From positions 1-64,000 of the forward strand of contig NZ_JAIVFO010000004.1 of assembly GCF_029991245.1 (NCBI RefSeq): a stretch of 64,000 bases of DNA. The letters run 5' to 3'. Both the position numbers and the translations under genes were made by a program. Below, piece after piece: positions 1-64,000 of this stretch (its first letter is position 1; every line of letters begins with the position of its first letter). The DNA comes from Xanthobacter autotrophicus (GTDB taxonomy: Bacteria; Pseudomonadota; Alphaproteobacteria; Rhizobiales; Xanthobacteraceae). The notes below the pieces were generated by a model that made no database searches, was not told the origin of the DNA, and saw only the letters and a list, made by a program, of their open reading frames with translations.

Positions 1-29
1 GGGCTGAGGGGGTGGGAGGAAGCCGCACA

Positions 30-737
30 GTGTCCCACCCGCCCCAAAGCGTTCTTCTGGCGGAGGACGATCAGAACCTCCGCCAGGGCCTCGCCGAGCT
101 TCTGGCGCTGGAGGGCTTCGCCTGTCTTTCCGCGCCCGATGGGGACACGGCGCTGGCGCTTGCTCGCGATCACGCGCCGCTCATCGCCATCGCCATCGTC
201 GATGTCACGATGCCGAAACTGGACGGCTTCGCCCTCTGCCGGAAGATCCGCGAGCATGACCCGGCCCTACCGATTCTGATCCTCTCCGCGCGGGACACGG
301 AGACCGATCGGGTGCTCGGTCTCGAATACGGCGCCGACGATTTTCTGACGAAGCCGTTCGGCGCGCGCGAGCTTCTGGCGCGCATCCGCGCGCTCCTGCG
401 CCGCGCCGCGCTTTCCCCAGCGCGGCCCCCGCCCACGGCCCGTTTCATCCTCGGCGACATCGAGGTGGCGCCGGAGGAACTGCGCGCCTACCGGGGCAAG
501 CGGCGCATCGACCTCACCAAACGCGAGGTGACGCTGCTCAGGATCCTTCACGACCGCAAGGGCCTGGTCGTCTCACGCAACGACCTCTGCGACCTCTGCT
601 GGGGACGGGATTACATGCCGAACAGTCGGGCGGTGGATCAATACATCTCGGCGCTCCGCCGGAAGATCGAGCACGATCCGGCCAACCCGCGGATCGTCCG
701 CACCGTGCACGGGTTCGGCTATCGCTTCGACGGGTAG
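30..737 (+). CDS. OmpR/PhoB-family response regulator
   Basis: A two-domain DNA-binding response regulator. The N-terminal receiver domain has the acidic pair in LAEDDQ, the phospho-acceptor Asp in IVDVTMPKLDG and the conserved Lys in DDFLTKPFG. The C-terminal half is an OmpR-type winged helix ending in RIVRTVHGFGYRF. I chose the GTG at 30 because GGGAGG at 14-19 sits at the right distance; an in-frame GTG at 12 would add six residues. Its histidine kinase is not visible and may lie left of the window. The next gene, on the same strand about 110 bp away, encodes an exported Sel1 protein. The target is unknown. Confidence 0.85.
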   Translation: MSHPPQSVLLAEDDQNLRQGLAELLALEGFACLSAPDGDTALALARDHAPLIAIAIVDVTMPKLDGFALCRKIREHDPALPILILSARDTETDRVLGLEYGADDFLTKPFGARELLARIRALLRRAALSPARPPPTARFILGDIEVAPEELRAYRGKRRIDLTKREVTLLRILHDRKGLVVSRNDLCDLCWGRDYMPNSRAVDQYISALRRKIEHDPANPRIVRTVHGFGYRFDG

Positions 738-846
738 AAGGACCCACCCGTCGTGCATATTTCTTGAAATCGGCAGACTTGCGCCTGACATCCCGATGCC
801 AGCGCACGTGTAACATCCCTTCATCTGCCATGACGAGGAGGACGCG

Positions 847-1428
847 ATGATGTTTAGACGCGCGAACGCGCTCATTCTGCGGGCGACCCTGCTGGGTTTC
901 GTTCTAGCGGCTTCGGCATCGGAGGCCTTCGCCGGCGATACCGTCGTCGATGACCACGGCGTGCTCAATCCGCAGGAATTTTCCATGGACGCCGTGATGC
1001 GCCGCATTGAGGAGAAGCGCGCCACCAATTTCGACTGCATTGCCGGATACGAGGCAGCGAAAGCGGGAATGCACGTCTACGCCGAGCGCATCTTCGCCTA
1101 CTGCGCCGAAAAGGGTGTCACGGGCGCTCTCCCGTGGATGGCCTGGATAGAGGAGAATGGTTATACGCACCCGTCCAACCCGGCAGCCGCTGCGGAGTGG
1201 GACAGGCGCAGCGCCGAACTGGGCTCTTCCGTGGGAGAGCTCAATTTCGGTCTCGACCTGTTGCGCGGACACGGCGTCGCGCGTGATCCCCTCCTCGGCC
1301 GCCGTTACATTGATCGCGCCGCCGAGCACGGAGACGAAACGGCCCGCAGGCTCATCGAGAACGGCTACGATCCCGATTTGGTGACGCCGGATGCCGACAA
1401 GGCGCGCTACCGTAAGCCTGTCTTCTAG
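847..1428 (+). CDS. Exported Sel1-repeat protein
   Basis: A 193-residue protein with a clear signal peptide (hydrophobic residues 10-25, cleavage likely after EAFA), so probably periplasmic. The C-terminal half carries a Sel1-like repeat (LDLLRGHGVARDPLLGRRYIDRAAEHG), a helical-hairpin protein-interaction module. The start is an ATG preceded by GAGGA at 836-840. Periplasmic Sel1 proteins such as rhizobial ExoR control two-component systems; the response regulator just upstream makes a similar sensor role conceivable, but that is inference. I do not recognise a specific family. Confidence 0.7.
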   Translation: MMFRRANALILRATLLGFVLAASASEAFAGDTVVDDHGVLNPQEFSMDAVMRRIEEKRATNFDCIAGYEAAKAGMHVYAERIFAYCAEKGVTGALPWMAWIEENGYTHPSNPAAAAEWDRRSAELGSSVGELNFGLDLLRGHGVARDPLLGRRYIDRAAEHGDETARRLIENGYDPDLVTPDADKARYRKPVF

Positions 1429-1589
1429 GGCGGGTCGGCATCGCCGCAGATAACGGCGCCAAGTGTCCTCCCGTCGGCGCCCGAAGGAAAGGTGGGAGGC
1501 GCTCGAGCACTGCGTCGGGGACTTTCCGCAGCGGGAAATGGCCGACGCCCGGCAGAACGTGGTGGCTTTAGGCACCGCTGAGGCCGGCC

Positions 1590-1910
1590 TCAAGCTCGGG
1601 ACGCCGGGTCGGGCTGACACCGGCGCGCTTTCAGTTGGGCGAGACCGACATCCAGGGCAAGATCAGCCGATGCGGCGACGAACTCGCCCGCACGGCGCTC
1701 TATGAGGCGGCGCATACGCTGCTCGTGAGGAGCCAGAAATGGTCGAGCCTGCGGGCGTGGGGAATGAAGATCGCCAGGCATCGCGGCATGGCCCGCGCCC
1801 GCGTCGCGGTCGCCCGCAAGCTCGCCGTCATCCTCCACCGCATGTGGAGCGACGGTTCGCAGTTCCGCTGGGGCAAAGACCCCGCCAATGGAGCCACGGC
1901 CGCTGCATGA
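1590..1910 (+). pseudogene. IS110-family transposase, C-terminal remnant
   Basis: This frame encodes the C-terminal part of an IS110 transposase: GLTPARFQ, GETDIQGKISRCGDE, TALYEAAHTLLVRS and RKLAVILHRMW are family signatures. The N-terminal DEDD domain is missing, so this is a scar. It marks the left side of the monooxygenase block. It differs from the intact IS110 copy near 47 kb, so it is an independent insertion. Confidence 0.8.
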
Positions 1911-2533
1911 CGCCGCAGAGCCGAAACGGGAGGGCCAGACACCACGCATGACCCCGCAAGGGTGAACCGGATCGTTCCCGTGGGGACGATGGGCAAGGCG
2001 ATCTCGTTGAGAGTCCAGAACCTGGGCAAACCCAAGGTCGTGAAACAGATTGAGACGCCTCGCCCTCCTGACCCCATCATGCGGCGGCCCAGCGCCGACC
2101 GCGAAGAGAAGCGTGTGACCCATGGGGCGACACGAGCCGGAGAAGCCAAGACGGGGCGACCAGAACGAGCAGCTTGACCTCAACGACCCCAATCAGAGAA
2201 GGGCTCTTAGCCGGTTCTTCGAGGTGTCCGCCCGGGACGAGAGGTGCGTAACTCGCGGCGCGAAGGATCTGGAAATAAACAAGGTCAACCGAACGAGGCG
2301 TGGCTTGCTTTCACATCCACCTATCTGAGATGGTTTCTGTGGTGGATGTCGCGCTGAGGTCGGAAATGATCCGTTCGAGACGCTCGGTATCGCGAGCGTC
2401 GAGGAAGGCGCAGGCCGTCTGTACCATGGCCGCTTACCGCCTGTTCCGATTCATTCACGTATCTTGCTGCGAACGCGCTGAAACTGTACCTTTAGGCAAT
2501 ATCCGTCAAGGCTCTTTCGTGCAAACTACCAGT

Positions 2534-2553
2534 GCGCAGGGTTCAACCCGCGC
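2534..2553. promoter_or_regulatory. Near-palindrome upstream of mmoX
   Basis: GCGC-A-GGGTT-C-AACCC-GCGC, an inverted repeat broken only by one extra A in the left arm. It lies about 225 bp before the mmoX start and just before an A-rich tract. It could be an operator or activator site. No regulator in the window can be assigned to it. Confidence 0.35.
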
Positions 2554-2573
2554 AAAAAATGGAAAAAAAAGCA

Positions 2574-2593
2574 GCCCTAAACAGATTTAGGGC
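2574..2593. promoter_or_regulatory. Perfect 8-bp inverted repeat upstream of mmoX
   Basis: GCCCTAAA, loop CAGA, TTTAGGGC. Read on the minus strand the hairpin is followed by a run of T (plus-strand A-run at about 2563-2570), which is the layout of an intrinsic terminator for leftward transcription. Read on the plus strand it has no T-run. It may insulate the mmo control region or be a protein-binding site. Confidence 0.45.
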
Positions 2594-2777
2594 GCAGGGA
2601 TGAACGCAAGCTAATTGAGGCGCTCACGGCCGCTCTGATGCGTTAGGGGCCCGCGTAGTGACGCTGGGCGAACTCGCTTGGGCGGTTCCCAGAAGATTCC
2701 GACATGGCGGAAGCAATCGCGCAAGACCGCAGAGCGCGGCCAGCGTGGGTCATAGCAGGGATGCAGGAGGACTAAGA

Positions 2778-4364
2778 ATGCAATCAGTAAAGCCGAGCGG
2801 CCACAGCATTATGGAAAATACGAAGCGCGCAGTCCGCGCGCCGACTTCGGTCGAGGCTCAGGAAGTCCATCGCTATCTGATGGATTTCAAGTGGGAGTTT
2901 GAAAAAAACCGTACAAAATACGGCACGAAGTATGAAATGGCGAATTTGACCAAGGAACAGTTCAAGCTTACCGCTAAAGAATATGCTCGGATGGAGGCAA
3001 TTAAAGAGGAGCGGCAGTTCGGAACCCTGCTCGATGGGCTCGACCGTCTCGACGCCGCGAACCGGGTCCATCCCCGATGGGCGGAAGCGATGAAGGTTTT
3101 CGCCAACTTTCTGGAATGCGGTGAGTACAATGCGATCGCAGGCTCCGCCTTGCTCTGGGACTCCGCACAGTCTCCCGAGCAGAAAAATGGATATCTCGCC
3201 CAGGTGATCGACGAAATTCGGCACAGCAACCAGACGGCCTACGTCAATCACTACTTTTCGAAACACGGCTCTGACGCTGCCGGGCACAACAATCCTCGTC
3301 AGTTGCGCAGCGTTGGCCCTGCCTTCCGAGGGATCAAGCGCGCGTTCGGCGACGGGTTCAATGCCGGCGATCCGGTCGAATGTTCCATCAACCTTCAGTT
3401 GGTGGCTGAGGCTTGCTACACTAATCCGTTGATCGTCGCTTTGACGGAGTGGGCCGCCACAAACGGCGATGAAATTACGCCGACCGTCTTTACGTCGATC
3501 CAGACCGATGAGATGCGCCACATGGCGAACGGGTATCAGACGATCGTGTCTGTGATCAATGACCCGAAAGCCAAGCTGCATCTCAACACCGACCTCAATA
3601 ACGCTTTCTGGACTCAGACGAAATACTTCACGCCGATCTTGGGCTATCTGTTCGAATATTTCAGCAGATACAAGGTGGAGCCGTGGTATAAGACTTGGAA
3701 TCGGTGGGTGTATGAAGATTGGGCGGGGATCTGGCTTGGCCGCTTGGCCAAGTATGGAGTCACATCGCCGCCCAGCCTGCGAGAGGCGAAGCAGGACGCC
3801 GTCTGGTCGCACCATGATGTCGCCATTCTCGCGTATGCCCTCTGGCCGTTGCACCACTGGCGGCATGAGCTTCCAGACGAAGTCGACATGGCTTGGTTCG
3901 AGGAGAATTATCCTGGCTGGTACGACCGTTACGGGCGCATTTATGACGAATGGCGTAAGCTAGGCTTTGAAGATCCGAAGAGCGGATTTCTGCCGTCGGC
4001 TTGGCTGATCGAGAATGGCTACATTCCCTATGTGGACCACGTGTCTGGCGTGCCGTTCTGTCCGAAGCTCGCGAAGGGTGCGTGCGATCTTCGCATCCTG
4101 GAGCGCAATGGCCGGCGTTACGCTTTCTCGGACACCTATGGCGAGCAACAATTCCTGCTCGAGCCCGAGCGCTACGAGGCGCAGGATTTCCTCACTCAGT
4201 TTGAGGGGTGGGAACTTTCCGAGGTCATCCGCGCAGGCGGCGGATTGCGCAGTGACGGCAAGACAATGATAGCACAGCCCCATTTGCGCTCGGACAACAT
4301 GTGGACCATTGATGACATTCAGCGAATTGGGATGAAGATTCCGAATCCTCTGAAGATGCACTGA
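2778..4364 (+). CDS. mmoX: Soluble methane/alkane monooxygenase hydroxylase, alpha subunit
   Basis: The diiron catalytic subunit that inserts oxygen into methane or short alkanes. At 528 residues it matches the family length (527 in Methylococcus capsulatus). Diiron ligands are present: E116 (GEYN), E146 and H149 (DEIRH), E211 (AEACYTNP), E245 and H248 (DEMRH). The position of the near-invariant Cys151 of methane monooxygenases is Thr153 here (DEIRHSNQT). Residues equivalent to N116, F282, K323 and Y324 of M. capsulatus are kept. The start at 2778 is fixed by AGGAGG at 2765-2770 and the family length; the frame is open 40 codons further upstream. First gene of the operon. Confidence 0.97.
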   Translation: MQSVKPSGHSIMENTKRAVRAPTSVEAQEVHRYLMDFKWEFEKNRTKYGTKYEMANLTKEQFKLTAKEYARMEAIKEERQFGTLLDGLDRLDAANRVHPRWAEAMKVFANFLECGEYNAIAGSALLWDSAQSPEQKNGYLAQVIDEIRHSNQTAYVNHYFSKHGSDAAGHNNPRQLRSVGPAFRGIKRAFGDGFNAGDPVECSINLQLVAEACYTNPLIVALTEWAATNGDEITPTVFTSIQTDEMRHMANGYQTIVSVINDPKAKLHLNTDLNNAFWTQTKYFTPILGYLFEYFSRYKVEPWYKTWNRWVYEDWAGIWLGRLAKYGVTSPPSLREAKQDAVWSHHDVAILAYALWPLHHWRHELPDEVDMAWFEENYPGWYDRYGRIYDEWRKLGFEDPKSGFLPSAWLIENGYIPYVDHVSGVPFCPKLAKGACDLRILERNGRRYAFSDTYGEQQFLLEPERYEAQDFLTQFEGWELSEVIRAGGGLRSDGKTMIAQPHLRSDNMWTIDDIQRIGMKIPNPLKMH

Positions 4365-4373
4365 CGCGGAACT

Positions 4374-4404
4374 GCACCGGCGCCGTCAAAGGCGGCGCCG
4401 GTGC
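4374..4404 (+). promoter_or_regulatory. Intercistronic hairpin between mmoX and mmoY
   Basis: Perfect 11-bp arms, GCACCGGCGCC and GGCGCCGGTGC, with a 9-nt loop, 9 bases after the mmoX stop. No T-run follows, so it need not terminate. Such a stem can protect the 3' end of the mmoX message or attenuate the downstream genes. Confidence 0.7.
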
Positions 4405-4429
4405 TCAGATCTGAAGAGAGGAAACCAAG

Positions 4430-5653
4430 ATGAAGCAGGGGCAGTCAATTCGGGCGGCGTTCGAACCCGAGCGGATCATGGAAATCCGGAAAGTTTCGCC
4501 AGCGGAGCCGCTGGAGAAGCAGCGCACAATGAGTTATTATGTCGTGCCGGAAGGCAAGCGGTTGACCGAGTATGAGCAGTTGACGGCCTATGCGCAGCAG
4601 AGCGCCGACTATGCGGGCGGCGGCATTGAGGTCGGTGAGTATCAGCAAAAGCATGCCGGCGGCCGTGGCGCCTATGCGAACGAAACCACGGAGGTCATCA
4701 ATCGCGACTGGTTCAAATTTCGGGATCCCGATCGCCGCTGGTTTTATCCCGCGGTCAAGGCCAAGGCGGAAGATGGGCGCACTGCAGACCGGTTCATGAA
4801 AGCGGCTTCCTCTGAGGGGCTTGTTCGGTTAATCGAACGTGACTGGATTGGTTTCCTCGATGTCGATTTTGGGGCGTTGACTTTTTACGAATACGGTTTG
4901 TTCAACGCGCATTCATCAGCCACGAAAGATTCTATTTCGGATTTCGTAAAGACCTGGGTTGCTCTAACAGCATTTGATAAGAATGACGCTGCGCAGATGG
5001 TGCAGACAGAGCGCGTGTTTCTGAGCAAGCAGATAGAAAACTTCGACGCCGACTTGGTGCGGGCGAAAGAAGTGTGGACCAAGAGCCCGATCTATGCCGG
5101 CATTCGCGAGGCGGTCGAACGCCTTTGGGGCGACACGTATGACTGGGGAGAAATCCTTTGGGCGTCGCATGCGATCATTGATGCTATTTACGGGCAGTTC
5201 GTTCGGCGGGAGTTCTTTCAGAGAATCGCGCCAGCGTATGGCGATAACATCACGCCTTGGTTTCTAAGTCAGGCGAGCGGCTACGCCCAAACCGCCAAGG
5301 GGGGTGTGCGGCGGCTGTTCGGAGACAATCTTGCGAACGATCCCGATTTCGGGTTGCACAACCGGGCGGTGATACGTGCCTGGACTGACAAATGGCTTCC
5401 GGTCACCCTCGCAGGACTTAGAGGATTTGTCGGAATCTATGCTCAACTTCCGAATGCTTCCGAGAAAGTCGCAGGGCGCAGCGTCGTAGAGGAAGGCGTT
5501 GAGCGCGTCATGCAGGATTGGGCGACCGACTTCGCTCACCTGATTGGATACGAGGCGGATGTCGCCGGTTTGGTGGCCGAAGTGATGAGCGGCATGGACC
5601 CAGCGCTGGCGTATCGATCTGACGCTACGAAGTCCATTCAACCTATTTCGTGA
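4430..5653 (+). CDS. mmoY: Soluble monooxygenase hydroxylase, beta subunit
   Basis: Structural subunit of the hydroxylase (alpha-beta-gamma dimer); it has the ferritin-like fold without the iron site. It is 407 residues, slightly longer than M. capsulatus MmoY (389). Recognised by order and by motifs such as NRDWFKFRDPDRRWFYP and DTYDWGEILWASHAIID. A purine-rich AGAGGA lies just upstream of the ATG. It is 65 bp from mmoX, with the strong hairpin in the gap. Confidence 0.95.
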   Translation: MKQGQSIRAAFEPERIMEIRKVSPAEPLEKQRTMSYYVVPEGKRLTEYEQLTAYAQQSADYAGGGIEVGEYQQKHAGGRGAYANETTEVINRDWFKFRDPDRRWFYPAVKAKAEDGRTADRFMKAASSEGLVRLIERDWIGFLDVDFGALTFYEYGLFNAHSSATKDSISDFVKTWVALTAFDKNDAAQMVQTERVFLSKQIENFDADLVRAKEVWTKSPIYAGIREAVERLWGDTYDWGEILWASHAIIDAIYGQFVRREFFQRIAPAYGDNITPWFLSQASGYAQTAKGGVRRLFGDNLANDPDFGLHNRAVIRAWTDKWLPVTLAGLRGFVGIYAQLPNASEKVAGRSVVEEGVERVMQDWATDFAHLIGYEADVAGLVAEVMSGMDPALAYRSDATKSIQPIS

Positions 5654-5677
5654 TGTTACGGCGAAGGGGATACCGGC

Positions 5678-6082
5678 ATGAGCGGACGTGGATCGAGCGA
5701 GGGCCTGAACTCTAAAAATGGGCAGGCGTTTATCGACGAATTCCTTGATGAAAAAAACATGACCGTCAAGGAATCGCGTGATGTTGTACTTGTTCTAATG
5801 AAAAGTGAGGAAATGGAAGTCGTCGTCGACGACATCATCCTTGGGGAGCAAAAGAAGTCGAATCCATCAATCGTGGTGGAAGATCACGCTAGTTACTACT
5901 GGATCAAAGCCGATGGGCAAATTGTCATTGATGTAGATATAGTGGCGGATATCATGGGGCGATCGTACAATGTTTACGACTTCCTGGTAAACGTGTCCTC
6001 GACCGTTGGTCGAGCATTCATTACCGGTAACGTGTTCACGCTGACGACGGAGCTTGTCGGGCTCGATGAAGCGTTGGTATAG
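5678..6082 (+). CDS. mmoB: Monooxygenase coupling/regulatory protein B
   Basis: Cofactor-free effector that binds the hydroxylase and controls oxygen and substrate access. It is 134 residues against about 141 in M. capsulatus; the difference is at the flexible N-terminus, which matters for activity in known MmoB. Family motifs: VVLVLMKSEE, NPSIVVEDHASYYWIKADG and NVSSTVGRAF. It lies 24 bp after mmoY in the same operon. Confidence 0.95.
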   Translation: MSGRGSSEGLNSKNGQAFIDEFLDEKNMTVKESRDVVLVLMKSEEMEVVVDDIILGEQKKSNPSIVVEDHASYYWIKADGQIVIDVDIVADIMGRSYNVYDFLVNVSSTVGRAFITGNVFTLTTELVGLDEALV

Positions 6083-6095
6083 GGAAGGAAACAAA

Positions 6096-6665
6096 ATGGC
6101 GTTCACGAACCACTGCCTACGCGACGGAGACCGCAGTCTATACGACAATGATACGCGTCGTAGCTGGCGGGACCGCATCGCAGGGCTCAGCAATCTCGAC
6201 GAAGCGGTAGCGCTTTTGACGGAGATCCGCACCAAGCACGTCGGGACCGAGCGCGAGACGTACGATTTGGAGTACGACTCATTGTGGATCGAAGCGGAGG
6301 CCGAAAGGCGCGTCGCTTCGCTCAAAAGCGAGAAATTTCACGGTAAGGATTTGCTCGACAGGTGCGTGTGTGGCGCTGCGGCGGCAGATGTTTACCGTGA
6401 TTTGCGCCACCGCATTGACGCCGCTGGCGAATGTCAATTCACGCTAGAAGGTTTGGCTGCGGAATTTCGACGCAAGTTCAAACCTCCTGTGATGCCGGTC
6501 AACGCATGGCTCGAACTCGACAGCTACTTAAGCAAGCGGTTGCTCGAGACCAGGGCGAAGGTCGCGGATATCTCGGCCATCGACGTCGCCGAATGGCGCG
6601 CCAAGCGAGGCTTTCGTGTGCTTGTCGAGGGGCACGGGAACGCGATGACGGGTGAAACGACCTGA
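6096..6665 (+). CDS. mmoZ: Soluble monooxygenase hydroxylase, gamma subunit
   Basis: Small helical subunit of the hydroxylase, 189 residues (170 in M. capsulatus). Recognised by position and by NDTRRSWRDRIAGLSNLDEA, YDLEYDSLWIEAEAERRV, FKPPVMPVNAWLE and the C-terminal RAKRGFRVL. The ATG at 6096 has GGGAAGGAAAC before it. An in-frame ATG at 6054 inside mmoB would add 14 residues that do not look like the family. Confidence 0.93.
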   Translation: MAFTNHCLRDGDRSLYDNDTRRSWRDRIAGLSNLDEAVALLTEIRTKHVGTERETYDLEYDSLWIEAEAERRVASLKSEKFHGKDLLDRCVCGAAAADVYRDLRHRIDAAGECQFTLEGLAAEFRRKFKPPVMPVNAWLELDSYLSKRLLETRAKVADISAIDVAEWRAKRGFRVLVEGHGNAMTGETT

Positions 6666-6696
6666 CGCGGCAACAAGCGATATCCCGGAGGCGCAA

Positions 6697-6942
6697 ATGC
6701 ACAACGGCGAAACGGCTGATCTACCATTGTCGGAAAAGCAGAACGCGGAAACAGCCTTTCGAGGCGTGTGTACGGACTTTGGTTTTGCTTGGCAATGGCA
6801 GATCTTGCGTGGAGACGACGTGGTTCACGAAGGAGCCGCGTTGAGCGAAGCCGCCGCGTGGCGAGCCGTGAAATCAATGATACGCGTCTTCGGGAGCCTT
6901 GACAAAAACTCCGAGACCAACAGGCCGCAAACGGCCGTTTAG
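6697..6942 (+). CDS. mmoD: MmoD, inhibitory/assembly and regulatory protein
   Basis: Small protein of sMMO operons, about 81 residues from this start. In known systems MmoD binds and inhibits the hydroxylase and takes part in the copper switch. The core motif WQILRGDDVVHEGAALSEAAAW matches the family. GGAGG at 6687-6691 fixes the start at 6697; the frame is open back to 6652, overlapping mmoZ. It lies between mmoZ and mmoC, as in all known sMMO operons. Confidence 0.85.
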   Translation: MHNGETADLPLSEKQNAETAFRGVCTDFGFAWQWQILRGDDVVHEGAALSEAAAWRAVKSMIRVFGSLDKNSETNRPQTAV

Positions 6943-6952
6943 GGGGAAACTT

Positions 6953-7993
6953 ATGCACCTGATTAGAGCGACGCTTGAGGACGGAGAGCACTTGCAATTC
7001 GAGTGCGATGACGCCGAGGACGTCCTTTCCGCGGCGTTGCGGAACAATATCATTCTGCTCTCGGAGTGCCACAAAGGGATTTGTACGACCTGCCGAGTGC
7101 ATTGTTCAGATGGCGAATTTGAGTTGGGCAGAGGTGTAAGTGTTTATTCTTTGCCGCCTGAAGATCAAGACGAGGGCTTTACATTACTTTGTCAGACGTA
7201 TCCGCGGTCGGATCTGGAAATTCAACTACCATACGGACTCGACCGCGTTTCGTTCGGCACGTCCCGGATCGAGGAGATCTACGAGGCAAGAATCGCGGTG
7301 ATCGAGCGGTTCACGGAACATGTGGTCTCAATTTTCTTGGAACTGCGAGACGAGTTTGGCAAGCCTCGCGATTTTCGCTGGACTCCAGGGCAATATATAA
7401 AGCTCCGAGTACCGGGAACTGGCGAGTGGCGCAGTTATTCGATGGCCAATATCCCTGACGGAAGTGGGCGAGTCGAATTGATGGTGCGTTTGCTTGAGGA
7501 CGGCGTCTTTTCCAATTACCTTCGAGAAAGAGTGAAGGTCGGGCAAGTCGTAGAGATAAAGGGTCCCTACGGAGAGTTTCAGGTCCACGCCAGTGTGAGT
7601 CCGCGCTACTTCGTCGGCGGCAGCACCGGTTTGGCTCCCCTGGTTTCCATGCTCAGAGGGATGGCCGAAGCCAACGATCCAGCACCCTGCAGACTGATTT
7701 TTGGGATGCGCAGCCAGGAATTCTTCTTTTACGCGAAGGAACTGGCGGCCCTGGCTGGGGCTCTGCCAGCGCTGTCGCTTGAACTTTCGCTCGAAACGCC
7801 GGATCCGGAATGGACTGGCCGCGTCGGTAACGTAGGCGAGGTGTTGTCGGTAATACTCAATGAAACTGGGGAAAAGCCCGATATTTACGTGTGCGGACCG
7901 GGACCGATGGTTCGGTTCGTAGAGGAGATTTGTCACGCTCGCGGAGTGCGGTCGGACCGTGTGTTCAGCGAGAAATTCTTGGCGTCAGGCTAA
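6953..7993 (+). CDS. mmoC: Monooxygenase reductase (2Fe-2S / FAD / NADH)
   Basis: Passes electrons from NADH to the hydroxylase. It is 346 residues (348 in M. capsulatus). The N-terminal plant-type ferredoxin domain has the cluster cysteines in CHKGICTTC and LLC. The flavin domain has RSYSMAN, and the NAD domain has GGSTGLAPLVSML and CGPGPMV. The ATG at 6953 follows GGGGGAA. The next gene starts immediately after its TAA. Confidence 0.96.
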   Translation: MHLIRATLEDGEHLQFECDDAEDVLSAALRNNIILLSECHKGICTTCRVHCSDGEFELGRGVSVYSLPPEDQDEGFTLLCQTYPRSDLEIQLPYGLDRVSFGTSRIEEIYEARIAVIERFTEHVVSIFLELRDEFGKPRDFRWTPGQYIKLRVPGTGEWRSYSMANIPDGSGRVELMVRLLEDGVFSNYLRERVKVGQVVEIKGPYGEFQVHASVSPRYFVGGSTGLAPLVSMLRGMAEANDPAPCRLIFGMRSQEFFFYAKELAALAGALPALSLELSLETPDPEWTGRVGNVGEVLSVILNETGEKPDIYVCGPGPMVRFVEEICHARGVRSDRVFSEKFLASG

Positions 7994-8296
7994 ATGAGAC
8001 GCGTAGGCCCCCTTCAGAACTCTACGGCAAGCAATTTCATGCGGGAAGTCGCGTGCGCGCTGGATGAGTCGCTGCGCGAAACCCGCGAGACGCAGGATCG
8101 TCTGGCGGCCGCGATAGGCGAGCAGAGGGTTGAGGAGCTACGAGAATACTGGCTTTCCGAACCGGACAGCGACGCAACTGCGGCTTTCCTTCAAAGAGCT
8201 GCCTACCGGGAAAGGCAGCTTGTGGCGGTCTGGGCCAAGCTCCGTAGGCTCGAGCATCTGAGGGTTGCGGCGGGGCGGGGAGTCATGAAAAGTTAG
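7994..8296 (+). CDS. Small unrecognised protein, paralogue of the next gene
   Basis: 100 residues, charged, with no signal peptide or membrane segment; predicted mostly helical. Its ATG directly follows the mmoC stop, so it is almost certainly co-translated with the reductase. It is homologous to the protein at 8358-8744: a conserved block AAYRERQLVAVWAKLRRLEHLRVAAGR matches ATYRERDLVNLWSRLERLAAMRAKAGR there, and the N-terminal FMREVACALDES matches FLKDLAISFDDA. I do not know any equivalent in described sMMO operons. A role in assembly or regulation of the monooxygenase is inferred only from position. Confidence 0.75.
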   Translation: MRRVGPLQNSTASNFMREVACALDESLRETRETQDRLAAAIGEQRVEELREYWLSEPDSDATAAFLQRAAYRERQLVAVWAKLRRLEHLRVAAGRGVMKS

Positions 8297-8357
8297 GTTT
8301 CGAGAAAACGGTTGGCAGTCTGAAGTGGGGAGCAAACCCTAACGGCGTGAGGCAATC

Positions 8358-8744
8358 ATGCGATACGAAACGAAAGACAGGGAAGCAGAGCCGAGGAACG
8401 ATAGAGAGGTGCGATGTTTTCTAAAGGACCTCGCGATTTCGTTCGACGACGCATGGAATAGTCTTCAGCGAAGAGAAGTAGAGTTGAAGAGCTGCCTCGG
8501 AGTCGATCGCGTCAGCGAACTTTGGAAGTTGAGGACCACTGAGCGCCGAGGAACGGAAGAGATCAACGAGCTATTGTCGGGCGCCACATATCGCGAACGC
8601 GATCTAGTGAATCTATGGAGCAGGCTGGAACGACTTGCGGCGATGCGGGCAAAAGCTGGACGAACCTCCCTCGTCATGTGCAGCGTTGATAGTGGGGAAG
8701 CTATCGCGCCGAGACTTCTCAGTGCAGAGGGGCCACGACCTTGA
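8358..8744 (+). CDS. Small unrecognised protein, paralogue of the preceding gene
   Basis: 128 residues, soluble and helical. It shares the YRER-x-LV-x-x-W-x-x-L-x-RL core with its neighbour at 7994-8296 and has a longer, unrelated C-terminal tail. It overlaps the mmoG start by 4 bases (TTGA), so it belongs to the operon. The pair looks like a tandem duplication followed by divergence. I do not recognise the family. Confidence 0.75.
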   Translation: MRYETKDREAEPRNDREVRCFLKDLAISFDDAWNSLQRREVELKSCLGVDRVSELWKLRTTERRGTEEINELLSGATYRERDLVNLWSRLERLAAMRAKAGRTSLVMCSVDSGEAIAPRLLSAEGPRP

Positions 8745-10399
8745 GCAGCATCGTATGTTATAACTCGGCAGCTTCGCGGGCGCTTTTGGGGGGGATGGGC
8801 GATCTTGCCAAAGCGGCAGCGAGTTCCCTCGGCCCGTGTGGGCGCACCGTTCTCATAGAGCACGTTGGTAAGCTGACCCCCAATGTTGTTAAGGATGGCT
8901 CGGCGATCTGCCGTGCAATCGAATATCGGGAGCCGGAAAAAGAGGTCGGGCGCAAATTGCTCGCGCTGCTTGGGAAGGAAATTGAACGCGATTTTGGCGA
9001 TGGAGTTAGCGGAACGCTTGTCGCGACGGCCGCGGTTCTTGAAGCCGTAGTTCGGGCTCTCGCAGCTTATGTTGAGCCTAAATCGATTGTCGAAGGATTG
9101 CGGCTAGGCGTTGAAGATGCACGTGCTGCGCTAGAAGATTTGCGGCGACCGGTGACCGTAGATCGTATCAGGAGGATTCTCCCGAACGCGGTCTTTAGCG
9201 AAGGGGCAATTGCAGTTCTCGTCAGCGACGCCTTCCGCGAGGTCGGTGCCGAAGGAGATGTTCGCGCAGAGATTGCCGATACCATCGAAGATAGTCTGGA
9301 GATTGTTCAGGGCGCCCGCTACGAAAAGGGGTATCTGTCGTCGGCTTTTGTTACCGACAAGAGGAGCATGCGCGTCGAGTTTGACGCTCCGCTGGTGTTG
9401 CTGACTGACCGGGTGCTGGACGACTTTGGGGCGATTGCACCAGCGTTAGCGGTGGCGGCCGAGAAGGAACGGCCTATTGTGGTGGTTGCGGGGGGATTTG
9501 ATGAAAACGTGCGGGCAGGTCTAATCATGAACAATGCCCGCGGGCGCGTTCGCTGTGCAGCGGTGCAGGCGCCTGCCTACGGCGAGACGCTGAGCGACTT
9601 CGTGGCCGATCTTGCAGTGTTGACGGGGGCTCGGGCGTTTCTTGAGGGACGAGGTGACTCGTTAGCCACGCTTGTCGCCGGCGATCTTGGTGGGTGCGAG
9701 CGAATCTTTATCGATGAAAGGTCCACTCTGATTCGAGGGGGTCAAGGGAGCGAAGAGGCTCTGCGTCAGCGCATCCACGAAGTACGCGCACAACTCGCTT
9801 TCCACGAACACAAGACCAAATCGTTCACCTCCAAGATGGGTTTGCAGGAAACAGCAGGAGATAGGATCAGGTTTCTTCAAGGAAAGTACGCGGAGATTTC
9901 CATCGGCGGGCGTAATGACCTTACAATTAAATACAGACTTGCGTTGGCAAACAAGGCAATCGGCGTGACACGCGTGTTGCTGCGAGGGGGAGCAGTTCCA
10001 GGAGGAGGTACAGGACTATCGGTAGCGGCCCGTAGACTTCGGGACCGGGCTCGAATATCGGTCGATCCGGGCGTCAAGAGCGGGTTATTGGCGCTTGCAG
10101 AAGGTTTGGCTAAACCGCAAAAAGTGATTCTGCGAAATGCTGGCGGCGAGACGGCGGGGGGCGAGTCGCTTGGACGCTGGTCCGGACTTCCTTGGGCTGG
10201 AATCGATGCGACAACGGGCAATGAAGTTGATCTATGGGCGGCTGGAATTGCCGATCCTTTTGAACTCGCGATCAAGGTCGTAGATTGCGCTGCAAGCCTC
10301 GCCGAGATGATTTGTCGGACAGGAGCGCTGCTCGTCAAGTCGCCGGTGGATATCGGGTTCTCGCCGGAAGAGGCGGCAGCCACCCGGGAGGTAATGTAG
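8741..10399 (+). CDS. mmoG: Divergent GroEL-like chaperonin
   Basis: A 552-residue chaperonin of the MmoG type, needed for sMMO expression or assembly in known methanotrophs. GroEL landmarks remain: LGPCGRTVLIE, VVKDGSAI, GYLSSAFVTD and PGGGTGLSVA. The ATPase site is unusual. By alignment to E. coli GroEL, Asp52 becomes Glu, the GDGTTTAT loop becomes GDGVSGTL (Asp87 kept), and Asp398 becomes Lys405 (LANKAIGVTR). The start is a TTG overlapping the previous stop, with AGAGGGG upstream. No co-chaperonin gene is adjacent. It may bind hydroxylase subunits without a normal ATP cycle. Confidence 0.9.
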   Translation: MSSIVCYNSAASRALLGGMGDLAKAAASSLGPCGRTVLIEHVGKLTPNVVKDGSAICRAIEYREPEKEVGRKLLALLGKEIERDFGDGVSGTLVATAAVLEAVVRALAAYVEPKSIVEGLRLGVEDARAALEDLRRPVTVDRIRRILPNAVFSEGAIAVLVSDAFREVGAEGDVRAEIADTIEDSLEIVQGARYEKGYLSSAFVTDKRSMRVEFDAPLVLLTDRVLDDFGAIAPALAVAAEKERPIVVVAGGFDENVRAGLIMNNARGRVRCAAVQAPAYGETLSDFVADLAVLTGARAFLEGRGDSLATLVAGDLGGCERIFIDERSTLIRGGQGSEEALRQRIHEVRAQLAFHEHKTKSFTSKMGLQETAGDRIRFLQGKYAEISIGGRNDLTIKYRLALANKAIGVTRVLLRGGAVPGGGTGLSVAARRLRDRARISVDPGVKSGLLALAEGLAKPQKVILRNAGGETAGGESLGRWSGLPWAGIDATTGNEVDLWAAGIADPFELAIKVVDCAASLAEMICRTGALLVKSPVDIGFSPEEAAATREVM

Positions 10400-10496
10400 G
10401 GCTAAGCTCGCCCCGGCGGCCCTTTAGGGTTGCAGCCAGCGCGGTCCTTTATGTTGGGGCAATTTCGCCAAAGTGAAAGAGATTGAGGGAGAAACC

Positions 10497-12014
<1,518 letters not shown>

Positions 12015-12087
12015 GCGTTCTCTCACCTTAACAAAGAGAGCACGTGTCCGCTTAGTTAGCGACGCAAGCTAAGCGGGCCGGGGTCAT

Positions 12088-12121
12088 GGATAAAGGCGCG
12101 GCCTTGGGGGCGCCTTTATCC
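12088..12121 (+). terminator. Strong hairpin after the aldehyde dehydrogenase
   Basis: Perfect 12-bp arms GGATAAAGGCGC and GCGCCTTTATCC around a 10-nt loop, 74 bp after the stop. No T-run follows, so intrinsic termination is uncertain; it could be an RNA-stabilising or attenuating stem ahead of the DUF779 gene. Confidence 0.5.
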
Positions 12122-12191
12122 TGCCCGGTGGGGCGAGACCCCGATCGTTCTGCCGGGCTCTGTTCAGTAAGCTGTCACCGGAGAATCAGAT

Positions 12192-12572
12192 ATGACCGAC
12201 AAGATCGATCTAGAGCTGGTGACGGCCACCGATACTGCCCGCGCGCTGATCCGCGAGCTTAAGGTGCAGCACGGCCCTTTGATGTTTCATCAGTCAGGTG
12301 GCTGCTGCGACGGCTCTTCGCCCATGTGCTACCCGCGCGGCGATTTCATCGTCGGTGATCGGGATGTGCTCTTGGGCGAGATTGATGGTACGCCTGTCTA
12401 TATTGGGGGCGACCAATTTGAGAGTTGGCGTCACACGCAGCTCATCATCGACGTCGTCCCAGGTCGAGGCGGCATGTTTTCACTCGATAACGGTACAGAG
12501 AGACGTTTTCTGGCCCGTTCGCGAACCTTTTCCGGAGACGAGATGTGTAGGGTCGATCGCGTCTCGAGATGA
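12192..12572 (+). CDS. DUF779 protein (aldehyde-dehydrogenase partner)
   Basis: 126 residues, DUF779 family, regularly found next to acetaldehyde-type ALDH genes as here. Conserved features: HQSGGCCDGSSPMCYP, rich in Cys and likely metal- or thiol-active, and GDQFESWRHTQLIIDV. A GGAG lies just before the ATG. The molecular function is not established. Its presence supports the acetaldehyde-type reading of the upstream gene. Confidence 0.9.
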   Translation: MTDKIDLELVTATDTARALIRELKVQHGPLMFHQSGGCCDGSSPMCYPRGDFIVGDRDVLLGEIDGTPVYIGGDQFESWRHTQLIIDVVPGRGGMFSLDNGTERRFLARSRTFSGDEMCRVDRVSR

Positions 12573-12645
12573 GGTGGATTCATTTACCTTCGTCGCCGAT
12601 CCTGAAGCAACACATCAAAGCACCACCTGAACCGCCCCGAGTTTT

Positions 12646-12903
12646 CTAGACGCCTTCGGCTTTGGCTTTGTGCTGCCGTTCGAACTCGATTGGCGACAGC
12701 ATCCCGTTCCGTGCGTGCTTCCGGGTGGGGTTGTAGAAGCCCTCGATGTAGCCGAATAGTTTCCGTCGTGCCTCGGCCCTTGAGGCATAAAGGCGATGAC
12801 GGACCCGCTCGGTTTTCGGGGTGTGGAGGATGCTCTCGGTGGGCGCATTGTTCAAGCAATCTCCCTTGTAGGTCCTGGATGGCGAGATGTCCGCGGCGGT
12901 CAT
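12646..12903 (-). pseudogene. IS3-family transposase (OrfB) C-terminal remnant
   Basis: About 85 residues from the end of an IS3 integrase-type transposase: KGDCLNNAPTES (with the last acidic residue of the DDE triad), LKTERV-like HTPKTERVRHR, and EARRKLFGYIEGFYN. The catalytic N-terminal part is gone. It marks the right side of the monooxygenase/ALDH block. Confidence 0.85.
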
Positions 12904-13179
12904 CGACGAACTCTACCTAAGTCTGAAGGAAAACCGTCGTCGCAAAGCGCTTGCTTGACAATTGTGGCTCTTCTATAAATAGTTATATTGGCTATTGAAG
13001 CGATAGGAGACTTTCGACCGCGATGGAAGGCAGGGGATGAGCTGTCGATTTGGAGACGGTTTCGGAGCGTCATCTCCATTTTGGGGCAAAGCCGAAACTC
13101 AGCGAAATTATAGCAAGTCTAAATGTTCTTCAATGTCAAGCCAAACAACAAATGACTATGGAAACAGCGAGGGCATCCA

Positions 13180-13887
13180 ATGATAAAAGTCAGCCTCCCT
13201 GATTGCAGGTGGCAGAAATGTCTCGAACATGCAATGTACTTGACTTCCGTGGCCGGGCTTCTCGCCCTTCTCTCCGACGGGGCAGGCGCAGCGGACTTCC
13301 CGTCTGCGGTCAAGACGCCGGCGACAGACACCTGGAATCCCTGGCTTCTTCGTGTGCGGGCCATCTATGTGTTGCCGGAAGACGGCGGCTTGGTTAATGG
13401 TGTACCCTTTTCGGATCTCTCCTATTCTGATATGGTGGTCCCGGAATTAGATATTTCTTATTTCATTGATAAAAATTTCGCTGTTGAAACCATCGTCGGA
13501 ACGACCGCACATACGATCTATGGTCAAGGCTCTCTTGCCGGCTTGGATGTGGGCGAGGTGTGGATCCTACCGTTTACAGTGACCATCCAGTATCATTTCG
13601 ATGGATTTGGCAAATTTAAGCCATACGTTGGCGCTGGACCAAACTACACAGTATTTTACAATCAAAGCGAGCACAATGTCGCCGGTCTCGACGTGAAAAA
13701 CGCATGGGGTTTTGCGTTACAGGCGGGATTTGACCTTATGATTGATCAACACTGGGGAATTAATGTTGACGTAAAAAAAGTTTTTGTAAAGCCAAACTTT
13801 GATGTCGTGGTTGGGGGCAGCCACTTGACCGGCACCGCGGACCTCAACCCCTGGCTAATAGGCACGGGCGTTAGCTACCGCTTTTAG
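13180..13887 (+). CDS. OmpW/AlkL-like outer-membrane protein
   Basis: A 235-residue beta-barrel protein with an N-terminal signal region (hydrophobic residues about 20-36, cleavage near GAGAA). Features of the OmpW family: WNPWLLRVRAIYVLPEDGG, ELDISYFIDKNFAVETIVGTTAH, FKPYVGAGPNYT and a C-terminal aromatic YRF. OmpW/AlkL proteins pass small hydrophobic molecules, including alkanes, through the outer membrane. It is AT-richer than its neighbours. Start is the ATG with GAGGG upstream. A link to the monooxygenase is inference from proximity and family. Confidence 0.85.
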   Translation: MIKVSLPDCRWQKCLEHAMYLTSVAGLLALLSDGAGAADFPSAVKTPATDTWNPWLLRVRAIYVLPEDGGLVNGVPFSDLSYSDMVVPELDISYFIDKNFAVETIVGTTAHTIYGQGSLAGLDVGEVWILPFTVTIQYHFDGFGKFKPYVGAGPNYTVFYNQSEHNVAGLDVKNAWGFALQAGFDLMIDQHWGINVDVKKVFVKPNFDVVVGGSHLTGTADLNPWLIGTGVSYRF

Positions 13888-14025
13888 CTGGCAGGCGAAG
13901 AGTCTGTAGCAGCGGCCTCTCTCCGGGTTCGATTCCGTGGATGCCGCTCCGTCCGGCATCCACCAGCGCGACATGCGGGTTTCGGCCGCGCCCTCAGAAG
14001 CTCCCGACCAGCGAGTCCAGCACGA

Positions 14026-14754
14026 TCACCACCACGAGGGCGAGGAGCCATAGCTCGTGTCGCGCCCCACCCGCTCGCCCCGGATCTCCAGGACCCCCAT
14101 CTGGTTGATGGAGCCAGCGAACGCTGGCGCGCCTTCAGCCTTTTCCGCCGGCATGGATTCGCCGGTGATGCGTGACTGGTCCACATAGGAATGGCGGCTG
14201 GCCACCGCCCCGTCCACGGGCACCTTCTCCCCGGGGCTCACCAGCACCAGGTCGCCCGCCACCACCTGTTCCAGCGGCAAGGTAAGGATCTGGTCGTCGC
14301 GCCTTACCTTGGCCGTCTTGGGCACGAAGTCCACCAGGTCGCGGATGGCGCTGCGCCCACGCGCCACCGTGAGGTGCTCCAGTTCCTCCGCCACCAGAAC
14401 GAACGCCGTAACCACCAGAGCTGTGAAGATCTCGGCGATGGCGGCGGCGGCGAGGATGGCGATGCTCATGGACAGTTCCATGGTCATCCGGCGAGCCAGC
14501 AGATTCCGGATGGCCTCGCTCAAGATCGGCCAGGCGGCATAAGCCAGGGCGACAAGACCAACGATGCTGACGGAGGCAACGGGTTCGTACACCTTGAACC
14601 AAACGGCGGCTGCACCGAGCACGGCGACAACGATCCGCACTATCGCCAAGCGGTCAAACGGCTGATGCGTGCATACGGGGTCGCTGCATCCATTCGACGG
14701 CACAGTGGCCGCCAGTGCCCGTTCGAGATTCGCCGTAATTTCCCGGGCGTCCAT
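14026..14754 (-). pseudogene. Heavy-metal P-type ATPase, truncated
   Basis: N-terminal third of a P1B-type ATPase: membrane helices (residues about 35-120), then the actuator domain with SPGEKVPVDG and SRITGESMPAEK. It breaks off after RGERVGRDTSYG. The phosphorylation motif DKTGT and ATP-binding domain are missing, so it cannot pump ions. In a shifted frame the end reads WLLALVVVIVLDSLVGSF then stop, a stray membrane segment, which suggests an internal deletion fused two coding ends. Confidence 0.8.
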
Positions 14755-14787
14755 CTTCCATTCCAGACTTGGTCAGTCGCGTCATAT

Positions 14788-14804
14788 TTTAGAAAATTTC
14801 TAAA
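14788..14804. promoter_or_regulatory. 17-bp perfect palindrome upstream of the P-type ATPase
   Basis: TTTAGAAA-A-TTTCTAAA, 34 bp upstream of the ATPase start in an AT-rich promoter-like stretch. The form suits a dimeric metal-responsive repressor, but no such repressor gene is visible here. Confidence 0.5.
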
Positions 14805-14879
14805 CTAGATGGGGCGTCAAGCGCAATGGGCAAATGGTCGCCTCTGAGTCAGATTGAAGGGCGTCGGACGCATGAGGCC

Positions 14880-16256
14880 TCACGCCCGCATCACTGGACC
14901 GCTTTCCCGAAAGACAAGACGGATGCGCGCGCCGGCCCCGTGGGCATTCTCGATCCGCACCACGCCGCCGTGCAGCGTCATGATGGTGAAGACGATGGCG
15001 AGCCCCAGCCCGGCGCCTTCGGGCTGGCTCCGGTCAAGGCGGCGAAAGCGCTGCAGAACCTCGGTCCTGCGGTCTTCCGGTATGCCCGGCCCGTGATCGC
15101 GCACATCGAGCTGCGGGCCGGGGCCGACGGTGACCTCCACCCGGGTGCCCGCAGGGGTATGGGTCAGGGCGTTTTCCACCAGATTGCGTAGCGCTCGGCC
15201 GATGGCTTCGCCATGCCCGTGCACCGCCACAGCGCCCTGATCCATAAACGAGATGGAGTGCCCGCGCGCGAACGCCAGCGGGGTGAGTTCTGTCACCACC
15301 TCTCGGGCGATGGCGGCGAGATCGGCGCGCCGGTCCGGGTCAAGCTCCAGCGCGGTGGCGTGGGACATGTCGAGCATCTGGTTCACCAGCCGCTTCATGC
15401 GCTGGGCATCCACCTCCAGCTTGGCTTTCTCCGGGCTGTCCGGCAGCTTGCCGATGGAGAGCATCATCACGGCGAGCGGCGTACGCAGCTCATGGGCGGC
15501 GTCGCCGGCGAAATCCTTCAGTGCGCGTACCGAGCGCTCGATGCGCTCCAGCATGGCATTCACCGCGCTCACCAGCGCCGCAACCTCCCGGGAGGAGGCC
15601 TCCGCCTCTATGCGGGTCTCAACCTGGGCGGGGTCGATGGCGTTGATCGCGGTGATGGTCCTTTGCAGGGGACGCAAGGTCGATCGCACCACGGAGAAGT
15701 TGAACAACAAGAACATCAAAGACAGCAGCAGCAGCGGAAAGATCACGTGAAAGCGGATCTCATTGAAAATCACCGGCACGAACGGCTGGAAGCCGTGGCC
15801 GAAGATGGCCACCGTGATCCAGAACGGATGCTGCTCCACTGCGACCCGGCGGGTGCCGCTCAGCAGGAAGCGCTGGCCCCAGCTTTCCCGCTGGGTACGG
15901 ATCACCAGGAACGAGGCGGGCGGCTCGTCAGCGATCTTCAGGTCGCCGTCATTAAAGCGGGCGATGACGCCGCCCCCGAGCTCATGGATCAGGAAGGCGC
16001 GGCGCGTTCCCGCCGCGATCGGCTGGCGCAGCGCTTCAGGCACCGCGCCATCGACCAGCATTTGAGGAATGTCGCCGGCGATGCGATCCGCCTCGGCGGT
16101 CACCAGCAGTTGGTCAAGCTCGTTGGGGTTGCGGACATACATCCACACCACGGCCGCCAGCTCCACCACCAGGAACACGAGCCCCACCAAGGCAAGTCGG
16201 ACCGAAAGGCGGAAGAAAAGCGTGCGGGGCGTGCCGGAAGCCGGGCCATGCGTCAT
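14880..16256 (-). CDS. Sensor histidine kinase
   Basis: 458-residue membrane kinase. Two transmembrane segments (residues about 15-38 and 165-190) flank a periplasmic sensor domain. Then comes a HAMP region, the H-box FAGDAAHELRTPLAVMM with phospho-accepting His, and the ATPase domain (LVENALTHTP, RDHGPGIPED, GAGLGLAIV). It overlaps the response-regulator stop by 4 bases, so the two are translationally coupled. The linked PepSY and cytochrome b561 genes suggest it senses periplasmic redox state or metal; that is inference. Confidence 0.9.
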   Translation of the reverse strand: MTHGPASGTPRTLFFRLSVRLALVGLVFLVVELAAVVWMYVRNPNELDQLLVTAEADRIAGDIPQMLVDGAVPEALRQPIAAGTRRAFLIHELGGGVIARFNDGDLKIADEPPASFLVIRTQRESWGQRFLLSGTRRVAVEQHPFWITVAIFGHGFQPFVPVIFNEIRFHVIFPLLLLSLMFLLFNFSVVRSTLRPLQRTITAINAIDPAQVETRIEAEASSREVAALVSAVNAMLERIERSVRALKDFAGDAAHELRTPLAVMMLSIGKLPDSPEKAKLEVDAQRMKRLVNQMLDMSHATALELDPDRRADLAAIAREVVTELTPLAFARGHSISFMDQGAVAVHGHGEAIGRALRNLVENALTHTPAGTRVEVTVGPGPQLDVRDHGPGIPEDRRTEVLQRFRRLDRSQPEGAGLGLAIVFTIMTLHGGVVRIENAHGAGARIRLVFRESGPVMRA

Positions 16257-16960
16257 CGCGGGGCGCCCCGTTCCACCTGTCCTGTCTGCGCCGCCGATGC
16301 GAGCATGTAGCCGATGCCGTGGGCCGTATGCAGGACCACCCGCGCTTTCTCGGCGGCCAGGCGTCGCCGCAGGCGGGAAACCACCGCCTCCAAAGCATTG
16401 GGCGAGACCTCGCTGGAAAGGGCGTACATGGTGTCCTCAAGGCTGGCCTTGCTGACCACATGGCCGGCGCGGCGCATAAGGCGTTCCAGCAGGTCGCACT
16501 CGCGCGGCGGCACATGGATCACCCAGCCGGAAATCCGCACCTCCCGCGCGATGGTATCGAACTCGAGGTTCTCGACGTTCAAGGTCGTGCCGAGGCAACC
16601 GCCGGGGCGGCGCAGCAGGGCACGGCAGCGGGCCGCCAGCTCGGGCATGTCGAACGGCTTCACCAGATAGTCGTCAGCGCCCGAATCCAGACCTCCCACC
16701 CGGTCGCCAAGGCCGTTGCGGGCGGTGATCACCAGGATGGGCGTCGTGTTGCCCGCGCGCCGCACGGCGCGGACGAAATCGATCCCGTCCCCGTCCGGCA
16801 TGCCGAGATCGATGAGGAAAAGGTCGTATCGGTCGAGTGCCACGCTCTCGCGCGCGGCACTCAAGCTGCCGAAGCGGTCGAGCACGAAGCCCTCCGCTTC
16901 CAGACCTTCCGCGATCAGGTTCGCGAAGCGGGGATTATCCTCGGCGAGCAGGACCCGCAT
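16253..16960 (-). CDS. OmpR-family response regulator
   Basis: 235 residues. Receiver domain with LLAEDNP, phospho-acceptor Asp in LFLIDLGMPDGDG and Lys in DYLVKPFD; C-terminal winged helix ending with VVLHTAHGIGYML. Partner of the kinase that follows. Its start lies 26 bases inside the cytochrome b561 gene upstream, which indicates one operon. Confidence 0.92.
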   Translation of the reverse strand: MRVLLAEDNPRFANLIAEGLEAEGFVLDRFGSLSAARESVALDRYDLFLIDLGMPDGDGIDFVRAVRRAGNTTPILVITARNGLGDRVGGLDSGADDYLVKPFDMPELAARCRALLRRPGGCLGTTLNVENLEFDTIAREVRISGWVIHVPPRECDLLERLMRRAGHVVSKASLEDTMYALSSEVSPNALEAVVSRLRRRLAAEKARVVLHTAHGIGYMLASAAQTGQVERGAPR

Positions 16961-17558
16961 GGTCGATGTCCGTTCCAGACGCGTGGCGTTTGCGCCCCGT
17001 AATCATGGCGAGAGGCAGGTTTTCCCGGTGGACCACGCTCTCGGCGATCGCCGAGAGCACGTGCACTGCCGCCATGGCGAGAATAAGATTGGCCGTGATC
17101 TCGTGCGCCTCCTGCACCCATTCCACGCCCCAGAAGATGTCGAGAGTCTGCATCCACCCGGTGAGGCAGGCGAGCGTGATGAGGCCCATGAGCGCCAGCG
17201 CCATGGCCCCGCCTGCCGGATTATGCCCCACATACCGCCGGTTGCGACGGGCGACGACGGCGCGCAGGTGGGACAGGACCGCCCATGGCGAGGTAACGAA
17301 ATTGGAGAAGCGGGCGTGACGGCTGCCAATGACGCCCCACACGATCCGCACGGCCAGCGCCGCGGCGATGACATAGCCGACATAGCGATGGGCGCTCTTG
17401 CCGCCCTCCAGCGCAAAGCTGTTCAAAATGATGCCCAGCACCACCGTCCAGTGGAAGAGCCGCACCAGCGGATCCCACACCGGCACAGTGTCCGGGCCCG
17501 CACCCGCGGGTCCAGCGACGGTGCGAGAGGTGGTGGGCGCTTGATATGGGGAGGACAT
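16935..17558 (-). CDS. Cytochrome b561-type membrane protein
   Basis: 207 residues with four predicted membrane helices and haem-ligand histidines in WDPLVRLFHWTVV, SAHRYVG, VQEAHEI and AAVHVLSAI. Family members carry electrons across or within the inner membrane, often for periplasmic oxidoreductases or Ni/Fe hydrogenases. It follows the PepSY gene by 3 bp and overlaps the response regulator, so the operon is PepSY - cytochrome b561 - regulator - kinase. Confidence 0.88.
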   Translation of the reverse strand: MSSPYQAPTTSRTVAGPAGAGPDTVPVWDPLVRLFHWTVVLGIILNSFALEGGKSAHRYVGYVIAAALAVRIVWGVIGSRHARFSNFVTSPWAVLSHLRAVVARRNRRYVGHNPAGGAMALALMGLITLACLTGWMQTLDIFWGVEWVQEAHEITANLILAMAAVHVLSAIAESVVHRENLPLAMITGRKRHASGTDIDHAGPARRG

Positions 17559-17561
17559 GGC

Positions 17562-17840
17562 TCAGTCCACGTTGTTCTCGACGATCTCGCTGGTCACTGG
17601 ATTGAAATATACCTCTGCTTTCTTGCCGTCCTTGTTGTAGCCATAGATCTCGTAACATCCAGACGTTGTCTTTTTGAACACCTTGATATTCTTGAAACCC
17701 ATCTCGGCAATCTTCTGCTTCATGACCTCCTCGCTCAGCCACTTTTCTTGCGGCTCCCTGGTGCAGGTGGGACTGGCCAGGGCGGCGGAGGAGAGAAGGC
17801 ACAGACCGGCGGCGGTGGTCAGAAGTACATTGTGATACAT
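17562..17840 (-). CDS. Exported PepSY-domain protein
   Basis: 92 residues with a signal peptide (LLTTAAGLCLLSSAALA) and a PepSY domain: EEVMKQKIAEMGFKNIKVFK, GCYEIYGYNKDGKKAEVYFNP. Two cysteines (PTCTREPQ and SGCYEIYG) could form a disulphide. GAGGTGAAG before the ATG at 17840 fixes the start; the frame continues 37 codons upstream. First gene of the redox-sensing operon. A protein of the same type is encoded at 31299-31583 next to a second two-component system. Confidence 0.85.
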   Translation of the reverse strand: MYHNVLLTTAAGLCLLSSAALASPTCTREPQEKWLSEEVMKQKIAEMGFKNIKVFKKTTSGCYEIYGYNKDGKKAEVYFNPVTSEIVENNVD

Positions 17841-18073
17841 CGGCTTCACCTCATGCTCTGGGAGACGGGACGGGGCCGGCCTCGCTCGGTGCCTTCTGTT
17901 AAAGAGTGGTGCTGACAAAAGCCTGACGAGAAGCAATGGCGCGCCGAACACGACAACACCCAGGATGAATGCGTTCGAATACTTATCGTCGTCAGGACTT
18001 GGTCAGGTCGCGCGCCTATTGAGGAGGTCGCCGCTCCGCTGGGCGACACCTTGATTTCCTGGGAGACCGATCC

Positions 18074-18550
18074 ATGACAATCATTCGCAACCTTTTCGTC
18101 GCCGGTGCGCTCGTCGGCGCCTCGCTCGCCGCCGCCCCTGGCTTTTCGGCCGAGACGCTGAACCCGCAGACCCAGAAGAATCTGGAGGCGGCCATGCACG
18201 GTGAAGCCTTCGCGAACCTGAAGTACCAGGCCTATGCCGAGCAGGCGCGCAAGAGCGGCCATCCCGAGATCGCCAAGCTGTTCGACGAGAGCGCCAATGT
18301 GGAGGCCAACGAGCATTTTGCCCGCGAGGCCGATGCCCTTGGCCTCGTCAAGACCGACGAGGCAAACCTGCTCGACGCCTCGGCGGGTGAGCGCTACGAG
18401 AACACCGAGATGTACGTGAATTTCGCCAAGCAAGCGGATGCGGTGGGGGACAAAAAGGTCGCGGAACTGTTCCGGCAGATCGCGGCGGATGAAGGCGACC
18501 ACTACGCGGCCTACAAAGCCGCGGCCGAGAAGCTGCGCGCTGGAAAGTGA
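18074..18550 (+). CDS. Exported rubrerythrin-like ferritin-family protein
   Basis: 158 residues with a signal peptide (LFVAGALVGASLAAAPGFSA). The four-helix bundle carries EAFANLKYQAYAEQA, ESANVEANEHFAREA, ENTEMYVNFAKQA and ADEGDHYAAYKAA, giving the ExxH-type diiron ligands of rubrerythrins; the rubredoxin domain is absent. Such proteins reduce peroxide. An exported form is unusual because classic rubrerythrins are cytoplasmic. It is divergent from the PepSY operon, about 230 bp apart. Confidence 0.88.
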   Translation: MTIIRNLFVAGALVGASLAAAPGFSAETLNPQTQKNLEAAMHGEAFANLKYQAYAEQARKSGHPEIAKLFDESANVEANEHFAREADALGLVKTDEANLLDASAGERYENTEMYVNFAKQADAVGDKKVAELFRQIAADEGDHYAAYKAAAEKLRAGK

Positions 18551-18557
18551 ACCAATT

Positions 18558-18586
18558 GAGCGGCGTCATATATCATGGCGCCGCTC
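18558..18586 (+). terminator. Hairpin after the rubrerythrin gene
   Basis: GAGCGGCG and CGCCGCTC, perfect 8-bp arms with a 13-nt loop, 7 bases after the stop and followed by AT-rich sequence. Probable terminator, without a clean T-run. Confidence 0.55.
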
Positions 18587-18649
18587 GTATAAATTATCAT
18601 CAATATATAATGACATATTGAGACGGATCATTTATTTGAAGGATAGATT

Positions 18650-18852
18650 TAAATACCGCGGCCTGCGACGGCCTCTGCAATCCACACCTTCTGACGAACG
18701 CGACACGCCGCCCGGAGCAAGATCAATACGGAACAGCACGTCGTCGGCCTTGAGCGGGGCGTTCGGCGCAACCGGCGCCTCGCCCGGCACGATCGCGACC
18801 GATCGGTGCCCAGCCGCTACCGGCTTACCATCGGTGTCGGAGCCGCTTGATC
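18650..18852 (-). pseudogene. Headless coding fragment
   Basis: The minus strand holds an open stretch (DTDGKPVAAGHRSVAIVPGE, then APLKADDVLFRIDLAPGG) with protein-like composition but no start codon. It looks like the 3' end of a lost gene. I do not recognise it. Confidence 0.3.
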
Positions 18853-18864
18853 ATCGCTGATCCT

Positions 18865-19104
18865 TCATATCTCGGTGCCGGCCACTGGCCGCTCCGCCAA
18901 CGCAAAACTCTGAAGCTTTCGGGCTTTATTGCAGTCGACGTCCGCCGTGGTGATGACTGCCATGAACGCTGCCCTGACGATCTCTTTCCGTGTGGCCTCA
19001 GGGAATTCCTGTCGCACCGCATCAAACAGCTGCTTCGGACTAAGGTCAGGCGCAGCCAGCCGAACCAGTACGGCACAAATCTCCTGAACGCGTTTCGTAG
19101 CCAT
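18865..19104 (-). CDS. Small hypothetical protein
   Basis: 79 residues from the ATG at 19104 (MATKRVQEICAVLVRL); the frame is open further upstream to 19224. A soluble helical protein with DLSPKQLFDAVRQEFPEATRKEIVRAAFMAVI, a helix-turn-helix-sized repeat of charged helices. No family recognised. Confidence 0.5.
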   Translation of the reverse strand: MATKRVQEICAVLVRLAAPDLSPKQLFDAVRQEFPEATRKEIVRAAFMAVITTADVDCNKARKLQSFALAERPVAGTEI

Positions 19105-19263
19105 GAGAGACGCATCCTTCAACATCATGCTCGATGGCATGCAGAATGCCTTCCGAGCCCGCCGGGCGCAATGACCACTTTCGCGAGATCGGGCGCATGT
19201 CTCGTCCCACCAGGTGGCGCACACTTAAATCGAGCTTGGCGTAGCGCCTTCGGCAGCTACGGA

Positions 19264-19758
19264 TCACTTTAGCTCTTTCCGAACGGATTTTGCTGCTTGA
19301 AATCGAGCGCGCGTGCGCTCGTCGGCGCCGGGACCTGGCCTGAAACGCAGATCCTCCGGGCCGACCTCCGCGCCATCTCTGTCAACCAGCTTGACCCTAG
19401 GCAACCGGCGACCACATTGGTCCGTCACCACCACAGGCGGGCGGTTCTCGGAGGCGAATTGGTCACCTCATTGCTGAAGGGCGACCAATGCCGGAGCAAG
19501 CGCGCGGCCCTTCTCCGTAAGGCTGTAGATCGGGCGCGCCAACGCGCCGCCTCGCAGCAAGACCCCAGCCGCACAGAGGCGCTCGAGCCGATCCGACAGC
19601 GTATTTCGCGCCATGCCAAGGCTGCGCTGAAACTCGGAAAACCTCTGCGCCCCCAGGAATGCGTCGCGAATGATGAGGAGTGTCCACCAGTCGCCAACGT
19701 CATTGAGCGCGCGGGCGAGCGAGCAGTTGAACGTCGCGAGATCGGTCTTTCCTGGCAC
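19264..19758 (-). pseudogene. HxlR-family regulator with an in-frame TGA
   Basis: A winged-helix HxlR regulator: CSLARALNDVGDWWTLLIIRDAFLGAQRFSEFQ, LGMARNTLSDRL and YSLTEKGRALAPALVALQQ. At 19468-19470 a TGA stands where the family normally has Trp (L-x-x-WG). Past it the same frame continues cleanly for about 67 more codons (GDQFASENRPPVVVTDQCG, then RLPRVKLVDRDGAEVGPEDL) to a TGA at 19264. So the gene is either freshly broken by a TGG-to-TGA change or read through. It is divergent from the membrane-protein gene at 19827, its probable target. Confidence 0.75.
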
Positions 19759-19826
19759 GGTTGCACGTTGGAATTATTGCAGTTATAGTCTCAGTCTGCA
19801 ACTATTTTAGAATTCGGACAAGCGCC

Positions 19827-20528
19827 ATGACCGAAGGCAGGCAGGTCGAGACGAAAGATGCCGCCAGCGCCGCAATCCGGATTGGCGGCGCCGGGGTGGT
19901 GCTCGGCGCAGTCATGATTGCCGTCGTCAGCGGACTCTATGCGGCGTCGCCCACGGCGGCGACGATGCCCGTGGTGACGGCGCGGCTGCCGGAGGCGCTC
20001 GAAGCCCTGAGAGCGAGCGACGGCATGCAGCTGTGGTGGATTGGCGTGGTGGGCTTGACGGGGGATGTCATCTTCGCTGCGGCCGCAATGATGGTCGCCT
20101 TTGGTCTCGTACTGCGCGGGCAGCCGATCAAGGCGGCGGGATGGCTCGGGATCGCGCTCAGCAATATCATCTTCGTCAGTGTCGACGCGCTCGTTGGACG
20201 AACTTTGGTGGCGGCCGCTTCGAGCGGCACTTCGGAGGCCGGGTTTGTCGCGACCAAGAGTTTCTCCGATGCTCTGTTCATTTCGGGAACCTTCGCCTTC
20301 GGAGCGGGGACATTGCTCCTGTTCGGGCCAGTGCTGATCCGGAGTGGAACGTTTTCATCGCGCGCGATCTCGTTCCTCGGAATCGCCGTCGGATTGCTCG
20401 GTGTCGGTGCTGCGCTGATCTGCCTGTTCGGCGCCGACGCGGGCCAACTGCTGGGTCTTGTGATCGCCGCAGGCTCGGCGATCTTTCTGATTGTCGGCAT
20501 GCGAGCGGCGAAAGACGCCCTTGCCTAG
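19827..20528 (+). CDS. Multi-pass membrane protein
   Basis: 233 residues with about seven hydrophobic segments (for example GGAGVVLGAVMIAVVSGLYA, VGLTGDVIFAAAAMMVAFGL and AISFLGIAVGLLGVGAALIC). The architecture resembles DUF4386-type membrane proteins, but I am not certain of the family. The ATG at 19827 is preferred over the upstream 19761 codon, which would begin inside the divergent regulator's promoter. Divergent from the HxlR gene. Its stop codon TAG coincides with the CTAG at the left end of the IS1380 element. Confidence 0.65.
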   Translation: MTEGRQVETKDAASAAIRIGGAGVVLGAVMIAVVSGLYAASPTAATMPVVTARLPEALEALRASDGMQLWWIGVVGLTGDVIFAAAAMMVAFGLVLRGQPIKAAGWLGIALSNIIFVSVDALVGRTLVAAASSGTSEAGFVATKSFSDALFISGTFAFGAGTLLLFGPVLIRSGTFSSRAISFLGIAVGLLGVGAALICLFGADAGQLLGLVIAAGSAIFLIVGMRAAKDALA

Positions 20529-22162
20529 CCCGCATTATGCAGCGCTTTGAGCTTTGTGCCGCTTGCGGCGCAGTTTTTGGGTGATGCGATCGAGAGTTTT
20601 TGGTCACACCGACGCGCATTTCCGTCACCGGCGGCGTGGCCAGAGTTCGAAGAGGAAGGGTTTGCGGGTTGACGGGACAGGTTTGGTTTTCGGGGCGTGG
20701 CGCCGCGCCGCTCAGGTGGCGAGGCGCGGGATTTTTTCGAGTGCGAAACGCAAGATGTCCTGTCCGCAGCACGATGTCGGCAAATGAATCCTGATCATCG
20801 TCTTCATCTCGACGACGCGCGCGGCGATCTTGATCAGCCGCAGGCGCAGCGTGTCGAACTGCGCGACGCGCCACATCGATCGCCGCGGCATTGACTGGCG
20901 CAAGCCCCACATCAACCAGTAGGCGCCGGCGTGCAGGAACAAACGCAGCTGGTTGGCGCTGGCCTTCATGCAGGACGTGCGGTCCGCCGCCAGATGCGTC
21001 TTCCAGGATTTGATGTGATTCTCGGCCTGACCTCGTCGGCAGTACACGTCCTCGTAAAGCCTGCGCGCGTTGCGGGTCGTCAGATTGGTGACGACAAAGC
21101 GCGTATCGGGTCCGTCCGCGCTGGCCTCGACGCGGGCGATGATGCGCTCGACGCGGCTCCAGCTTTGTGCGCCGTCGAGGAACTCCTTGAAGCGTCGAAC
21201 CTTGCCGTTTTTGGGCGTAGCCTCGAACGTCGCCGTCGCTTTGGCCTTGAGGGCCAGGATGTGCGCTCGCAACGTCGAGGTCGGCGCCACGCCGAAGACG
21301 AAGTCGAGACCGTTGGCGCGGCAGAAGTCGATCGTCTCCGGCGTGCAATAATGGCTATCGCCGCGCAGCAGGATTTCGGTCTTGGGCCAATGGCTGCGAA
21401 CGGCGAGCAACAGGCGGCGCAAGAAGGCCCTGATCTCCTTGCCGCTGGGCCGGCTGGCGGGACGCAGAATGGCGGTGACGAAGCGACCGGCGCCGTCGAA
21501 CACGACGATCGGCTGAAAGCCGTATTCGTCATAGTGCGCATTGAACAACCGCAATTGCTGGCCGCCATGGACGGCGTCGAACGTGTCGTCGATGTCGAGG
21601 GTGATGCGCTTGGGGACCTGCGTGAACGATTCGCAATAGAGGTCGACCATGGCGTGGCCCATGCGCAGCAGGGCGCGGGCGTCGGGCAGATTTTCCAGAC
21701 GCGAGATCGTCGACTGCGAACACAGATCGCGGTCTGAGGGCGAAAGATCATGCGCCATCTTGAAGACGGGATCGACGCGAAGGCTGTTGGCGTCGTTGCC
21801 GTCCTCGTAACCCGCGGCGATCATCAGCAGGCGAAACCGGATGATGTCGGCGAGCGTGTGCGTGATCTGCTCCGGCGCGCGCGGATCGACAATGCAGGCG
21901 GCCATGCGTTCGGCGACGCGAAGACGTTGCTCGACCTCGCGCAACACCAGCACGCCGCTGTCCGACGACAACAATCCGCCGTCGAATTTGGCGACGACAG
22001 GCTTGCCGGAAACAGGTGACAGGCCTGGCAACGGCAGCATCGGATCAATCATGGCGGGTGTGGCCTTTTGAAATCGCGTTGATTGGCGTCGACAACCAAA
22101 TCATACACGAAATCAGCTCGTTAAGCTGCATCCGCCTGCTTGCGCTGCATAATGCGGGCTAG
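20525..22162 (-). mobile_element. IS1380-family insertion sequence, complete
   Basis: Perfect 21-bp terminal inverted repeats, 20525-20545 (CTAGCCCGCATTATGCAGCG...) and 22142-22162. The outermost CTAG on both sides is palindromic and probably the 4-bp target duplication. It carries one intact transposase gene. The element has landed at the very end of the preceding membrane-protein gene without changing its stop. Confidence 0.88.
20712..22052 (-). CDS. IS1380-family transposase
   Basis: 446 residues, full length, DDE transposase. Typical motifs: FDGGLLSSDSGVLVLREVE, GYEDGNDANSLRVDPVFK, LDIDDTFDAVHGGQQL (first catalytic Asp region), ILLRGDSHYCTPETIDFC and YCRRGQAENHIKSWK (last catalytic acidic region). 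Inside the IS at 20525-22162. Confidence 0.93.
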   Translation of the reverse strand: MIDPMLPLPGLSPVSGKPVVAKFDGGLLSSDSGVLVLREVEQRLRVAERMAACIVDPRAPEQITHTLADIIRFRLLMIAAGYEDGNDANSLRVDPVFKMAHDLSPSDRDLCSQSTISRLENLPDARALLRMGHAMVDLYCESFTQVPKRITLDIDDTFDAVHGGQQLRLFNAHYDEYGFQPIVVFDGAGRFVTAILRPASRPSGKEIRAFLRRLLLAVRSHWPKTEILLRGDSHYCTPETIDFCRANGLDFVFGVAPTSTLRAHILALKAKATATFEATPKNGKVRRFKEFLDGAQSWSRVERIIARVEASADGPDTRFVVTNLTTRNARRLYEDVYCRRGQAENHIKSWKTHLAADRTSCMKASANQLRLFLHAGAYWLMWGLRQSMPRRSMWRVAQFDTLRLRLIKIAARVVEMKTMIRIHLPTSCCGQDILRFALEKIPRLAT

Positions 22163-23212
22163 AGCGTTTTCCGCTCATAATGGCTCATATCCTGCGGCCA
22201 TGAAGAAGTTCTGGCATTCCTTTGGCGTGAAGCAGTCGATGAGGCGACCGATGGCGTCCCACAGGCCGGCGACGGAGCGCTCGGCGGCATTGCGCAGGAG
22301 CGCCTTGAGCTTTGAGAATGCCTTCTCGATGGGATTGAAGTCGGGGCTGTAGGGCGGCAGATAAAGCAGACCGGCGCCGGCAGCCTCGATGGCGGCGCGG
22401 ACCTGAGGCCCCTTGTGGGAGCCGAGATTGTCCATCACCACCATGTCGCCTGGCGAAAGCTCGGGACTGAGAACCTGTTCCACATAGGCCTGGAATGCCA
22501 CGGCGTTGATCGGGCCGTCGAGTACCATGGGTGCGACCATGCCGGTGGATCTCAGGCCGGCGACGAAGGTGGTCGTCTTCCAGTGGCCGTGCGGCACGCC
22601 GACCCGCAGGCGTTTCCCGCGCCGGCAACGGCCGTGGCGGCGCGCCATGTTGGTGGAAGCCCAGGTCTCGTCGATGAAGACGAGCCGCTCCGGGTCCAGG
22701 TCCAGTTGGCCGTCGAACCAGGCTTGGCGCTGTTTCAGGATATCGGGGCGGTCCTGCTCGGCCGCGTGCGCGGTCTTTTTTTCCAAGTGATGGCGTGACG
22801 GTCGAAGAAGCGCCAAAGCGTGCCGATGGCGAAGCGGTGCCCGTGGGCGGCCAGCTGATGCTGAAGCTCCATCAGGGTGATGTCGCCTGTCTCCTCCACC
22901 AGCTTCAGGATCAGGTCGGCCTGCGCCTCGATCCGGGCGGAGAGGGTGTCACCGCCGCGCGGCTTGGCCGCGACGCTTCCGGTTTCCCGTACCCTGGCGC
23001 ACCAGCGCACGGCGCTGGCGATACTCACTCCGAAGCGCTCGGCCGCCTGCCGCCGCGACATCCCGCCCTCGACGGCGGCAACCACCCGCTCCCGCAGGTC
23101 CAAAGACAGCGTCCTGGCCATGCATGTCGGCCTCCCTCTCCGACACGAAGCTCGAATCAGAACGCCGCTGATTTGGGAATCCCAGCCGAATCAAAACGCG
23201 AGGAAAACGCTC
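22162..23212 (-). mobile_element. IS630-family insertion sequence, complete
   Basis: Inverted repeats GAGCGTTTTCC (22162-22172) and GGAAAACGCTC (23202-23212), flanked on each side by TA (22160-22161 and 23213-23214), the target duplicated by IS630 elements. The left TA lies inside the CTAG that ends the adjacent IS1380 element, so this IS appears to have inserted into that site. Confidence 0.85.
22175..23121 (-). CDS. IS630-family transposase, two frames joined by -1 frameshift
   Basis: The first frame (22735-23121) encodes the helix-turn-helix part ([35 protein letters not shown]). The second (22175-22816) encodes the DDE catalytic part: [21 protein letters not shown] and [18 protein letters not shown]. 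They overlap at a run of seven A on the coding strand (22776-22782 as T) in the context GGAAAAAAAGACC. A -1 slip there fuses TWKK to KTAHAAEQD. This matches the programmed frameshifting known for IS630 relatives. Confidence 0.85.
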
Positions 23213-23214
23213 TA

Positions 23215-23680
23215 GCTAGCCGGCACTGTCCGAAGTGCCAAGGAACGGCTCGGGCAGAGCGGTTGGCCGCACGCCAGGCTGAGCTGCTCCCGGTAACCTA
23301 CTTCCACGTCGTGTTCACGCTGCCGGCACCGGTGGCCGTGATCGCGTTCCAGAACAAGGCGGCGGTCTATGCCATCCTGTTCAGAGCGGCGGCCGAGACG
23401 CTGCGCACCATCGGCGCCGATCCGAAGCATCTCGGCGCGGAGATTGGCCTTGTCGCCGTCCTCCACACTTGGGGCCAGAATCTGCGCCATCATGCCCGGT
23501 GGTGGCCCGTCGCCCGATGGCACGCGCTGGATCGCGTGCCGCCCCGGCTTCTTCCTGCCCCTGCGCGTGCTGTCGCCGGAAGGACTGTCGTCACCACGGC
23601 AAGGCGAAGGTCATGACCCTCGGTGCCGGCGAGTTCATCCGGTGCTGTCTGCTCCACATGGCGTATGTCTCCTTTTCAAA
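23215..23680 (+). pseudogene. IS91-family transposase remnant
   Basis: Family signatures appear in pieces: SRHCPKCQG with the zinc-binding cysteines, LPVTYFHVVFTLPAPVAVIA, AAAETLRTIGADPKHLGAEIG and VLHTWGQ in one frame, then PGGGPSPDGTRW and FLPLRVLS in the next, then VMTLGAGEFI in another. Several frameshifts and a missing start make it dead. The left end is cut by the IS630 element. Confidence 0.8.
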
Positions 23681-23809
23681 TCATCGGCATGGCCCGAACA
23701 GCTCATCGAAGAGGTCGCCGAACCACGCCTCGAACACGTCCACCTTGGCCTCCGTGACGGGGATATGCTCGGGCCAGTCATCGGTGACGGTCCAGGTCGC
23801 GAGGTCATG
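23681..23809 (-). pseudogene. Short coding remnant
   Basis: An open minus-strand stretch reading HDLATWTVTDDWPEH, then TEAKVDVFEAWFGDLFDELFG, bounded upstream by an in-frame TAA and lacking a start codon. The composition is convincingly protein-like. It looks like the end of a small plasmid gene. No family assigned. Confidence 0.35.
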
Positions 23810-24038
23810 TTACGGCGGTTGGCCCGGAAAGGGCCAAGGATAGCTGAGCAACGGTTCAAGCTGCTCGGATGCGGTCGGCGGGCGTTCCTTACGAAGTCTG
23901 GCCATTGCGCCAGAATCGCCGAACGAGGCCGCTGAAAGAATAGCCTTTTTCTACGCTGGAAGCCTCCGCGCGCCGTGGCGTAAAAATACTTGCACGCGGC
24001 GGCACGGGGCGGAAACGGCGTAGGAGCGGAGGCGATCG
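23810..24038. other. No supported gene
   Basis: Stretch between the coding remnant and the GNAT toxin gene. I see no convincing frame, RNA gene or repeat here. Confidence 0.4.
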
Positions 24039-24545
24039 TCATGGTGATAGCAGGCTCAGCGCCGTCGCCATCGGCAGATAGAGGGTGCGCGGCCGCTTGA
24101 CCAAATGCATGAAGCCAAAGACGGCATAGAAAGCGGCTGCGTTGTCGTCGATGGCGTCGGCGAAGATAGCGTGCGCTCCGATAGGCGCGGCCGCCACGGT
24201 TCTGATGGCGTCGAACAGCAGGGCTTCCCCAAGCCCATGTCCGGCGTAATCGCTATGCCGCCCAAGCCAGCCGATCAGCACCGCCGGGACGGTCGGATAG
24301 CGCGGCAGCTTCTTCGCCAGCGGCTCGGGAACCTCGTTCAACGGCACGTTGCTGGACGACAGGGTGTAGAAGCCCGCCACCCGGTCCGTCGCGATCTCCC
24401 TGGCGACGAAGCAGGTGGCGTATTTATTCTTCACGTCCTGCGAGACGGCCTTGCGGAAGTAGCTGTCGATCCGGTCGTTGCCGCAGGTGAAATCTGCCCG
24501 CTTGTGCGCCTTCGCCAGCGGCTCGATGGTGAAGTGGACGCTCAC
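24039..24545 (-). CDS. GNAT acetyltransferase toxin of a type II TA pair
   Basis: 168 residues. GNAT fold with YATCFVAREIATDRVAGFYTLSS, the acetyl-CoA loop near WLGRHSDYAGHGLGEALLFDAI and the C-terminal AAFYAVFGFMHL. Toxins of this type (TacT/AtaT) acetylate the amino acid on charged tRNA and stop translation. It overlaps the DUF1778 antitoxin by 4 bases, as usual for the pair. Confidence 0.9.
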   Translation of the reverse strand: MSVHFTIEPLAKAHKRADFTCGNDRIDSYFRKAVSQDVKNKYATCFVAREIATDRVAGFYTLSSSNVPLNEVPEPLAKKLPRYPTVPAVLIGWLGRHSDYAGHGLGEALLFDAIRTVAAAPIGAHAIFADAIDDNAAAFYAVFGFMHLVKRPRTLYLPMATALSLLSP

Positions 24546-24832
24546 CGGCGTTCGATCAGCTCGGCATGGCGTTTCGCCGCGCGGGCCAGCCGCTCGTTCG
24601 GCTTGGGCGGATTGATCAGTGCCTCGGCGAAGCGGATTTGGTCCTCGCGCGCGAGGCGCATGATGTCGGCGTCCTCGACAACGCGTCGTGCGTCCTCGCC
24701 AGCGGTGGCGATGAGATAGCCGGTCAGGGTCAGGCCGCGCAGGCGAGCGGCGCGCTGAATCTGATCATAGACATGGACCGGGATACGCGCTTCCAATCGG
24801 GCGGTCTCGGCTTCAACTTGGGGCTTTGGCAT
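24542..24832 (-). CDS. DUF1778 antitoxin
   Basis: 96 residues from the ATG at 24832, preceded by AAAGGAGG. The N-terminal ribbon-helix-helix (ARLEARIPVHVYDQIQRAARLRGLTLTGYLIATA) binds DNA and the C-terminal tail would wrap the GNAT toxin. First gene of the pair. Probably autoregulates through the palindrome at 24858-24874. Confidence 0.9.
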   Translation of the reverse strand: MPKPQVEAETARLEARIPVHVYDQIQRAARLRGLTLTGYLIATAGEDARRVVEDADIMRLAREDQIRFAEALINPPKPNERLARAAKRHAELIERR

Positions 24833-24857
24833 AAGGGCCTCCTTTTGTCCCATCATT

Positions 24858-24874
24858 TACGGCAAAATGCCGTA
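24858..24874. promoter_or_regulatory. Operator candidate for the GNAT/DUF1778 pair
   Basis: TACGGCA-AAA-TGCCGTA, a perfect inverted repeat 25 bp upstream of the antitoxin start. Position and form suit binding by the ribbon-helix-helix antitoxin. Confidence 0.6.
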
Positions 24875-24949
24875 TCGTTCAAGATGCCACATGCCCCTCC
24901 TTGGTCGTTTCCTTCTCGGTATTGGAGTGCTTCCGCGTCCCAATCATCC

Positions 24950-25885
24950 TTACCTGCATGGCCACGTCGACACCACCTTCCCATCGGTCTGCACGAACAG
25001 CGCGGCGAGGCCGAGGCGGCGGGCGAGCGCCGGGCCCTCACTCGCCCCGCGCACCATCAAGGCGGTGGCCCAGGCATCCGCCGCCATGCAGGTCTCGCTG
25101 AGCACGGTGACGGCGGCAAGGTCGTTCTCCAGCGGTGCGCCGCGAAACGGGTCCATGGTGTGCGAGACCGCCCGCCCCGCCACCTGCCTTTGGTGGCGAT
25201 AGCTGCCGGACGTGGCGACGGCGGCGCCGGACAGCTCCAGCACGCCGAGAATCTCCCGCTCCCCCGGCGTGGGCTTTTCATGGGCGATGGTCCAGGGGCG
25301 GCCATCGGGCTTCGTGCCCTCGGCCCGCATCTCGCCGTCGATGCCCACCAGCCAGGAGGACAGGCCCGCCGCCGTCATCTCCCGCGCCAATTCGTCCACG
25401 CCGAAGCCCTTGGCGATGCCGGAGAGGTCAAGCCGCAACGGCGCCAGCCGGCGCGCGCGACAGCCGGCCGGATCGAGCTGAAGAGTTTTCGGCGGCTCGA
25501 ACGAGGGACGGCCGGCAATCGCGGCGATGCGCCCGCCATCGGGCACGCGCGCGCCGCCGCCGAAGCCCCAGGCCTGGACCAGATCGCCCACGCCGATATC
25601 GAACGCCCCCTGCGACAGGCGGCCGATCTCCAGGGCCGTGGCGAGTACATGCGCCAGTTCGCGGGGGATCTGCACCCAGGCGCCCACCGGCGCGGCGTTG
25701 AGCCGCTCCAGATCCGACTCCGGGCGCCAGGTGGACATCTGCTGCTCCACCCGCTCGACGGCGCCCTGGAGGCGGTGGGTCAGCGCCGCCTCGTCCACAT
25801 CGCCGCCCGCATGGAACACGGCCGACCAGCGCGAGCCCATGGCGGGGCCGCTCAGGGCGTGGCGATGCGGGGCCTCAGTAGACAT
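24950..25885 (-). CDS. apbE: FAD:protein FMN transferase
   Basis: About 311 residues. ApbE attaches FMN covalently to Thr/Ser of exported redox proteins. Motifs: GPAMGSRWSAVF, MSTWRPESDLERLN, GAFDIGVGDLVQAWGFG, DLSGIAKGFGVDELA, and SGSYRHQ and TVLSETCMAADAWATALM near the Mg site. I used the ATG at 25885, which overlaps the upstream gene; other in-frame starts exist up to 25921. No signal peptide or lipobox is evident from this start, unlike many exported ApbE proteins. It ends the flavin operon. Confidence 0.88.
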   Translation of the reverse strand: MSTEAPHRHALSGPAMGSRWSAVFHAGGDVDEAALTHRLQGAVERVEQQMSTWRPESDLERLNAAPVGAWVQIPRELAHVLATALEIGRLSQGAFDIGVGDLVQAWGFGGGARVPDGGRIAAIAGRPSFEPPKTLQLDPAGCRARRLAPLRLDLSGIAKGFGVDELAREMTAAGLSSWLVGIDGEMRAEGTKPDGRPWTIAHEKPTPGEREILGVLELSGAAVATSGSYRHQRQVAGRAVSHTMDPFRGAPLENDLAAVTVLSETCMAADAWATALMVRGASEGPALARRLGLAALFVQTDGKVVSTWPCR

Positions 25886-28067
25886 CTTCGACATAGCGCC
25901 CGCACGACTTGAGGGTGGCAAGATCGAGGCCGAGCGGGCGCACCACCGGCTCGAAGGCGCGGGTCACCGCATCGGCCATGTCGCGGCCGCCGCACACCAG
26001 AATCTGCGCGCCCTGCTTCAGCAGTTCCCGCAGGCGCGGCGCATCGGCGGCGATCCGGTCCTGGACATAGGCGCCCCCTTCCACATCCCGCGAGAAGGCG
26101 GTCTTGAGGGAGGTCAGGCGCCGTTCCGCCAGATGCTGGGCCAGTTCATGTTCGTACAGGAAATCGGAAGCGGCGCTGCGCCCGCCCCAGTAGAGATGCA
26201 TGGGCCGCCCCGCCGCATTGGCGCGCACGAAGCCGGCAAGCGGCCCGATGCCGGCCCCGGCGCCGATCAGGATCAGCGGCGCGCGCCCCGCCGCCGGGCG
26301 GAACGCCGGATTCTCGCGGATGAAGGCGTTGATCGCGCCACCCGGGGCCAGCGCGTGCAGGAAGGTGGAGCACCGCCCGCCTTCCCGCAGCCGCACGCAG
26401 ATCTCCAGCACCCCGTCGCGGGTGGACGAGGCGAGCGAGTAGAAGCGGGGCATGGTGTCCCCCGGCGGCACGATCCCCGCCAGGTCCCCCGCCGCGAAGG
26501 CCGGCAGGCGGCCGGGCGTGCCGGTGCGCGGATCACGCGGGGCCTGAAAGCGCAGGATCGCCACCGGCGTGCCCAGCGCCTCGCCATAAAGCTCACGCCC
26601 GGCGAGCACCAGCGGCACGGTCTTCGGCGGCTCGGCCACGTGGGAGAGCGTGAGGTCGTGCCCCAGCACGGCGCCGAGGTCTTGCCCCCATTGGGCGAAT
26701 TCCTGGGCCGAGCGCCGGTCCACCCGCTTCAGCGGCAAGAGGCGCGGGCACCCTTTGGCCTCCAGCGCGTCGGCGACCTCCTGGGCGAACCGGCAGAAAT
26801 GCGGGAAGTTGCGATCGCCGAAGCCCAGCACCGCCACCGGCGGACGCCCCGGCACGCGCGCGAGGCGGGACAGGAAGCCCTTGGCCGAGGCCGGCGCATC
26901 GCCTTCGCCATAGGTGGCGGTGAGGATCAGAAGCCGGTCGGCGGCAAGATGTGCCGCGCCCACCTCGTTCATGGCGGCGATGTGCACCCGGTGCCCGGCG
27001 GCAGTAAGGGCGGCATGCAGGGTGCCGGCGAAGCCCCAGGTGGAATTGCCTTCGCTGCCCACGAGAATCACCGTATCGGCGCCGCGCGCGGGCGCATTCG
27101 CGGTGAAGCGCGGACGGGCCGCCCGCCGGCGCGCCCACAGGATGATGCCGGTGGCGCCCAGCATCGGCACGGCGGCCGAGGAGAGCCCCAGCAGCAGGCC
27201 GAGCAGCCACGCGCCCCGCCCGGTGTGGAGGGTGCGGACAAGATCATTGATCCGCTCCAGCCCGGTGGCCGGGGCGAAGGCCAGGGCCGCGCCGGTGGCG
27301 GCGTCGATCTGCGTCTCGCCGGCGGCGGTGCGCAGGGTGAAGATGTCGGTGGGATCGGCGGGATCGGGGAAGCTCAGCTCGCGCAGCTCCGCCAGCGGCA
27401 CGGATCGCAGCGCGGCGAGGGTGCCCACCGGCGCCGGCGTGCCGCCGCTCGCGGTGACGGCGGGGGCAATCCCCTGCGCCTCGGGGATGAGGCCGAAGGT
27501 GCCGGCGGACATCCACAGGCCGGTGAGGGAGGACAGCACCAGCCCGGCGACGGCCAGCCGCCCCAGTTCGCCGTGCCAGCGCTGGGCCGGCGTGCCGCGG
27601 ATCGGCCGCAGCAGCGCCCCCGCGCCGCCGAGCCGTCGCGCGAGCAGCAGCATGCCAGACACGCTCAGCGCCAGCATGGCCAGCGCGCCCAGCCCGGCCG
27701 CGGCCCGGCCCGCGTCGCCGGCCAGGAAGGAGCGGTGGAGACTGGTGATGAAGCGCGTGGTCTCAGGCACCTGATAGGGTCCCAGCCCCGTGCCGGTGGC
27801 CGGATCGACCCGCTCCACGCCGCGCGCGTCGCCGTCGTCGAAGGCCACCGTGAGGCTGCCATCCGGCCGCTGGCGGATGGCGCTGATGCCCGGGTGGCGC
27901 GCGGCGACTTGCGCCGCGAGGCCCGCGACGCTGGTGCCCGCAGGCACCGCTGGAGCCGCCGCGCGGTCCAATGCCGGCTGAAGCGAGAGCACGGCACCGG
28001 TGACGGCGACCACCGTGAGGCCGAGCGCCAGCACGACGCCCGGCAGCCCATGAAGACGGCGCAGCAT
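25875..28067 (-). CDS. PepSY-membrane / flavodoxin / FAD-NAD(P) reductase fusion
   Basis: 730 residues. N-terminal PepSY-associated membrane region (LHGLPGVVLALGLTVVAVTG, helices near residues 185-210 and 230-260, and another near 375). Then a flavodoxin domain (GSEGNSTWGFAGTLHAAL, LTATYGEGDAPASA) and a C-terminal reductase like the sulfite reductase flavoprotein (RFYSLASS for FAD, GAGAGIGPLAGFVRAN for NADPH, CGGRDMADAV). It likely moves electrons from cytoplasmic NAD(P)H across the membrane. The start at 28067 agrees with the conserved N-terminal helix; the open frame extends far upstream without coding sense. Confidence 0.88.
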   Translation of the reverse strand: MLRRLHGLPGVVLALGLTVVAVTGAVLSLQPALDRAAAPAVPAGTSVAGLAAQVAARHPGISAIRQRPDGSLTVAFDDGDARGVERVDPATGTGLGPYQVPETTRFITSLHRSFLAGDAGRAAAGLGALAMLALSVSGMLLLARRLGGAGALLRPIRGTPAQRWHGELGRLAVAGLVLSSLTGLWMSAGTFGLIPEAQGIAPAVTASGGTPAPVGTLAALRSVPLAELRELSFPDPADPTDIFTLRTAAGETQIDAATGAALAFAPATGLERINDLVRTLHTGRGAWLLGLLLGLSSAAVPMLGATGIILWARRRAARPRFTANAPARGADTVILVGSEGNSTWGFAGTLHAALTAAGHRVHIAAMNEVGAAHLAADRLLILTATYGEGDAPASAKGFLSRLARVPGRPPVAVLGFGDRNFPHFCRFAQEVADALEAKGCPRLLPLKRVDRRSAQEFAQWGQDLGAVLGHDLTLSHVAEPPKTVPLVLAGRELYGEALGTPVAILRFQAPRDPRTGTPGRLPAFAAGDLAGIVPPGDTMPRFYSLASSTRDGVLEICVRLREGGRCSTFLHALAPGGAINAFIRENPAFRPAAGRAPLILIGAGAGIGPLAGFVRANAAGRPMHLYWGGRSAASDFLYEHELAQHLAERRLTSLKTAFSRDVEGGAYVQDRIAADAPRLRELLKQGAQILVCGGRDMADAVTRAFEPVVRPLGLDLATLKSCGRYVEDVY

Positions 28068-28084
28068 GTTGATGTCCGTTTCGG

Positions 28085-28555
28085 TCAGAAGGTGACGGTG
28101 AGGGACTTGACGTAGCCCTTGCCGGCAAAAGGCTTGCCGGACGCGGCGGCCGCGAGCGGCGCCACCACCTCGGAGGGATTGTCCATCCCGTCCTCGACCG
28201 AGGTATCCACATGCACCTTGTAGCCGGCGTCGATCATGGCGTCGGCGAGGTCGAGGGTGATCTTCAGCGTCTTGCCGGAGCCGATGCTGGCGCCGGTGAT
28301 GCCGTCGATCTCGGTCGCCCGCCCGCCGGAGGCGCGCTGCCAGTCGGAGAGGTGGCGGTAGTATTTCGCCTTGCCGCCGGCCATCCACAAGGTGCCCTTG
28401 TAGGCCCCGGCGGCGTCGGTGACGTAGAGCACCACGTAGGCGCCATTGCCGCCGTAGCGCTTCAGCGCGGTCTCGAAGGTGACCTGCCTGGCTTCGGCGA
28501 GGGTGGGGGCCACCAGCGCGGCGGTTGCGGCCACGGCGGGGAGAACGAATTTCAT
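28085..28555 (-). CDS. Exported DUF2271 flavin-binding-type protein
   Basis: 156 residues with a signal peptide (MKFVLPAVAATAALVAPTLAEA). The DUF2271 core shows YVVLYVTDAAGAYKGTLWMAG, KYYRHLSDWQRASGG and IDGITGASIGSGKTLKI; the TGAS segment resembles ApbE flavinylation sites. It lies directly upstream of the PepSY-reductase and ApbE genes, a combination known from extracytosolic flavin-transfer clusters. Start by signal peptide at 28555. Confidence 0.85.
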   Translation of the reverse strand: MKFVLPAVAATAALVAPTLAEARQVTFETALKRYGGNGAYVVLYVTDAAGAYKGTLWMAGGKAKYYRHLSDWQRASGGRATEIDGITGASIGSGKTLKITLDLADAMIDAGYKVHVDTSVEDGMDNPSEVVAPLAAAASGKPFAGKGYVKSLTVTF

Positions 28556-28590
28556 CGGTCGGCTCCTGGAAGGGAAAAGCGGGGAGGGGC

Positions 28591-28947
28591 TCATTGCACC
28601 TCGACCTTGGGCCGGGCCTTGCCGTTGAAGAGGCCGTTGTCGGGCACCGGCGCGCTGGGATCGGCGGGGCCGGTCTGGGGCAGGGCGTTGCGACCGCCGC
28701 GGCGGTCGTCGTCCTCATCATCGTCGTCGTCATCCTCGCGGTGACGGCGATTGTGGGCGCCATCGCGCTTGTGCTCGGACTTCGAGTCCGCAAAGCGCAT
28801 GGCGCCGTCCGGGCCGGAAGCCTCCCGGCGCTCGTGCCGCTCGTGCCCGGACAGCGACAGGGAATGGAGGTCCGACGCCGCCAGGGCGATGCCGATGCCC
28901 GTGGTGGACAAAAGGAGAGCCGCTCCGATCAGGGTGCGCGTTTTCAT
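28591..28947 (-). CDS. Exported protein with an acidic Asp-rich run
   Basis: 118 residues with a signal peptide (IGAALLLSTTGIGIALA). The mature part is low-complexity: His/Arg-rich (GHERHERREA, HNRRHREDD) followed by a long Asp/Glu run (residues about 72-81) and a Pro-rich tail. It probably binds metal ions or a partner in the periplasm. First gene of the flavin operon after the kinase. No family recognised. Confidence 0.65.
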   Translation of the reverse strand: MKTRTLIGAALLLSTTGIGIALAASDLHSLSLSGHERHERREASGPDGAMRFADSKSEHKRDGAHNRRHREDDDDDDEDDDRRGGRNALPQTGPADPSAPVPDNGLFNGKARPKVEVQ

Positions 28948-29032
28948 GGATGCCTCCCGGCTGGTTGGTGTTGACCGGGCTCACCCTCGTGCGTGCACCT
29001 GACGGCGACCTGAAGCGCGAGCGCTATTACGT

Positions 29033-30394
29033 TCAGCTTCCCGTCAGGATCGCGGTCGGAAAGCGCACGGTGACCTGGAAGCCGTCCGCCTCCCCCGGGA
29101 TCGGCGAGGCGAGATCGAGCCTCAGCCCGGCGCCACGGCACACGGCGGCGGCGATGGCGAGGCCGAGGCCGGAACCCTCGGCCTGGGTCGGCCCCCGCTC
29201 GAACGGGCGCAGCAGCGCCGCCAGCCGGTCGGCCGGCACCACCGGGCCGCGATTGGCGACCTCGAAGCCGTCAGCGCTCAGCCGCACATGGATGGGGGTT
29301 TCGGGCGCGCCGTGCTTCAGGGCGTTCTCGATGAGATTGCGGGCGAGGACCGCGAAGGCATCCGGGTCGAGATCGCTGACCGGGCCGCCGTCCGGCGGGA
29401 TCGCCACCACAAGGTCTGAGCCCCGCTCGGTCTGGTGGTCGAGTTCGGCGATCACGTGGCGCAGCACCGGGCCGAGCGGCGCCGGATGCTCGGCCAGCAG
29501 GCCGCCGCCTTCGGCCTTTGCCAGTTGCAGCAGCTTCTCGGAGAGGCGGGTCAGGCGCCGGAGCGCGCCGGCCACGTCCCGCGCCCGCTGGCGGGTGGCG
29601 CCTTCGGGCAGTTCGGCCAGCAGGCGCTGGGTCTGCGCCAGCGCGGCGGCGATGGGGGTTCTCAGCTCGTGGGCGCTGTTGGCGGTGAAGCCCCGTTCCG
29701 CCTCCAGTGCGCCGCGCAGGCGCTCCATCAGCGCGTTGACCGAGGCGGCGACGGGCGCCATCTCCTCCGGCAGGCCGTCCGCCGACACCGGCGTGAGATT
29801 GCCGCGGCCGCGCGCCGCGATGGCCCGGCGGAACGCCAGCACCGGCTTGAGCGACAGCCGGACCGAGAGCCAGACGCCGGCCAGCGCGATGGGCACCAAG
29901 GCGACGAGGGGCCAGATCAGCGCCATCACGGCCCGCCGCACCGCGGCGGCGCGGTGGCCGAGTTCCTCCGCCGTGGTGACAACGATGGTGCCGCGCACCG
30001 CCGCCTCGGTGTAGGTGCGCAGCCGATCGGTGGTGTGGAAGCCCGGGGCAAGGCCCGGCGGGATCGCCATCAGCTCCGCGTCGCTGGACTGGAGCAGCAC
30101 GCGCCCCGCGCCATCGCGCACCACATAGGTGATGTACTCCCGATGGACCCCGATGGGCGCCATGTGCTGCGGGGCGTCCCCGGCCTCGCGGGAGAGCAGC
30201 TCGGAATAGGCCAGCGGCAGCACCCGCTGCGCCACCTCCTGGAGCGCGCTGTCGAACACCTCGCCGATCTCGTGCCGCAGCACCAGTCCCGCCACCGTGG
30301 CCGCGGCGAGCCACAGCGCCGCGACCGAGGCCGCGAGCCACAGCCCGAGGCGCCGGCCCAGGCTCCACCGGCGGGACTGGCGAGGGCCGCTCAC
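29033..30394 (-). CDS. Sensor histidine kinase
   Basis: 453 residues. Two membrane segments (residues about 15-35 and 150-175) flank a periplasmic sensor. HAMP region, H-box FTANSAHELRTPIAAALAQ and ATPase motifs NLIENALKHG and EGSGLGLAIAAAV follow. The start is a GTG at 30394 that overlaps the response-regulator stop by 4 bases. Organised like the kinase at 14880-16256. The nearby PepSY and flavin genes suggest it senses periplasmic metal or redox state. Confidence 0.9.
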   Translation of the reverse strand: MSGPRQSRRWSLGRRLGLWLAASVAALWLAAATVAGLVLRHEIGEVFDSALQEVAQRVLPLAYSELLSREAGDAPQHMAPIGVHREYITYVVRDGAGRVLLQSSDAELMAIPPGLAPGFHTTDRLRTYTEAAVRGTIVVTTAEELGHRAAAVRRAVMALIWPLVALVPIALAGVWLSVRLSLKPVLAFRRAIAARGRGNLTPVSADGLPEEMAPVAASVNALMERLRGALEAERGFTANSAHELRTPIAAALAQTQRLLAELPEGATRQRARDVAGALRRLTRLSEKLLQLAKAEGGGLLAEHPAPLGPVLRHVIAELDHQTERGSDLVVAIPPDGGPVSDLDPDAFAVLARNLIENALKHGAPETPIHVRLSADGFEVANRGPVVPADRLAALLRPFERGPTQAEGSGLGLAIAAAVCRGAGLRLDLASPIPGEADGFQVTVRFPTAILTGS

Positions 30395-31062
30395 GCCCCC
30401 GCTCCCGGCGTGCCGAGGCGATAGCCCATGCCGCGCACGGTCTCGATCATGTCGGCGCCGAGCTTCTTGCGCAGGCGGGCGATATAGACCTCGATGGTGT
30501 TGCTCTCCACCTCCGCGTCGAACGAATAGAGCCGTTCCTCCAGCTGCGGCTTCGACATGAGCTGGTGCGGCCGCTGCACGAACGCCTCGAACAGGGACCA
30601 TTCCCGGGCGGTGAGCGCCACCACGCGCCCCGCCCGCCGCACCGAGCGGGCGGCGAGATCGACCTCGATGTCGCCGAGGGTGACGAGCGGGTTGGGATTG
30701 CCCGCATAGCGCCGGCCCACGGCGCGGATGCGGGCGCTCAGCTCGAACAGGTCGAACGGCTTCACCAGATAGTCGTCGGCCCCGGCGTCGAGGGCCGCGA
30801 TGCGATCGGAGATCTGGTCGCGCGCGGTCAGCACCATGACGGGCGTCACGTCGCCAGCGCTGCGCAGCCGCTTCAGGAAGTCGGCGCCGCGGCCGTCCGG
30901 CAGCATGAGGTCGAGCAGGACGAGCTCGAAGGCGGCGGCGTGAAGGGCGGCGCCGGCCTCGTCGAGGCGCGTCACCCAATCGGCGCAATGGTCGTCCGCG
31001 ACCAGCTGGTCACGCACGGCCATGCCCAGAACGGGATCGTCTTCGACCAGCAGGATACGCAT
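30391..31062 (-). CDS. OmpR-family response regulator
   Basis: 223 residues. Receiver domain with LLVEDDPVLG, Asp in LVLLDLMLPDGRG and Lys in DYLVKPFD; C-terminal winged helix ending in METVRGMGYRLG-like IETVRGMGYRL. Divergent from the PepSY gene at 31299. It resembles PmrA/QseB-type regulators paired with periplasmic-stress kinases. Confidence 0.92.
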   Translation of the reverse strand: MRILLVEDDPVLGMAVRDQLVADDHCADWVTRLDEAGAALHAAAFELVLLDLMLPDGRGADFLKRLRSAGDVTPVMVLTARDQISDRIAALDAGADDYLVKPFDLFELSARIRAVGRRYAGNPNPLVTLGDIEVDLAARSVRRAGRVVALTAREWSLFEAFVQRPHQLMSKPQLEERLYSFDAEVESNTIEVYIARLRKKLGADMIETVRGMGYRLGTPGAGA

Positions 31063-31085
31063 CTGTCACCTCGGCACGCCAACTT

Positions 31086-31097
31086 ATACCAACGGCC
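31086..31097. repeat. Solitary IS630-type inverted-repeat end
   Basis: ATACCAACGGCC, identical to both 12-bp ends of the IS630 element at 46463-48977, with similar bases following. No matching right end is nearby, so this is a single orphan end. Confidence 0.5.
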
Positions 31098-31298
31098 TTT
31101 TGTCTTTGACCGCTGCCGAGAGGGGCTCGCTCAAGCGCCGCGCGGGCTTGCACCTGCGGCCGGTGAGTCAAACTCATCGGCCCCTGATCTTAGCGCGGCC
31201 GGTTGATGATGGGGCGGCAGAATGTATCCCGGCGTTCAGGTGGGCGTCAGCTCCGCGTGTTTTACCTGAGCGCGGGGCGTGCGGAGGAGAGCGACAAG

Positions 31299-31583
31299 GT
31301 GAAAAGTACATGGCTTGCAGGCTGCCTGCTCGCCGTCTGTCTCGCCGCAGGGCCGGCGGCGGCCGACCGCGACTGCACTGTGCCCCTCGCCGACTGGCAG
31401 CCCCGCGACGTGCTCCAGAAGAAGCTCGAGGCGGAGGGCTGGACCGTCCTGTCCATTCGCTCCGACGACGGCTGCTACAAGGTCCGGGCGACCAACGGGC
31501 AGGGCGCGCGCCTCAGGGCCAAATACAACCCCGCCAGCCTTGAGCGCATCCGCCACGGGCGGGACGACAACGACGACGATTGA
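31299..31583 (+). CDS. Exported PepSY-domain protein
   Basis: 94 residues from a GTG at 31299 (GGAGGAG upstream); the frame is open back to 31203. Signal peptide (LAGCLLAVCLAAGPAAA), then a PepSY domain: RDVLQKKLEAEGWTVLSIRSDDGCYKV and ARLRAKYNP, with two Cys (RDCTVP, DGCYK) placed as in the protein at 17562-17840. It ends in an acidic RDDNDDD tail. Divergent from the second two-component system, its likely regulator. The downstream IS630 starts just after the stop. Confidence 0.8.
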   Translation: MKSTWLAGCLLAVCLAAGPAAADRDCTVPLADWQPRDVLQKKLEAEGWTVLSIRSDDGCYKVRATNGQGARLRAKYNPASLERIRHGRDDNDDD

Positions 31584-31608
31584 GAGGGTGATCTGGGAGA
31601 GCTGGCGC

Positions 31609-32688
31609 ATGCGCAACGGGATCATATTCATCCTCAATGAGTCCGACCGTCGGCGGCTTGACGTTCCGGTCTCGGATCGCAATACGCCCCGGAAACACGT
31701 CTGGCGCGCCCGGATCATGCTGATAAGCGCGGACGACGTCGGCACCCATGCGGTCGTGGCTGAGACCGGCACGGCGAAGATCAACGTCTGGCGCTGGCAG
31801 GCCCGCTTCATGGCGGAAGGCGTCGAAGGGCTGCTGCGCGACAAGACGCGGCCGCCGGGCCAGCCGCCGGTGGCGGCAGACAGGGCCTCGGCCGTGGTCG
31901 CCATGACGCTGAAGCCGCCGTCCCATGAGGCCATCCACTGGACCACGCGGGCCATGGCCAAGGTCGCGGGGCTGGCGGTCTCCACGGTGCAGAAGATCTG
32001 GAAGGCCCATGGCCTGGCCCCGCATCGCCGGCGGCAGTTCAATCTCTCCAACGATCCCGCCTTTGCCGAGAAGCTCAACGACGTGGTCGGGCTCTACGTC
32101 AGCCCGCCGGCCCATGCCCTGGTGCTGAGCCTCGACGAGAAGTCGAAGATCCAAACGCTCGACCGTACCCAGCCCGGACTGCCGCTGAAGAAAGGCCGCG
32201 GCGCCACCCTGACCCACGATTACAAGCGCAACGGCACGATCACGCTGTTCGCCGCGCTCGATGTCCTGACCGGCGCGGTATTCGGACGCAACATGCAGCG
32301 CCATCGGCATCAGGAGTTCATCCGCTTCCTCAACGCCTTCGAGCGCGACATCCCGGCCGGCAGGCTGATCCACGTCGTTCTCGACAATTACGCCGCCCAC
32401 AAGCACGACAAGGTGCGGGCCTGGCTTGATCGCCATCCGCGCTGGACGTTCCACTTCTCGCCCACGTCCAGTTCGTGGCTGAACGCGGTCGAGGGCTTCT
32501 TCGCCATCCTGACCCGCCGCCGGCTGCAGAATGGCGTCTTCCGGTCCGTCGTCGATCTCCAGGCAGCCATCAACCGCTTCATCGGAGAACACAACCAGAC
32601 CCCAAAGCCCTTCATCTGGCGCGCTGACCCCGATGCCATCATCACAGCGCGAAACCGAGGGTTCCAAGAGTTGGAGTCAATCCAATAG
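31609..32688 (+). CDS. IS630-family transposase
   Basis: 359 residues, intact. Helix-turn-helix N-terminus (ETGTAKINVWRWQARFMAEG), then the DDE catalytic core: ALVLSLDEKSKIQTLDRTQP, HVVLDNYAAHKHDKV and FSPTSSSWLNAVEGFFAIL. I chose the ATG at 31609; the frame is open further upstream over the PepSY gene. I could not find a convincing pair of terminal repeats around it. Confidence 0.9.
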   Translation: MRNGIIFILNESDRRRLDVPVSDRNTPRKHVWRARIMLISADDVGTHAVVAETGTAKINVWRWQARFMAEGVEGLLRDKTRPPGQPPVAADRASAVVAMTLKPPSHEAIHWTTRAMAKVAGLAVSTVQKIWKAHGLAPHRRRQFNLSNDPAFAEKLNDVVGLYVSPPAHALVLSLDEKSKIQTLDRTQPGLPLKKGRGATLTHDYKRNGTITLFAALDVLTGAVFGRNMQRHRHQEFIRFLNAFERDIPAGRLIHVVLDNYAAHKHDKVRAWLDRHPRWTFHFSPTSSSWLNAVEGFFAILTRRRLQNGVFRSVVDLQAAINRFIGEHNQTPKPFIWRADPDAIITARNRGFQELESIQ

Positions 32689-32739
32689 CATCCGGGCATT
32701 TTGCAAAGACGAGCCTGAATCAGAACGATCTCTCCAATG

Positions 32740-33175
32740 GACGTCGGCGGACAGTGTTTCGAGAGCTTTCGTTACGACGATCGAGTGGCTAATAAAATTA
32801 GTGTGTCAGTTGGATAGTGGAGTGTTACCTGTGTCTGTTTTCCTATCAGAGGCATCGTTTTACCACAATCGACCGACTGAGATTGTGGACATTCTGTGTG
32901 GCCAACTCGCACAATTTGGATCAATAGTTTTGTATGACGACAGTTATGTCCTTAATTTTGAAGTGGGGAAAGCAAAGCTGAAGGCGATTGAGAATATGAT
33001 TATGATACGAGTTGAGTCCGGTGATCTAATAAGTTCGTATGCGATCAAAACACTTATAGAAGGGCATCTAGTAGAAGTTGATGATATCAAGGAAACGGCG
33101 ATATTATGGATTCCAGTCAAGGTCGAGCCATTTGCCTCATTGGCAGATTGCACCAGTCTGATGAAAAAAAAGTGA
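32740..33175 (+). CDS. AT-rich coding stretch, possibly DUF2218-like
   Basis: In frame with the end of the transposase but very different in base composition: clearly AT-rich among GC-rich neighbours. It reads FLSEASFYHNRPTEIVDILC, then GQLAQFGSIVLYDDSYVLNF, KAKLKAIENMIMIRVESGD and IEGHLVEV, then MKKK-stop. The spacing of these blocks resembles DUF2218. No clear start codon or ribosome site is visible, so the 5' end may have been lost when the IS arrived. Foreign origin is likely. Confidence 0.35.
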
Positions 33176-33328
33176 TGGAACGTGGTTTCACAGCGGTGGA
33201 ACCGATGAGGGTGGTAAGTGATCCCCATCGAGTAGGTGGCGGCCCCTGCCACGTACAACTGAAGAGTGGGTCGCGTCCGTCCGGAACTTGATTTAGCAAC
33301 GCGCCCATGTACTCCCCCGCAATAAAAG

Positions 33329-34342
33329 TTATTCATCTTCTCCATGATGCCGGTGTGGGTCGAAATAGACCTCCGTCACCCGAAAGCGCCCACCTATTCG
33401 CTTACACTGAACGATGACGTCGATTGCTATCTTCAGCAGATCCCGGATATCGCCGCGCTCCAGGTCGCGGCCGCCGTCGGATTCTTTGACGAGCAGGGTG
33501 AGCTGCTCAAACGCGAGCCGCGTTGAATTCGCGTGCACCGTCGTGATCGAGCCCGGATGGCCGGAATTCACGTTGCGGATGTAATAGAACGCCGTTCCGT
33601 CTCGAAGCTCCTGGAGCAGGACGCGGTCCGGACGCATGCGCAGCGAAGCCTCGAGGAGCTCCTTCGGGCCGACCTTTGCGAGTCCCTGGTCATCCTTGGA
33701 ATAGAACAGCCGTACGTGATTATCCTGAGGGATCACGAGCTCTCGTGTGTCCTCGATCGTAATGAGGCGCTCGTCCTCCGGGATTTGTTGGATCAATGCC
33801 TTTGAGAGCGTCGTCTTGCCCGACCCCGTCGCTCCCGAGATGATGATGTTCTTCCGGGCAAGAACAGCCTCCCGGAGGAAGGCCATGTAGCTTCCGGCCT
33901 GGTAGAGGCCGAGCAGCCGCACGTCGGTGGGGGAGAGCTCGTCGGCTAGCGGGCTAACCTCCGAGAAGAGGCCCCCTGTTTCTAGATCGCTGAGCGTCAG
34001 CGTCACCGCCGAGGGGTTGCGGAGCGTGATGCTCACCGTGCCCTTCGTGGTGGCGGGCGGAATGACGATCTGGATGCGGTGTTCGTCTGGCAGCGTGGCG
34101 GACAAGAGTGGGTGGGCCTCGTCGATGGCCTGGTGCGAGTAGCTGGCGACGGCGCGCGCAAGGCGCATCAGCTTTTCGAAGGTGAGTGCCGGCGCGTCGT
34201 GCGTGCGCCATCCACCGGGACCCTCAGTCATCACTACGCCTGGGCGATTGATCACGATCTCATAAAGCGACTCGTCCTTCAGAAAGTGCCCGAGGGGAGA
34301 GAGCAGCTCACGGACAACGCCGACGTCGGCGGCATCGCTCAT
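33329..34342 (-). CDS. virB11: VirB11 ATPase of the type IV secretion system
   Basis: 337 residues. Cytoplasmic hexameric ATPase that drives pilus and DNA transfer. N-terminal domain (YEIVINRPGVVMTEG) and C-terminal RecA-like domain with Walker A GATGSGKTTLSKAL, Asp box TIEDTREL, LLQELRDGTAFYYI and HANSTRLAFEQL. Start at 34342 with GAGGGGAGGGG upstream. It is the last gene of the virB operon, 13 bp after virB10. Confidence 0.95.
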   Translation of the reverse strand: MSDAADVGVVRELLSPLGHFLKDESLYEIVINRPGVVMTEGPGGWRTHDAPALTFEKLMRLARAVASYSHQAIDEAHPLLSATLPDEHRIQIVIPPATTKGTVSITLRNPSAVTLTLSDLETGGLFSEVSPLADELSPTDVRLLGLYQAGSYMAFLREAVLARKNIIISGATGSGKTTLSKALIQQIPEDERLITIEDTRELVIPQDNHVRLFYSKDDQGLAKVGPKELLEASLRMRPDRVLLQELRDGTAFYYIRNVNSGHPGSITTVHANSTRLAFEQLTLLVKESDGGRDLERGDIRDLLKIAIDVIVQCKRIGGRFRVTEVYFDPHRHHGEDE

Positions 34343-34355
34343 CCCCTCCCCTCGC

Positions 34356-35528
34356 CTATTTCGTGACCAGCGTGGAGCGGCGACTGAAGTCTCCGAGCAC
34401 GCCGCGATCGTAGATCGTGTTGCGAGGCTCGGTGACGCGCAGGCCGTAGACGCTGGAGAAGTCGAGGTCGCGGGCGACGAAGATGGAGACCATCTCGCCC
34501 TGGTGCTTCTCCAGCGTCGGCGGAATGTTGATGGACTGCTCGACGGCGATGGCGGCCGCCTGCTGGCCGGCATTTGCGCTGTTCTGCACCTGAATGTCCC
34601 CCTGCTGGAGCTGGCCCTGTGCGTAGTTGGCGGCGTCGCCGACAATTGAAAGCAGCAGGGCGCTGCCGAAGCGCTCCCACCAATGGGTGTCGACATAGCC
34701 GTCCATGCCGGCCCGGCCCAAAGCGTCGGTCGCGGGCGAGGCGAGCGTGATGATGATGCCCTTCGGGGTCTTGGCCCGATTCCACAGCACGAAGAGGCGA
34801 GCCTGTCCCCGGCGCAGGCCGCCGCGATACTCTCCGATGACCTGTGTGCCCTTCTCCATCAGCACGACGCGGCTGTTGTCCGACAGCACGTCGCGATTGA
34901 TGACGCAGCTGGCGAAGCCCGGCTGGTCAGAGGATAGGGCGGTCTCCAGGATGCAGGGGATCGACGTGCCCATGGCGATGATGAAGTCTCGATTTCCCAG
35001 CGTGCCGGCGCGTGACCCTTCGAGGCGTGTCGGCGTCATCATCCGGCCGAAGCGCTGGTCCTCGTTCTCGCCGGGACCGTTGAAGCTGCCGCGAGCGGCA
35101 TTTGGCGGCACATAGCTGGTGCTGGCGTCGGCCGGAACGCCGGCAGTTTGTGGCCGATTCTGTGAGCCGCGCTGTGCGCCGAACGCCATCACCGGGGCGC
35201 GACGGGCGGCATCGAGCATCGGATCCTCCGGCGGGGCAGATTGCGGTGCGACGACTGGTGTCGGCAACTTCACCTCCGGCGCGGTTGCGGGCGGGGGTGC
35301 GGGCTGACGGGCTGGCTCGAAATCCGTCGTCTGCCGGATGACGACACGCTCCGGCTTCTCGGCGTCCGTCGGCGGTCCTCGATCTCGCATCGACCACATG
35401 GCAAAGGCGACGAATGCGATGACGGCCAGCACCACGGCGCCGCGCTTTAGCAGCGGATTATCCTGCCGCCGGCCGGTGACTGCCTGCCCTCGCTCTCCCG
35501 GCACGCCGTTATCAATTTCGTCCGCCAT
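34356..35528 (-). CDS. virB10: VirB10 channel protein
   Basis: 390 residues. Short cytoplasmic N-terminus, one membrane helix (residues about 28-45), a Pro-rich periplasmic linker (PAPPPATAPEVKLPTPV) and the C-terminal TrbI-like barrel domain (GTSIPCILETALSSDQPG, VGEY-like VIGEYRGGLRRGQARLFVLW, DGYVDTHWWERFGSALLLS). VirB10 spans both membranes and gates the core complex. Confidence 0.95.
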   Translation of the reverse strand: MADEIDNGVPGERGQAVTGRRQDNPLLKRGAVVLAVIAFVAFAMWSMRDRGPPTDAEKPERVVIRQTTDFEPARQPAPPPATAPEVKLPTPVVAPQSAPPEDPMLDAARRAPVMAFGAQRGSQNRPQTAGVPADASTSYVPPNAARGSFNGPGENEDQRFGRMMTPTRLEGSRAGTLGNRDFIIAMGTSIPCILETALSSDQPGFASCVINRDVLSDNSRVVLMEKGTQVIGEYRGGLRRGQARLFVLWNRAKTPKGIIITLASPATDALGRAGMDGYVDTHWWERFGSALLLSIVGDAANYAQGQLQQGDIQVQNSANAGQQAAAIAVEQSINIPPTLEKHQGEMVSIFVARDLDFSSVYGLRVTEPRNTIYDRGVLGDFSRRSTLVTK

Positions 35529-35537
35529 CGCCAGCCC

Positions 35538-36398
35538 CTATTGCGCTCTGGGCGCCGCTTGTGGCTTCACAACCCGCTCAACCGAGGGAGAGGTCGTGTT
35601 GGTACCCGGGTTGATCCCGACCTGGTCATAGGCCTCGTTGAAGATGCAGAGCACGTCGCCACCGCGTCGCAGGATGAACTTGCGGCTGATGGCCTGGACG
35701 AGCACTAGGTCACCCTCGACCGATTTCGGCACGAGGCTCTCGGTCCCGTCCGAGCTCTCCATGTAGATCGCCGGCATCTCCTGATTGCCGGTGAAGGCAA
35801 AGGTCGTGAGCTTGCCGTTGTCGTAGACCGCTTCGGGCTCGAGGGCGGGGGAGCCCTGCGCCGAATAGCGCCAGTTTCGCGGGCCATATTGCTCGTGGAA
35901 GGTGAGCACCTTGTCGGCATAACCGGCCTGGGCTGCCTGTGCCCGCGCGGCTGCGTCCCGGCGCCTGCGCTCCGCATCGTCGGCCGGATAGCGGAATTTC
36001 ACATAGAAATAGGTGGGCTGACCCGAGGCGACCGAGCCGTCGCGCACCGTGAGCTCCATTTGATAGCTGCGCGTTGCCCCATTGCGCCGCGTTGTCACCA
36101 CCGAGATGTTGGTCACGGGTTGGTTCTCGCGCGGCTTCAGGAACAGGATGTTCCCGGCGGGCGCGACCTCCCAGGCGACCGTATTGCCGAGCGCCACATG
36201 GGCGATCTCCTCGTCCTCGGCGAACTCCACCTGAACCGAAGAGCGCAGCGAGCCCACGATCCTGGTGATGTTGTAGGGCTCGTAATCAACGAATCGAACC
36301 CGGTTGTCCTGAGGCGCGCTGGAGGGCGTCTCGAGCGCTTGTGCGGCTGAGGCGAGGCACACCGAGACCACTGCGGCGAAGAGTACGGCGCGCTTCAA
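35538..36398 (-). CDS. virB9: VirB9 outer-membrane core protein
   Basis: 286 residues with a signal peptide (VLFAAVVSVCLASAAQA). VirB9/TrbG motifs: YNITRIVGSLRSSVQVEF, GNTVAWEVAPAGNILFLKP and PAIYMESSDGTESLVP. The start appears to be a TTG at 36398 with GGAGG seven bases upstream; it overlaps the virB8 stop. Confidence 0.93.
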   Translation of the reverse strand: MKRAVLFAAVVSVCLASAAQALETPSSAPQDNRVRFVDYEPYNITRIVGSLRSSVQVEFAEDEEIAHVALGNTVAWEVAPAGNILFLKPRENQPVTNISVVTTRRNGATRSYQMELTVRDGSVASGQPTYFYVKFRYPADDAERRRRDAAARAQAAQAGYADKVLTFHEQYGPRNWRYSAQGSPALEPEAVYDNGKLTTFAFTGNQEMPAIYMESSDGTESLVPKSVEGDLVLVQAISRKFILRRGGDVLCIFNEAYDQVGINPGTNTTSPSVERVVKPQAAPRAQ

Positions 36399-37069
36399 TT
36401 GATGGCCTCCGGATCGGCCCGGTATTCGCTCACGACGAACCCGAGGGGATTGACCAGGCGATCCGTCGAGGACATGGGCGCGTTGACATAGGCGAAGGTC
36501 AGCGTCGCCACCCAATGGGTGGTGCGCACATCCTCTCCGCGGGTGACCGTGCGGATGTAGCGGACCGACACCACATGCGGATTGATCAACGAGATCGAGA
36601 CGATGTTGACCCGGGCGGTGGCCTTGCGCCCATAGATATTCTGCGGCGATTCCGGGTTGCTCCCGCGGTAAAGTGCGGCGAAGCGCTGCTGCTCCGCCTG
36701 GGTGGACAGCAGGGAAGCGGTGCGGAAGTTTTCTTCCGCCTCGCTCCAGACATAGGCTTCCCGTGCCCGGACGTATCGCGCCGCGAAGTATTTGGTGACG
36801 GCCTCGTCGTAGGCTCCCGCCGTCGAGGTCAGCGCCGAGACCACATCCACGATGCCCGTGGAATTGTCGACCCGGACAACGAAGGGCTGAACGGTCTTCA
36901 GCGGGGTCAGGCCGGCGACCGCGAAGACCGCGGCCGCCGCCAGGATACTGGCACAGATCGCCACGAACCAGGCGACCCGTGCCGACCGCTCCGCTCGGAT
37001 CATCCGGTCCTGATCGAACCGCCGCGCCTTCTCAAAATAGCTTTTGAGGCTGTCGTTGGTCACCATCAT
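36395..37069 (-). CDS. virB8: VirB8 inner-membrane assembly factor
   Basis: About 224 residues. One N-terminal membrane helix (VAWFVAICASILAAAAVFAVAG) and the periplasmic VirB8 domain (VVRVDNSTGIVDVV, YFAARYVRAREAYVW, YRGSNPESPQ). The ATG at 37069 overlaps the virB7 stop by 4 bases (ATGA). Confidence 0.93.
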   Translation of the reverse strand: MMVTNDSLKSYFEKARRFDQDRMIRAERSARVAWFVAICASILAAAAVFAVAGLTPLKTVQPFVVRVDNSTGIVDVVSALTSTAGAYDEAVTKYFAARYVRAREAYVWSEAEENFRTASLLSTQAEQQRFAALYRGSNPESPQNIYGRKATARVNIVSISLINPHVVSVRYIRTVTRGEDVRTTHWVATLTFAYVNAPMSSTDRLVNPLGFVVSEYRADPEAIN

Positions 37070-37347
37070 CCCCGCCCCGTGCAAGATCGGTAGGAACCTG
37101 CGACGTCAAGATACGCAAACGGACCAGGCGGCGATGTCGGCCGCTCATCGGCAAATGCCGTTGCACGGCTCGGCACCAGAGGCGCAGCGTCAGATTGCGC
37201 CTTCACACCGGCGCTGCCCTCCCACTGCCACATGGCGCGGTTGAGCGGCCGGCGTGCGTAGCCGTCGCACTTGGGCAAGGGATAGGACAGCGATGCGCAT
37301 CCGCTGAGAACCGACGCCACGCAAAGCAACAGGGACATACGCAACAT
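37066..37347 (-). CDS. virB7: VirB7-like lipoprotein
   Basis: 93 residues with a lipoprotein signal ending in the lipobox LSGC (Cys at about residue 17). Position between virB6 and virB8 identifies it as VirB7, which anchors and stabilises VirB9. Longer than Agrobacterium VirB7 (55). Confidence 0.8.
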   Translation of the reverse strand: MLRMSLLLCVASVLSGCASLSYPLPKCDGYARRPLNRAMWQWEGSAGVKAQSDAAPLVPSRATAFADERPTSPPGPFAYLDVAGSYRSCTGRG

Positions 37348-37386
37348 GCACCACCCGCCTTTGAATTCTGCTCTCAGGAAACGGCG

Positions 37387-38319
37387 TCAGCCGGCTCCGC
37401 CCGATCGGAAGCTGCGCCCCGCGGCGCGGAAGCCTCGGCCGACGGCGCGGGCCGCATACCTGGTGCTTCGGGCGACCGTGCCTTCATGCGCATCGCGCGC
37501 GGCGCCATAGCCGTAGGTCAGCGACGCCCCACCCGCGGCAAGCGCGGACGCGATCCCGGGCAGTTGGTAAAAGACGTAGAGGGCGGAAAGCGCGATGGCG
37601 CCGAGCGCGATCGGCCGCATCAGCACGTCGGCATACGAGTCCATGGTGGCGAACGTGGCATCCAGGCAGGTCACCAGCAGCGACCCCACGGCGATGACGA
37701 GGACCTGCAGGATGACGAAGTTTGCCATCTGGCCGATCCACGCCTCGGTGAACCGGCGGGTCGACTGGAACATGGCCAGGACGACGAAGATCGGACCTAT
37801 GGCCAGGACGATCGCGAGCGCGACCCGGGCATAGAGCGACACCACATATCCGATTGCCGCGACGACGAAGGTCATGACGATGACCACCAGCCCGGCCGCG
37901 CCGGTCAGGACGTCGACGGGCCAAGACCCTTTCGCCCAGATGTCGTTCGCTGATTTCTGGCCCTTGTCGAGCAGGGAATCGAAGGCAGAGGCGCTCGGCG
38001 CCGACCCGGTGTTGAGAGCCCCGGAGATCTCGGTGGGCAGGTCCTCGAAGAACACCTTCGTGACATAGGTCTGATAGTTCGATGCGTTCTGCACGAGCAT
38101 CAGGATGATGGCGAGCTTCATCGCCCGGAACGCGAACTCCATGATGGGCTCGGGGATTGAGCCGCGCAGGACGAGGAAGCCGTAGATGACGACGTAGAGC
38201 GTCAGAGCGACGGTCAGCGGCCCAGTTACCCAGGACGCGATGCCCGAAGTCCCCGAGCTGATGAAGTTCTCGAGCGGGGCCTTGAACTGGTCGTCGAGGA
38301 ACGAGAAGACCTGGTACAT
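37387..38319 (-). CDS. virB6: VirB6 polytopic channel protein
   Basis: 310 residues, TrbL/VirB6 family, with at least five membrane helices in the middle (residues about 30-50, 60-80, 140-160, 170-195, 205-225 and 235-255) and the family motif of a large periplasmic loop. Forms the inner-membrane part of the transfer channel. Confidence 0.92.
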   Translation of the reverse strand: MYQVFSFLDDQFKAPLENFISSGTSGIASWVTGPLTVALTLYVVIYGFLVLRGSIPEPIMEFAFRAMKLAIILMLVQNASNYQTYVTKVFFEDLPTEISGALNTGSAPSASAFDSLLDKGQKSANDIWAKGSWPVDVLTGAAGLVVIVMTFVVAAIGYVVSLYARVALAIVLAIGPIFVVLAMFQSTRRFTEAWIGQMANFVILQVLVIAVGSLLVTCLDATFATMDSYADVLMRPIALGAIALSALYVFYQLPGIASALAAGGASLTYGYGAARDAHEGTVARSTRYAARAVGRGFRAAGRSFRSGGAG

Positions 38320-38322
38320 GCC

Positions 38323-38556
38323 CTACCCTCCGAGCGCCTTGTTCATCCGCTGGAGGCGGGCTTTGCCGTCGGCTTCGGTCGCATTCTCGCAGTTCGGCGT
38401 CTCGGCGAGCGCGCCAGGATTCTCCCGGCACTTCGCCAGCTGCGCGGCGCGCAGCGCCTCGTCGCCGAGGTAATCACTGACGGTGCGGGTCCCCTCCCCC
38501 GGCTCAAAGCACCCGGCGAGAGGAAGCAACAGGAACAGGGCCACGATCCTCCTCAT
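38323..38556 (-). CDS. EexN-like entry-exclusion lipoprotein
   Basis: 77 residues: a lipoprotein signal with LLPLAGC, then TVSDYLGDEALRAAQLAKC and NPGALAETPNCENATEADG. The two conserved Cys and the small size match EexN/TrbK-type exclusion lipoproteins, which stop cells from receiving a plasmid they already hold. Lies between virB5 and virB6 as in IncN/IncW-like operons. Confidence 0.75.
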   Translation of the reverse strand: MRRIVALFLLLPLAGCFEPGEGTRTVSDYLGDEALRAAQLAKCRENPGALAETPNCENATEADGKARLQRMNKALGG

Positions 38557-39248
38557 GGCAGCGCCGCCCTCATCGTATCGACGCGCCGGCGCCAGTCCTC
38601 GGCCTTGCGCTGGTCGTCCACCTGTGCCTGGGCCTGCTGCACCATGCGCAGGCCCTGCATGCGCACCACATCGATCTGAAGGAACGCCGCCTCCGCCTGG
38701 AGCCTAGCCTGCAGGTCGGCCACGTCCTTCGAGGTGCCGGCCGAGGAGATCTGCTGCCGGAGCTGATCGATTCCGTCGATCCGCTTCGTGGCGGCATCGT
38801 AAATCTGCTGGCCAAGGCTCATCTGGCCGGCGTTCTTGTTCTGGATCCGGGACAGCTCCTGTGCGTAGAAATCGTTCGCGCTGGTCTGATAGGTGGAATT
38901 GGACTGCAGGAACTTCGAGGCGGACTCGCCGAAGGCGCCTGAGCCCGCACCGCTCAGCAGGCTTTCGATCGCATTAAAATCCTGGGGAAGCGCCTTGCGG
39001 ATCGAGGGGTCGTTGAGCACGCTCGCGACGTCCGCCATGTTCGTCAGCTTGTTCAACGAGCCGTAGAGCTGCTGCGCCTGCTGAAGCTGCTGGTTCAAAG
39101 TGTCGAGCTGGGATTTGAGTTGCGCAATGCTCTCCAGCTGCTTGGCAAGGGCGGCTTGGTCGATCACGGGGATGCCCTGCGCATCGGCCGCGCCGGCGGA
39201 GATACAGAGCGCGGCCGTGGCCGCCAGCAGCATGGTGCGTGTGGACAT
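38553..39248 (-). CDS. virB5: VirB5 minor pilin
   Basis: 231 residues with a signal peptide (MLLAATAALCISAGAADA). Long amphipathic, coiled-coil helices (ESIAQLKSQLDTLNQQLQQA) and the VirB5/TrbJ C-terminal pattern (LQARLQAEAAFLQIDVVRMQ). A tip adhesin of the pilus. The ATG at 39248 overlaps the virB4 stop by one base; open frame upstream is not coding. Confidence 0.9.
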   Translation of the reverse strand: MSTRTMLLAATAALCISAGAADAQGIPVIDQAALAKQLESIAQLKSQLDTLNQQLQQAQQLYGSLNKLTNMADVASVLNDPSIRKALPQDFNAIESLLSGAGSGAFGESASKFLQSNSTYQTSANDFYAQELSRIQNKNAGQMSLGQQIYDAATKRIDGIDQLRQQISSAGTSKDVADLQARLQAEAAFLQIDVVRMQGLRMVQQAQAQVDDQRKAEDWRRRVDTMRAALP

Positions 39249-41611
39249 CAGCCGGCACTCCTTCTTTGCTGGAACAGGGAGAGCCAGGTCTCGCTGCTGC
39301 CGCCCTCGGCGCGGATCGCGTCGGCCAGTTCCACATTGGCGGTGCGGCCGGAAAGGATGGCGAGCTCGTCGTCGAAGCCGGTGAGGTTCAGCTCGGCGAC
39401 GACGCTGTTGTGCCCCTGTTTGACGATGAAGCGGCGGCTCTCCGGGGACAGTTCGCGCGCGACGAGCTGATATTCCCGCTCGGTGAGATTGAAGCCATCC
39501 ACGTAGTCGACATGACTGCCGCGTGGGTTCGGCATGAAGATCTGCGTGGGGCATTGTTCGATAATGGTGTGGGCGATCGGCGAGGCGATGGCGTCGCGCG
39601 GGCTCTGTGTCGCGAACAGCATGAGACCGCCCTGCTTCCGGATGGTCTTGAGCTTGTTCTGGGCGAGATCGCGGAAGCCCTCGTCGAGCAGCGCCTTCCA
39701 GAATTCATCGATGACGATGATGATGCGGCGGCCGTCAATCAACTGCTCCACCCGGTGGAACAGGTAGGCCATGAGTGGCGTGCGGATCTCCTCGTTATCG
39801 AGGAAATCCGTCATGTCGTAGCCGAGGAACTTGGCGCCGATGCCGATGTCGTCGGTCTCATTGTCGAAGACCCAGCCGAGGGGCCCTCCCCTCTCCCAAC
39901 GCCGCAGCCGGGCGGCAATGCCCTCCGGGTCGGTGTTGTTGAGGAAGGTGCGCAACGCGCCGATGGTGCGCCGCTGGACCGGGAGGTCCGCGAGGCCGTC
40001 GACGGCGCCGGCGATGTCGCGTAGGTCGCTCACGGAAAGCTCACGCGACTTCGAACCGACAAGCTTGGCGATCCATTGCGCCAGGAACACCTTGTTCTCC
40101 GGTGTAAGCTGGAGCCCCTTCAGCGGCGCGCAGCCGGTCGGCACACCATTCTTCAGCGGCAGATACGTGCCACCGGCGGCCCGCACGAAAAGGTCGGCGC
40201 CACGGTCCTTGTCGAAGAACACCATGTGGGGATCGTGCTTCTCGAGCTGCGAGAGCATGAAGTTCAGGATGACGGTCTTGCCGGATCCAGAGGGGCCGCA
40301 CACGAAGGTGTTGCCGAGATCACCATGGTGGAAGTTGAAATAGAACGGCGAGCCCGAGGCCGTCTTCAGCATCGCGACGGCCGGTCCCCACTCGTTGCCT
40401 TCCTTCCTGCCCACCGGATAGGAATGAAAGGGTGACAGCGCAGCGAAGTTGCGCGACGTGATCGCGCCGGAGCGGGCTCGATAGCGGAAGTTGCCCGGCA
40501 ACTGTGCCCACCAGGCTGCTTCGAGCCCGAGGTCCTCGCGCGCCACAACGGCACCGCCGTTGGTCAGATGAGAGCGTGCCTTCGCCAGATTGTCGGTGAG
40601 GTCCTTCACCGAGGGGGCGAAGACCGACAGCGTTAGGTGATGCTCGCCCAGCACGAAGCGATTGGATTCCAGATCGTCCAGCGCGCCATCGAGTTCTTCG
40701 ACCTGCGAACTCGCCTTGTCGCCGGCGCTCACCATCTGGTTTTGCTTGCGTCCGAGAATGATCCGGGCATCGGCCTTCGAGGCGAAAGCGAAGGACTGCG
40801 TCAGGATAAGCTCGAACGGCGTGGTCAGGATGCCGGCGAGCATGCCGGGCCTCGTCCGTGCGGGATATTCCTTGAAGCTGAACACACCCGCATAGCGGGT
40901 CTCGGCCTCGTGGCGGATCTCCACCGTCTCACGCCCGATGATGACGCGGTCGGAATAGATCGCGGATGAAACCCGTCCCTCCGTGAGGGGCACCCGCTCC
41001 CGCCGGCCTCCGATGATCTGGTGCAGCACCTCGCTCGGCTCTGAAAACAGCAGGCCGTCGTGCTCGTAGAGAGAAAGGACCCGCGGCTGGAAACGCTTGA
41101 GGCCGGCGGTCACGTCGGTGACCTTGTCGTGGAGCTGCTTCAGCGCTTCTTCGTCGAGCTCCCGTCCCGCCCTGCGCGCCCTGCGAAGGCGGGACAGGAG
41201 CTTCGTCATCTTCTCAGCGGGATCGCGGGTTGGATGCCAGAGCAAGGTCAGATAGAGGTCGTTGCGAAACAGGTCCTCCTCCACCATGCGGGCGCGATAT
41301 TTTGCGTTCAGGGTCGCGGAGAAGGGATTGGCGAACGCTCCATCGGGATAGTCGTTGTCGCGGCGGCGGATGATGTGGGTCCACAGCGCAAGGCGTTCGT
41401 CGGCGAGATTGCGGTAGAGGGTGTTGAGATCGCGGTGAAGATCGTTGAGGTCGAGCGGATCGGCGGTCTCGAACGACACGCCGTCGAGGGCAATCATGAC
41501 CATCATCGCTCGGGAATCGAGCGCGATCGTCGTCTCGTCCACGTGGCGGACATACGGGATAAAGGTTTCGGGCTCGAGCTCCCGGGCTTTGACGATGGCG
41601 ACGCTAGGCAA
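39248..41611 (-). CDS. virB4: VirB4 ATPase of the type IV secretion system
   Basis: 787 residues, the largest secretion gene. CagE/TrbE N-terminal domain (EPETFIPYVRHVDETTIALDS) and the C-terminal ATPase with Walker A FVCGPSGSGKTVILNFM, Walker B RIIIVIDEFWKAL and FATQSPRDAI. Energises pilus assembly at the inner membrane. Overlaps virB3 by 8 bases. Confidence 0.96.
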   Translation of the reverse strand: MPSVAIVKARELEPETFIPYVRHVDETTIALDSRAMMVMIALDGVSFETADPLDLNDLHRDLNTLYRNLADERLALWTHIIRRRDNDYPDGAFANPFSATLNAKYRARMVEEDLFRNDLYLTLLWHPTRDPAEKMTKLLSRLRRARRAGRELDEEALKQLHDKVTDVTAGLKRFQPRVLSLYEHDGLLFSEPSEVLHQIIGGRRERVPLTEGRVSSAIYSDRVIIGRETVEIRHEAETRYAGVFSFKEYPARTRPGMLAGILTTPFELILTQSFAFASKADARIILGRKQNQMVSAGDKASSQVEELDGALDDLESNRFVLGEHHLTLSVFAPSVKDLTDNLAKARSHLTNGGAVVAREDLGLEAAWWAQLPGNFRYRARSGAITSRNFAALSPFHSYPVGRKEGNEWGPAVAMLKTASGSPFYFNFHHGDLGNTFVCGPSGSGKTVILNFMLSQLEKHDPHMVFFDKDRGADLFVRAAGGTYLPLKNGVPTGCAPLKGLQLTPENKVFLAQWIAKLVGSKSRELSVSDLRDIAGAVDGLADLPVQRRTIGALRTFLNNTDPEGIAARLRRWERGGPLGWVFDNETDDIGIGAKFLGYDMTDFLDNEEIRTPLMAYLFHRVEQLIDGRRIIIVIDEFWKALLDEGFRDLAQNKLKTIRKQGGLMLFATQSPRDAIASPIAHTIIEQCPTQIFMPNPRGSHVDYVDGFNLTEREYQLVARELSPESRRFIVKQGHNSVVAELNLTGFDDELAILSGRTANVELADAIRAEGGSSETWLSLFQQRRSAG

Positions 41612-41942
41612 GGCCGAGGTCCTTTTCGTTGTAGCGTCTCACGAGCTTGAGGGGCGTGAGGGTCGTGCCGGCCCAGAAGGCCCCGTTGCGCGAGCGGCCG
41701 CGGGTTTCAACCCAGGCCAGCAGGACGCGGAACATGTTGTGGTCGTGCTTCACCAGGGTCTTGAACACGAGGTGAAACACGACGCCGACGAGGGCGTAGG
41801 CAATGGAACCTGCGAGGATGTAGAGCAGCGTGGTCAGGATGACGTTGACGCCCATGGCCTCCATGGTCACGCCAGCGACCATCGCCGGCCGTGTGCAGGC
41901 CAGGAACAGTGTGTCCTCCTCGAGGGGCACCGTCTTCGTCAT
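41604..41942 (-). CDS. virB3: VirB3 inner-membrane protein
   Basis: 112 residues, VirB3/TrbD family: PLFLACTRPAM-like LFLACTRPAMVAGVTMEA, one to two membrane helices (ILTTLLYILAGSIAYALVGVV) and the C-terminal RYNEKDLGLA. Confidence 0.9.
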   Translation of the reverse strand: MTKTVPLEEDTLFLACTRPAMVAGVTMEAMGVNVILTTLLYILAGSIAYALVGVVFHLVFKTLVKHDHNMFRVLLAWVETRGRSRNGAFWAGTTLTPLKLVRRYNEKDLGLA

Positions 41943-41947
41943 GGCCG

Positions 41948-42253
41948 TCAGCCGCCTGAGATCGTGCTGACGAGCTGAGCTGCTCCGAAGATGATGCCGA
42001 TCCCCAGCACCACATAGGCAGCTTTGCGCAAATCCAAATAACCAAACATCCAGGCGATGCCGACGACGATCACGGCGATCGTCGCCAGGAGCTTCGCGAC
42101 ATTGCCCGTGAGCAGGGTGACGATGTTCTGCAGAACGGTCTCGATACCGCCTCCGGTTGCCTGGGCGGCGGCCGGTTCCGCCATCCCGATCGCAAATACG
42201 GTCGCCACCAGCATGATGGCTGCGCCTGGGCGAACGCGCACTCTCTTACTCAT
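41948..42253 (-). CDS. virB2: VirB2 major pilin
   Basis: About 101 residues. Long signal sequence (MLVATVFAIGMAEPAAAQA), then two hydrophobic helices (LLATIAVIVVGIAWMFGYL and AAYVVLGIGIIFGAAQLV), the standard pilin layout. The ATG at 42253 is preferred; a GTG at 42262 overlapping virB1 is possible. Confidence 0.9.
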   Translation of the reverse strand: MSKRVRVRPGAAIMLVATVFAIGMAEPAAAQATGGGIETVLQNIVTLLTGNVAKLLATIAVIVVGIAWMFGYLDLRKAAYVVLGIGIIFGAAQLVSTISGG

Positions 42254-42258
42254 TCGGC

Positions 42259-42921
42259 TCACTCCGATTGTTCGTTCTGGAAGACGAGAGCGGAGGATTT
42301 CCGCGCTGTTGCAAAAACATCCCAGGACGCCGGTTTCGCTTCACGGCGGGCGACTGGTGGTGCGGCAGCCGGAGGCGGCAGTGCCGACCCCTCCCCTGCT
42401 CGATCTCTTGTGGTGGACCGGCCAGCGGAGCCGATCGTGAGTGAAGCAAGCTTCGGCGCGAGACGCTTTGCCTCTTCATGCACTTGCTTGTCGTAAGCGG
42501 CCATTTCGCCGACCGAGGCGTCGCCGCGGCCGTAATAGGCCTGCAGCATCACAGTGACCGCCGCGGCAGGGCGGACGCCACTGCCGATCGCCACCCGGTA
42601 ATAACGGTCGAGCAGACGGGCGGTCGCCTTCAGGTTCAGGCAGGGGTCGAACGCATCGGCGACTGTGAGTTCGAGGCGGCCAAGGTCATCAACGTTGATG
42701 CCGCCAAGGCCAAGGTCGACGTCCAGATGCTGGGCGATCAGCGTGCTGGCAACCTCGATCGCCTCCGCCTTGCTGTTCGGCGGGTCGCGCAGGGGCGTGC
42801 CGCTGTTGATGCGGATGGCAAACGGCGAGAAGCCACTTTCGAGGCTCACGACCGCCGCGAGGGTCTCCACCTGAACGGTCGGGGCGCAAGTCTGCGCAAG
42901 ATCGGCGAATGCGACGGGCAT
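42259..42921 (-). CDS. virB1: VirB1 lytic transglycosylase
   Basis: 220 residues. Lysozyme-like domain with catalytic Glu in AAVVSLESGFSPFAIRIN, then GGINVDDLGR and a Gln-Ala-Tyr-Tyr-Gly motif; C-terminal Pro/Ala-rich tail. It opens peptidoglycan for the secretion channel. No signal peptide is visible at this start. Confidence 0.88.
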   Translation of the reverse strand: MPVAFADLAQTCAPTVQVETLAAVVSLESGFSPFAIRINSGTPLRDPPNSKAEAIEVASTLIAQHLDVDLGLGGINVDDLGRLELTVADAFDPCLNLKATARLLDRYYRVAIGSGVRPAAAVTVMLQAYYGRGDASVGEMAAYDKQVHEEAKRLAPKLASLTIGSAGRSTTRDRAGEGSALPPPAAAPPVARREAKPASWDVFATARKSSALVFQNEQSE

Positions 42922-42924
42922 GAC

Positions 42925-43440
42925 CTAGAACCACACCCGCTGAGTGGCCATGCCGTCGATCGTCACGTCGACAAAGTGGGGTTGCGAGCGCACGCTTGGC
43001 CGAGCCGTTACATAAGCCATGCATTGGCGCTGGCCGCTGCTCGACACCCAGCGCGCGGTCCCATTGCCAGCCCCTGATGTGCATTGGCTGGTGTCGACCA
43101 CCTGGCGTGTCGCCGACACACGGGCCGCTTCTTGCCCCTGGGGGCCGAACCGTGCGGTCACGCGGTAATCAGCCTCGCATGAGTACGGTTCGTATCCAGG
43201 CGTGGACGCTTGGAATCCGATTCCACTGCAGGTTGGAAAGGGGCGTCCTCTGGCGAGTTCGTTCCAAAGCCTCTGAACAGGAGGGACGCATTCGGCGAAC
43301 TGCATCGGACCGCCCGGGTTCGAAAGGCAAAGGAGAACCTGACAGCCCCAATCGTCCGCGCGCGCTTTACTGCTGGAAATGCAGTAGGATGACAGCAATA
43401 CGAATGCGCAGGAAAGCGCCCTGGCAGTAGGGGAATTCAT
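42925..43440 (-). CDS. TrbM/KikA-like exported protein
   Basis: 171 residues with a signal peptide (ALSCAFVLLSSYCISSSKARA) followed by the conserved WGCQVLLCLSNPGGPMQFAEC and GRPFPTC, the Cys-rich core of TrbM/KikA proteins that accompany conjugative secretion operons. First gene of the operon, 3 bp before virB1. A GTG at 43449 is an alternative start. Confidence 0.75.
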   Translation of the reverse strand: MNSPTARALSCAFVLLSSYCISSSKARADDWGCQVLLCLSNPGGPMQFAECVPPVQRLWNELARGRPFPTCSGIGFQASTPGYEPYSCEADYRVTARFGPQGQEAARVSATRQVVDTSQCTSGAGNGTARWVSSSGQRQCMAYVTARPSVRSQPHFVDVTIDGMATQRVWF

Positions 43441-43499
43441 GCCTTCCACCCTCCCGAAACGACCCCGGAAAGGCTTGTCAGCCGCAATCTCATATCCGG

Positions 43500-43525
43500 T
43501 TAACTATCATATATAGAGCAGTTAA
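43500..43525. promoter_or_regulatory. Divergent promoter/operator of the virB operon
   Basis: TTAACT and AGTTAA arms enclose an AT-rich core (ATCATATATAGAGC) between the trbM-virB operon and the winged-helix regulator. A plausible operator and -10 region for both directions. Confidence 0.5.
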
Positions 43526-43529
43526 GCCG

Positions 43530-43883
43530 ATGCCAAGAGCCCTCGACGCCGAATGGCACAGCCTCTCGTTCTCGGCGCTTATCTTGCGGCTGATCCTCGA
43601 CAATCCGCTCGACGATGAGACCCCTCAGTCGCGCCTGAAGCAAATCGGAATGATGAGCGTCCTCTATTATATGCATCAGGGCAATCAGCGCCTGACGTTA
43701 ACCAATATAATTGAGTTGACGTCGCTAACACGAGGCGGCGTCACCGAGACGATTGATCAGCTCGTTAGCCGTAAGATCTTGACGGAGACGATGGTGAAGA
43801 ATTCGATGGGGCGTGGACAGGCGCGCGAATTCAAGATTGCGCCCGATATCTTCAAGAGGCTCCGCAGCCTACAGGGCGGTTGA
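43530..43883 (+). CDS. Winged-helix (MarR-like) regulator
   Basis: 117 residues. A helix-turn-helix segment (LTLTNIIELTSLTRGGVTETIDQLVSRKILTE) followed by a basic wing (KNSMGRGQAREFKI). Divergent from the virB operon with about 90 bp between them, so it probably controls transfer genes and its own promoter. Confidence 0.75.
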   Translation: MPRALDAEWHSLSFSALILRLILDNPLDDETPQSRLKQIGMMSVLYYMHQGNQRLTLTNIIELTSLTRGGVTETIDQLVSRKILTETMVKNSMGRGQAREFKIAPDIFKRLRSLQGG

Positions 43884-44259
43884 TGGGCCGGGCGACACAG
43901 CTGCCGAGAGCCGGTGCCGTCTCATACTATCGAAATTTAGACAGTATGACGCCTCTGGTCGAGTTCGGTCCGTGCCCCGTGATCAGGTCGAATCGCACGT
44001 AGGCAGCTCTTGGCGGGCAAGTCGTAGGGTCGTCTGGACCGGGGGGCACCTAGGCCCCTCCCCTCCCCTTCCCTTCAGTTCCCGCTTCGAGCAGCGCCCG
44101 AGGGGACGGACGGCAGGTTGGTGCTTCTCGTTGCGCGTCCGGTATCTCCCCGGGGGGAACGCGGCTCCTGCCTCGGCGCTCGCATTTGATTGCACGTTGA
44201 AAAACCCACGCCGGCCATATATGGTTATATTAGTCATTATGGTCATTGTGGGGGAGCTC
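43884..44259. other. Intergenic region before the first vap pair
   Basis: No gene supported. The right end is AT-rich and includes a palindromic CCATATATGG at 44215-44224, 36 bp before the antitoxin, and repeated GTCATT motifs; this is probably the toxin-antitoxin promoter/operator. Confidence 0.45.
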
Positions 44260-44538
44260 ATGGCAACGCTCAGAAAGTCCGCACCCGATCAATCGGAGAG
44301 CTGGACGGTCGCCGATGCCAAGGCGCGCCTGTCCGAGGTCATCGAGCGCGCGCAACGCGACCCCCAGGTCATTACACGGCACGGCAAGCCGAGCGTCGTT
44401 GTCGTTTCGGCGGAGGAATGGTCCCGCAAGACGGCGCGCAAAGGCACGCTGGCCGAGTTCCTGCTTGCATCACCGCTGCGAGACGTCGATCTCGATCTCG
44501 AGCGCGTCCGTGACCAGCCGCGCGACCCAGACCTGTGA
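44260..44538 (+). CDS. Phd/YefM-family antitoxin
   Basis: 92 residues. Phd/YefM fold: SWTVADAKARLSEVIERAQRDPQVITRHGKPSVVVVSAEEW; the C-terminal tail would neutralise the PIN toxin. The ATG at 44260 follows GGGGGAG. Overlaps the toxin gene by 4 bases. Confidence 0.9.
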   Translation: MATLRKSAPDQSESWTVADAKARLSEVIERAQRDPQVITRHGKPSVVVVSAEEWSRKTARKGTLAEFLLASPLRDVDLDLERVRDQPRDPDL

Positions 44539-44972
44539 ATGTTCTGCTCGACACCAATGTTTTGTCGGAGGTCCGGCGACCGGCGCCCGACCCCAGGGTT
44601 CTTGCCTGGCTCGATGCGATCGACGAGGACCGGACCTACATCAGTGTAGCCTCGATCGCCGAGCTCAAGCGTGGGATCGCATTGATGGATGACGGCCGGC
44701 GGCGCACCGCGCTCTCCGATTGGCTTGCACAGGATCTCCCAGAGCGCTTCGCTGGTCGTATCCTGCCTATCGACCCCGCGATTGCCGGACGATGGGGGGA
44801 TCTGATGGCGGAGGCCCGCATGAGCGGCCTTTCGCTCTCCGTGATGGACGGGTTTTTCGCCGCTACGGCACTCGACCGCAATCTCGTGCTGGCCACCCGC
44901 AACACTAAGGACTTTGCGCCGCTCGGCGTGTCGCTTTTCAATCCCTGGACCGATGGCGGCCAATCGAGATGA
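44535..44972 (+). CDS. vapC: PIN-domain (VapC-type) toxin
   Basis: 145 residues. PIN RNase with acidic residues in LLDTNVLSE, SIAELKRGIALMD, and LSVMDGFFAATALDRNLVLATRNTKDF. VapC toxins cut tRNA or rRNA. GTG start overlapping the antitoxin stop. Confidence 0.92.
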   Translation: MNVLLDTNVLSEVRRPAPDPRVLAWLDAIDEDRTYISVASIAELKRGIALMDDGRRRTALSDWLAQDLPERFAGRILPIDPAIAGRWGDLMAEARMSGLSLSVMDGFFAATALDRNLVLATRNTKDFAPLGVSLFNPWTDGGQSR

Positions 44973-45343
44973 TGGCCTCTGTTCGTATACCCGACGTCGC
45001 ATCGCTCGAAACCGTGCTGGCCGGGCTTGATCCGGCGTCGGCCGATTCGGCGCTGGTCCCTGCCCTCACCCGAGCGTTCCCGGGTTTTGAATTCAGTCTC
45101 GCCCAGATCGATGACGACTATTGGCGCGATGCTCGCAGCGTCATCCAGCCGGACGGCACTCGGATGGGCGAGCTACAAACGTGGATGACGGCAGAGGTTG
45201 CCAGGGAGCGTGGCGACATCGGAGCGCTGTGGCGCCGTCTAAAAGAGACCGAGCTGCAGATTACCGAATGGCGCGGCACCAGCGCGGTTGTGTTCGCACC
45301 GACAGGTCCGGGGTCCGCCGATTATTTGCAGATATGGGAATAG
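44969..45343 (+). CDS. Unrecognised protein, short copy of the 49741 gene
   Basis: 124 residues, overlapping the vapC stop by 4 bases. Homologous along its length to the N-terminal part of the product at 49741-50754 (VRIPDVASLETVLAGLDPASAD against IRLPDPASLEAILAGLDPASAD; ALWRRLKETELQITEWRGTS in both). It stops right after ADYLQI, where the longer copy continues for about 220 residues, so this is a truncated copy. Contains DDYWRDARSV, intact where the long copy has a stop. Function unknown. Confidence 0.65.
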   Translation: MMASVRIPDVASLETVLAGLDPASADSALVPALTRAFPGFEFSLAQIDDDYWRDARSVIQPDGTRMGELQTWMTAEVARERGDIGALWRRLKETELQITEWRGTSAVVFAPTGPGSADYLQIWE

Positions 45344-45561
45344 TTTCCGCCATAGCGACACTCGGTTCCCAGGTTTCTAATTATCGATAACTGTCCCTTA
45401 TCGGCTGTCATGGACAGCCGCCGGCAAATCGGCGATCTCGTGGCCTGGAGCCCAAATATTCGCGCCCGCCGGCGCCGAGATCGACGAGAGGACGCCGCCT
45501 GCACGCCTCCTCCCCGCTTCCGGACGAGATCCGATCCGCCTTCTCGGCCGCGGAGCTCGCC

Positions 45562-46425
45562 GTGGCGCGGCGGGCCTATGCCCGCCAGATGCTGGCCATC
45601 CTCGGCGTCGACAACGCCGCAATCGAAACCGCCTTTGCGACCGTGCCGCGCGAGGCGTTCCTGGGGCCGTCGCCATGGACGGCATCGTCGCCCTTCGACG
45701 GCTACCGGCCCATTCTCGGCACTGATCCGGTGGTCCTCTACCAAGACCTCGTCGTCGCCCTCGACCCCGCCCGGGGCGTCAACAACGGCAGCCCGTCGCT
45801 GCACGCCAAGCTCCTCAAGGCGCTCGGGCCGAAGCCCGGCGCGCACATCGTCCATGTGGGCGCCGGCGCCGGTTACTACAGCGCGGTTCTGGCCGAGCTG
45901 GTGGGTCCCGCCGGCCAGGTCACGGCGGTCGAGTTCGACCCCGCTCTGGCCAGGCGCGCCGCGGCGTCGCTGTCCGGTCGCCCGAACGTGCGCGTCGTCT
46001 GTGGCGACGGCAGCCGCTGGCCCGAAACGTCGGCCGACGGGGTTTACGTGAACTTCGCGGTTTCCCGTCCCGCCGACCGCTGGATCGAGGGCCTGTCGCC
46101 AGGGGGACGCTTGGTGTTCCCGCTCGGGGTGCCCGGTCCCCAGCGGCCCAATTCCGGCGGCCGGCACAGCGAGCGCGGCGCGGCGCTGCGGATCGAACGG
46201 CGCGGCGTCGGCTTTGCGGCGCGCGCCATCAGCCCGGCCTACTTTGTGTGCGCCGAGGGGGCGGTCGGCGCGGGCGATGCGGCAGACGTCGCGCGCCTGC
46301 GCCAGAGTTTTGCCGCGGGGGGCATCGACGCCGTGCGCAGCCTCATCTGGAAGGGCGCGCCGGATCCGGAGGCGTGCTGGTTCGCCGGCGCGGACTGGGC
46401 GTTGTGTCGCGACGAGGCGCCATGA
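45562..46425 (+). CDS. Protein-L-isoaspartate methyltransferase-like protein
   Basis: 287 residues from a GTG; related sequence (LPDEIRSAFSAAELAVARR) continues upstream in frame, so the true start may be up to about 60 bases earlier. A PCMT-like Rossmann domain binds S-adenosylmethionine: AHIVHVGAGAGYYSAVLAEL, VTAVEFDP, GDGSRWPETSADGVYVNF. A repair or modifying methyltransferase. The substrate is not clear. Confidence 0.8.
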   Translation: MARRAYARQMLAILGVDNAAIETAFATVPREAFLGPSPWTASSPFDGYRPILGTDPVVLYQDLVVALDPARGVNNGSPSLHAKLLKALGPKPGAHIVHVGAGAGYYSAVLAELVGPAGQVTAVEFDPALARRAAASLSGRPNVRVVCGDGSRWPETSADGVYVNFAVSRPADRWIEGLSPGGRLVFPLGVPGPQRPNSGGRHSERGAALRIERRGVGFAARAISPAYFVCAEGAVGAGDAADVARLRQSFAAGGIDAVRSLIWKGAPDPEACWFAGADWALCRDEAP

Positions 46426-46472
46426 CGCGCCACGCGGCACATCGGCCGCCGCGCTGCTCATACCAACGGCCC

Positions 46473-46976
46473 TTATGAATGACCGATGTGCGCCCATTGG
46501 CGCCTGCCGATGGATGTGATGGTTTCTGGGTTTTCGGTGAGACAGCGCCAAGCTTCACAGGCGGCATCGACGATGTCGGCGTAGGTCTCGAAGACGCTGT
46601 TGGAGAGAAAGTTCGATCGCAGATACTGCCAGATCTGCTCGACCGGGTTCAGCTCCGGCGATCGCGACGGCAGGAAGATCAGCGTCATGTTCTTCGGGAT
46701 GCAGAGCATCCTCGTGGTGTGCCATCCGGCGCGATCGAGCAGCAGCACGCCGTGCGATCCCCGAGCCACCATGGTCGAGATTTCGTCGAGATGCATCTGC
46801 ATGGCCTCGGTACCGATATAGGGCAGGGCCAAGGCGGCACCGACGCCGCGCGCCGGGCAGATCGCCCCGAACAGCCAGGCATTGTCGTAGCGCTGGTCGG
46901 CGGCCTGGCGGGGCCGCGTTCCCCGCCGCGCCCACTGCCGGACGATGCCGTTCTTCTGACCGATCCGGGCCTCGTC
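46473..46976 (-). pseudogene. IS630 transposase, C-terminal half
   Basis: Begins with DEARIGQKNGIVRQW (first catalytic Asp), continues through LFGAICPARGVGAALALPYIGTEA, HGVLLLDRAGWHTT and FLPSRSPELNPVEQIWQYLR (second Asp and final Glu). It has no start of its own because the IS110 insertion separated it from the N-terminal half. Confidence 0.85.
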
Positions 46977-48345
46977 TTATGGGATGGTTCGCCTCCTCCC
47001 TCTGGCGGATAATCAGTCCGTCCAGCAACGGAGGTACATCATGCAGTTCAAGCAGATTGGCATTGATATCGGGAAGGCCACTTTCCATCTGGTCGCATTG
47101 GGTCTTGACGGCGATATCGTCTTGCGCAAGCAATTCACGCGGTTAGGGCTGATCGCCTTCTTTCGAGATCGGGCGGGGCAGTACTTGAACGTTGCATTCG
47201 AGGCGTGCTCGGGTGCTCACTGGCTGGCACACCAACTCATTGCAATGGGACATGCCGTCCGACTTCTTACCCCGGAAAGCGTCCGACCATTTGCGAAAGC
47301 CCAAAAGAATGACTGGAATGATGCACTGGCGATTGCCGAAGCGGCTCAGCGCCCAGGCCGTCACGCGGTGGGCGTTAAGTCGCAGGAGCAGCTCGATATC
47401 CAAGCTCTTCACCGGGTACGACAGCGTCTCGTCACGGCGCGTACAGCGATCGTGAATCAGATCAGAGGCTTGCTTCGCGAACGCGGATTGGTGTTCGGTT
47501 CGGGCAGGATGCGTTTCGAACGGTTTCTCGACGACTTGCAAGCCAAAGAGGAGATCCAACTCAACCCTGTCTGCCGTGCATTGTTTGCAACCTTGGCCGC
47601 CGAATATCAGGCGCTCGATGCGCGTGTCGAGTCAATCGACGCGGAACTCGCTGAATTCGCCAAAGCCAATCCCATCTGCAAAGCCCTGCTCTCAGTGCCC
47701 GGTATCGGCATCATCGTCGCCACTGCCTTGTTCAGCGCAGTCGCCGACATCGCCGATTTCCGAAGTGGGCGCGATCTCGCCGCCTTCCTTGGGTTGGTTC
47801 CAAGGCGGAAGTCGACCGGGGGAAAGACGACGTTGCTCGGTATCTCGAAACGCGGCAACACCTACGTCCGAACGTTAATGATTCATGGCATGCGATCAGC
47901 GTTCTACAACCGGAAGAAACGAGAGAACGGGATCACCGTGTTCATGGACCGTCTGGTCGAGCGAGGAATGCATACAAACAAGATTGTTGTCGCATGTGCA
48001 AATAAGGTCGCACGTGTCATTTGGGCACTTTTAACCCACAATACGATTTTCGAACCGCGCCCTGCATAAGGCTTGTTCGAATGACTTGCGAGAGGAAAAC
48101 GATGGCACCGTGGATATGATCGGATGCGCAACCTGATGGTTCCAGTAGATTGTTTCTCTGCTTCAACTGGATATGCGAAACCTGGTAGTGGCAGGAGATC
48201 AAAGGATCTGGTCGTCTTGTAAGGAACGCATCCCAGCGGCTCCCATTGTGGCTCGGGCATGATCTGCCCTCAAACAAGCCGGATACGCTGAAGCAGGGTC
48301 TTCTGGGCCGTCGTTTCTTCTTGCAAACCGGAGGCGAACCATACA
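46977..48345 (+). mobile_element. IS110-family (IS1111-like) insertion sequence
   Basis: Bounds were set by rejoining the interrupted IS630 sequence (GACGAGG beside TTCCAG on the minus strand). Subterminal inverted repeats ATGGTTCGCCTCC (46984-46996) and GGAGGCGAACCAT (48330-48342) are typical of the IS1111 subgroup. The element holds one intact transposase gene. Confidence 0.85.
47041..48069 (+). CDS. IS110-family transposase
   Basis: 342 residues. N-terminal DEDD catalytic domain (IGIDIGKATFHLVALG, FEACSGAHWLAHQL, KNDWNDALAIAEAA) and C-terminal Tnp_20 domain with the conserved Ser region (SVPGIGIIVATALFSAVAD, FRSGRDLAAFLGLVPRRKSTGG, SKRGNTYVRTLMIHGMRS). ATG at 47041 with GGAGG at 47030-47034; intact and probably active. 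Confidence 0.93.
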   Translation: MQFKQIGIDIGKATFHLVALGLDGDIVLRKQFTRLGLIAFFRDRAGQYLNVAFEACSGAHWLAHQLIAMGHAVRLLTPESVRPFAKAQKNDWNDALAIAEAAQRPGRHAVGVKSQEQLDIQALHRVRQRLVTARTAIVNQIRGLLRERGLVFGSGRMRFERFLDDLQAKEEIQLNPVCRALFATLAAEYQALDARVESIDAELAEFAKANPICKALLSVPGIGIIVATALFSAVADIADFRSGRDLAAFLGLVPRRKSTGGKTTLLGISKRGNTYVRTLMIHGMRSAFYNRKKRENGITVFMDRLVERGMHTNKIVVACANKVARVIWALLTHNTIFEPRPA

Positions 48346-48349
48346 CTGG

Positions 48350-48895
48350 AACCAGACCTCGATGCGGCGCCCCTTCGGCAGGTGCCCGACGTGGGCGTTC
48401 AGGGTCCGAAGGAAGTTTTTTTGAAGTCCTCCATGACCTTGGGGTCCTGTCCGGGATGACGGGGGCGAGCGCTGATGTGCGAGAAGCCGATCGCCTTGAG
48501 GATCTTGCCGATGGTTCGCTCGTGGTATGCGACGCCGAAGCGGTCCGCGACGACCTTCCTCAGGTCGAGGCGCCGCCACCGGACGACGCCGTGGACCCTG
48601 CGATCGGGGCCGGTCTCGACGATCTCGGCGAGTTCGGCCAACTGCGCCTTCGACAGCCGGGGCGGGTGGCCCTTGGGGCGGATGTCGCGCAGCCCGTCGG
48701 GGCCGAGCGCGTTGAAGCGGTGAACCCAATCGCGCAGGGTCTGACGATCCGAGCCGCCTCGGCGCGATCCATCCCATCAAGGACCGCTGCCAGCGACAGC
48801 AGCCGCCGGCTCTGGCTGGCGTGTTTCGAAGCTGCGGCGAGCCGCCGCAAATCCGAAGCCGAGTAGTCCGTCCGAAGCTTCACCGCAGAGGCCAT
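48350..48895 (-). pseudogene. IS630 transposase, N-terminal half
   Basis: Starts MASAVKLRTDYSASDLRRLAAASKHASQSRRLLSLAAVLDGMDRAEAARI, a helix-turn-helix. The frame then shifts near 48745 to the one carrying AELAEIVETGPDRRVHGVVRWRR and ERTIGKILKAIGFSHISARPRHPGQ, and again near 48420 to LNAHVGHLPKGRRIEVWFQ. It ends at the IS110 junction. Frameshifts as well as the insertion make the IS inactive. Confidence 0.8.
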
Positions 48896-48978
48896 GACGC
48901 GAATCCTCCCCGCACCATGGAATCAGAGATCGCACTCAACCGAAAGCCCCTGAGAGTCACCCTCAATGGCCGTTGGTA

Positions 48979-49422
48979 TCAGTCGGTGCGCGGCACGCTG
49001 GCGTGCCGCGTGGTCGCCACCTCGCCGCGCGCGATCGCCACGAAGCGGCGCTTCACCTCGGCAAAGAGCCCGGGCGTCAGCGCGCCGAAATAGCCGCTGT
49101 CGCTCTCGACGGGGCGCAGGTCCGGACCCGGCCAAGTGAAGCGGTTGCTTTCGGTCAGCACGATCCAGGAGCGCTCGGCGTCGAGCCGGAGGCGGCTCTT
49201 GACCTCGGCCGGGATTTCGATTGCGTCGGCCGGATCGGCCGGCGGCGTGTGGGTGATCGGCAGGACGCGCACCACCGGTGCGCCCTCCTCGGTGGTCATG
49301 ACGATGGCCAGCACCAGGCAGGGGCGGTCCTTGTCGCCCTCCTCCCGGCCCTCGCGGTGCTGCCGGTCCCAGAGATAGGCGTAGCGGAAGATCCAGCCGA
49401 CCCTGACCTCAGTCGGCAGCAT
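48979..49422 (-). CDS. PemK/MazF-like growth-inhibitor toxin
   Basis: 147 residues of a PemK-type toxin: VGWIFRYAYLWDRQHREGREEGDKDRPCLVLAIV, VVRVLPITHTPP, LDAERSWIVLTESNRFTWPGPDLRP. The proposed action is endoribonuclease. Overlaps its antitoxin by 14 bases. The stop lies right at the TA target of the IS630 insertion, and reconstruction of the empty site shows the stop is native, so the toxin is not truncated. Confidence 0.75.
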   Translation of the reverse strand: MLPTEVRVGWIFRYAYLWDRQHREGREEGDKDRPCLVLAIVMTTEEGAPVVRVLPITHTPPADPADAIEIPAEVKSRLRLDAERSWIVLTESNRFTWPGPDLRPVESDSGYFGALTPGLFAEVKRRFVAIARGEVATTRHASVPRTD

Positions 49423-49678
49423 GCGTGCCGGGGGTGTTGAGATGGTCGGGCTCCGGCGTCATCTCGGCCGCCTCGACTGCGGCGATCTCGGTGTCGTTCA
49501 ACTCGGCGGTGCGCTCGACTCGGCGGTCGCGCTTCGACAGCCGCACGAAGTCCTCGTAGGCCAGCAGCACGGTGCGCGGGCGGCCGTTCTTGGTGATTAC
49601 CACCGGCTCGCGCACGGCGGCGTCCTGATAGGCGCCGAAGTTCTTGGAGACTTCGGCCGCGGTCACAATGGAGGCCAT
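49409..49678 (-). CDS. Phd/YefM-family antitoxin
   Basis: 89 residues from the ATG at 49678 (AAGGAGAATGCG upstream). Phd fold: SIVTAAEVSKNFGAYQDAAVREPVVITKNGRPRTVLLAYEDFVRL. Upstream, tandem CGGAAATCC repeats at 49707-49724 are a likely operator. Divergent from the gene at 49741. Confidence 0.88.
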   Translation of the reverse strand: MASIVTAAEVSKNFGAYQDAAVREPVVITKNGRPRTVLLAYEDFVRLSKRDRRVERTAELNDTEIAAVEAAEMTPEPDHLNTPGTHAAD

Positions 49679-49740
49679 GACGCATTCTCCTTTGATCCGG
49701 AATATACGGAAATCCCGGAAATCCCGCAAGAGGTCGTTCC

Positions 49741-50754
49741 ATGACCCCTTCCCCCATCCGCCTCCCCGACCCGGCATCGCTTGAAGCGATTCTGGCCGGC
49801 CTCGATCCCGCTTCCGCGGACGCGGATCTTATACCCGCCATCAGCGTGGCGTTTCCCGGTTCTGATTTTAGCCTGGCGCCCATCGAAGACGACTACTGAC
49901 GGGACACCCGCTCGGTCATCCGGGCGGACGGCACGCGCGTCGGCGAACTGCGGCCGTGGATGACGGCCGAGATCGCCAGCGACGGCGGCGATCTCATCGC
50001 GCTCTGGCGCCGGCTCAAGGACACCGATCTGCAAATCACCGAATGGCGCGGAACGAGCGTCACCATCTTCGCGCCGACCGGACCGGGCGCCGGCGACTAT
50101 ATCCAGATCGCGCTCCATCGCGAGATTGAATGGCGTGCGGGTCCGATCGTCAACCCGGGCTATCGCCCGTGGCGCGAAAGCGAACTCCTCGAACCGAGCT
50201 TCCCCCGGCAGCATCCCCTGCCCGACACCGACCGGCTCGCCGGCCCGGTCCATCGGTTGCGCGGCCGCGCCGGCGGAGCTGTTGTGCATGTGCGCGGCTT
50301 TCTCGGGCGCTGCGCCCGCCTGGAGCGCGAGAGCCGCGAGGCCCGCCGGCCGGAGATAGAGCGCAGGCGGATCCAGGAGATCGATCCGGACGGGACGCGC
50401 GAAACGCCGTTCCTCGAGGCGGTGCCCGACGGGTTCGAGCACGTGCCGCGCGAGGTGCTGTTCTTTCAGGACTGGGACGCGTCCAGCGCGTCAGGGTCGC
50501 GCGTGTTCACCCATTGGGCGCTGGACATCCGCGACTATGAAGATCACGGAAAGCGCGAGATAGGCTTCATTCCGCGACCGCTGCGCGTCCCCAGCGAGCG
50601 GCTGCAGATGACCGACGGTCTGTCGGTTCACATTCTCAGGGACCGGATCGAGGCGATCGACCGTGAAGTCGGGCTTCCGTTCGGATGGTTCTTGCTGAAG
50701 ACCGCGGCAATTGGGCCTCCCCCGATGTTGGCCACGCCATCGCCCTGGGCTTGA
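49741..50754 (+). pseudogene. Unrecognised gene with an internal TGA, long copy
   Basis: About 337 codons in one frame, interrupted by TGA at 49897-49899 (codon 53) exactly where the paralogue at 44969 has TGG (DDYWRDARSV against DDY-stop-RDTRSV). After the stop the frame runs on cleanly: DLIALWRRLKDTDLQITEWRG, FAPTGPGAGDYIQIALHREIEWR, EVLFFQDWDASSASGSRVFTHWALDIRDY. I do not recognise the family. Either recently inactivated or read through. It sits divergent to the Phd/PemK pair, while its paralogue overlaps a Phd/VapC pair. Confidence 0.65.
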
Positions 50755-51158
50755 AGGCTCAGCGAGTGCGTCTGCCCGATCTCGACGCCGGCGTGTTGAT
50801 GCACTGGGCGGGTCAACCGTGCAGCTTCTGATCTCCGAGACGACGACTCTGTCTAAGGTACGGGGACTTACCGGCCCGCTCTCTCATCTGTCGTTGTTGG
50901 TGCGACAGGCTGGCCGACGGGTCCACGAAATGTGCTCCAAGGCCGCATCGGCACGAATGGCTCATCTATTGGCTGCCGTTGGGTGCCTGCGGCGAGAGAA
51001 GTGACTATCGTGGAAACGGAGTGGGCTTGTCTGGAGATCGAGTTGCCACCTGGCAACTCGCCCTGGTGTCATAGCGGTAAACCGGCGTTAACGTTAAATC
51101 CCTTGCCAATAGGCCCGACTCGGTTTCATTCTGCCTACGATTAAATGCCGTAGTTGGA
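50755..51158. other. Leader region of the repABC operon
   Basis: No supported gene. Contains the first parS-like palindrome (51040-51059) and presumably the repA promoter. Confidence 0.5.
51040..51059. promoter_or_regulatory. parS-like palindrome, copy 1
   Basis: GAGTTGCCACCTGGCAACTC, two 9-bp arms around CC. It lies about 100 bp before repA. The exact reverse complement occurs inside repB at 52433-52452. RepB of repABC plasmids binds such palindromes for partition, and RepA-RepB binding near repA also represses the operon. Confidence 0.8.
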
Positions 51159-52388
51159 ATGGGCATCGTAGTTATGCAGAAAGCACGTAGCTCAAAGACT
51201 CTTACATCGGGGCCGAAGCCGCTGATGACGGATGTCATCGCCGGCGACGGCGCCGCGCTGTCGGCGGAGCTGCTCGCTATGCGCGAGGCTCTTTTCCCGC
51301 CGGTCTCGAAGAAATCCCTCCGATCGTTTTCCTCGGTAGAGGCTGCGAAGCTGATTGGAATCGCCGACGCCTATCTGCGGCAGCTGTCGCTGGGGGGCAA
51401 GGGGCCGCAGCCCTCGCTCGGGGCTGGAGGACGACGGTCATATACACTCGAGCAAATCAACGAGCTACGCGTAACGCTAGAGGAAGGGTCGAAGGGAAAG
51501 AGGTACGTGCAGCATCGCCGTGAAGCGGAGCACTGCCAAGTGATGGCGGTGGTGAATTTCAAAGGTGGTAGCGGAAAGACCACGACCGCCGCGCATCTGG
51601 CCCAGTATCTCGCCCTCCATGGATACCGTGTCCTGGCGGTCGACCTCGATCCCCAAGCGTCGCTGACAGCGCTCCACGGTTATCAGCCGGAGTATGATAT
51701 TCAGCCGAACGAGACCATGTATGCGGCGGTGCGATATGACGAAAACCGTCGACCGCTTAGGGACGTCATTCGCAAGACTTATTTCGCTGGTCTCGATCTG
51801 ATTCCAGCCAATCTTGAGCTGATGGAATTTGAGCACGATACGCCGCGGGCGTTAGCCGAGCGCGACGCGGAGCCGTTCTTTGGCAGGGTTGCGACGGCGC
51901 TTGGAACAGTCGCGGACGGGTATGACGTGATGATCCTAGATTGTCCGCCTCAGCTCGGCTTTCTAACGCTTGGCGCGCTCTGCGCCGCGACAGGGCTTCT
52001 AATCACAGTGCATCCTCAGATGCTCGATGTGATGTCTATGTGCCAGTTCCTGCTGATGGCGTCGGACATCCTGAGTGTGGTGCAGGAGTCCGGCGGGGAT
52101 CTTGATTACGATTTTATTCGGTATGTCGTCACCCGATTTGAGCCCGCGGACGCGCCCCAGACGCAGATGGTTGCTTTCATGCGGTCGCTCTTCAGAGAGC
52201 GCGTGCTCAACAGCACGATGGTGAAGTCGACAGCGATCTCTGACGCCGGGCTTTCAAAGCAAACGCTCTATGAAGTCGGGAGGGAGAATTTCGGAAAGCA
52301 AACTTACGACCGCGCGATGGAATCGCTCGATGGCGTGAATGGCGAGATTGAGAGCCTGATGAAGCTAGCGTGGGGACGCGAGACATGA
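51159..52388 (+). CDS. repA: RepA, ParA-type partition ATPase
   Basis: 409 residues. N-terminal helix-turn-helix region (FSSVEAAKLIGIADAYLRQLSLGGKG), then the deviant Walker A NFKGGSGKTTTAAHLA, VLAVDLDPQASLTALHG, and MILDCPPQLGFLTLGAL. Moves the plasmid to daughter cells and represses the rep operon. Overlaps repB by 4 bases (ATGA). Confidence 0.96.
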   Translation: MGIVVMQKARSSKTLTSGPKPLMTDVIAGDGAALSAELLAMREALFPPVSKKSLRSFSSVEAAKLIGIADAYLRQLSLGGKGPQPSLGAGGRRSYTLEQINELRVTLEEGSKGKRYVQHRREAEHCQVMAVVNFKGGSGKTTTAAHLAQYLALHGYRVLAVDLDPQASLTALHGYQPEYDIQPNETMYAAVRYDENRRPLRDVIRKTYFAGLDLIPANLELMEFEHDTPRALAERDAEPFFGRVATALGTVADGYDVMILDCPPQLGFLTLGALCAATGLLITVHPQMLDVMSMCQFLLMASDILSVVQESGGDLDYDFIRYVVTRFEPADAPQTQMVAFMRSLFRERVLNSTMVKSTAISDAGLSKQTLYEVGRENFGKQTYDRAMESLDGVNGEIESLMKLAWGRET

Positions 52389-53392
52389 GCCGCAAGGACA
52401 CGCTGAAGGCGATGCTGACCCGCCGGACGGAAGAGTTGCCAGGTGGCAACTCGGCCGCAGATCCGGCTGCGCCGACGCCAGTGGCGCATGTGAGGTCTGG
52501 CGCCGTCGGGGCTATGGGCCGTTCGCTCGGACAAATCGCGACTGCCGCTGAACGTGCAAGAGCGCTCGTGGCATCAGGCGCGGCAGTCGTAGACATTCCC
52601 GCTGAGAAACTCTCGGGATCCTTCGCACAAGATCGTCTCGACGACGATGGCCCCGAATACGAGACACTCTTTAACGCTATCAAGGAATCGGGTCAGAAGA
52701 GCCCTATTCTTGTCCGTCCACATCCCGACAGGCCGGATCATTTCCAGATCGCCTATGGTCACCGGCGCGCAAAAATACTCGCCAAGCTCGGACGGCCAGT
52801 GCGCGCGGTGGTCCAGGATCTGACCGACGAAGAACTCGTCGTCATTCAAGGCCAGGAGAACTCGGCCCGGAAGGACCTCAGCTACATCGAGCGCGGTCTC
52901 TTCGCCCTCACACTCGAAGGTCAGGGCTTTGATCGCGCCGTGATCATGTCGGCGCTGAGCATGGAAAAGACCCAGCTGTCGCGCCTTCTGGCATTGACGA
53001 AGTCGATTCCGACAAATCTCATCCACGCAATAGGGCCTGCTCCAAAGGCCGGCCGCCCGAGATGGACAGCGCTTGCCGAGCGTCTGTCGGAATTCCCAGA
53101 TATGTCACGGCTGGATGACGTGTTGACCGACCCGAAATTTCAGCAGGCTGATACGGATCAGCGGTTCGTGCGCCTGTTCAATGCCACTGCGCCCAATAGG
53201 GAAGCCACCAAGCCGCGAAGGGTCGCGGTAAAAGCAGCGGCGGGCAATAAAATCGCGACGGTCGAACGAGCGGGCGACGCGGTCACCATCATCGTGGACG
53301 CCGACGGTGCACGGGATTTTGGAGAGTTCATCGCGGCAAAACTGCCGGAACTCTACCGGCAATTCGAAGAGAAAAAGGAGGCGCCAATTTAA
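52385..53392 (+). CDS. repB: RepB, ParB-type centromere-binding protein
   Basis: 335 residues. ParB/Spo0J nuclease-like domain (ESGQKSPILVRPHPDRPDHFQIAYGHRR, IQGQENSARKDLSYIERG) and a helix-turn-helix (MSALSMEKTQLSRLLALTKSIP) that reads parS. The codons around 17-23 (EELPGGNS) contain the second parS-like palindrome. Start at 52385 overlaps repA. Confidence 0.95.
   Translation: MSRKDTLKAMLTRRTEELPGGNSAADPAAPTPVAHVRSGAVGAMGRSLGQIATAAERARALVASGAAVVDIPAEKLSGSFAQDRLDDDGPEYETLFNAIKESGQKSPILVRPHPDRPDHFQIAYGHRRAKILAKLGRPVRAVVQDLTDEELVVIQGQENSARKDLSYIERGLFALTLEGQGFDRAVIMSALSMEKTQLSRLLALTKSIPTNLIHAIGPAPKAGRPRWTALAERLSEFPDMSRLDDVLTDPKFQQADTDQRFVRLFNATAPNREATKPRRVAVKAAAGNKIATVERAGDAVTIIVDADGARDFGEFIAAKLPELYRQFEEKKEAPI
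52433..52452. promoter_or_regulatory. parS-like palindrome, copy 2 (inside repB)
   Basis: GAGTTGCCAGGTGGCAACTC, the exact reverse complement of copy 1, lying within the repB coding sequence. Confidence 0.8.
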
Positions 53393-53573
53393 GCAGCAGC
53401 CCAATCCCTTAGGCAGCAAAAGAAAAAGGCCCCCGAAACAGCGTCCCGGAAGCCCTTCTCAGTCCTTAAGCAAGCAGAGAATCGCACTTCCGCGAATCGC
53501 AGTCAAGAGTCCCATCGTGGGACGTGCCGTTTCGGCGAGCGGATTTCTTTTGCCTCAACACAGGTAAAAGGAA
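53393..53573 (-). ncRNA. Probable antisense counter-transcript RNA region (repB-repC)
   Basis: The repB-repC gap of repABC plasmids carries a small antisense RNA that blocks repC translation and sets incompatibility. The 181-bp gap here has the usual look: conserved GGCCCCCGAAACAGCG and GTCCCGGAAGCCC blocks, repeated GAATCGC motifs and a hairpin before repC. I cannot fix the RNA ends by eye. Confidence 0.6.
53509..53523 (+). promoter_or_regulatory. Hairpin in the repC leader
   Basis: GTCCCA-TCG-TGGGAC, perfect 6-bp arms, 50 bp before repC. In repABC plasmids such a stem in the leader mediates ctRNA control of repC. Confidence 0.55.
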
Positions 53574-54839
53574 ATGCATACCCACTTGCCCACGACGCCC
53601 TTTGGGCGGCGGTCGATGTCGCTTGGCCTGATGGCCAGCCAAGTGACAGCTCAGGCCGTCACGCCCGATGTGGTGGTTCATAAATGGAAGGTCTTCCAGC
53701 ATATCCGGGAGGCGCGGGAAGCGATCGGCGCGACCGATCGGGCGCTCGCGATCCTCAGCGCACTACTTTCGTTCCACCAGGAGACGACGATGTGCGCAGA
53801 TGGCGATCTCGTCGTCTTCCCGTCCAACGCGCAGCTCAGCGATCGAGCGAACGGCATGTCGCCGGCGACGCTTCGCAGGCATATCGCCATCCTTGTGCAC
53901 TGCGGCTTGGTCATTCGCAGAGACAGTCCGAACGGCAAGCGCTTCGCGCGCAAAGGACCGTCGGGTGAGATCGAGCAGGCTTACGGCTTCGACCTGGCGC
54001 CCATTGTCGCCCGGGCGGATGAGTTCAAAAGACTCGCGGAGACCACCCAGGCGGAGAAGAAGGCCTTCCGCATCCTGCGCGAGCGGCTGACGATCGCACG
54101 GCGGGACGTTGTGAAGATGATCGCCGCCGGCATCGAAGAAGGGGTCCCTGGCGACTGGCGAGGATATCGCATGGCCTATGAGGGCCTTATGGAGCGGCTC
54201 CCGCGGTCAGCATCGAAGGCAATGGTGGAGATTATCCTAGCCGAACTCAGCGTGCTTCGCGCGCTTGTGCATAAGGCGCTGGAGGATTTCATAAAATCTC
54301 AAAATTCAAGCGCCAATGAGTCTCATAATGAGCGCCACAAACAGAATTCAAAACCAGACTCTAAAAATGAATCTGAATATAGCCACTCAACTGAAAAGGA
54401 AGGCGAAGCCTGTGGTTCTGATAACGTCCGCATGCTCCCGCAACGGGACCTTCCCCTGAACATCATCGTTGACGCTTGTCCTGAAATCCGGGGCCTTGCA
54501 GCGGGAGGCGAAATTCGAACGTGGCGCGATCTGCTCGCGACCGCGCAGCTGGCCCGGGCTTATCTCGGTATCAGCCCCAGCGCCTACCAGGACGCCTGCG
54601 CCGCAATGGGAGAAGGGCAAGCGGCCACGGTCATCGCTGCGATCCTGCAGCGGACGGAGCAAATTTCGAGCCCCGGGGGCTATTTGCGCAGCCTGACGAA
54701 ACGGGCGCAGGAGGGCAAATTCTCGACCTGGCCGATGGTGATGGCGCTTCTGCGGGCGAAGCTCGACCAACAGCGCGACGGGGCAGGGCGTATCCGCTCT
54801 TCGCCGGCTGATGGGCCCAGGCCGGCGAAGAGGCCATGA
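53574..54839 (+). CDS. repC: RepC replication initiator
   Basis: 421 residues, the replication protein unique to repABC plasmids. N-terminal winged helix region (TTPFGRRSMSLGLMASQ, GATDRALAILSALLSFHQ, VFPSNAQLSDRANGMSPATLRRHIA) and a C-terminal domain (YLGISPSAYQDACAAMGE, GGYLRSLTKRAQEGKFSTWPMV). An AT-rich, Ser/Asn/Lys-rich linker lies between them. AAAAGGAA before the ATG. Confidence 0.96.
   Translation: MHTHLPTTPFGRRSMSLGLMASQVTAQAVTPDVVVHKWKVFQHIREAREAIGATDRALAILSALLSFHQETTMCADGDLVVFPSNAQLSDRANGMSPATLRRHIAILVHCGLVIRRDSPNGKRFARKGPSGEIEQAYGFDLAPIVARADEFKRLAETTQAEKKAFRILRERLTIARRDVVKMIAAGIEEGVPGDWRGYRMAYEGLMERLPRSASKAMVEIILAELSVLRALVHKALEDFIKSQNSSANESHNERHKQNSKPDSKNESEYSHSTEKEGEACGSDNVRMLPQRDLPLNIIVDACPEIRGLAAGGEIRTWRDLLATAQLARAYLGISPSAYQDACAAMGEGQAATVIAAILQRTEQISSPGGYLRSLTKRAQEGKFSTWPMVMALLRAKLDQQRDGAGRIRSSPADGPRPAKRP
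54286..54405. other. Probable replication origin (oriV) inside repC
   Basis: A sharply AT-rich stretch in an otherwise GC-rich gene, encoding a low-complexity Ser/Asn/Lys/Glu linker. In repABC plasmids the origin lies within repC in just such a region. Confidence 0.6.
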
Positions 54840-54898
54840 GAGGCGGAGAGGCGGAACGTCGGACAAGAAGGGAATCCCCTTCGACAGTCAGCGTGAGG

Positions 54899-55984
54899 TT
54901 ACAAGCCGGCGGCGCGGGTAAGATTGACGCGGAAGCGATCGCGCCGACGCTGATAGCGGCGGGTCATCTCGGCCGAGGCGTGCCCCAGCTGCTTCTGCAC
55001 GTGGCGCTCGTCGACCTCGGCCGAGGAGGCAAGGCCGGCGCGCAGGGAGTGGCCGGAGAATTTTTCCTGCCGTTGGCCCTCGGTAAGATCGCCTCGGACA
55101 CCCGCGGCGAGCGCCGTGCGCTTCACCAGGCGAGCCACCTCCCGGTCATTGAGCCGCTCTGGGCCCACATCCTTGCCGTGGCCGGTCACCCGACGGAACA
55201 GCGGGCCATGGCCGATTTTCGCCAGCCTCAGCCAGGTCTGGAGCGTCACAATGGGGCAGGTGGCGTCGGAGGACCCGCGGCCAACTTCGATTTCGCGCCA
55301 ACCAGTCTTGCCGCGGAGCGTGACGAGAAGCCCCTTGTCCAGGACCTCGACCCAGCCACGGCCGTCCTCGGTCTGGTCCCGGCCGACATCGAGGCCGACA
55401 ATCTCGGAGCGCCGCAGACCGCCAGCGAAGCCGAGCAGAAGCATGGCCCGGTCGCGGAGGCCACGCAGCGTGCGGCGGTCGAGCGTCTCCAGCATGGCGA
55501 TGACATCCTCAGGTAGGACGGCCTCCTTCTGCCGGGGAGGGGAAGCATGGGTGTTGCGGATGCCGGCGAGCACGGTGGCGATGTGGCGGTCGCTGCGATC
55601 GAGCGGCGTGCCGCGCTGGGTGTAGTTCCAGGAGATGGCCGACAGCCGGCGCTCGATGGTCGAGACTGCATGTGGCTTGTCGCCCGGAGTGACGGCACCG
55701 GACGCGCAGGCGGTGATGTAGAGCCCTACGACTTCGGGGGAGGGAGGGAGGACCTCCAGTGACTGCCGCCGGCACCAGGCGGAAAAATGCTTCCAGTCGG
55801 AAGCATAAGCCCTTCGGGTGTTCGCCGAGCTCGCCGCCTTGACATAATCCCGCGCCCGTTCGGTGAGGCGCTCGAGGTGTGCCGGCACAGCAGATGATGC
55901 CGGATTCACCGGTTCGGGGAGGGCAGGGGAGGGGGGATTGATCGGGTCTCCCTCTCGCAGCTCCGGATCGGCTTCGACCGTCAT
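54899..55984 (-). CDS. Tyrosine recombinase/integrase
   Basis: 361 residues from the ATG at 55984. N-terminal SAM-like DNA-binding domain (YVKAASSANTRRAYASDWKHFSAWC) and catalytic domain with Arg in GFAGGLRRSEIVGL, HSLRAGL (His, Arg), LGHASAEMTRRYQRR (His and the nucleophile Tyr). Often found beside repABC on rhizobial plasmids, where it may resolve multimers. Its start overlaps the stop of the PIN toxin gene (TAATG). Confidence 0.92.
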   Translation of the reverse strand: MTVEADPELREGDPINPPSPALPEPVNPASSAVPAHLERLTERARDYVKAASSANTRRAYASDWKHFSAWCRRQSLEVLPPSPEVVGLYITACASGAVTPGDKPHAVSTIERRLSAISWNYTQRGTPLDRSDRHIATVLAGIRNTHASPPRQKEAVLPEDVIAMLETLDRRTLRGLRDRAMLLLGFAGGLRRSEIVGLDVGRDQTEDGRGWVEVLDKGLLVTLRGKTGWREIEVGRGSSDATCPIVTLQTWLRLAKIGHGPLFRRVTGHGKDVGPERLNDREVARLVKRTALAAGVRGDLTEGQRQEKFSGHSLRAGLASSAEVDERHVQKQLGHASAEMTRRYQRRRDRFRVNLTRAAGL

Positions 55985-56388
55985 TATTCGAGATCCTGCG
56001 GATTGATCACCGACGCGCCGGTGTCCTCGAAATTCACGACGTTGCGGGTGACGACGATGAGGTCGTGGACGATGGCCGTCGCTGCGATCAGCCCGTCGAT
56101 GTCGCAACGCGGTCTGAGCGTGGCGATCCGTCCCCACTCGACGGCGATCTGGTCGGTGACCGGCAGGATCCGATCGGCATGGTCATGGCGCAGCTTGCGC
56201 AGCCATTCGGCGAGGCGGCCAGCGGCCTTCGGGTCGGATTTCTGCTTCAGCGCGATGCCGCGCATGATCTCGCCGAGGGTAAGGGCGCTGAGGTGGACGC
56301 TGAGCGGATCGACTGCGCGCAGCCACGAGACCGCCGCCGGCGTGCCGCGCCGGGCCTCAGAGACCACGTTGGTGTCCACGAGGTACAT
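55984..56388 (-). CDS. vapC: PIN-domain (VapC-type) toxin
   Basis: 134 residues: LVDTNVVSEARRG, LTLGEIMRGIALKQK, CDIDGLIAATAIVHDLIVVTRNVVNFEDTG contain the acidic PIN residues. One-base overlap with its antitoxin upstream; its stop overlaps the integrase start. Confidence 0.92.
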   Translation of the reverse strand: MYLVDTNVVSEARRGTPAAVSWLRAVDPLSVHLSALTLGEIMRGIALKQKSDPKAAGRLAEWLRKLRHDHADRILPVTDQIAVEWGRIATLRPRCDIDGLIAATAIVHDLIVVTRNVVNFEDTGASVINPQDLE

Positions 56389-56642
56389 CAGAAGGGCACG
56401 TCACGGCTGGGGCGCGTGGCCCGCTGTGTCACCGTCTCGGCGAGCGCATCGTTCCACGCCGGTCCTGACAGCAGATCGTCGACCAGCGTCGGCCGGCCGG
56501 CCCGCAGCGCGTCATAGTCGGCGGCCGAGAGCACGACGGCCGCGCGCTCGCCGCGCAGGGTGACGACCTGCGGGCCCTCGGCGCGGGCTTTCTGCACGAC
56601 CTTGGAGAACTGGTTCTTGGCATCCTGCAGCGGCCAATCCAT
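56388..56642 (-). CDS. Phd/YefM-family antitoxin
   Basis: 84 residues: WPLQDAKNQFSKVVQKARAEGPQVVTLRGERAAVVLSAADYDALR is a Phd N-terminal domain; the C-terminal tail binds the PIN toxin. Autoregulation through the palindrome at 56656-56674 is likely. Confidence 0.9.
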   Translation of the reverse strand: MDWPLQDAKNQFSKVVQKARAEGPQVVTLRGERAAVVLSAADYDALRAGRPTLVDDLLSGPAWNDALAETVTQRATRPSRDVPF

Positions 56643-56655
56643 GCGCGCACCTTTC

Positions 56656-56674
56656 TAGCTAGACTGTCTAGCTA
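56656..56674. promoter_or_regulatory. Operator of the Phd/VapC pair
   Basis: TAGCTAGAC-T-GTCTAGCTA, a perfect 19-bp palindrome 14 bases upstream of the antitoxin start and next to TATATAAGAT, a likely -10 region. Confidence 0.7.
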
Positions 56675-56699
56675 TATAAGATCCGACTCCGACACGTCA

Positions 56700-57080
56700 A
56701 TGCGCCGATCTTCCGTGCCCCGGGAGGGGCGCACTCCGGTTTCGCGGCAAAACCGGAGGCGTCTGGCTCGTCGGCTAGGATCGCGACCAGAACCGAGGTG
56801 TCGACGAACATCAGTGGCCCCACATTTCGTCTATCTCGTCCTTGGTCATCACCTTGTCCCCAGGCTTGGCATCGGCCGCAAGGGTGGTGGCGATCTGCTT
56901 CAGTCGGCTGGCCAGCGGCTCCTTCTCGCGCTTCAGCTCGCCCTCCAGCGCTTGGGTCACGGCCTCGGTCATCGTAACCTTGCGGCGTGCCGCGAGCTGC
57001 TCGGCCAGGGCGCGGGCGCGTTCATCACGGATCTGCAGCGTTCGGATCAGCGCCTCCTTCGTATGGACATCTATGTCATG
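56700..57080 (-). pseudogene. Wrecked VapBC pair (headless antitoxin, truncated toxin)
   Basis: The antitoxin frame (stop at about 56813) reads HTKEALIRTLQIRDERARALA, RKVTMTEAVTQALEGELKRE and MTKDEIDEMWGH but has no start codon before an upstream in-frame TGA. The toxin begins normally at 56811 (MFVDTSVLVAILADEPDA) and then loses homology after about 18 residues. Both halves are therefore defective. Confidence 0.65.
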
Positions 57081-57082
57081 AC

Positions 57083-57104
57083 GTATGGATCAAATTATCC
57101 ATAC
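57083..57104. repeat. Inverted repeat between the wrecked and intact vap pairs
   Basis: GTATGGAT-CAAATT-ATCCATAC, perfect 8-bp arms. It overlaps the stop codon of the vapC gene at 57095 and sits where the wrecked antitoxin should begin. It could be an old operator or a recombination scar. Confidence 0.5.
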
Positions 57105-57484
57105 GCCTGAATGTCAGTCTTTGAAAAATCATCGCCCTTGAACAGCAGCGGTTCGCCGCTGAGCGCGGCGAGGGCATAGGAGAAGCAGTCGCCGAAGTTG
57201 AGGCTGGCCGGATGGCGACCCTTCCCATAGCGGCGCCAGGCCCGGCGGGCCTGATCGGCGTGCTCAGCGCTCACCGCAACGATCTCGGCCTCGGCCTTGT
57301 GCAGGAACAGGTCAAGATCGGCGCCGGCAGCCTCGCCAAGACGGGTCTCGATCACCATCGCCGCCTCGAGGAGTGTGGCTGCCGAGATCAGCCGTATTGG
57401 ATCATCGGCGATCTGCGCGCGGAAGCGAGCCGCCTCCGGCTCGTTGAAGGCGATCGCGGCTAGCACGGAGGTGTCGATAACCAT
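57095..57484 (-). CDS. vapC: VapC toxin
   Basis: 129 residues: MVIDTSVLAAIAFNEPEA, TLLEAAMVIETRLG, LNFGDCFSYALAALSGEPLLFKGDDFSKTDI give the four acidic positions of PIN RNases. One-base overlap with vapB. Confidence 0.93.
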   Translation of the reverse strand: MVIDTSVLAAIAFNEPEAARFRAQIADDPIRLISAATLLEAAMVIETRLGEAAGADLDLFLHKAEAEIVAVSAEHADQARRAWRRYGKGRHPASLNFGDCFSYALAALSGEPLLFKGDDFSKTDIQAYG

Positions 57485-57741
57485 CAGGAGGGGACCCCGT
57501 TCTCGTCGTAGCCGATGATCTCGTCGGGGCTGCGGGGGTCGAGGACGGGTAGGGCGTTCCAGCGCCGCTGGATTGCCGCCAGGTCCTCCAGTAGGGCCGC
57601 CGCCTTGCGGGCGTTGGATCCCACCCGGCGAAGGCGCTCCTCAAGCGCCCGGCGGGTGGCGACGGTGATCGTCTCGCCGGTGCGCGCGGCGAGGTCGCGC
57701 GCCAAGCGCTCCGTCTCGGGATCCTTGATGCTCAGAGCCAT
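57484..57741 (-). CDS. vapB: VapB antitoxin (Rv0623-like)
   Basis: 85 residues: ALSIKDPETERLARDLAARTGETITVATRRALEERL is the ribbon-helix-helix start of this antitoxin class; the tail (DEIIGYDENGVPS) binds VapC. An inverted repeat GGCTAT / ATAGCC (57765-57786) upstream is a likely operator. Confidence 0.9.
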   Translation of the reverse strand: MALSIKDPETERLARDLAARTGETITVATRRALEERLRRVGSNARKAAALLEDLAAIQRRWNALPVLDPRSPDEIIGYDENGVPS

Positions 57742-57761
57742 TGTTAATGCCCAGGTTCCTG

Positions 57762-57789
57762 ATTGGCTATATTCTACCTAATAGCCGAT
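57762..57789. promoter_or_regulatory. Operator candidate for vapBC
   Basis: ATTGGCTAT, ten bases, ATAGCCGAT: a 9-bp inverted repeat with one mismatch, about 20 bp upstream of vapB. Confidence 0.5.
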
Positions 57790-58012
57790 TCCGTGATGAA
57801 ATGCACGACACCTGCAGACGCGGAATCTCGCGATCCTGGACCCGGCCGTTGGCCATTCGCGGGCGTCAAGGCCGTGAAAATGGCCATTTCTATATAAAGG
57901 TGAATAACGACCGATAATGCAATATTATCGGATGTTTTTATTCGACGACAGGGCGTGCGGTTAAATGTGAAAATCGTGGCAATAACCGCACGCTCGCTGT
58001 ACCCTGCCGCCC

Positions 58013-58963
58013 ATGAGAAGGCCCGATTCGACGCCCGCTCCCACCGTCATGCCGCCGGCCGTACCCGGCTGGGCCGTGCCGCGCGCGCCGGTCGCCGACC
58101 CGGTCGAGGCTGCCTTCCTGGCTGGCGCAGCGTTGAATTCCCTCGACAATCTGGTGCGAGCAGAGCCGCCCTGGGCTGGCGCCTGGCGCCAGCGGGTGGC
58201 CCTCAGCGCGGCCGCGAGCGTCGCCCGCCTGCTCGGCCACCACGAGGATGCGGCGGCGCTGCGCGATGCCTGGCACCTGCGCCCGCCCGGCGCCGATCCG
58301 GGCCCCGCCGGGAACCTGCTGGCCGCCTGGCGGCGCCTGGCCTCCCGCTCCCCGATCATTGACGTCGACGGCGTGCGCTCCCTCGCCAATCTGCTGGGCC
58401 TCGCCTGGGCGCCGGCGTTCGAGCGCCTGCCGGAAGCGATTGGGGCGGCCGCGGCTTCCGGCCGGCCGGCGCCGCTCGCCGCCGCTGCGGTCGCCGGCGC
58501 GGTTCCCGCCCTTGGACCCGCGGCCGAGGCGCTCGCCTGGTGGCTCGCGGACCTCGTTTTGGCTGCGCGCCTGCGCTGGCCGATCCCGGTGCCGGTGCTT
58601 GCCACCCAGGTCCACGCGCCAGTGCTGCGCGGCGGTCCGGGCGGTCGCCGGCATCGGCCGGGAGGGGAGGGGGGCGAGCTGGCCCTGTGCCTCGCCGCGG
58701 CCGCCGGCGCGGCGGAGGCCTGCCGCCTTGCCGCCGAGATCGGCCGCCGCGCCGATCGCCTCGCTGTGGTGGCGCCGAAGCTGCGCGCCAAGGGGGCGGG
58801 GGAGGCGGTCCGGCTGCTGCTCGACGACGATGCGGTGTCGGGCTCCCTGACGACACCCTCGCTGTCGCGCTGGGCATCGCGCCGGCTGTTCGAGCGGCTC
58901 GCGACGCTCGATGCGGTGCGCGAGCTTTCGGGCCGGCCTACCTTCCGGCTTTACGGGCTCTGA
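58013..58963 (+). CDS. DUF1403 protein
   Basis: 316 residues, Ala-rich, DUF1403 family, commonly encoded on rhizobial plasmids next to repABC and scpB. Conserved blocks: DPVEAAFLAGAALNSLDNLVRAEPPWAGAWRQRLAL-like, LAWWLADLVLAARLRWPIPVPVLA and WASRRLFERLATLDAVRELSGRPTFRLYG. The function is unknown; the fixed linkage to ScpB suggests a role in plasmid folding or segregation (inference). Confidence 0.85.
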   Translation: MRRPDSTPAPTVMPPAVPGWAVPRAPVADPVEAAFLAGAALNSLDNLVRAEPPWAGAWRQRVALSAAASVARLLGHHEDAAALRDAWHLRPPGADPGPAGNLLAAWRRLASRSPIIDVDGVRSLANLLGLAWAPAFERLPEAIGAAAASGRPAPLAAAAVAGAVPALGPAAEALAWWLADLVLAARLRWPIPVPVLATQVHAPVLRGGPGGRRHRPGGEGGELALCLAAAAGAAEACRLAAEIGRRADRLAVVAPKLRAKGAGEAVRLLLDDDAVSGSLTTPSLSRWASRRLFERLATLDAVRELSGRPTFRLYGL

Positions 58964-58965
58964 CC

Positions 58966-59649
58966 ATGGCCCGCCGGCGCCGCGCCACCACGGGTCTCGA
59001 CACCGAGCTCGCCGAGCTGCCAGCGGAGCTACGCTGGCGCGAATGGATGGCCCGGGTCGAGGCGGTGCTGTTCGCCGCGCCCGGGCCCGTCGACCGGGAG
59101 CTGCTGGCCCGCGTGGTCGGTCGGAGCTGCAGCATCGAGCTCGTCATCGAGGACATCCGCGAGGCCTTGCGCGAGCGCCCCTACGAGCTGGTGGCGGTCG
59201 CCGGCGGCTGGCAGCTGCGTACCCGGCCGCGCCATGCCGAGGCCATCCACGCCGCATTCGGCTCAGAACCCGCACCCGTTCAGCTGTCCGAGACCGAGAT
59301 GCTGGTGCTGGCCTCAATCGCCTACCACCAGCCGGTGACCCGCAGCGCTCTCGGCGAGATGATCGGCAAGGCGGTGAGCCGCGATGTCATCGCCGCGCTG
59401 CGGGCGGGGGATTTCATCGGTCCCGGGCCCCGCAGCCCGCAGCCGGGCGCGCCTTACACCTACGTGACGACGGCGGGTTTCCTGTCCCACTTCGGGCTCG
59501 ACACCCTGCGCGACCTGCCCGACATCGAGGCGCTCGAGGACGCCGGGCTGCTCGACACGGTGCAACTGCGCGCCGGCGGGTTCCCCCTGCCGGGCGACGA
59601 TGAGGACGATCTCGGGCCCGAGAATGGGGAAGACGAGGAGGGAGATTGA
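58966..59649 (+). CDS. scpB: ScpB, condensin (SMC-Scp) winged-helix subunit
   Basis: 227 residues. Two winged-helix domains: RVEAVLFAAPGPVDRELLARVVG and SETEMLVLASIAYHQPVTRSALGEMIGKAVSRDVIAAL, then YVTTAGFLSHFGLDTLRDLPDI; acidic C-terminus. ScpB bridges SMC heads in chromosome condensation. Here it stands on a plasmid without scpA or smc nearby, 2 bp after DUF1403. The ATG at 58966 gives the family length. Confidence 0.92.
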   Translation: MARRRRATTGLDTELAELPAELRWREWMARVEAVLFAAPGPVDRELLARVVGRSCSIELVIEDIREALRERPYELVAVAGGWQLRTRPRHAEAIHAAFGSEPAPVQLSETEMLVLASIAYHQPVTRSALGEMIGKAVSRDVIAALRAGDFIGPGPRSPQPGAPYTYVTTAGFLSHFGLDTLRDLPDIEALEDAGLLDTVQLRAGGFPLPGDDEDDLGPENGEDEEGD

Positions 59650-59656
59650 AGGCGCC

Positions 59657-60451
59657 ATGAGAACGCAGCCATTCACCAGGCCGACGATTGTCGCGGCCAA
59701 CGAGTTCCTCGCCGAGTCCATCCGGACGCACACACAGATCAACAAGATCGTGCTCCGCCTGGGCCTGGAGACGGAGATCCCGGACGACACCTCGCTTGGA
59801 ATCGAAAAGAAGTGTGATCGGCTCGGTCGGACCATACTCGATCGCGTGTCCGTGCCGGTGGAAACCCTCGATGGGAGGTTCTCGCTGGCCGAGGCCTTTG
59901 TCCGCGAGGCGGTAAGCTTGGCCGAGCAATCATCCTCGAGCGCCCGCCAGAGGAATCTGTTGCGCGGGCTGGCACGCGACGGCTATGTCGTGGTCTGGGG
60001 CGGATGGCGCGAGGCGCCCGATCTGCGGGCCGCCTTGCCCGAAGAGGTGGATCTGCCGGCGGCTGATGACGAGGTCCGGGGATTGCTGAAGCAGTTCGGT
60101 TTCACGGTGACGCTCCGACATCTGGATCAGGCCATCGAGGCGCACACGCGCGGCGACTGGGAGGCCGCGAACGCGCAGTTGCGGACGTTCCTCGAGGGGC
60201 TGTTCAACGACATCGCCCGCTCTATCAACCCATCCAGAGCGGCCCGGCTGCAGGAGGGCGCCAACATGCGGCAGATGCTGGCGGACACCTCCATCGAAGG
60301 CCTCTTCAAGATGCTCCACACCGATGGATCGCACCCCGGCCTGTCCGACAAGGATCACTGCACGTTCCGCCTCCATGTCGTGCTGGTGACCGGGCGGACC
60401 TTTCTTCGGCGCCTGCAGCAAGGGCGGCTGTCCTCGCTCCCGCCTGGCTAG
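59657..60451 (+). CDS. Unrecognised protein, Abi-like C-terminus possible
   Basis: 264 residues from the ATG at 59657, 7 bp after scpB. N-terminal helical half (KIVLRLGLETEIPDDTSLG), then AIEAHTRGDWEAANAQLRTFLEGLFNDIAR and FKMLHTDGSHPGLSDKDHCTFRLHVVL. The last block resembles C-terminal domains of abortive-infection proteins, but the match is loose. Function unknown; a defence role is a guess from that resemblance. Confidence 0.6.
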   Translation: MRTQPFTRPTIVAANEFLAESIRTHTQINKIVLRLGLETEIPDDTSLGIEKKCDRLGRTILDRVSVPVETLDGRFSLAEAFVREAVSLAEQSSSSARQRNLLRGLARDGYVVVWGGWREAPDLRAALPEEVDLPAADDEVRGLLKQFGFTVTLRHLDQAIEAHTRGDWEAANAQLRTFLEGLFNDIARSINPSRAARLQEGANMRQMLADTSIEGLFKMLHTDGSHPGLSDKDHCTFRLHVVLVTGRTFLRRLQQGRLSSLPPG

Positions 60452-60453
60452 GG

Positions 60454-61182
60454 TTACGGCTGAGGCGCGCAGGTGACCGGCACAGTAGTCTCGAACGGCG
60501 TGCCCGCAATGGCGGACAGCACGTCGCTCCTCTGCGCAGCGGGACCGCACTGGATCTCGAGAAGCTGGATGTCGCAGAAATCGTTGTGTTGGCCAATTGG
60601 CAGCGGCCAGTATCGATTCTGGCCGTCAAATTCGGTCTCGCCTCGGCCTCCTGAGTATCTCATTATGAGCAGCCGCACCTCATTTTCCCGATGAAGCGTG
60701 GCCGGCAGATAGAAGGCGCCGATCTTCGACACCGTCTACGGCACAAAGGGTGGCTCACCCTCGGCTGCAAGCGTGCTGTTCAGTTCCGTCAGGAGCGTGC
60801 CTGCGGGTGGTTCATACTGAATCTTCCGCAGCTCGGCGCGCGAGGGGTTCACCGAGAGCTTCAATCGCACTCCGGTGCCGCCCAGCGCAAAGGCGCGCCA
60901 TAGTTCGAATTCGTCACCGCCACCCGGACATGTCAGCGAAATGTAGAAGAGGTCCTTGGACAAGGTCTTGAAGTACGGCTCACTATCCGCTGAATCGAGG
61001 TAACCTTTCAGCCGATGCTTGATGGCGAAGGGTTCGAGCTCACCCTGATCAATGCGCTTGCGGACCCAATGGAGGCGCAGGTGCCCCGTCTTGGCAATAC
61101 CCTTCAGCGAATCGGCGGGTGTAGTGAAAAAGCTCCGCTGGCTGTGGTGCGTGCGGAAACATGTGGTTGAGGATCGCGTCAC
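60454..61182 (-). pseudogene. DUF2971-like gene, broken by a stop
   Basis: Two pieces in one frame: [18 protein letters not shown] through GDEFELWRAFALGGTGVRLKL to PPFVP-stop (60736-61182), then TVSKIGAFYLPATLHRENEVRLLIMRYSG to the end (60454-60732). The break is a TAG at 60733-60735, probably from CAG. FELWRAFA and GTGVRL recall DUF2971. The 5' end is cut by the IS5 fragment. Confidence 0.6.
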
Positions 61183-61355
61183 GCCACCGCTTCGTCGTCC
61201 TTCCCAAGCGCTGGATCGTCGAGCGAACGCTGGCCTGGATCAGCCGCTGCCGCCGCCTCGCCAGGGACTATGAACGCCACACCCGGAAAGCCGCAGCCTT
61301 CATCCGCCTCGCCATGATCCGCCTCATGCTCAGGCGCCTGGCCTTAAGCCAATGA
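61145..61355 (+). pseudogene. IS5-family transposase, C-terminal remnant
   Basis: [53 protein letters not shown] is the conserved end of an IS5-group transposase (final catalytic Glu in VERT). The N-terminal part is missing. Confidence 0.85.
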
Positions 61356-61469
61356 TCAGGAATCAAAACTTCCCGGATCGGCTCTAAGTGTCTGTCCGCG
61401 AACATATTGAATCGGATGAATCATTTGTGATTCAAGAGAGGCGGCCTGATTCTGAGGGAGCCGCCGCCG

Positions 61470-61853
61470 ATGTGGACAGCCGAAAACCGCGCCCGCTATG
61501 ACCGCAGCCGCCTGCGCTATCCGTCCGACCTCACCGACGAGGAATGGACGCTGATCGCCCTGCGCATTCCGCCGGCCAAGCGCGGCGGCAACAAGCGCAC
61601 GGTGAACCTGCGCGAGGTGGTCAACGGGCTGATGTACATCCTGAGCACCGGCTGCCAGTGGCGGGCGATCCCCAAGGACCTGCCGCCGCGCTCGACGCTG
61701 TATGATTACTTCGATCTGTGGAGCTGGGACGGCACGCTCGACCGCATCCATCACGCCCTCTATGTCGAATGCCGCGAAAGAGCGGAACGCGAGGCGTCGC
61801 CCACCGCCGCCATCATCGACAGCCAGAGCGTGAAGAGCGCCGAAAAAGGGGGG
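61470..61853 (+). pseudogene. IS5-family transposase, N-terminal remnant
   Basis: MWTAENRARYDRSRLRYPSDLTDEEW, GNKRTVNLREVVNGLMYILSTGCQWRAIPKDLPP and AAIIDSQSVKSAEKGG (first catalytic Asp) are IS5 N-terminal motifs. The frame is cut at about 61853 where the Mrp operon sequence begins. This piece follows, not precedes, the C-terminal remnant, so the two come from different copies or a rearrangement. Confidence 0.85.
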
Positions 61854-61855
61854 TT

Positions 61856-62754
61856 CCCACCAGCCCGATGGCGCCCACCCCCAGCGTCACCAGAGCCGCC
61901 GGAATGACGAACGGCGCCGCCGCCAGCGCCAGCGGTCCCGCATCGGCGCCGAAGACGAGGCCATAGACCCGGATGATGGCATAGGCGCCCACCTTGGTCA
62001 TGATCATGAACAGGGCGGCGGCGGGCGCGGAGGTGCCGGCATAGGTGGCCGGAAGCCACCAGTGCAGGGGCACCAGCGCCGCCTTGGTGGCGAAGACGAG
62101 GAACAGCAGCAGCGCGCCCACCTTCAGCAGCGCGGTGTCGGCCTCCGCCACCTGCGGCACCTTCACGGCGAGGTCGGCCATGTTGAGGGTGCCGGTGACG
62201 GCGTAGATCAGCCCCACCCCCACAAGGAAGACGACCGAGGCGAGCAGGTTGATGGCCACGTACTGGAAACCTGCCTTCAGCCGGCCCGGGCCGCCGCCAT
62301 GCAGCATGAGCCCGTAGGAGGCGATCAGCATCACCTCGAAGAACACGAACAGGTTGAACACGTCGCCGGTGAGGAAGGCGCCGTTGATGCCCATGAGCTG
62401 GAACTGGAACAAGGGATGGAAGTGCCGGCCCCGTCCGTCCACGCCGCCGGCGGCATAGATCGCCACGCACAAAGCGAGCACGGCGGTGAGCAGCAGCAGG
62501 GTGGCCGACAGCCGGTCGAGCACCAGCGTGATGCCGTAGGGTGCCGGCCAGTCGCCGAGCCGGTAGGCGCGGACCGTGCCGTCCGATGCCTGGGCGAGGA
62601 GGAACGCCGCGATCCCCACCAGGAGAAGCGTGACGCCGATGGAGGCGATGCGCTGGCCGGCGAGATGATGGCGCAGGGCGAGGACCAGGAAGGCCGCCGC
62701 CATGGCCGGCAGGATCACCGGCAGGATCGTCATGTGGTCCAGCGGCGCGGTCAT
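61856..62754 (-). pseudogene. mrpD: MrpD/MnhD antiporter subunit, 3'-truncated
   Basis: About 300 residues remain of a subunit that is normally about 500-540. Multiple membrane helices of the NuoN-like type, including NGAFLTGDVFNLFVFFEVMLIASYGLML, LLKVGALLLFLVFATKAALVPLHWWLPATYAGTSAPAAALFMIMTKVGAYAI. The reading frame ends inside IS5 sequence after VTLGVGAIGLVG. Without its C-terminal helices it should not work. Confidence 0.85.
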
Positions 62755-63104
62755 GCCCCGACTCCCGCGTCGGTCCGGCGCGGGGCGTCGAGGGTGCTGT
62801 GGTCGGAGCCGGTCTCCAGATAGCCGCGCAGCGCCAGCACCACGATGAGCGCGGTCATGCCGAAGGAAATGACGATGGCGGTGAGCACCAGCGCCTGGGG
62901 CAGGGGATCGGTGTAGCCCGGAGCGTCCGGCGAGATCACCGGCGGGCGGTCGATGGTGAGCCGGCCCATGGCGAACAGGAACACGTTCACCGCATAGGAC
63001 AGGAAGGTCAGGCCGAGGATCACCGGGAAGGTATGGGCGCGCAGGATCAGGTAGATGCCCACCGTGGTGAGGATGCCGATGGCGGCGGCGACGAGAAGCT
63101 CCAT
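62751..63104 (-). CDS. mrpC: MrpC/MnhC antiporter subunit
   Basis: 117 residues, NuoK-like, three membrane helices: VAAAIGILTTVGIYLILRAHTFPVILGLTFLSYAVNVFLFAMGRL, DPLPQALVLTAIVISFGMTALIVVLALRG. Overlaps mrpD by 4 bases and follows mrpA/B by 3 bp. Confidence 0.92.
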   Translation of the reverse strand: MELLVAAAIGILTTVGIYLILRAHTFPVILGLTFLSYAVNVFLFAMGRLTIDRPPVISPDAPGYTDPLPQALVLTAIVISFGMTALIVVLALRGYLETGSDHSTLDAPRRTDAGVGA

Positions 63105-63107
63105 GGC

Positions 63108-64000
63108 TCAGCCCTCCCTGCCGGTAGCGCCGGAGGCGGCGCGTTCCAGCGGCACGTCCATGGCGTCCTTGCCCTCGGGCGCCGGATCGATGCGGCGGGC
63201 GACGCGGGACAGCTGTGCCAGCGACAGCACCATCACCCCCACCACGGTGAGGAACACGCCGAGGTCGAAGGCCATGGCCGAGGCCACCTCGAACGTGCCC
63301 ACCACGGGCCAGTGCAGATAGCCGAACGTCGAGGTCAGGAACGGCCGGCCGAAGGCGAAGGCGGCGATGCCGGTGAGGCCGGCGATGGCCACGCCCGCGC
63401 CGATCATGGACTGGGCATCCACCTTCATGCGCTCCGCCGCCCAGCCGTAGCCGGAGGCGATGTATTGCATGATGAGGGCGATGGCCACCCCGAGGCCGGC
63501 GATGAAGCCGCCGCCGGGTTCGTTGTGCCCGCGCAGGAAGATGTAGGCGCCCACCACCAGCGACAAGGGCAGGAGGACGCGGGTTGAAACCACGAGCAGG
63601 AGGGGATGGGCATCCCGGGATTCGGTCCGGGGCAGCATCGCCTTGATCCGCCGCACCGCCGCGCCCTTCAGCGCCGGATCGAGCAGGGCGTAGATGGCGA
63701 GCGCGGCGATGCCGAGCACGATGATCTCGGCGAAGGTGTCGTAGCCGCGGAAGTCCACCAGGATCACGTTCACCACATTGGTGCCGCCACCGCCGGGCTT
63801 GGACTGGGCGAGGTAATAATCGGAGATGGATGTGCCGTCGCGCGTCAGGACCGCATAGGCGAGGCCCGCCACGCCCAGCCCGGCGAGGCCGGCGACGGTG
63901 CCGTCGCGCCAGCGCACCGCCCGGCTCTCCTCCCTTGGCGTTGCCTTCGGCAGGAGGTTGAGGGCGAGCAGCATGAGGATGGTGGTGACCACGTCCACCG
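63108..64000 (-). CDS. mrpA: MrpA (PhaA-type, fused MnhB domain), partial
   Basis: The C-terminal about 297 residues of a PhaA-type Na+(K+)/H+ antiporter subunit; the gene runs off the right edge. Present are the MbhE-like part (VNVILVDFRGYDTFAEIIVLGIAALAIYAL) and the fused MnhB domain (VSTRVLLPLSLVVGAYIFLRGHNEPGGGFIAGLGVAIALIMQYIASG). The PhaAB fusion is typical of Alphaproteobacteria. Confidence 0.9.
   Translation of the reverse strand, partial: VDVVTTILMLLALNLLPKATPREESRAVRWRDGTVAGLAGLGVAGLAYAVLTRDGTSISDYYLAQSKPGGGGTNVVNVILVDFRGYDTFAEIIVLGIAALAIYALLDPALKGAAVRRIKAMLPRTESRDAHPLLLVVSTRVLLPLSLVVGAYIFLRGHNEPGGGFIAGLGVAIALIMQYIASGYGWAAERMKVDAQSMIGAGVAIAGLTGIAAFAFGRPFLTSTFGYLHWPVVGTFEVASAMAFDLGVFLTVVGVMVLSLAQLSRVARRIDPAPEGKDAMDVPLERAASGATGREG

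Follow-up and report, generated by a model that had tools for sequence, protein, structure and literature searches.

A bmo-like monooxygenase cluster on a plasmid-like contig of Xanthobacter autotrophicus, with neither a good sigma-54 site nor MmoR in view

The di-iron monooxygenase genes near the start of the window (the whole 64,000-nucleotide stretch analysed here, bases 1-64000 of the 73,412-bp contig C433 in a 4.96-Mb genome of 495 contigs, G000) had been read as an mmoX-led sMMO operon whose regulation might have been rewired on a plasmid. By sequence comparison, positions 2778-10399 are shown to encode instead a bmo-like group 3 soluble di-iron monooxygenase, belonging to a sister lineage of sMMO. 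On balance, we favour the reading that this is a selected, mobile cluster carried on a plasmid and transcribed without sigma-54 from a promoter in its leader, the missing circuit being common to it and to a Methylocella copy. The observation behind the original prediction is therefore confirmed, and its interpretation partly supported. The features discussed are collected in Table 1.

Table 1. Features of the window, with positions, strands and the evidence for each.
Feature	Position	Strand	Basis
OmpR-type response regulator, first gene on contig	12..737	+	Pfam PF00072 and PF00486
Truncated IS110-family element (ISMno22-like): transposase end and 3' non-coding tail	1609..2210	+	88% nt to Methylobacterium nodulans plasmids
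Leader between IS110 tail and bmoX, 567 bp	2211..2777	+	no match in 72,556 plasmid records
Inverted repeat, 9-nt arms, 19-nt spacer; candidate operator	2313..2349		repeat scan
Inverted repeat, 8-nt arms, 6-nt spacer; candidate operator	2379..2400		repeat scan
Best sigma-70-like pair TTGCTG-17-TACCTT, weak	2464..2492	+	P=0.22 against shuffles
Near-palindrome, 10 pairs, one bulged base	2533..2554		126/1000 shuffles hold one
Intrinsic-terminator-like leftward hairpin, perfect 8-bp stem, loop of 4, eight T in tail	2574..2593	-	0/1000 shuffles
bmoX-like hydroxylase alpha subunit (originally mmoX), 528 aa	2778..4364	+	96.2% aa to L030; tree; dN/dS 0.025
bmoY-like hydroxylase beta subunit	4430..5653	+	PF02332; 84.7% aa to L030
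bmoB-like coupling protein	5678..6082	+	88.7% aa to L030
bmoZ-like gamma subunit	6096..6665	+	85.1% aa to L030
bmoD-like small gene, 81 codons	6697..6942	+	open frame; 78.8% aa over 80 residues to L030
bmoC-like reductase	6953..7993	+	Fer2/FAD/NAD domains; 80% aa to L030; ATG start inferred, frame open from TTG 6899
Small orf after bmoC, also in Methylocella copy	7994..8293	+	74.7% aa to L030; no Pfam family
Second small orf, diverged relative of the 7994-8293 orf	8358..8744	+	32% aa to same L030 orf
bmoG-like (GroEL-like) chaperonin	8741..10399	+	PF00118; 39% aa to Methylocella copy
Aldehyde dehydrogenase (start inferred)	10497..12014	+	82% aa to chromosomal paralogue
DUF779 protein	12192..12572	+	domain match
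Conjugative type IV secretion genes (T2SSE/VirB11-type, TrbI, CagX, T4SS, CagE/TrbE/VirB families)	33329..41611	-	family matches
repABC replication and partition genes	51159..54839	+	domain matches

The mmoX label given to the first gene of the cluster is not borne out. The closest relative found for its product is that of Methylocella tundrae isolate 2 (locus L030, contig C92 of genome G061), whereas its identity to full-length canonical MmoX proteins, including the two canonical copies in that same Methylocella genome, is 66-69% (72% to the partial row L083). In a tree of 34 alpha subunits, whose 26 canonical rows are alphaproteobacterial (gammaproteobacterial rows were left out), the window and L030 pair at 100/100 outside the 26-row sMMO clade (100/99), and the nearest canonical row lies at a path distance of 0.57 from them. 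Seven PDB MmoX-type sequences score 832-849 bits against the window protein, none being clearly nearer than the others. Nothing else near 96% came out of searches in the phylum (1 of 398, which is the window itself), the order (3 of 397, its own included) and relatives (7 of 198). Genome G185 holds an mmoX-like cluster of a third kind, ordered X, Y, B, Z, C, small orf, G (L096, contig C2:100000-119000, X at 12386-13978 on the minus strand); its X is 67% identical to the window X and branches before both the bmo-like and the canonical sMMO rows, a TetR-type gene lies upstream, and neither a convincing MmoR match by tblastn in its 19 kb nor a -24/-12 site was found.

These relationships are in line with published descriptions of Methylocella. 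For strain PC4, PMC6778391 describes, beside two sMMO operons, a bmoXYBZDCG cluster resembling the Thauera butane monooxygenase and without bmoR, so that a bmo-like cluster lacking bmoR is already in print; the extra bmo-like cluster is ascribed to both PC1 and PC4 in PMC6778391 and PMC7660913, and the former states that neither strain grew on butane. With two canonical copies and one bmo-like copy in its genome, we infer from the same accounts that L030 is the bmo-like cluster of PC4. It resembles the window in gene order and in protein identity from X (96%) to D (79%), as well as in having neither an MmoR match nor a good -24/-12 site, and differs from it in upstream DNA and in bmoG. According to PMC7660913, the Methylocella bmo-like sequences and those of Sphingobium SCG-1 make up a small subgroup, to which the bmoXYBZDC of Thauera butanivorans, also a group 3, sMMO-related system, is joined at a greater distance. 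Rhodoblastus PC2 and PC3 have bmoXYBZDCG as well, and those strains also hold other di-iron monooxygenases. The canonical operon, mmoXYBZDC with mmoR and mmoG, shares its subunit genes and a GroEL-like gene with the window. The enzymes of the bmo-like sister group are thought to oxidise larger gas alkanes.

The cluster bears marks of both selection and recombination. Relative to L030, dN/dS is 0.05-0.13 for Y, B, Z and C (X is lower still; Table 1), which shows at the level of codons that these five structural genes have been under purifying selection after their separation from the Methylocella copy. The small orf has a value of 0.19 and bmoG one of 0.26. Because bmoG is so much more diverged from L030 (39%) than X, Y, B, Z, D and C are (79-96%), the cluster is probably a mosaic with a junction near 8290, and this pattern in 8290-10399, with a diverged duplicate of the small orf at the junction, suggests recombination. 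An OmpW gene follows the DUF779 gene downstream.

The replicon looks like a plasmid, as originally supposed, since repABC and type IV secretion genes are present on the contig. A 24.9-kb query from the transfer region matches the 316-kb plasmid of Xanthobacter autotrophicus Py2 at 87.5% nucleotide identity over 44% of its length. The first 20 kb of the window are 99.9% identical in nucleotides (20 differences) to the 23,339-bp contig C76 of Xanthobacter autotrophicus AM3 (G008), and among the 14 genus genomes examined, our own included, these two hold the full-length match, the remaining matches being distant (E 3e-15 to 5e-23). AM3 has, in addition, a more distant di-iron monooxygenase (L024, G008:C74; 26% to the query), and the contig of genome G062 that matches the L024 contig in number and length holds two sigma-54 activators. 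Within the window, two more pairs of histidine kinase and OmpR-type regulator genes were noted at 14026-16960 and 29033-31062, one of them beside a piece of an E1-E2 ATPase and the other near PepSY/flavodoxin reductase genes at 25875-28793.

We scanned for sigma-54 sites using a matrix with our own weights around the consensus string quoted in PMC5874634 (maximum score 20.8). The best -24/-12 site in the 500 bp before the bmoX start codon scores 0.8 (P=1.0 against shuffles). A first scan of 1911-2777 with local base composition gave a best score of 5.9 (P=0.55), and over 1-2777 the plus strand reaches no more than 8.8 (position 2232, 546 bp ahead of bmoX), which is at chance level (shuffle mean 9.4, s.d. 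1.8). The original statement that no obvious sigma-54 site precedes the cluster thus holds. On the minus strand, a site scoring 12.8 at 1888 lies inside the IS110 remnant and is directed away from bmoX; elsewhere in the window, one plus-strand site reaches 13.5, at 45121, a long way from bmo. In the first 14 kb, bmoC, bmoG and bmoX contain internal sites scoring 10.0, 9.6 and 9.4, respectively, so values of 9.4-10.0 arise by chance and mean little without position. The matrix works in this genome, in which rpoN is present, since it gives a score of 18.0 to a predicted near-consensus site about 50 bp before the inferred start of the chromosomal aldehyde dehydrogenase gene (L098, G000:C60, 5439-9201), from which the sigma-54 activator L006 is divergently placed. 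The best score upstream of the plasmid aldehyde dehydrogenase gene is 6.4; with bmoX, the plasmid cluster therefore has two genes without an element that is present in relatives.

In all 26 canonical mmoX loci (23 genomes), by contrast, a site scoring 9.4-18.8 was found at -48 to -224, whereas three loci outside the sMMO clade fall below the cut-off (the window, L030 at 7.8 and L096 at 3.5), a comparison of 26/26 with 0/3 that does not amount to 29 independent events, as the cut-off of 9.4 was set post hoc and the loci are related, two of the three closely. In the first set of 25 loci, one (L067, the G185 cluster) had no site, and five Methylocella-type sites (9.4-9.8) are singly not significant against shuffles (P 0.06-0.16), though their positions nearly coincide (-127 to -131). 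A homologue of MmoR (47-100% over 673-718 aa) lies within about 10 kb at 24 of the 26 canonical loci, the other two, L113 (2.9 kb visible upstream) and L115, being second copies in genomes G104 and G262. Both of these (G104:C35 and G262:C5:3563000-3582900) have a -24/-12 site, and in the DNA examined around them neither MmoR nor MmoG has a match; the other mmoX copy of each genome has both MmoR and MmoG. Site plus MmoR at canonical loci against neither at the three loci outside the clade is a strong pattern, which should not be read as a probability.

That no mmoR or NtrC-type activator gene lies in the 64 kb was also correct, and it extends to the whole of C433, on which no PF00158 domain was found. 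The genome has 14 matches to this family, ten of them strong, all on other contigs, and tblastn with MmoR gave no match in the window or in L093. Aligned with two Methylocella MmoR proteins, the ten strong activators reach at best 34% identity over 594-598 aa (L006), followed by 30% over about 700 aa (L007); for the remaining eight the alignment is limited to the ATPase/C-terminal part and spans at most 376 aa. A search of the rest of the genome for mmoR, proposed with the original prediction, thus found none that is MmoR-like. Three of the ten (L010 entered as a fragment) pass NCBIfam equivalog cut-offs, as NifA, NtrC and NtrX, and the other seven pass none among the best 25 listed. Each of the ten is matched in AM3 by a counterpart of 78-98% amino-acid identity, and they look chromosomal, because the plasmid stretch common to the two strains is 99.9% identical in nucleotides.

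The control region had been drawn as 1911-2777. About a third of it, 1911-2210, is the tail of the IS110 element, and 2211-2777 stands as the true leader. One of the Methylobacterium nodulans plasmid copies of the element is annotated as ISMno22 family, and further partial IS110 copies occur in G000, G008 and G185; the leader itself has no match in 72,556 plasmid records. Its perfect inverted repeats number three, where shuffles average 0.14 (P=0.003); a density of at least three recurs in 5 of 112 equal tiles of the window and compares with none upstream of L030 and 0-2 in the 25 upstream regions of the control set. GC content is lower within 2400-2649 (50-56% in 100-bp steps) than within 1900-2299 (60-68%). 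The hairpin with a leftward T-run was rightly noted and makes a convincing predicted intrinsic terminator; a general terminator scan also finds it, with two weaker minus-strand matches (3 against a shuffle mean of 1.5). The letters of the near-palindrome are likewise present, and as an operator we rejected it, since at least nine pairs appear in 126 of 1000 dinucleotide shuffles.

Several other regulatory candidates were rejected. A structured 5' leader RNA has a z-score of 0.04 (minus-strand leader -1.17, with 25 of 200 shuffles folding as well), and for an antisense RNA ending at the leftward terminator the best minus-strand promoter pair is at P=0.26, no similar pair being among the top three of L030. 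An Rfam search of 1-14200 gave five matches, all under the gathering scores of their families. The response regulator at 12-737 has no counterpart by tblastn on the Methylocella bmo-like contig, which L095 and L030 cover, so what speaks for it as a bmo regulator is its position. A strict scan of the leader for sigma-70 promoters found none, and no convincing one emerged overall; the search for both promoter classes, as originally suggested, has upheld the absence of a sigma-54 site and yielded no sigma-70 promoter, the best pair being weak.

In the favoured reading, the bmo cluster would need no sigma-54 for its transcription, which a housekeeping-type sigma factor would start at a promoter lying in the leader, most likely in its GC-poorer part at about 2450-2650. 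Expression may be constitutive, or it may depend on a repressor or activator that acts on the inverted repeats of the leader, and antisense transcription would be kept out of the leader by the leftward terminator. Promoter class, any operator role and antisense shielding are what we infer. The absence of MmoR and of a -24/-12 site fits the bmo-like lineage, because the Methylocella copy is without both. Against this reading stand the weakness of the best sigma-70-like pair, the empty strict scan, the repeat-rich tiles elsewhere in the window and the lack of such repeats in L030, together with the fact that bmo of Thauera butanivorans, the characterised relative, has a sigma-54 promoter and depends on BmoR (PMC8784404 and PMC8899819), neither element being seen in the window with 2.8 kb visible upstream.

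It is unlikely, in our estimate, that the cluster is instead silent or leaky cargo, cut off from its own promoter by an IS110 insertion or deletion and read only from upstream, or hardly transcribed. The IS110 remnant does end 567 bp before bmoX, the leader has no good promoter of either class, and similarity to the DNA upstream of the Methylocella copy is confined to the last ~53 bp before the start codon. The selection on X, Y, B, Z and C argues against such a state, as does the lack of a good sigma-54 site in the Methylocella copy despite its different upstream DNA; that the cluster is intact in two genus genomes with 20 differences in 20 kb speaks the same way, showing recent sharing only.

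Less probable again is a hidden sigma-54 control, with bmoR beyond the end of the contig and a promoter that is atypical or further upstream. The bmoR of T. butanivorans lies some 10 kb upstream. In this genome, as in AM3, the contig starts 2.8 kb before bmoX, so that synteny leaves room for a bmoR further up the plasmid; rpoN and ten strong activators are also at hand in the genome. However, the last 500 bp hold no site, the best plus-strand score in the 2.8 kb is at chance level, none of the ten activators looks plasmid-borne, and, with 40 of the 104 candidates scored, no other contig was found to hold the first 150 bases, C10 having a match of 39 bases. As for the original proposal, in which a true sMMO operon came to the plasmid and then had its sigma-54/MmoR control rewired, it has the mmo-like gene order XYBZDC...G and the IS element upstream in its favour, and we regard it as very improbable, given the distance from full-length canonical MmoX, the position outside the sMMO clade and a closest relative that is the bmo-like third copy of a Methylocella with two canonical ones (PMC7660913).

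In a literature search that had most subscription journals outside its coverage, we found no paper on a bmo-like cluster on a Xanthobacter plasmid. The mmoX label is here insufficient to make a Xanthobacter-type strain a methanotroph, a likely misreading that is now corrected, and the gene set of a gas-alkane oxidiser appears the better reading of these genes. More tentatively, a mobile, sigma-54-free branch of group 3 might pass from one alphaproteobacterium to another as a structural cassette, acquiring promoter and regulator wherever it lands, unlike sMMO, in which the -24/-12 site and MmoR would travel with the genes. The contrast between canonical loci and those outside the clade opens to test how a gas-alkane oxidiser may be switched on without sigma-54, and whether carriage on plasmids may spread alkane oxidation among non-methanotrophs.
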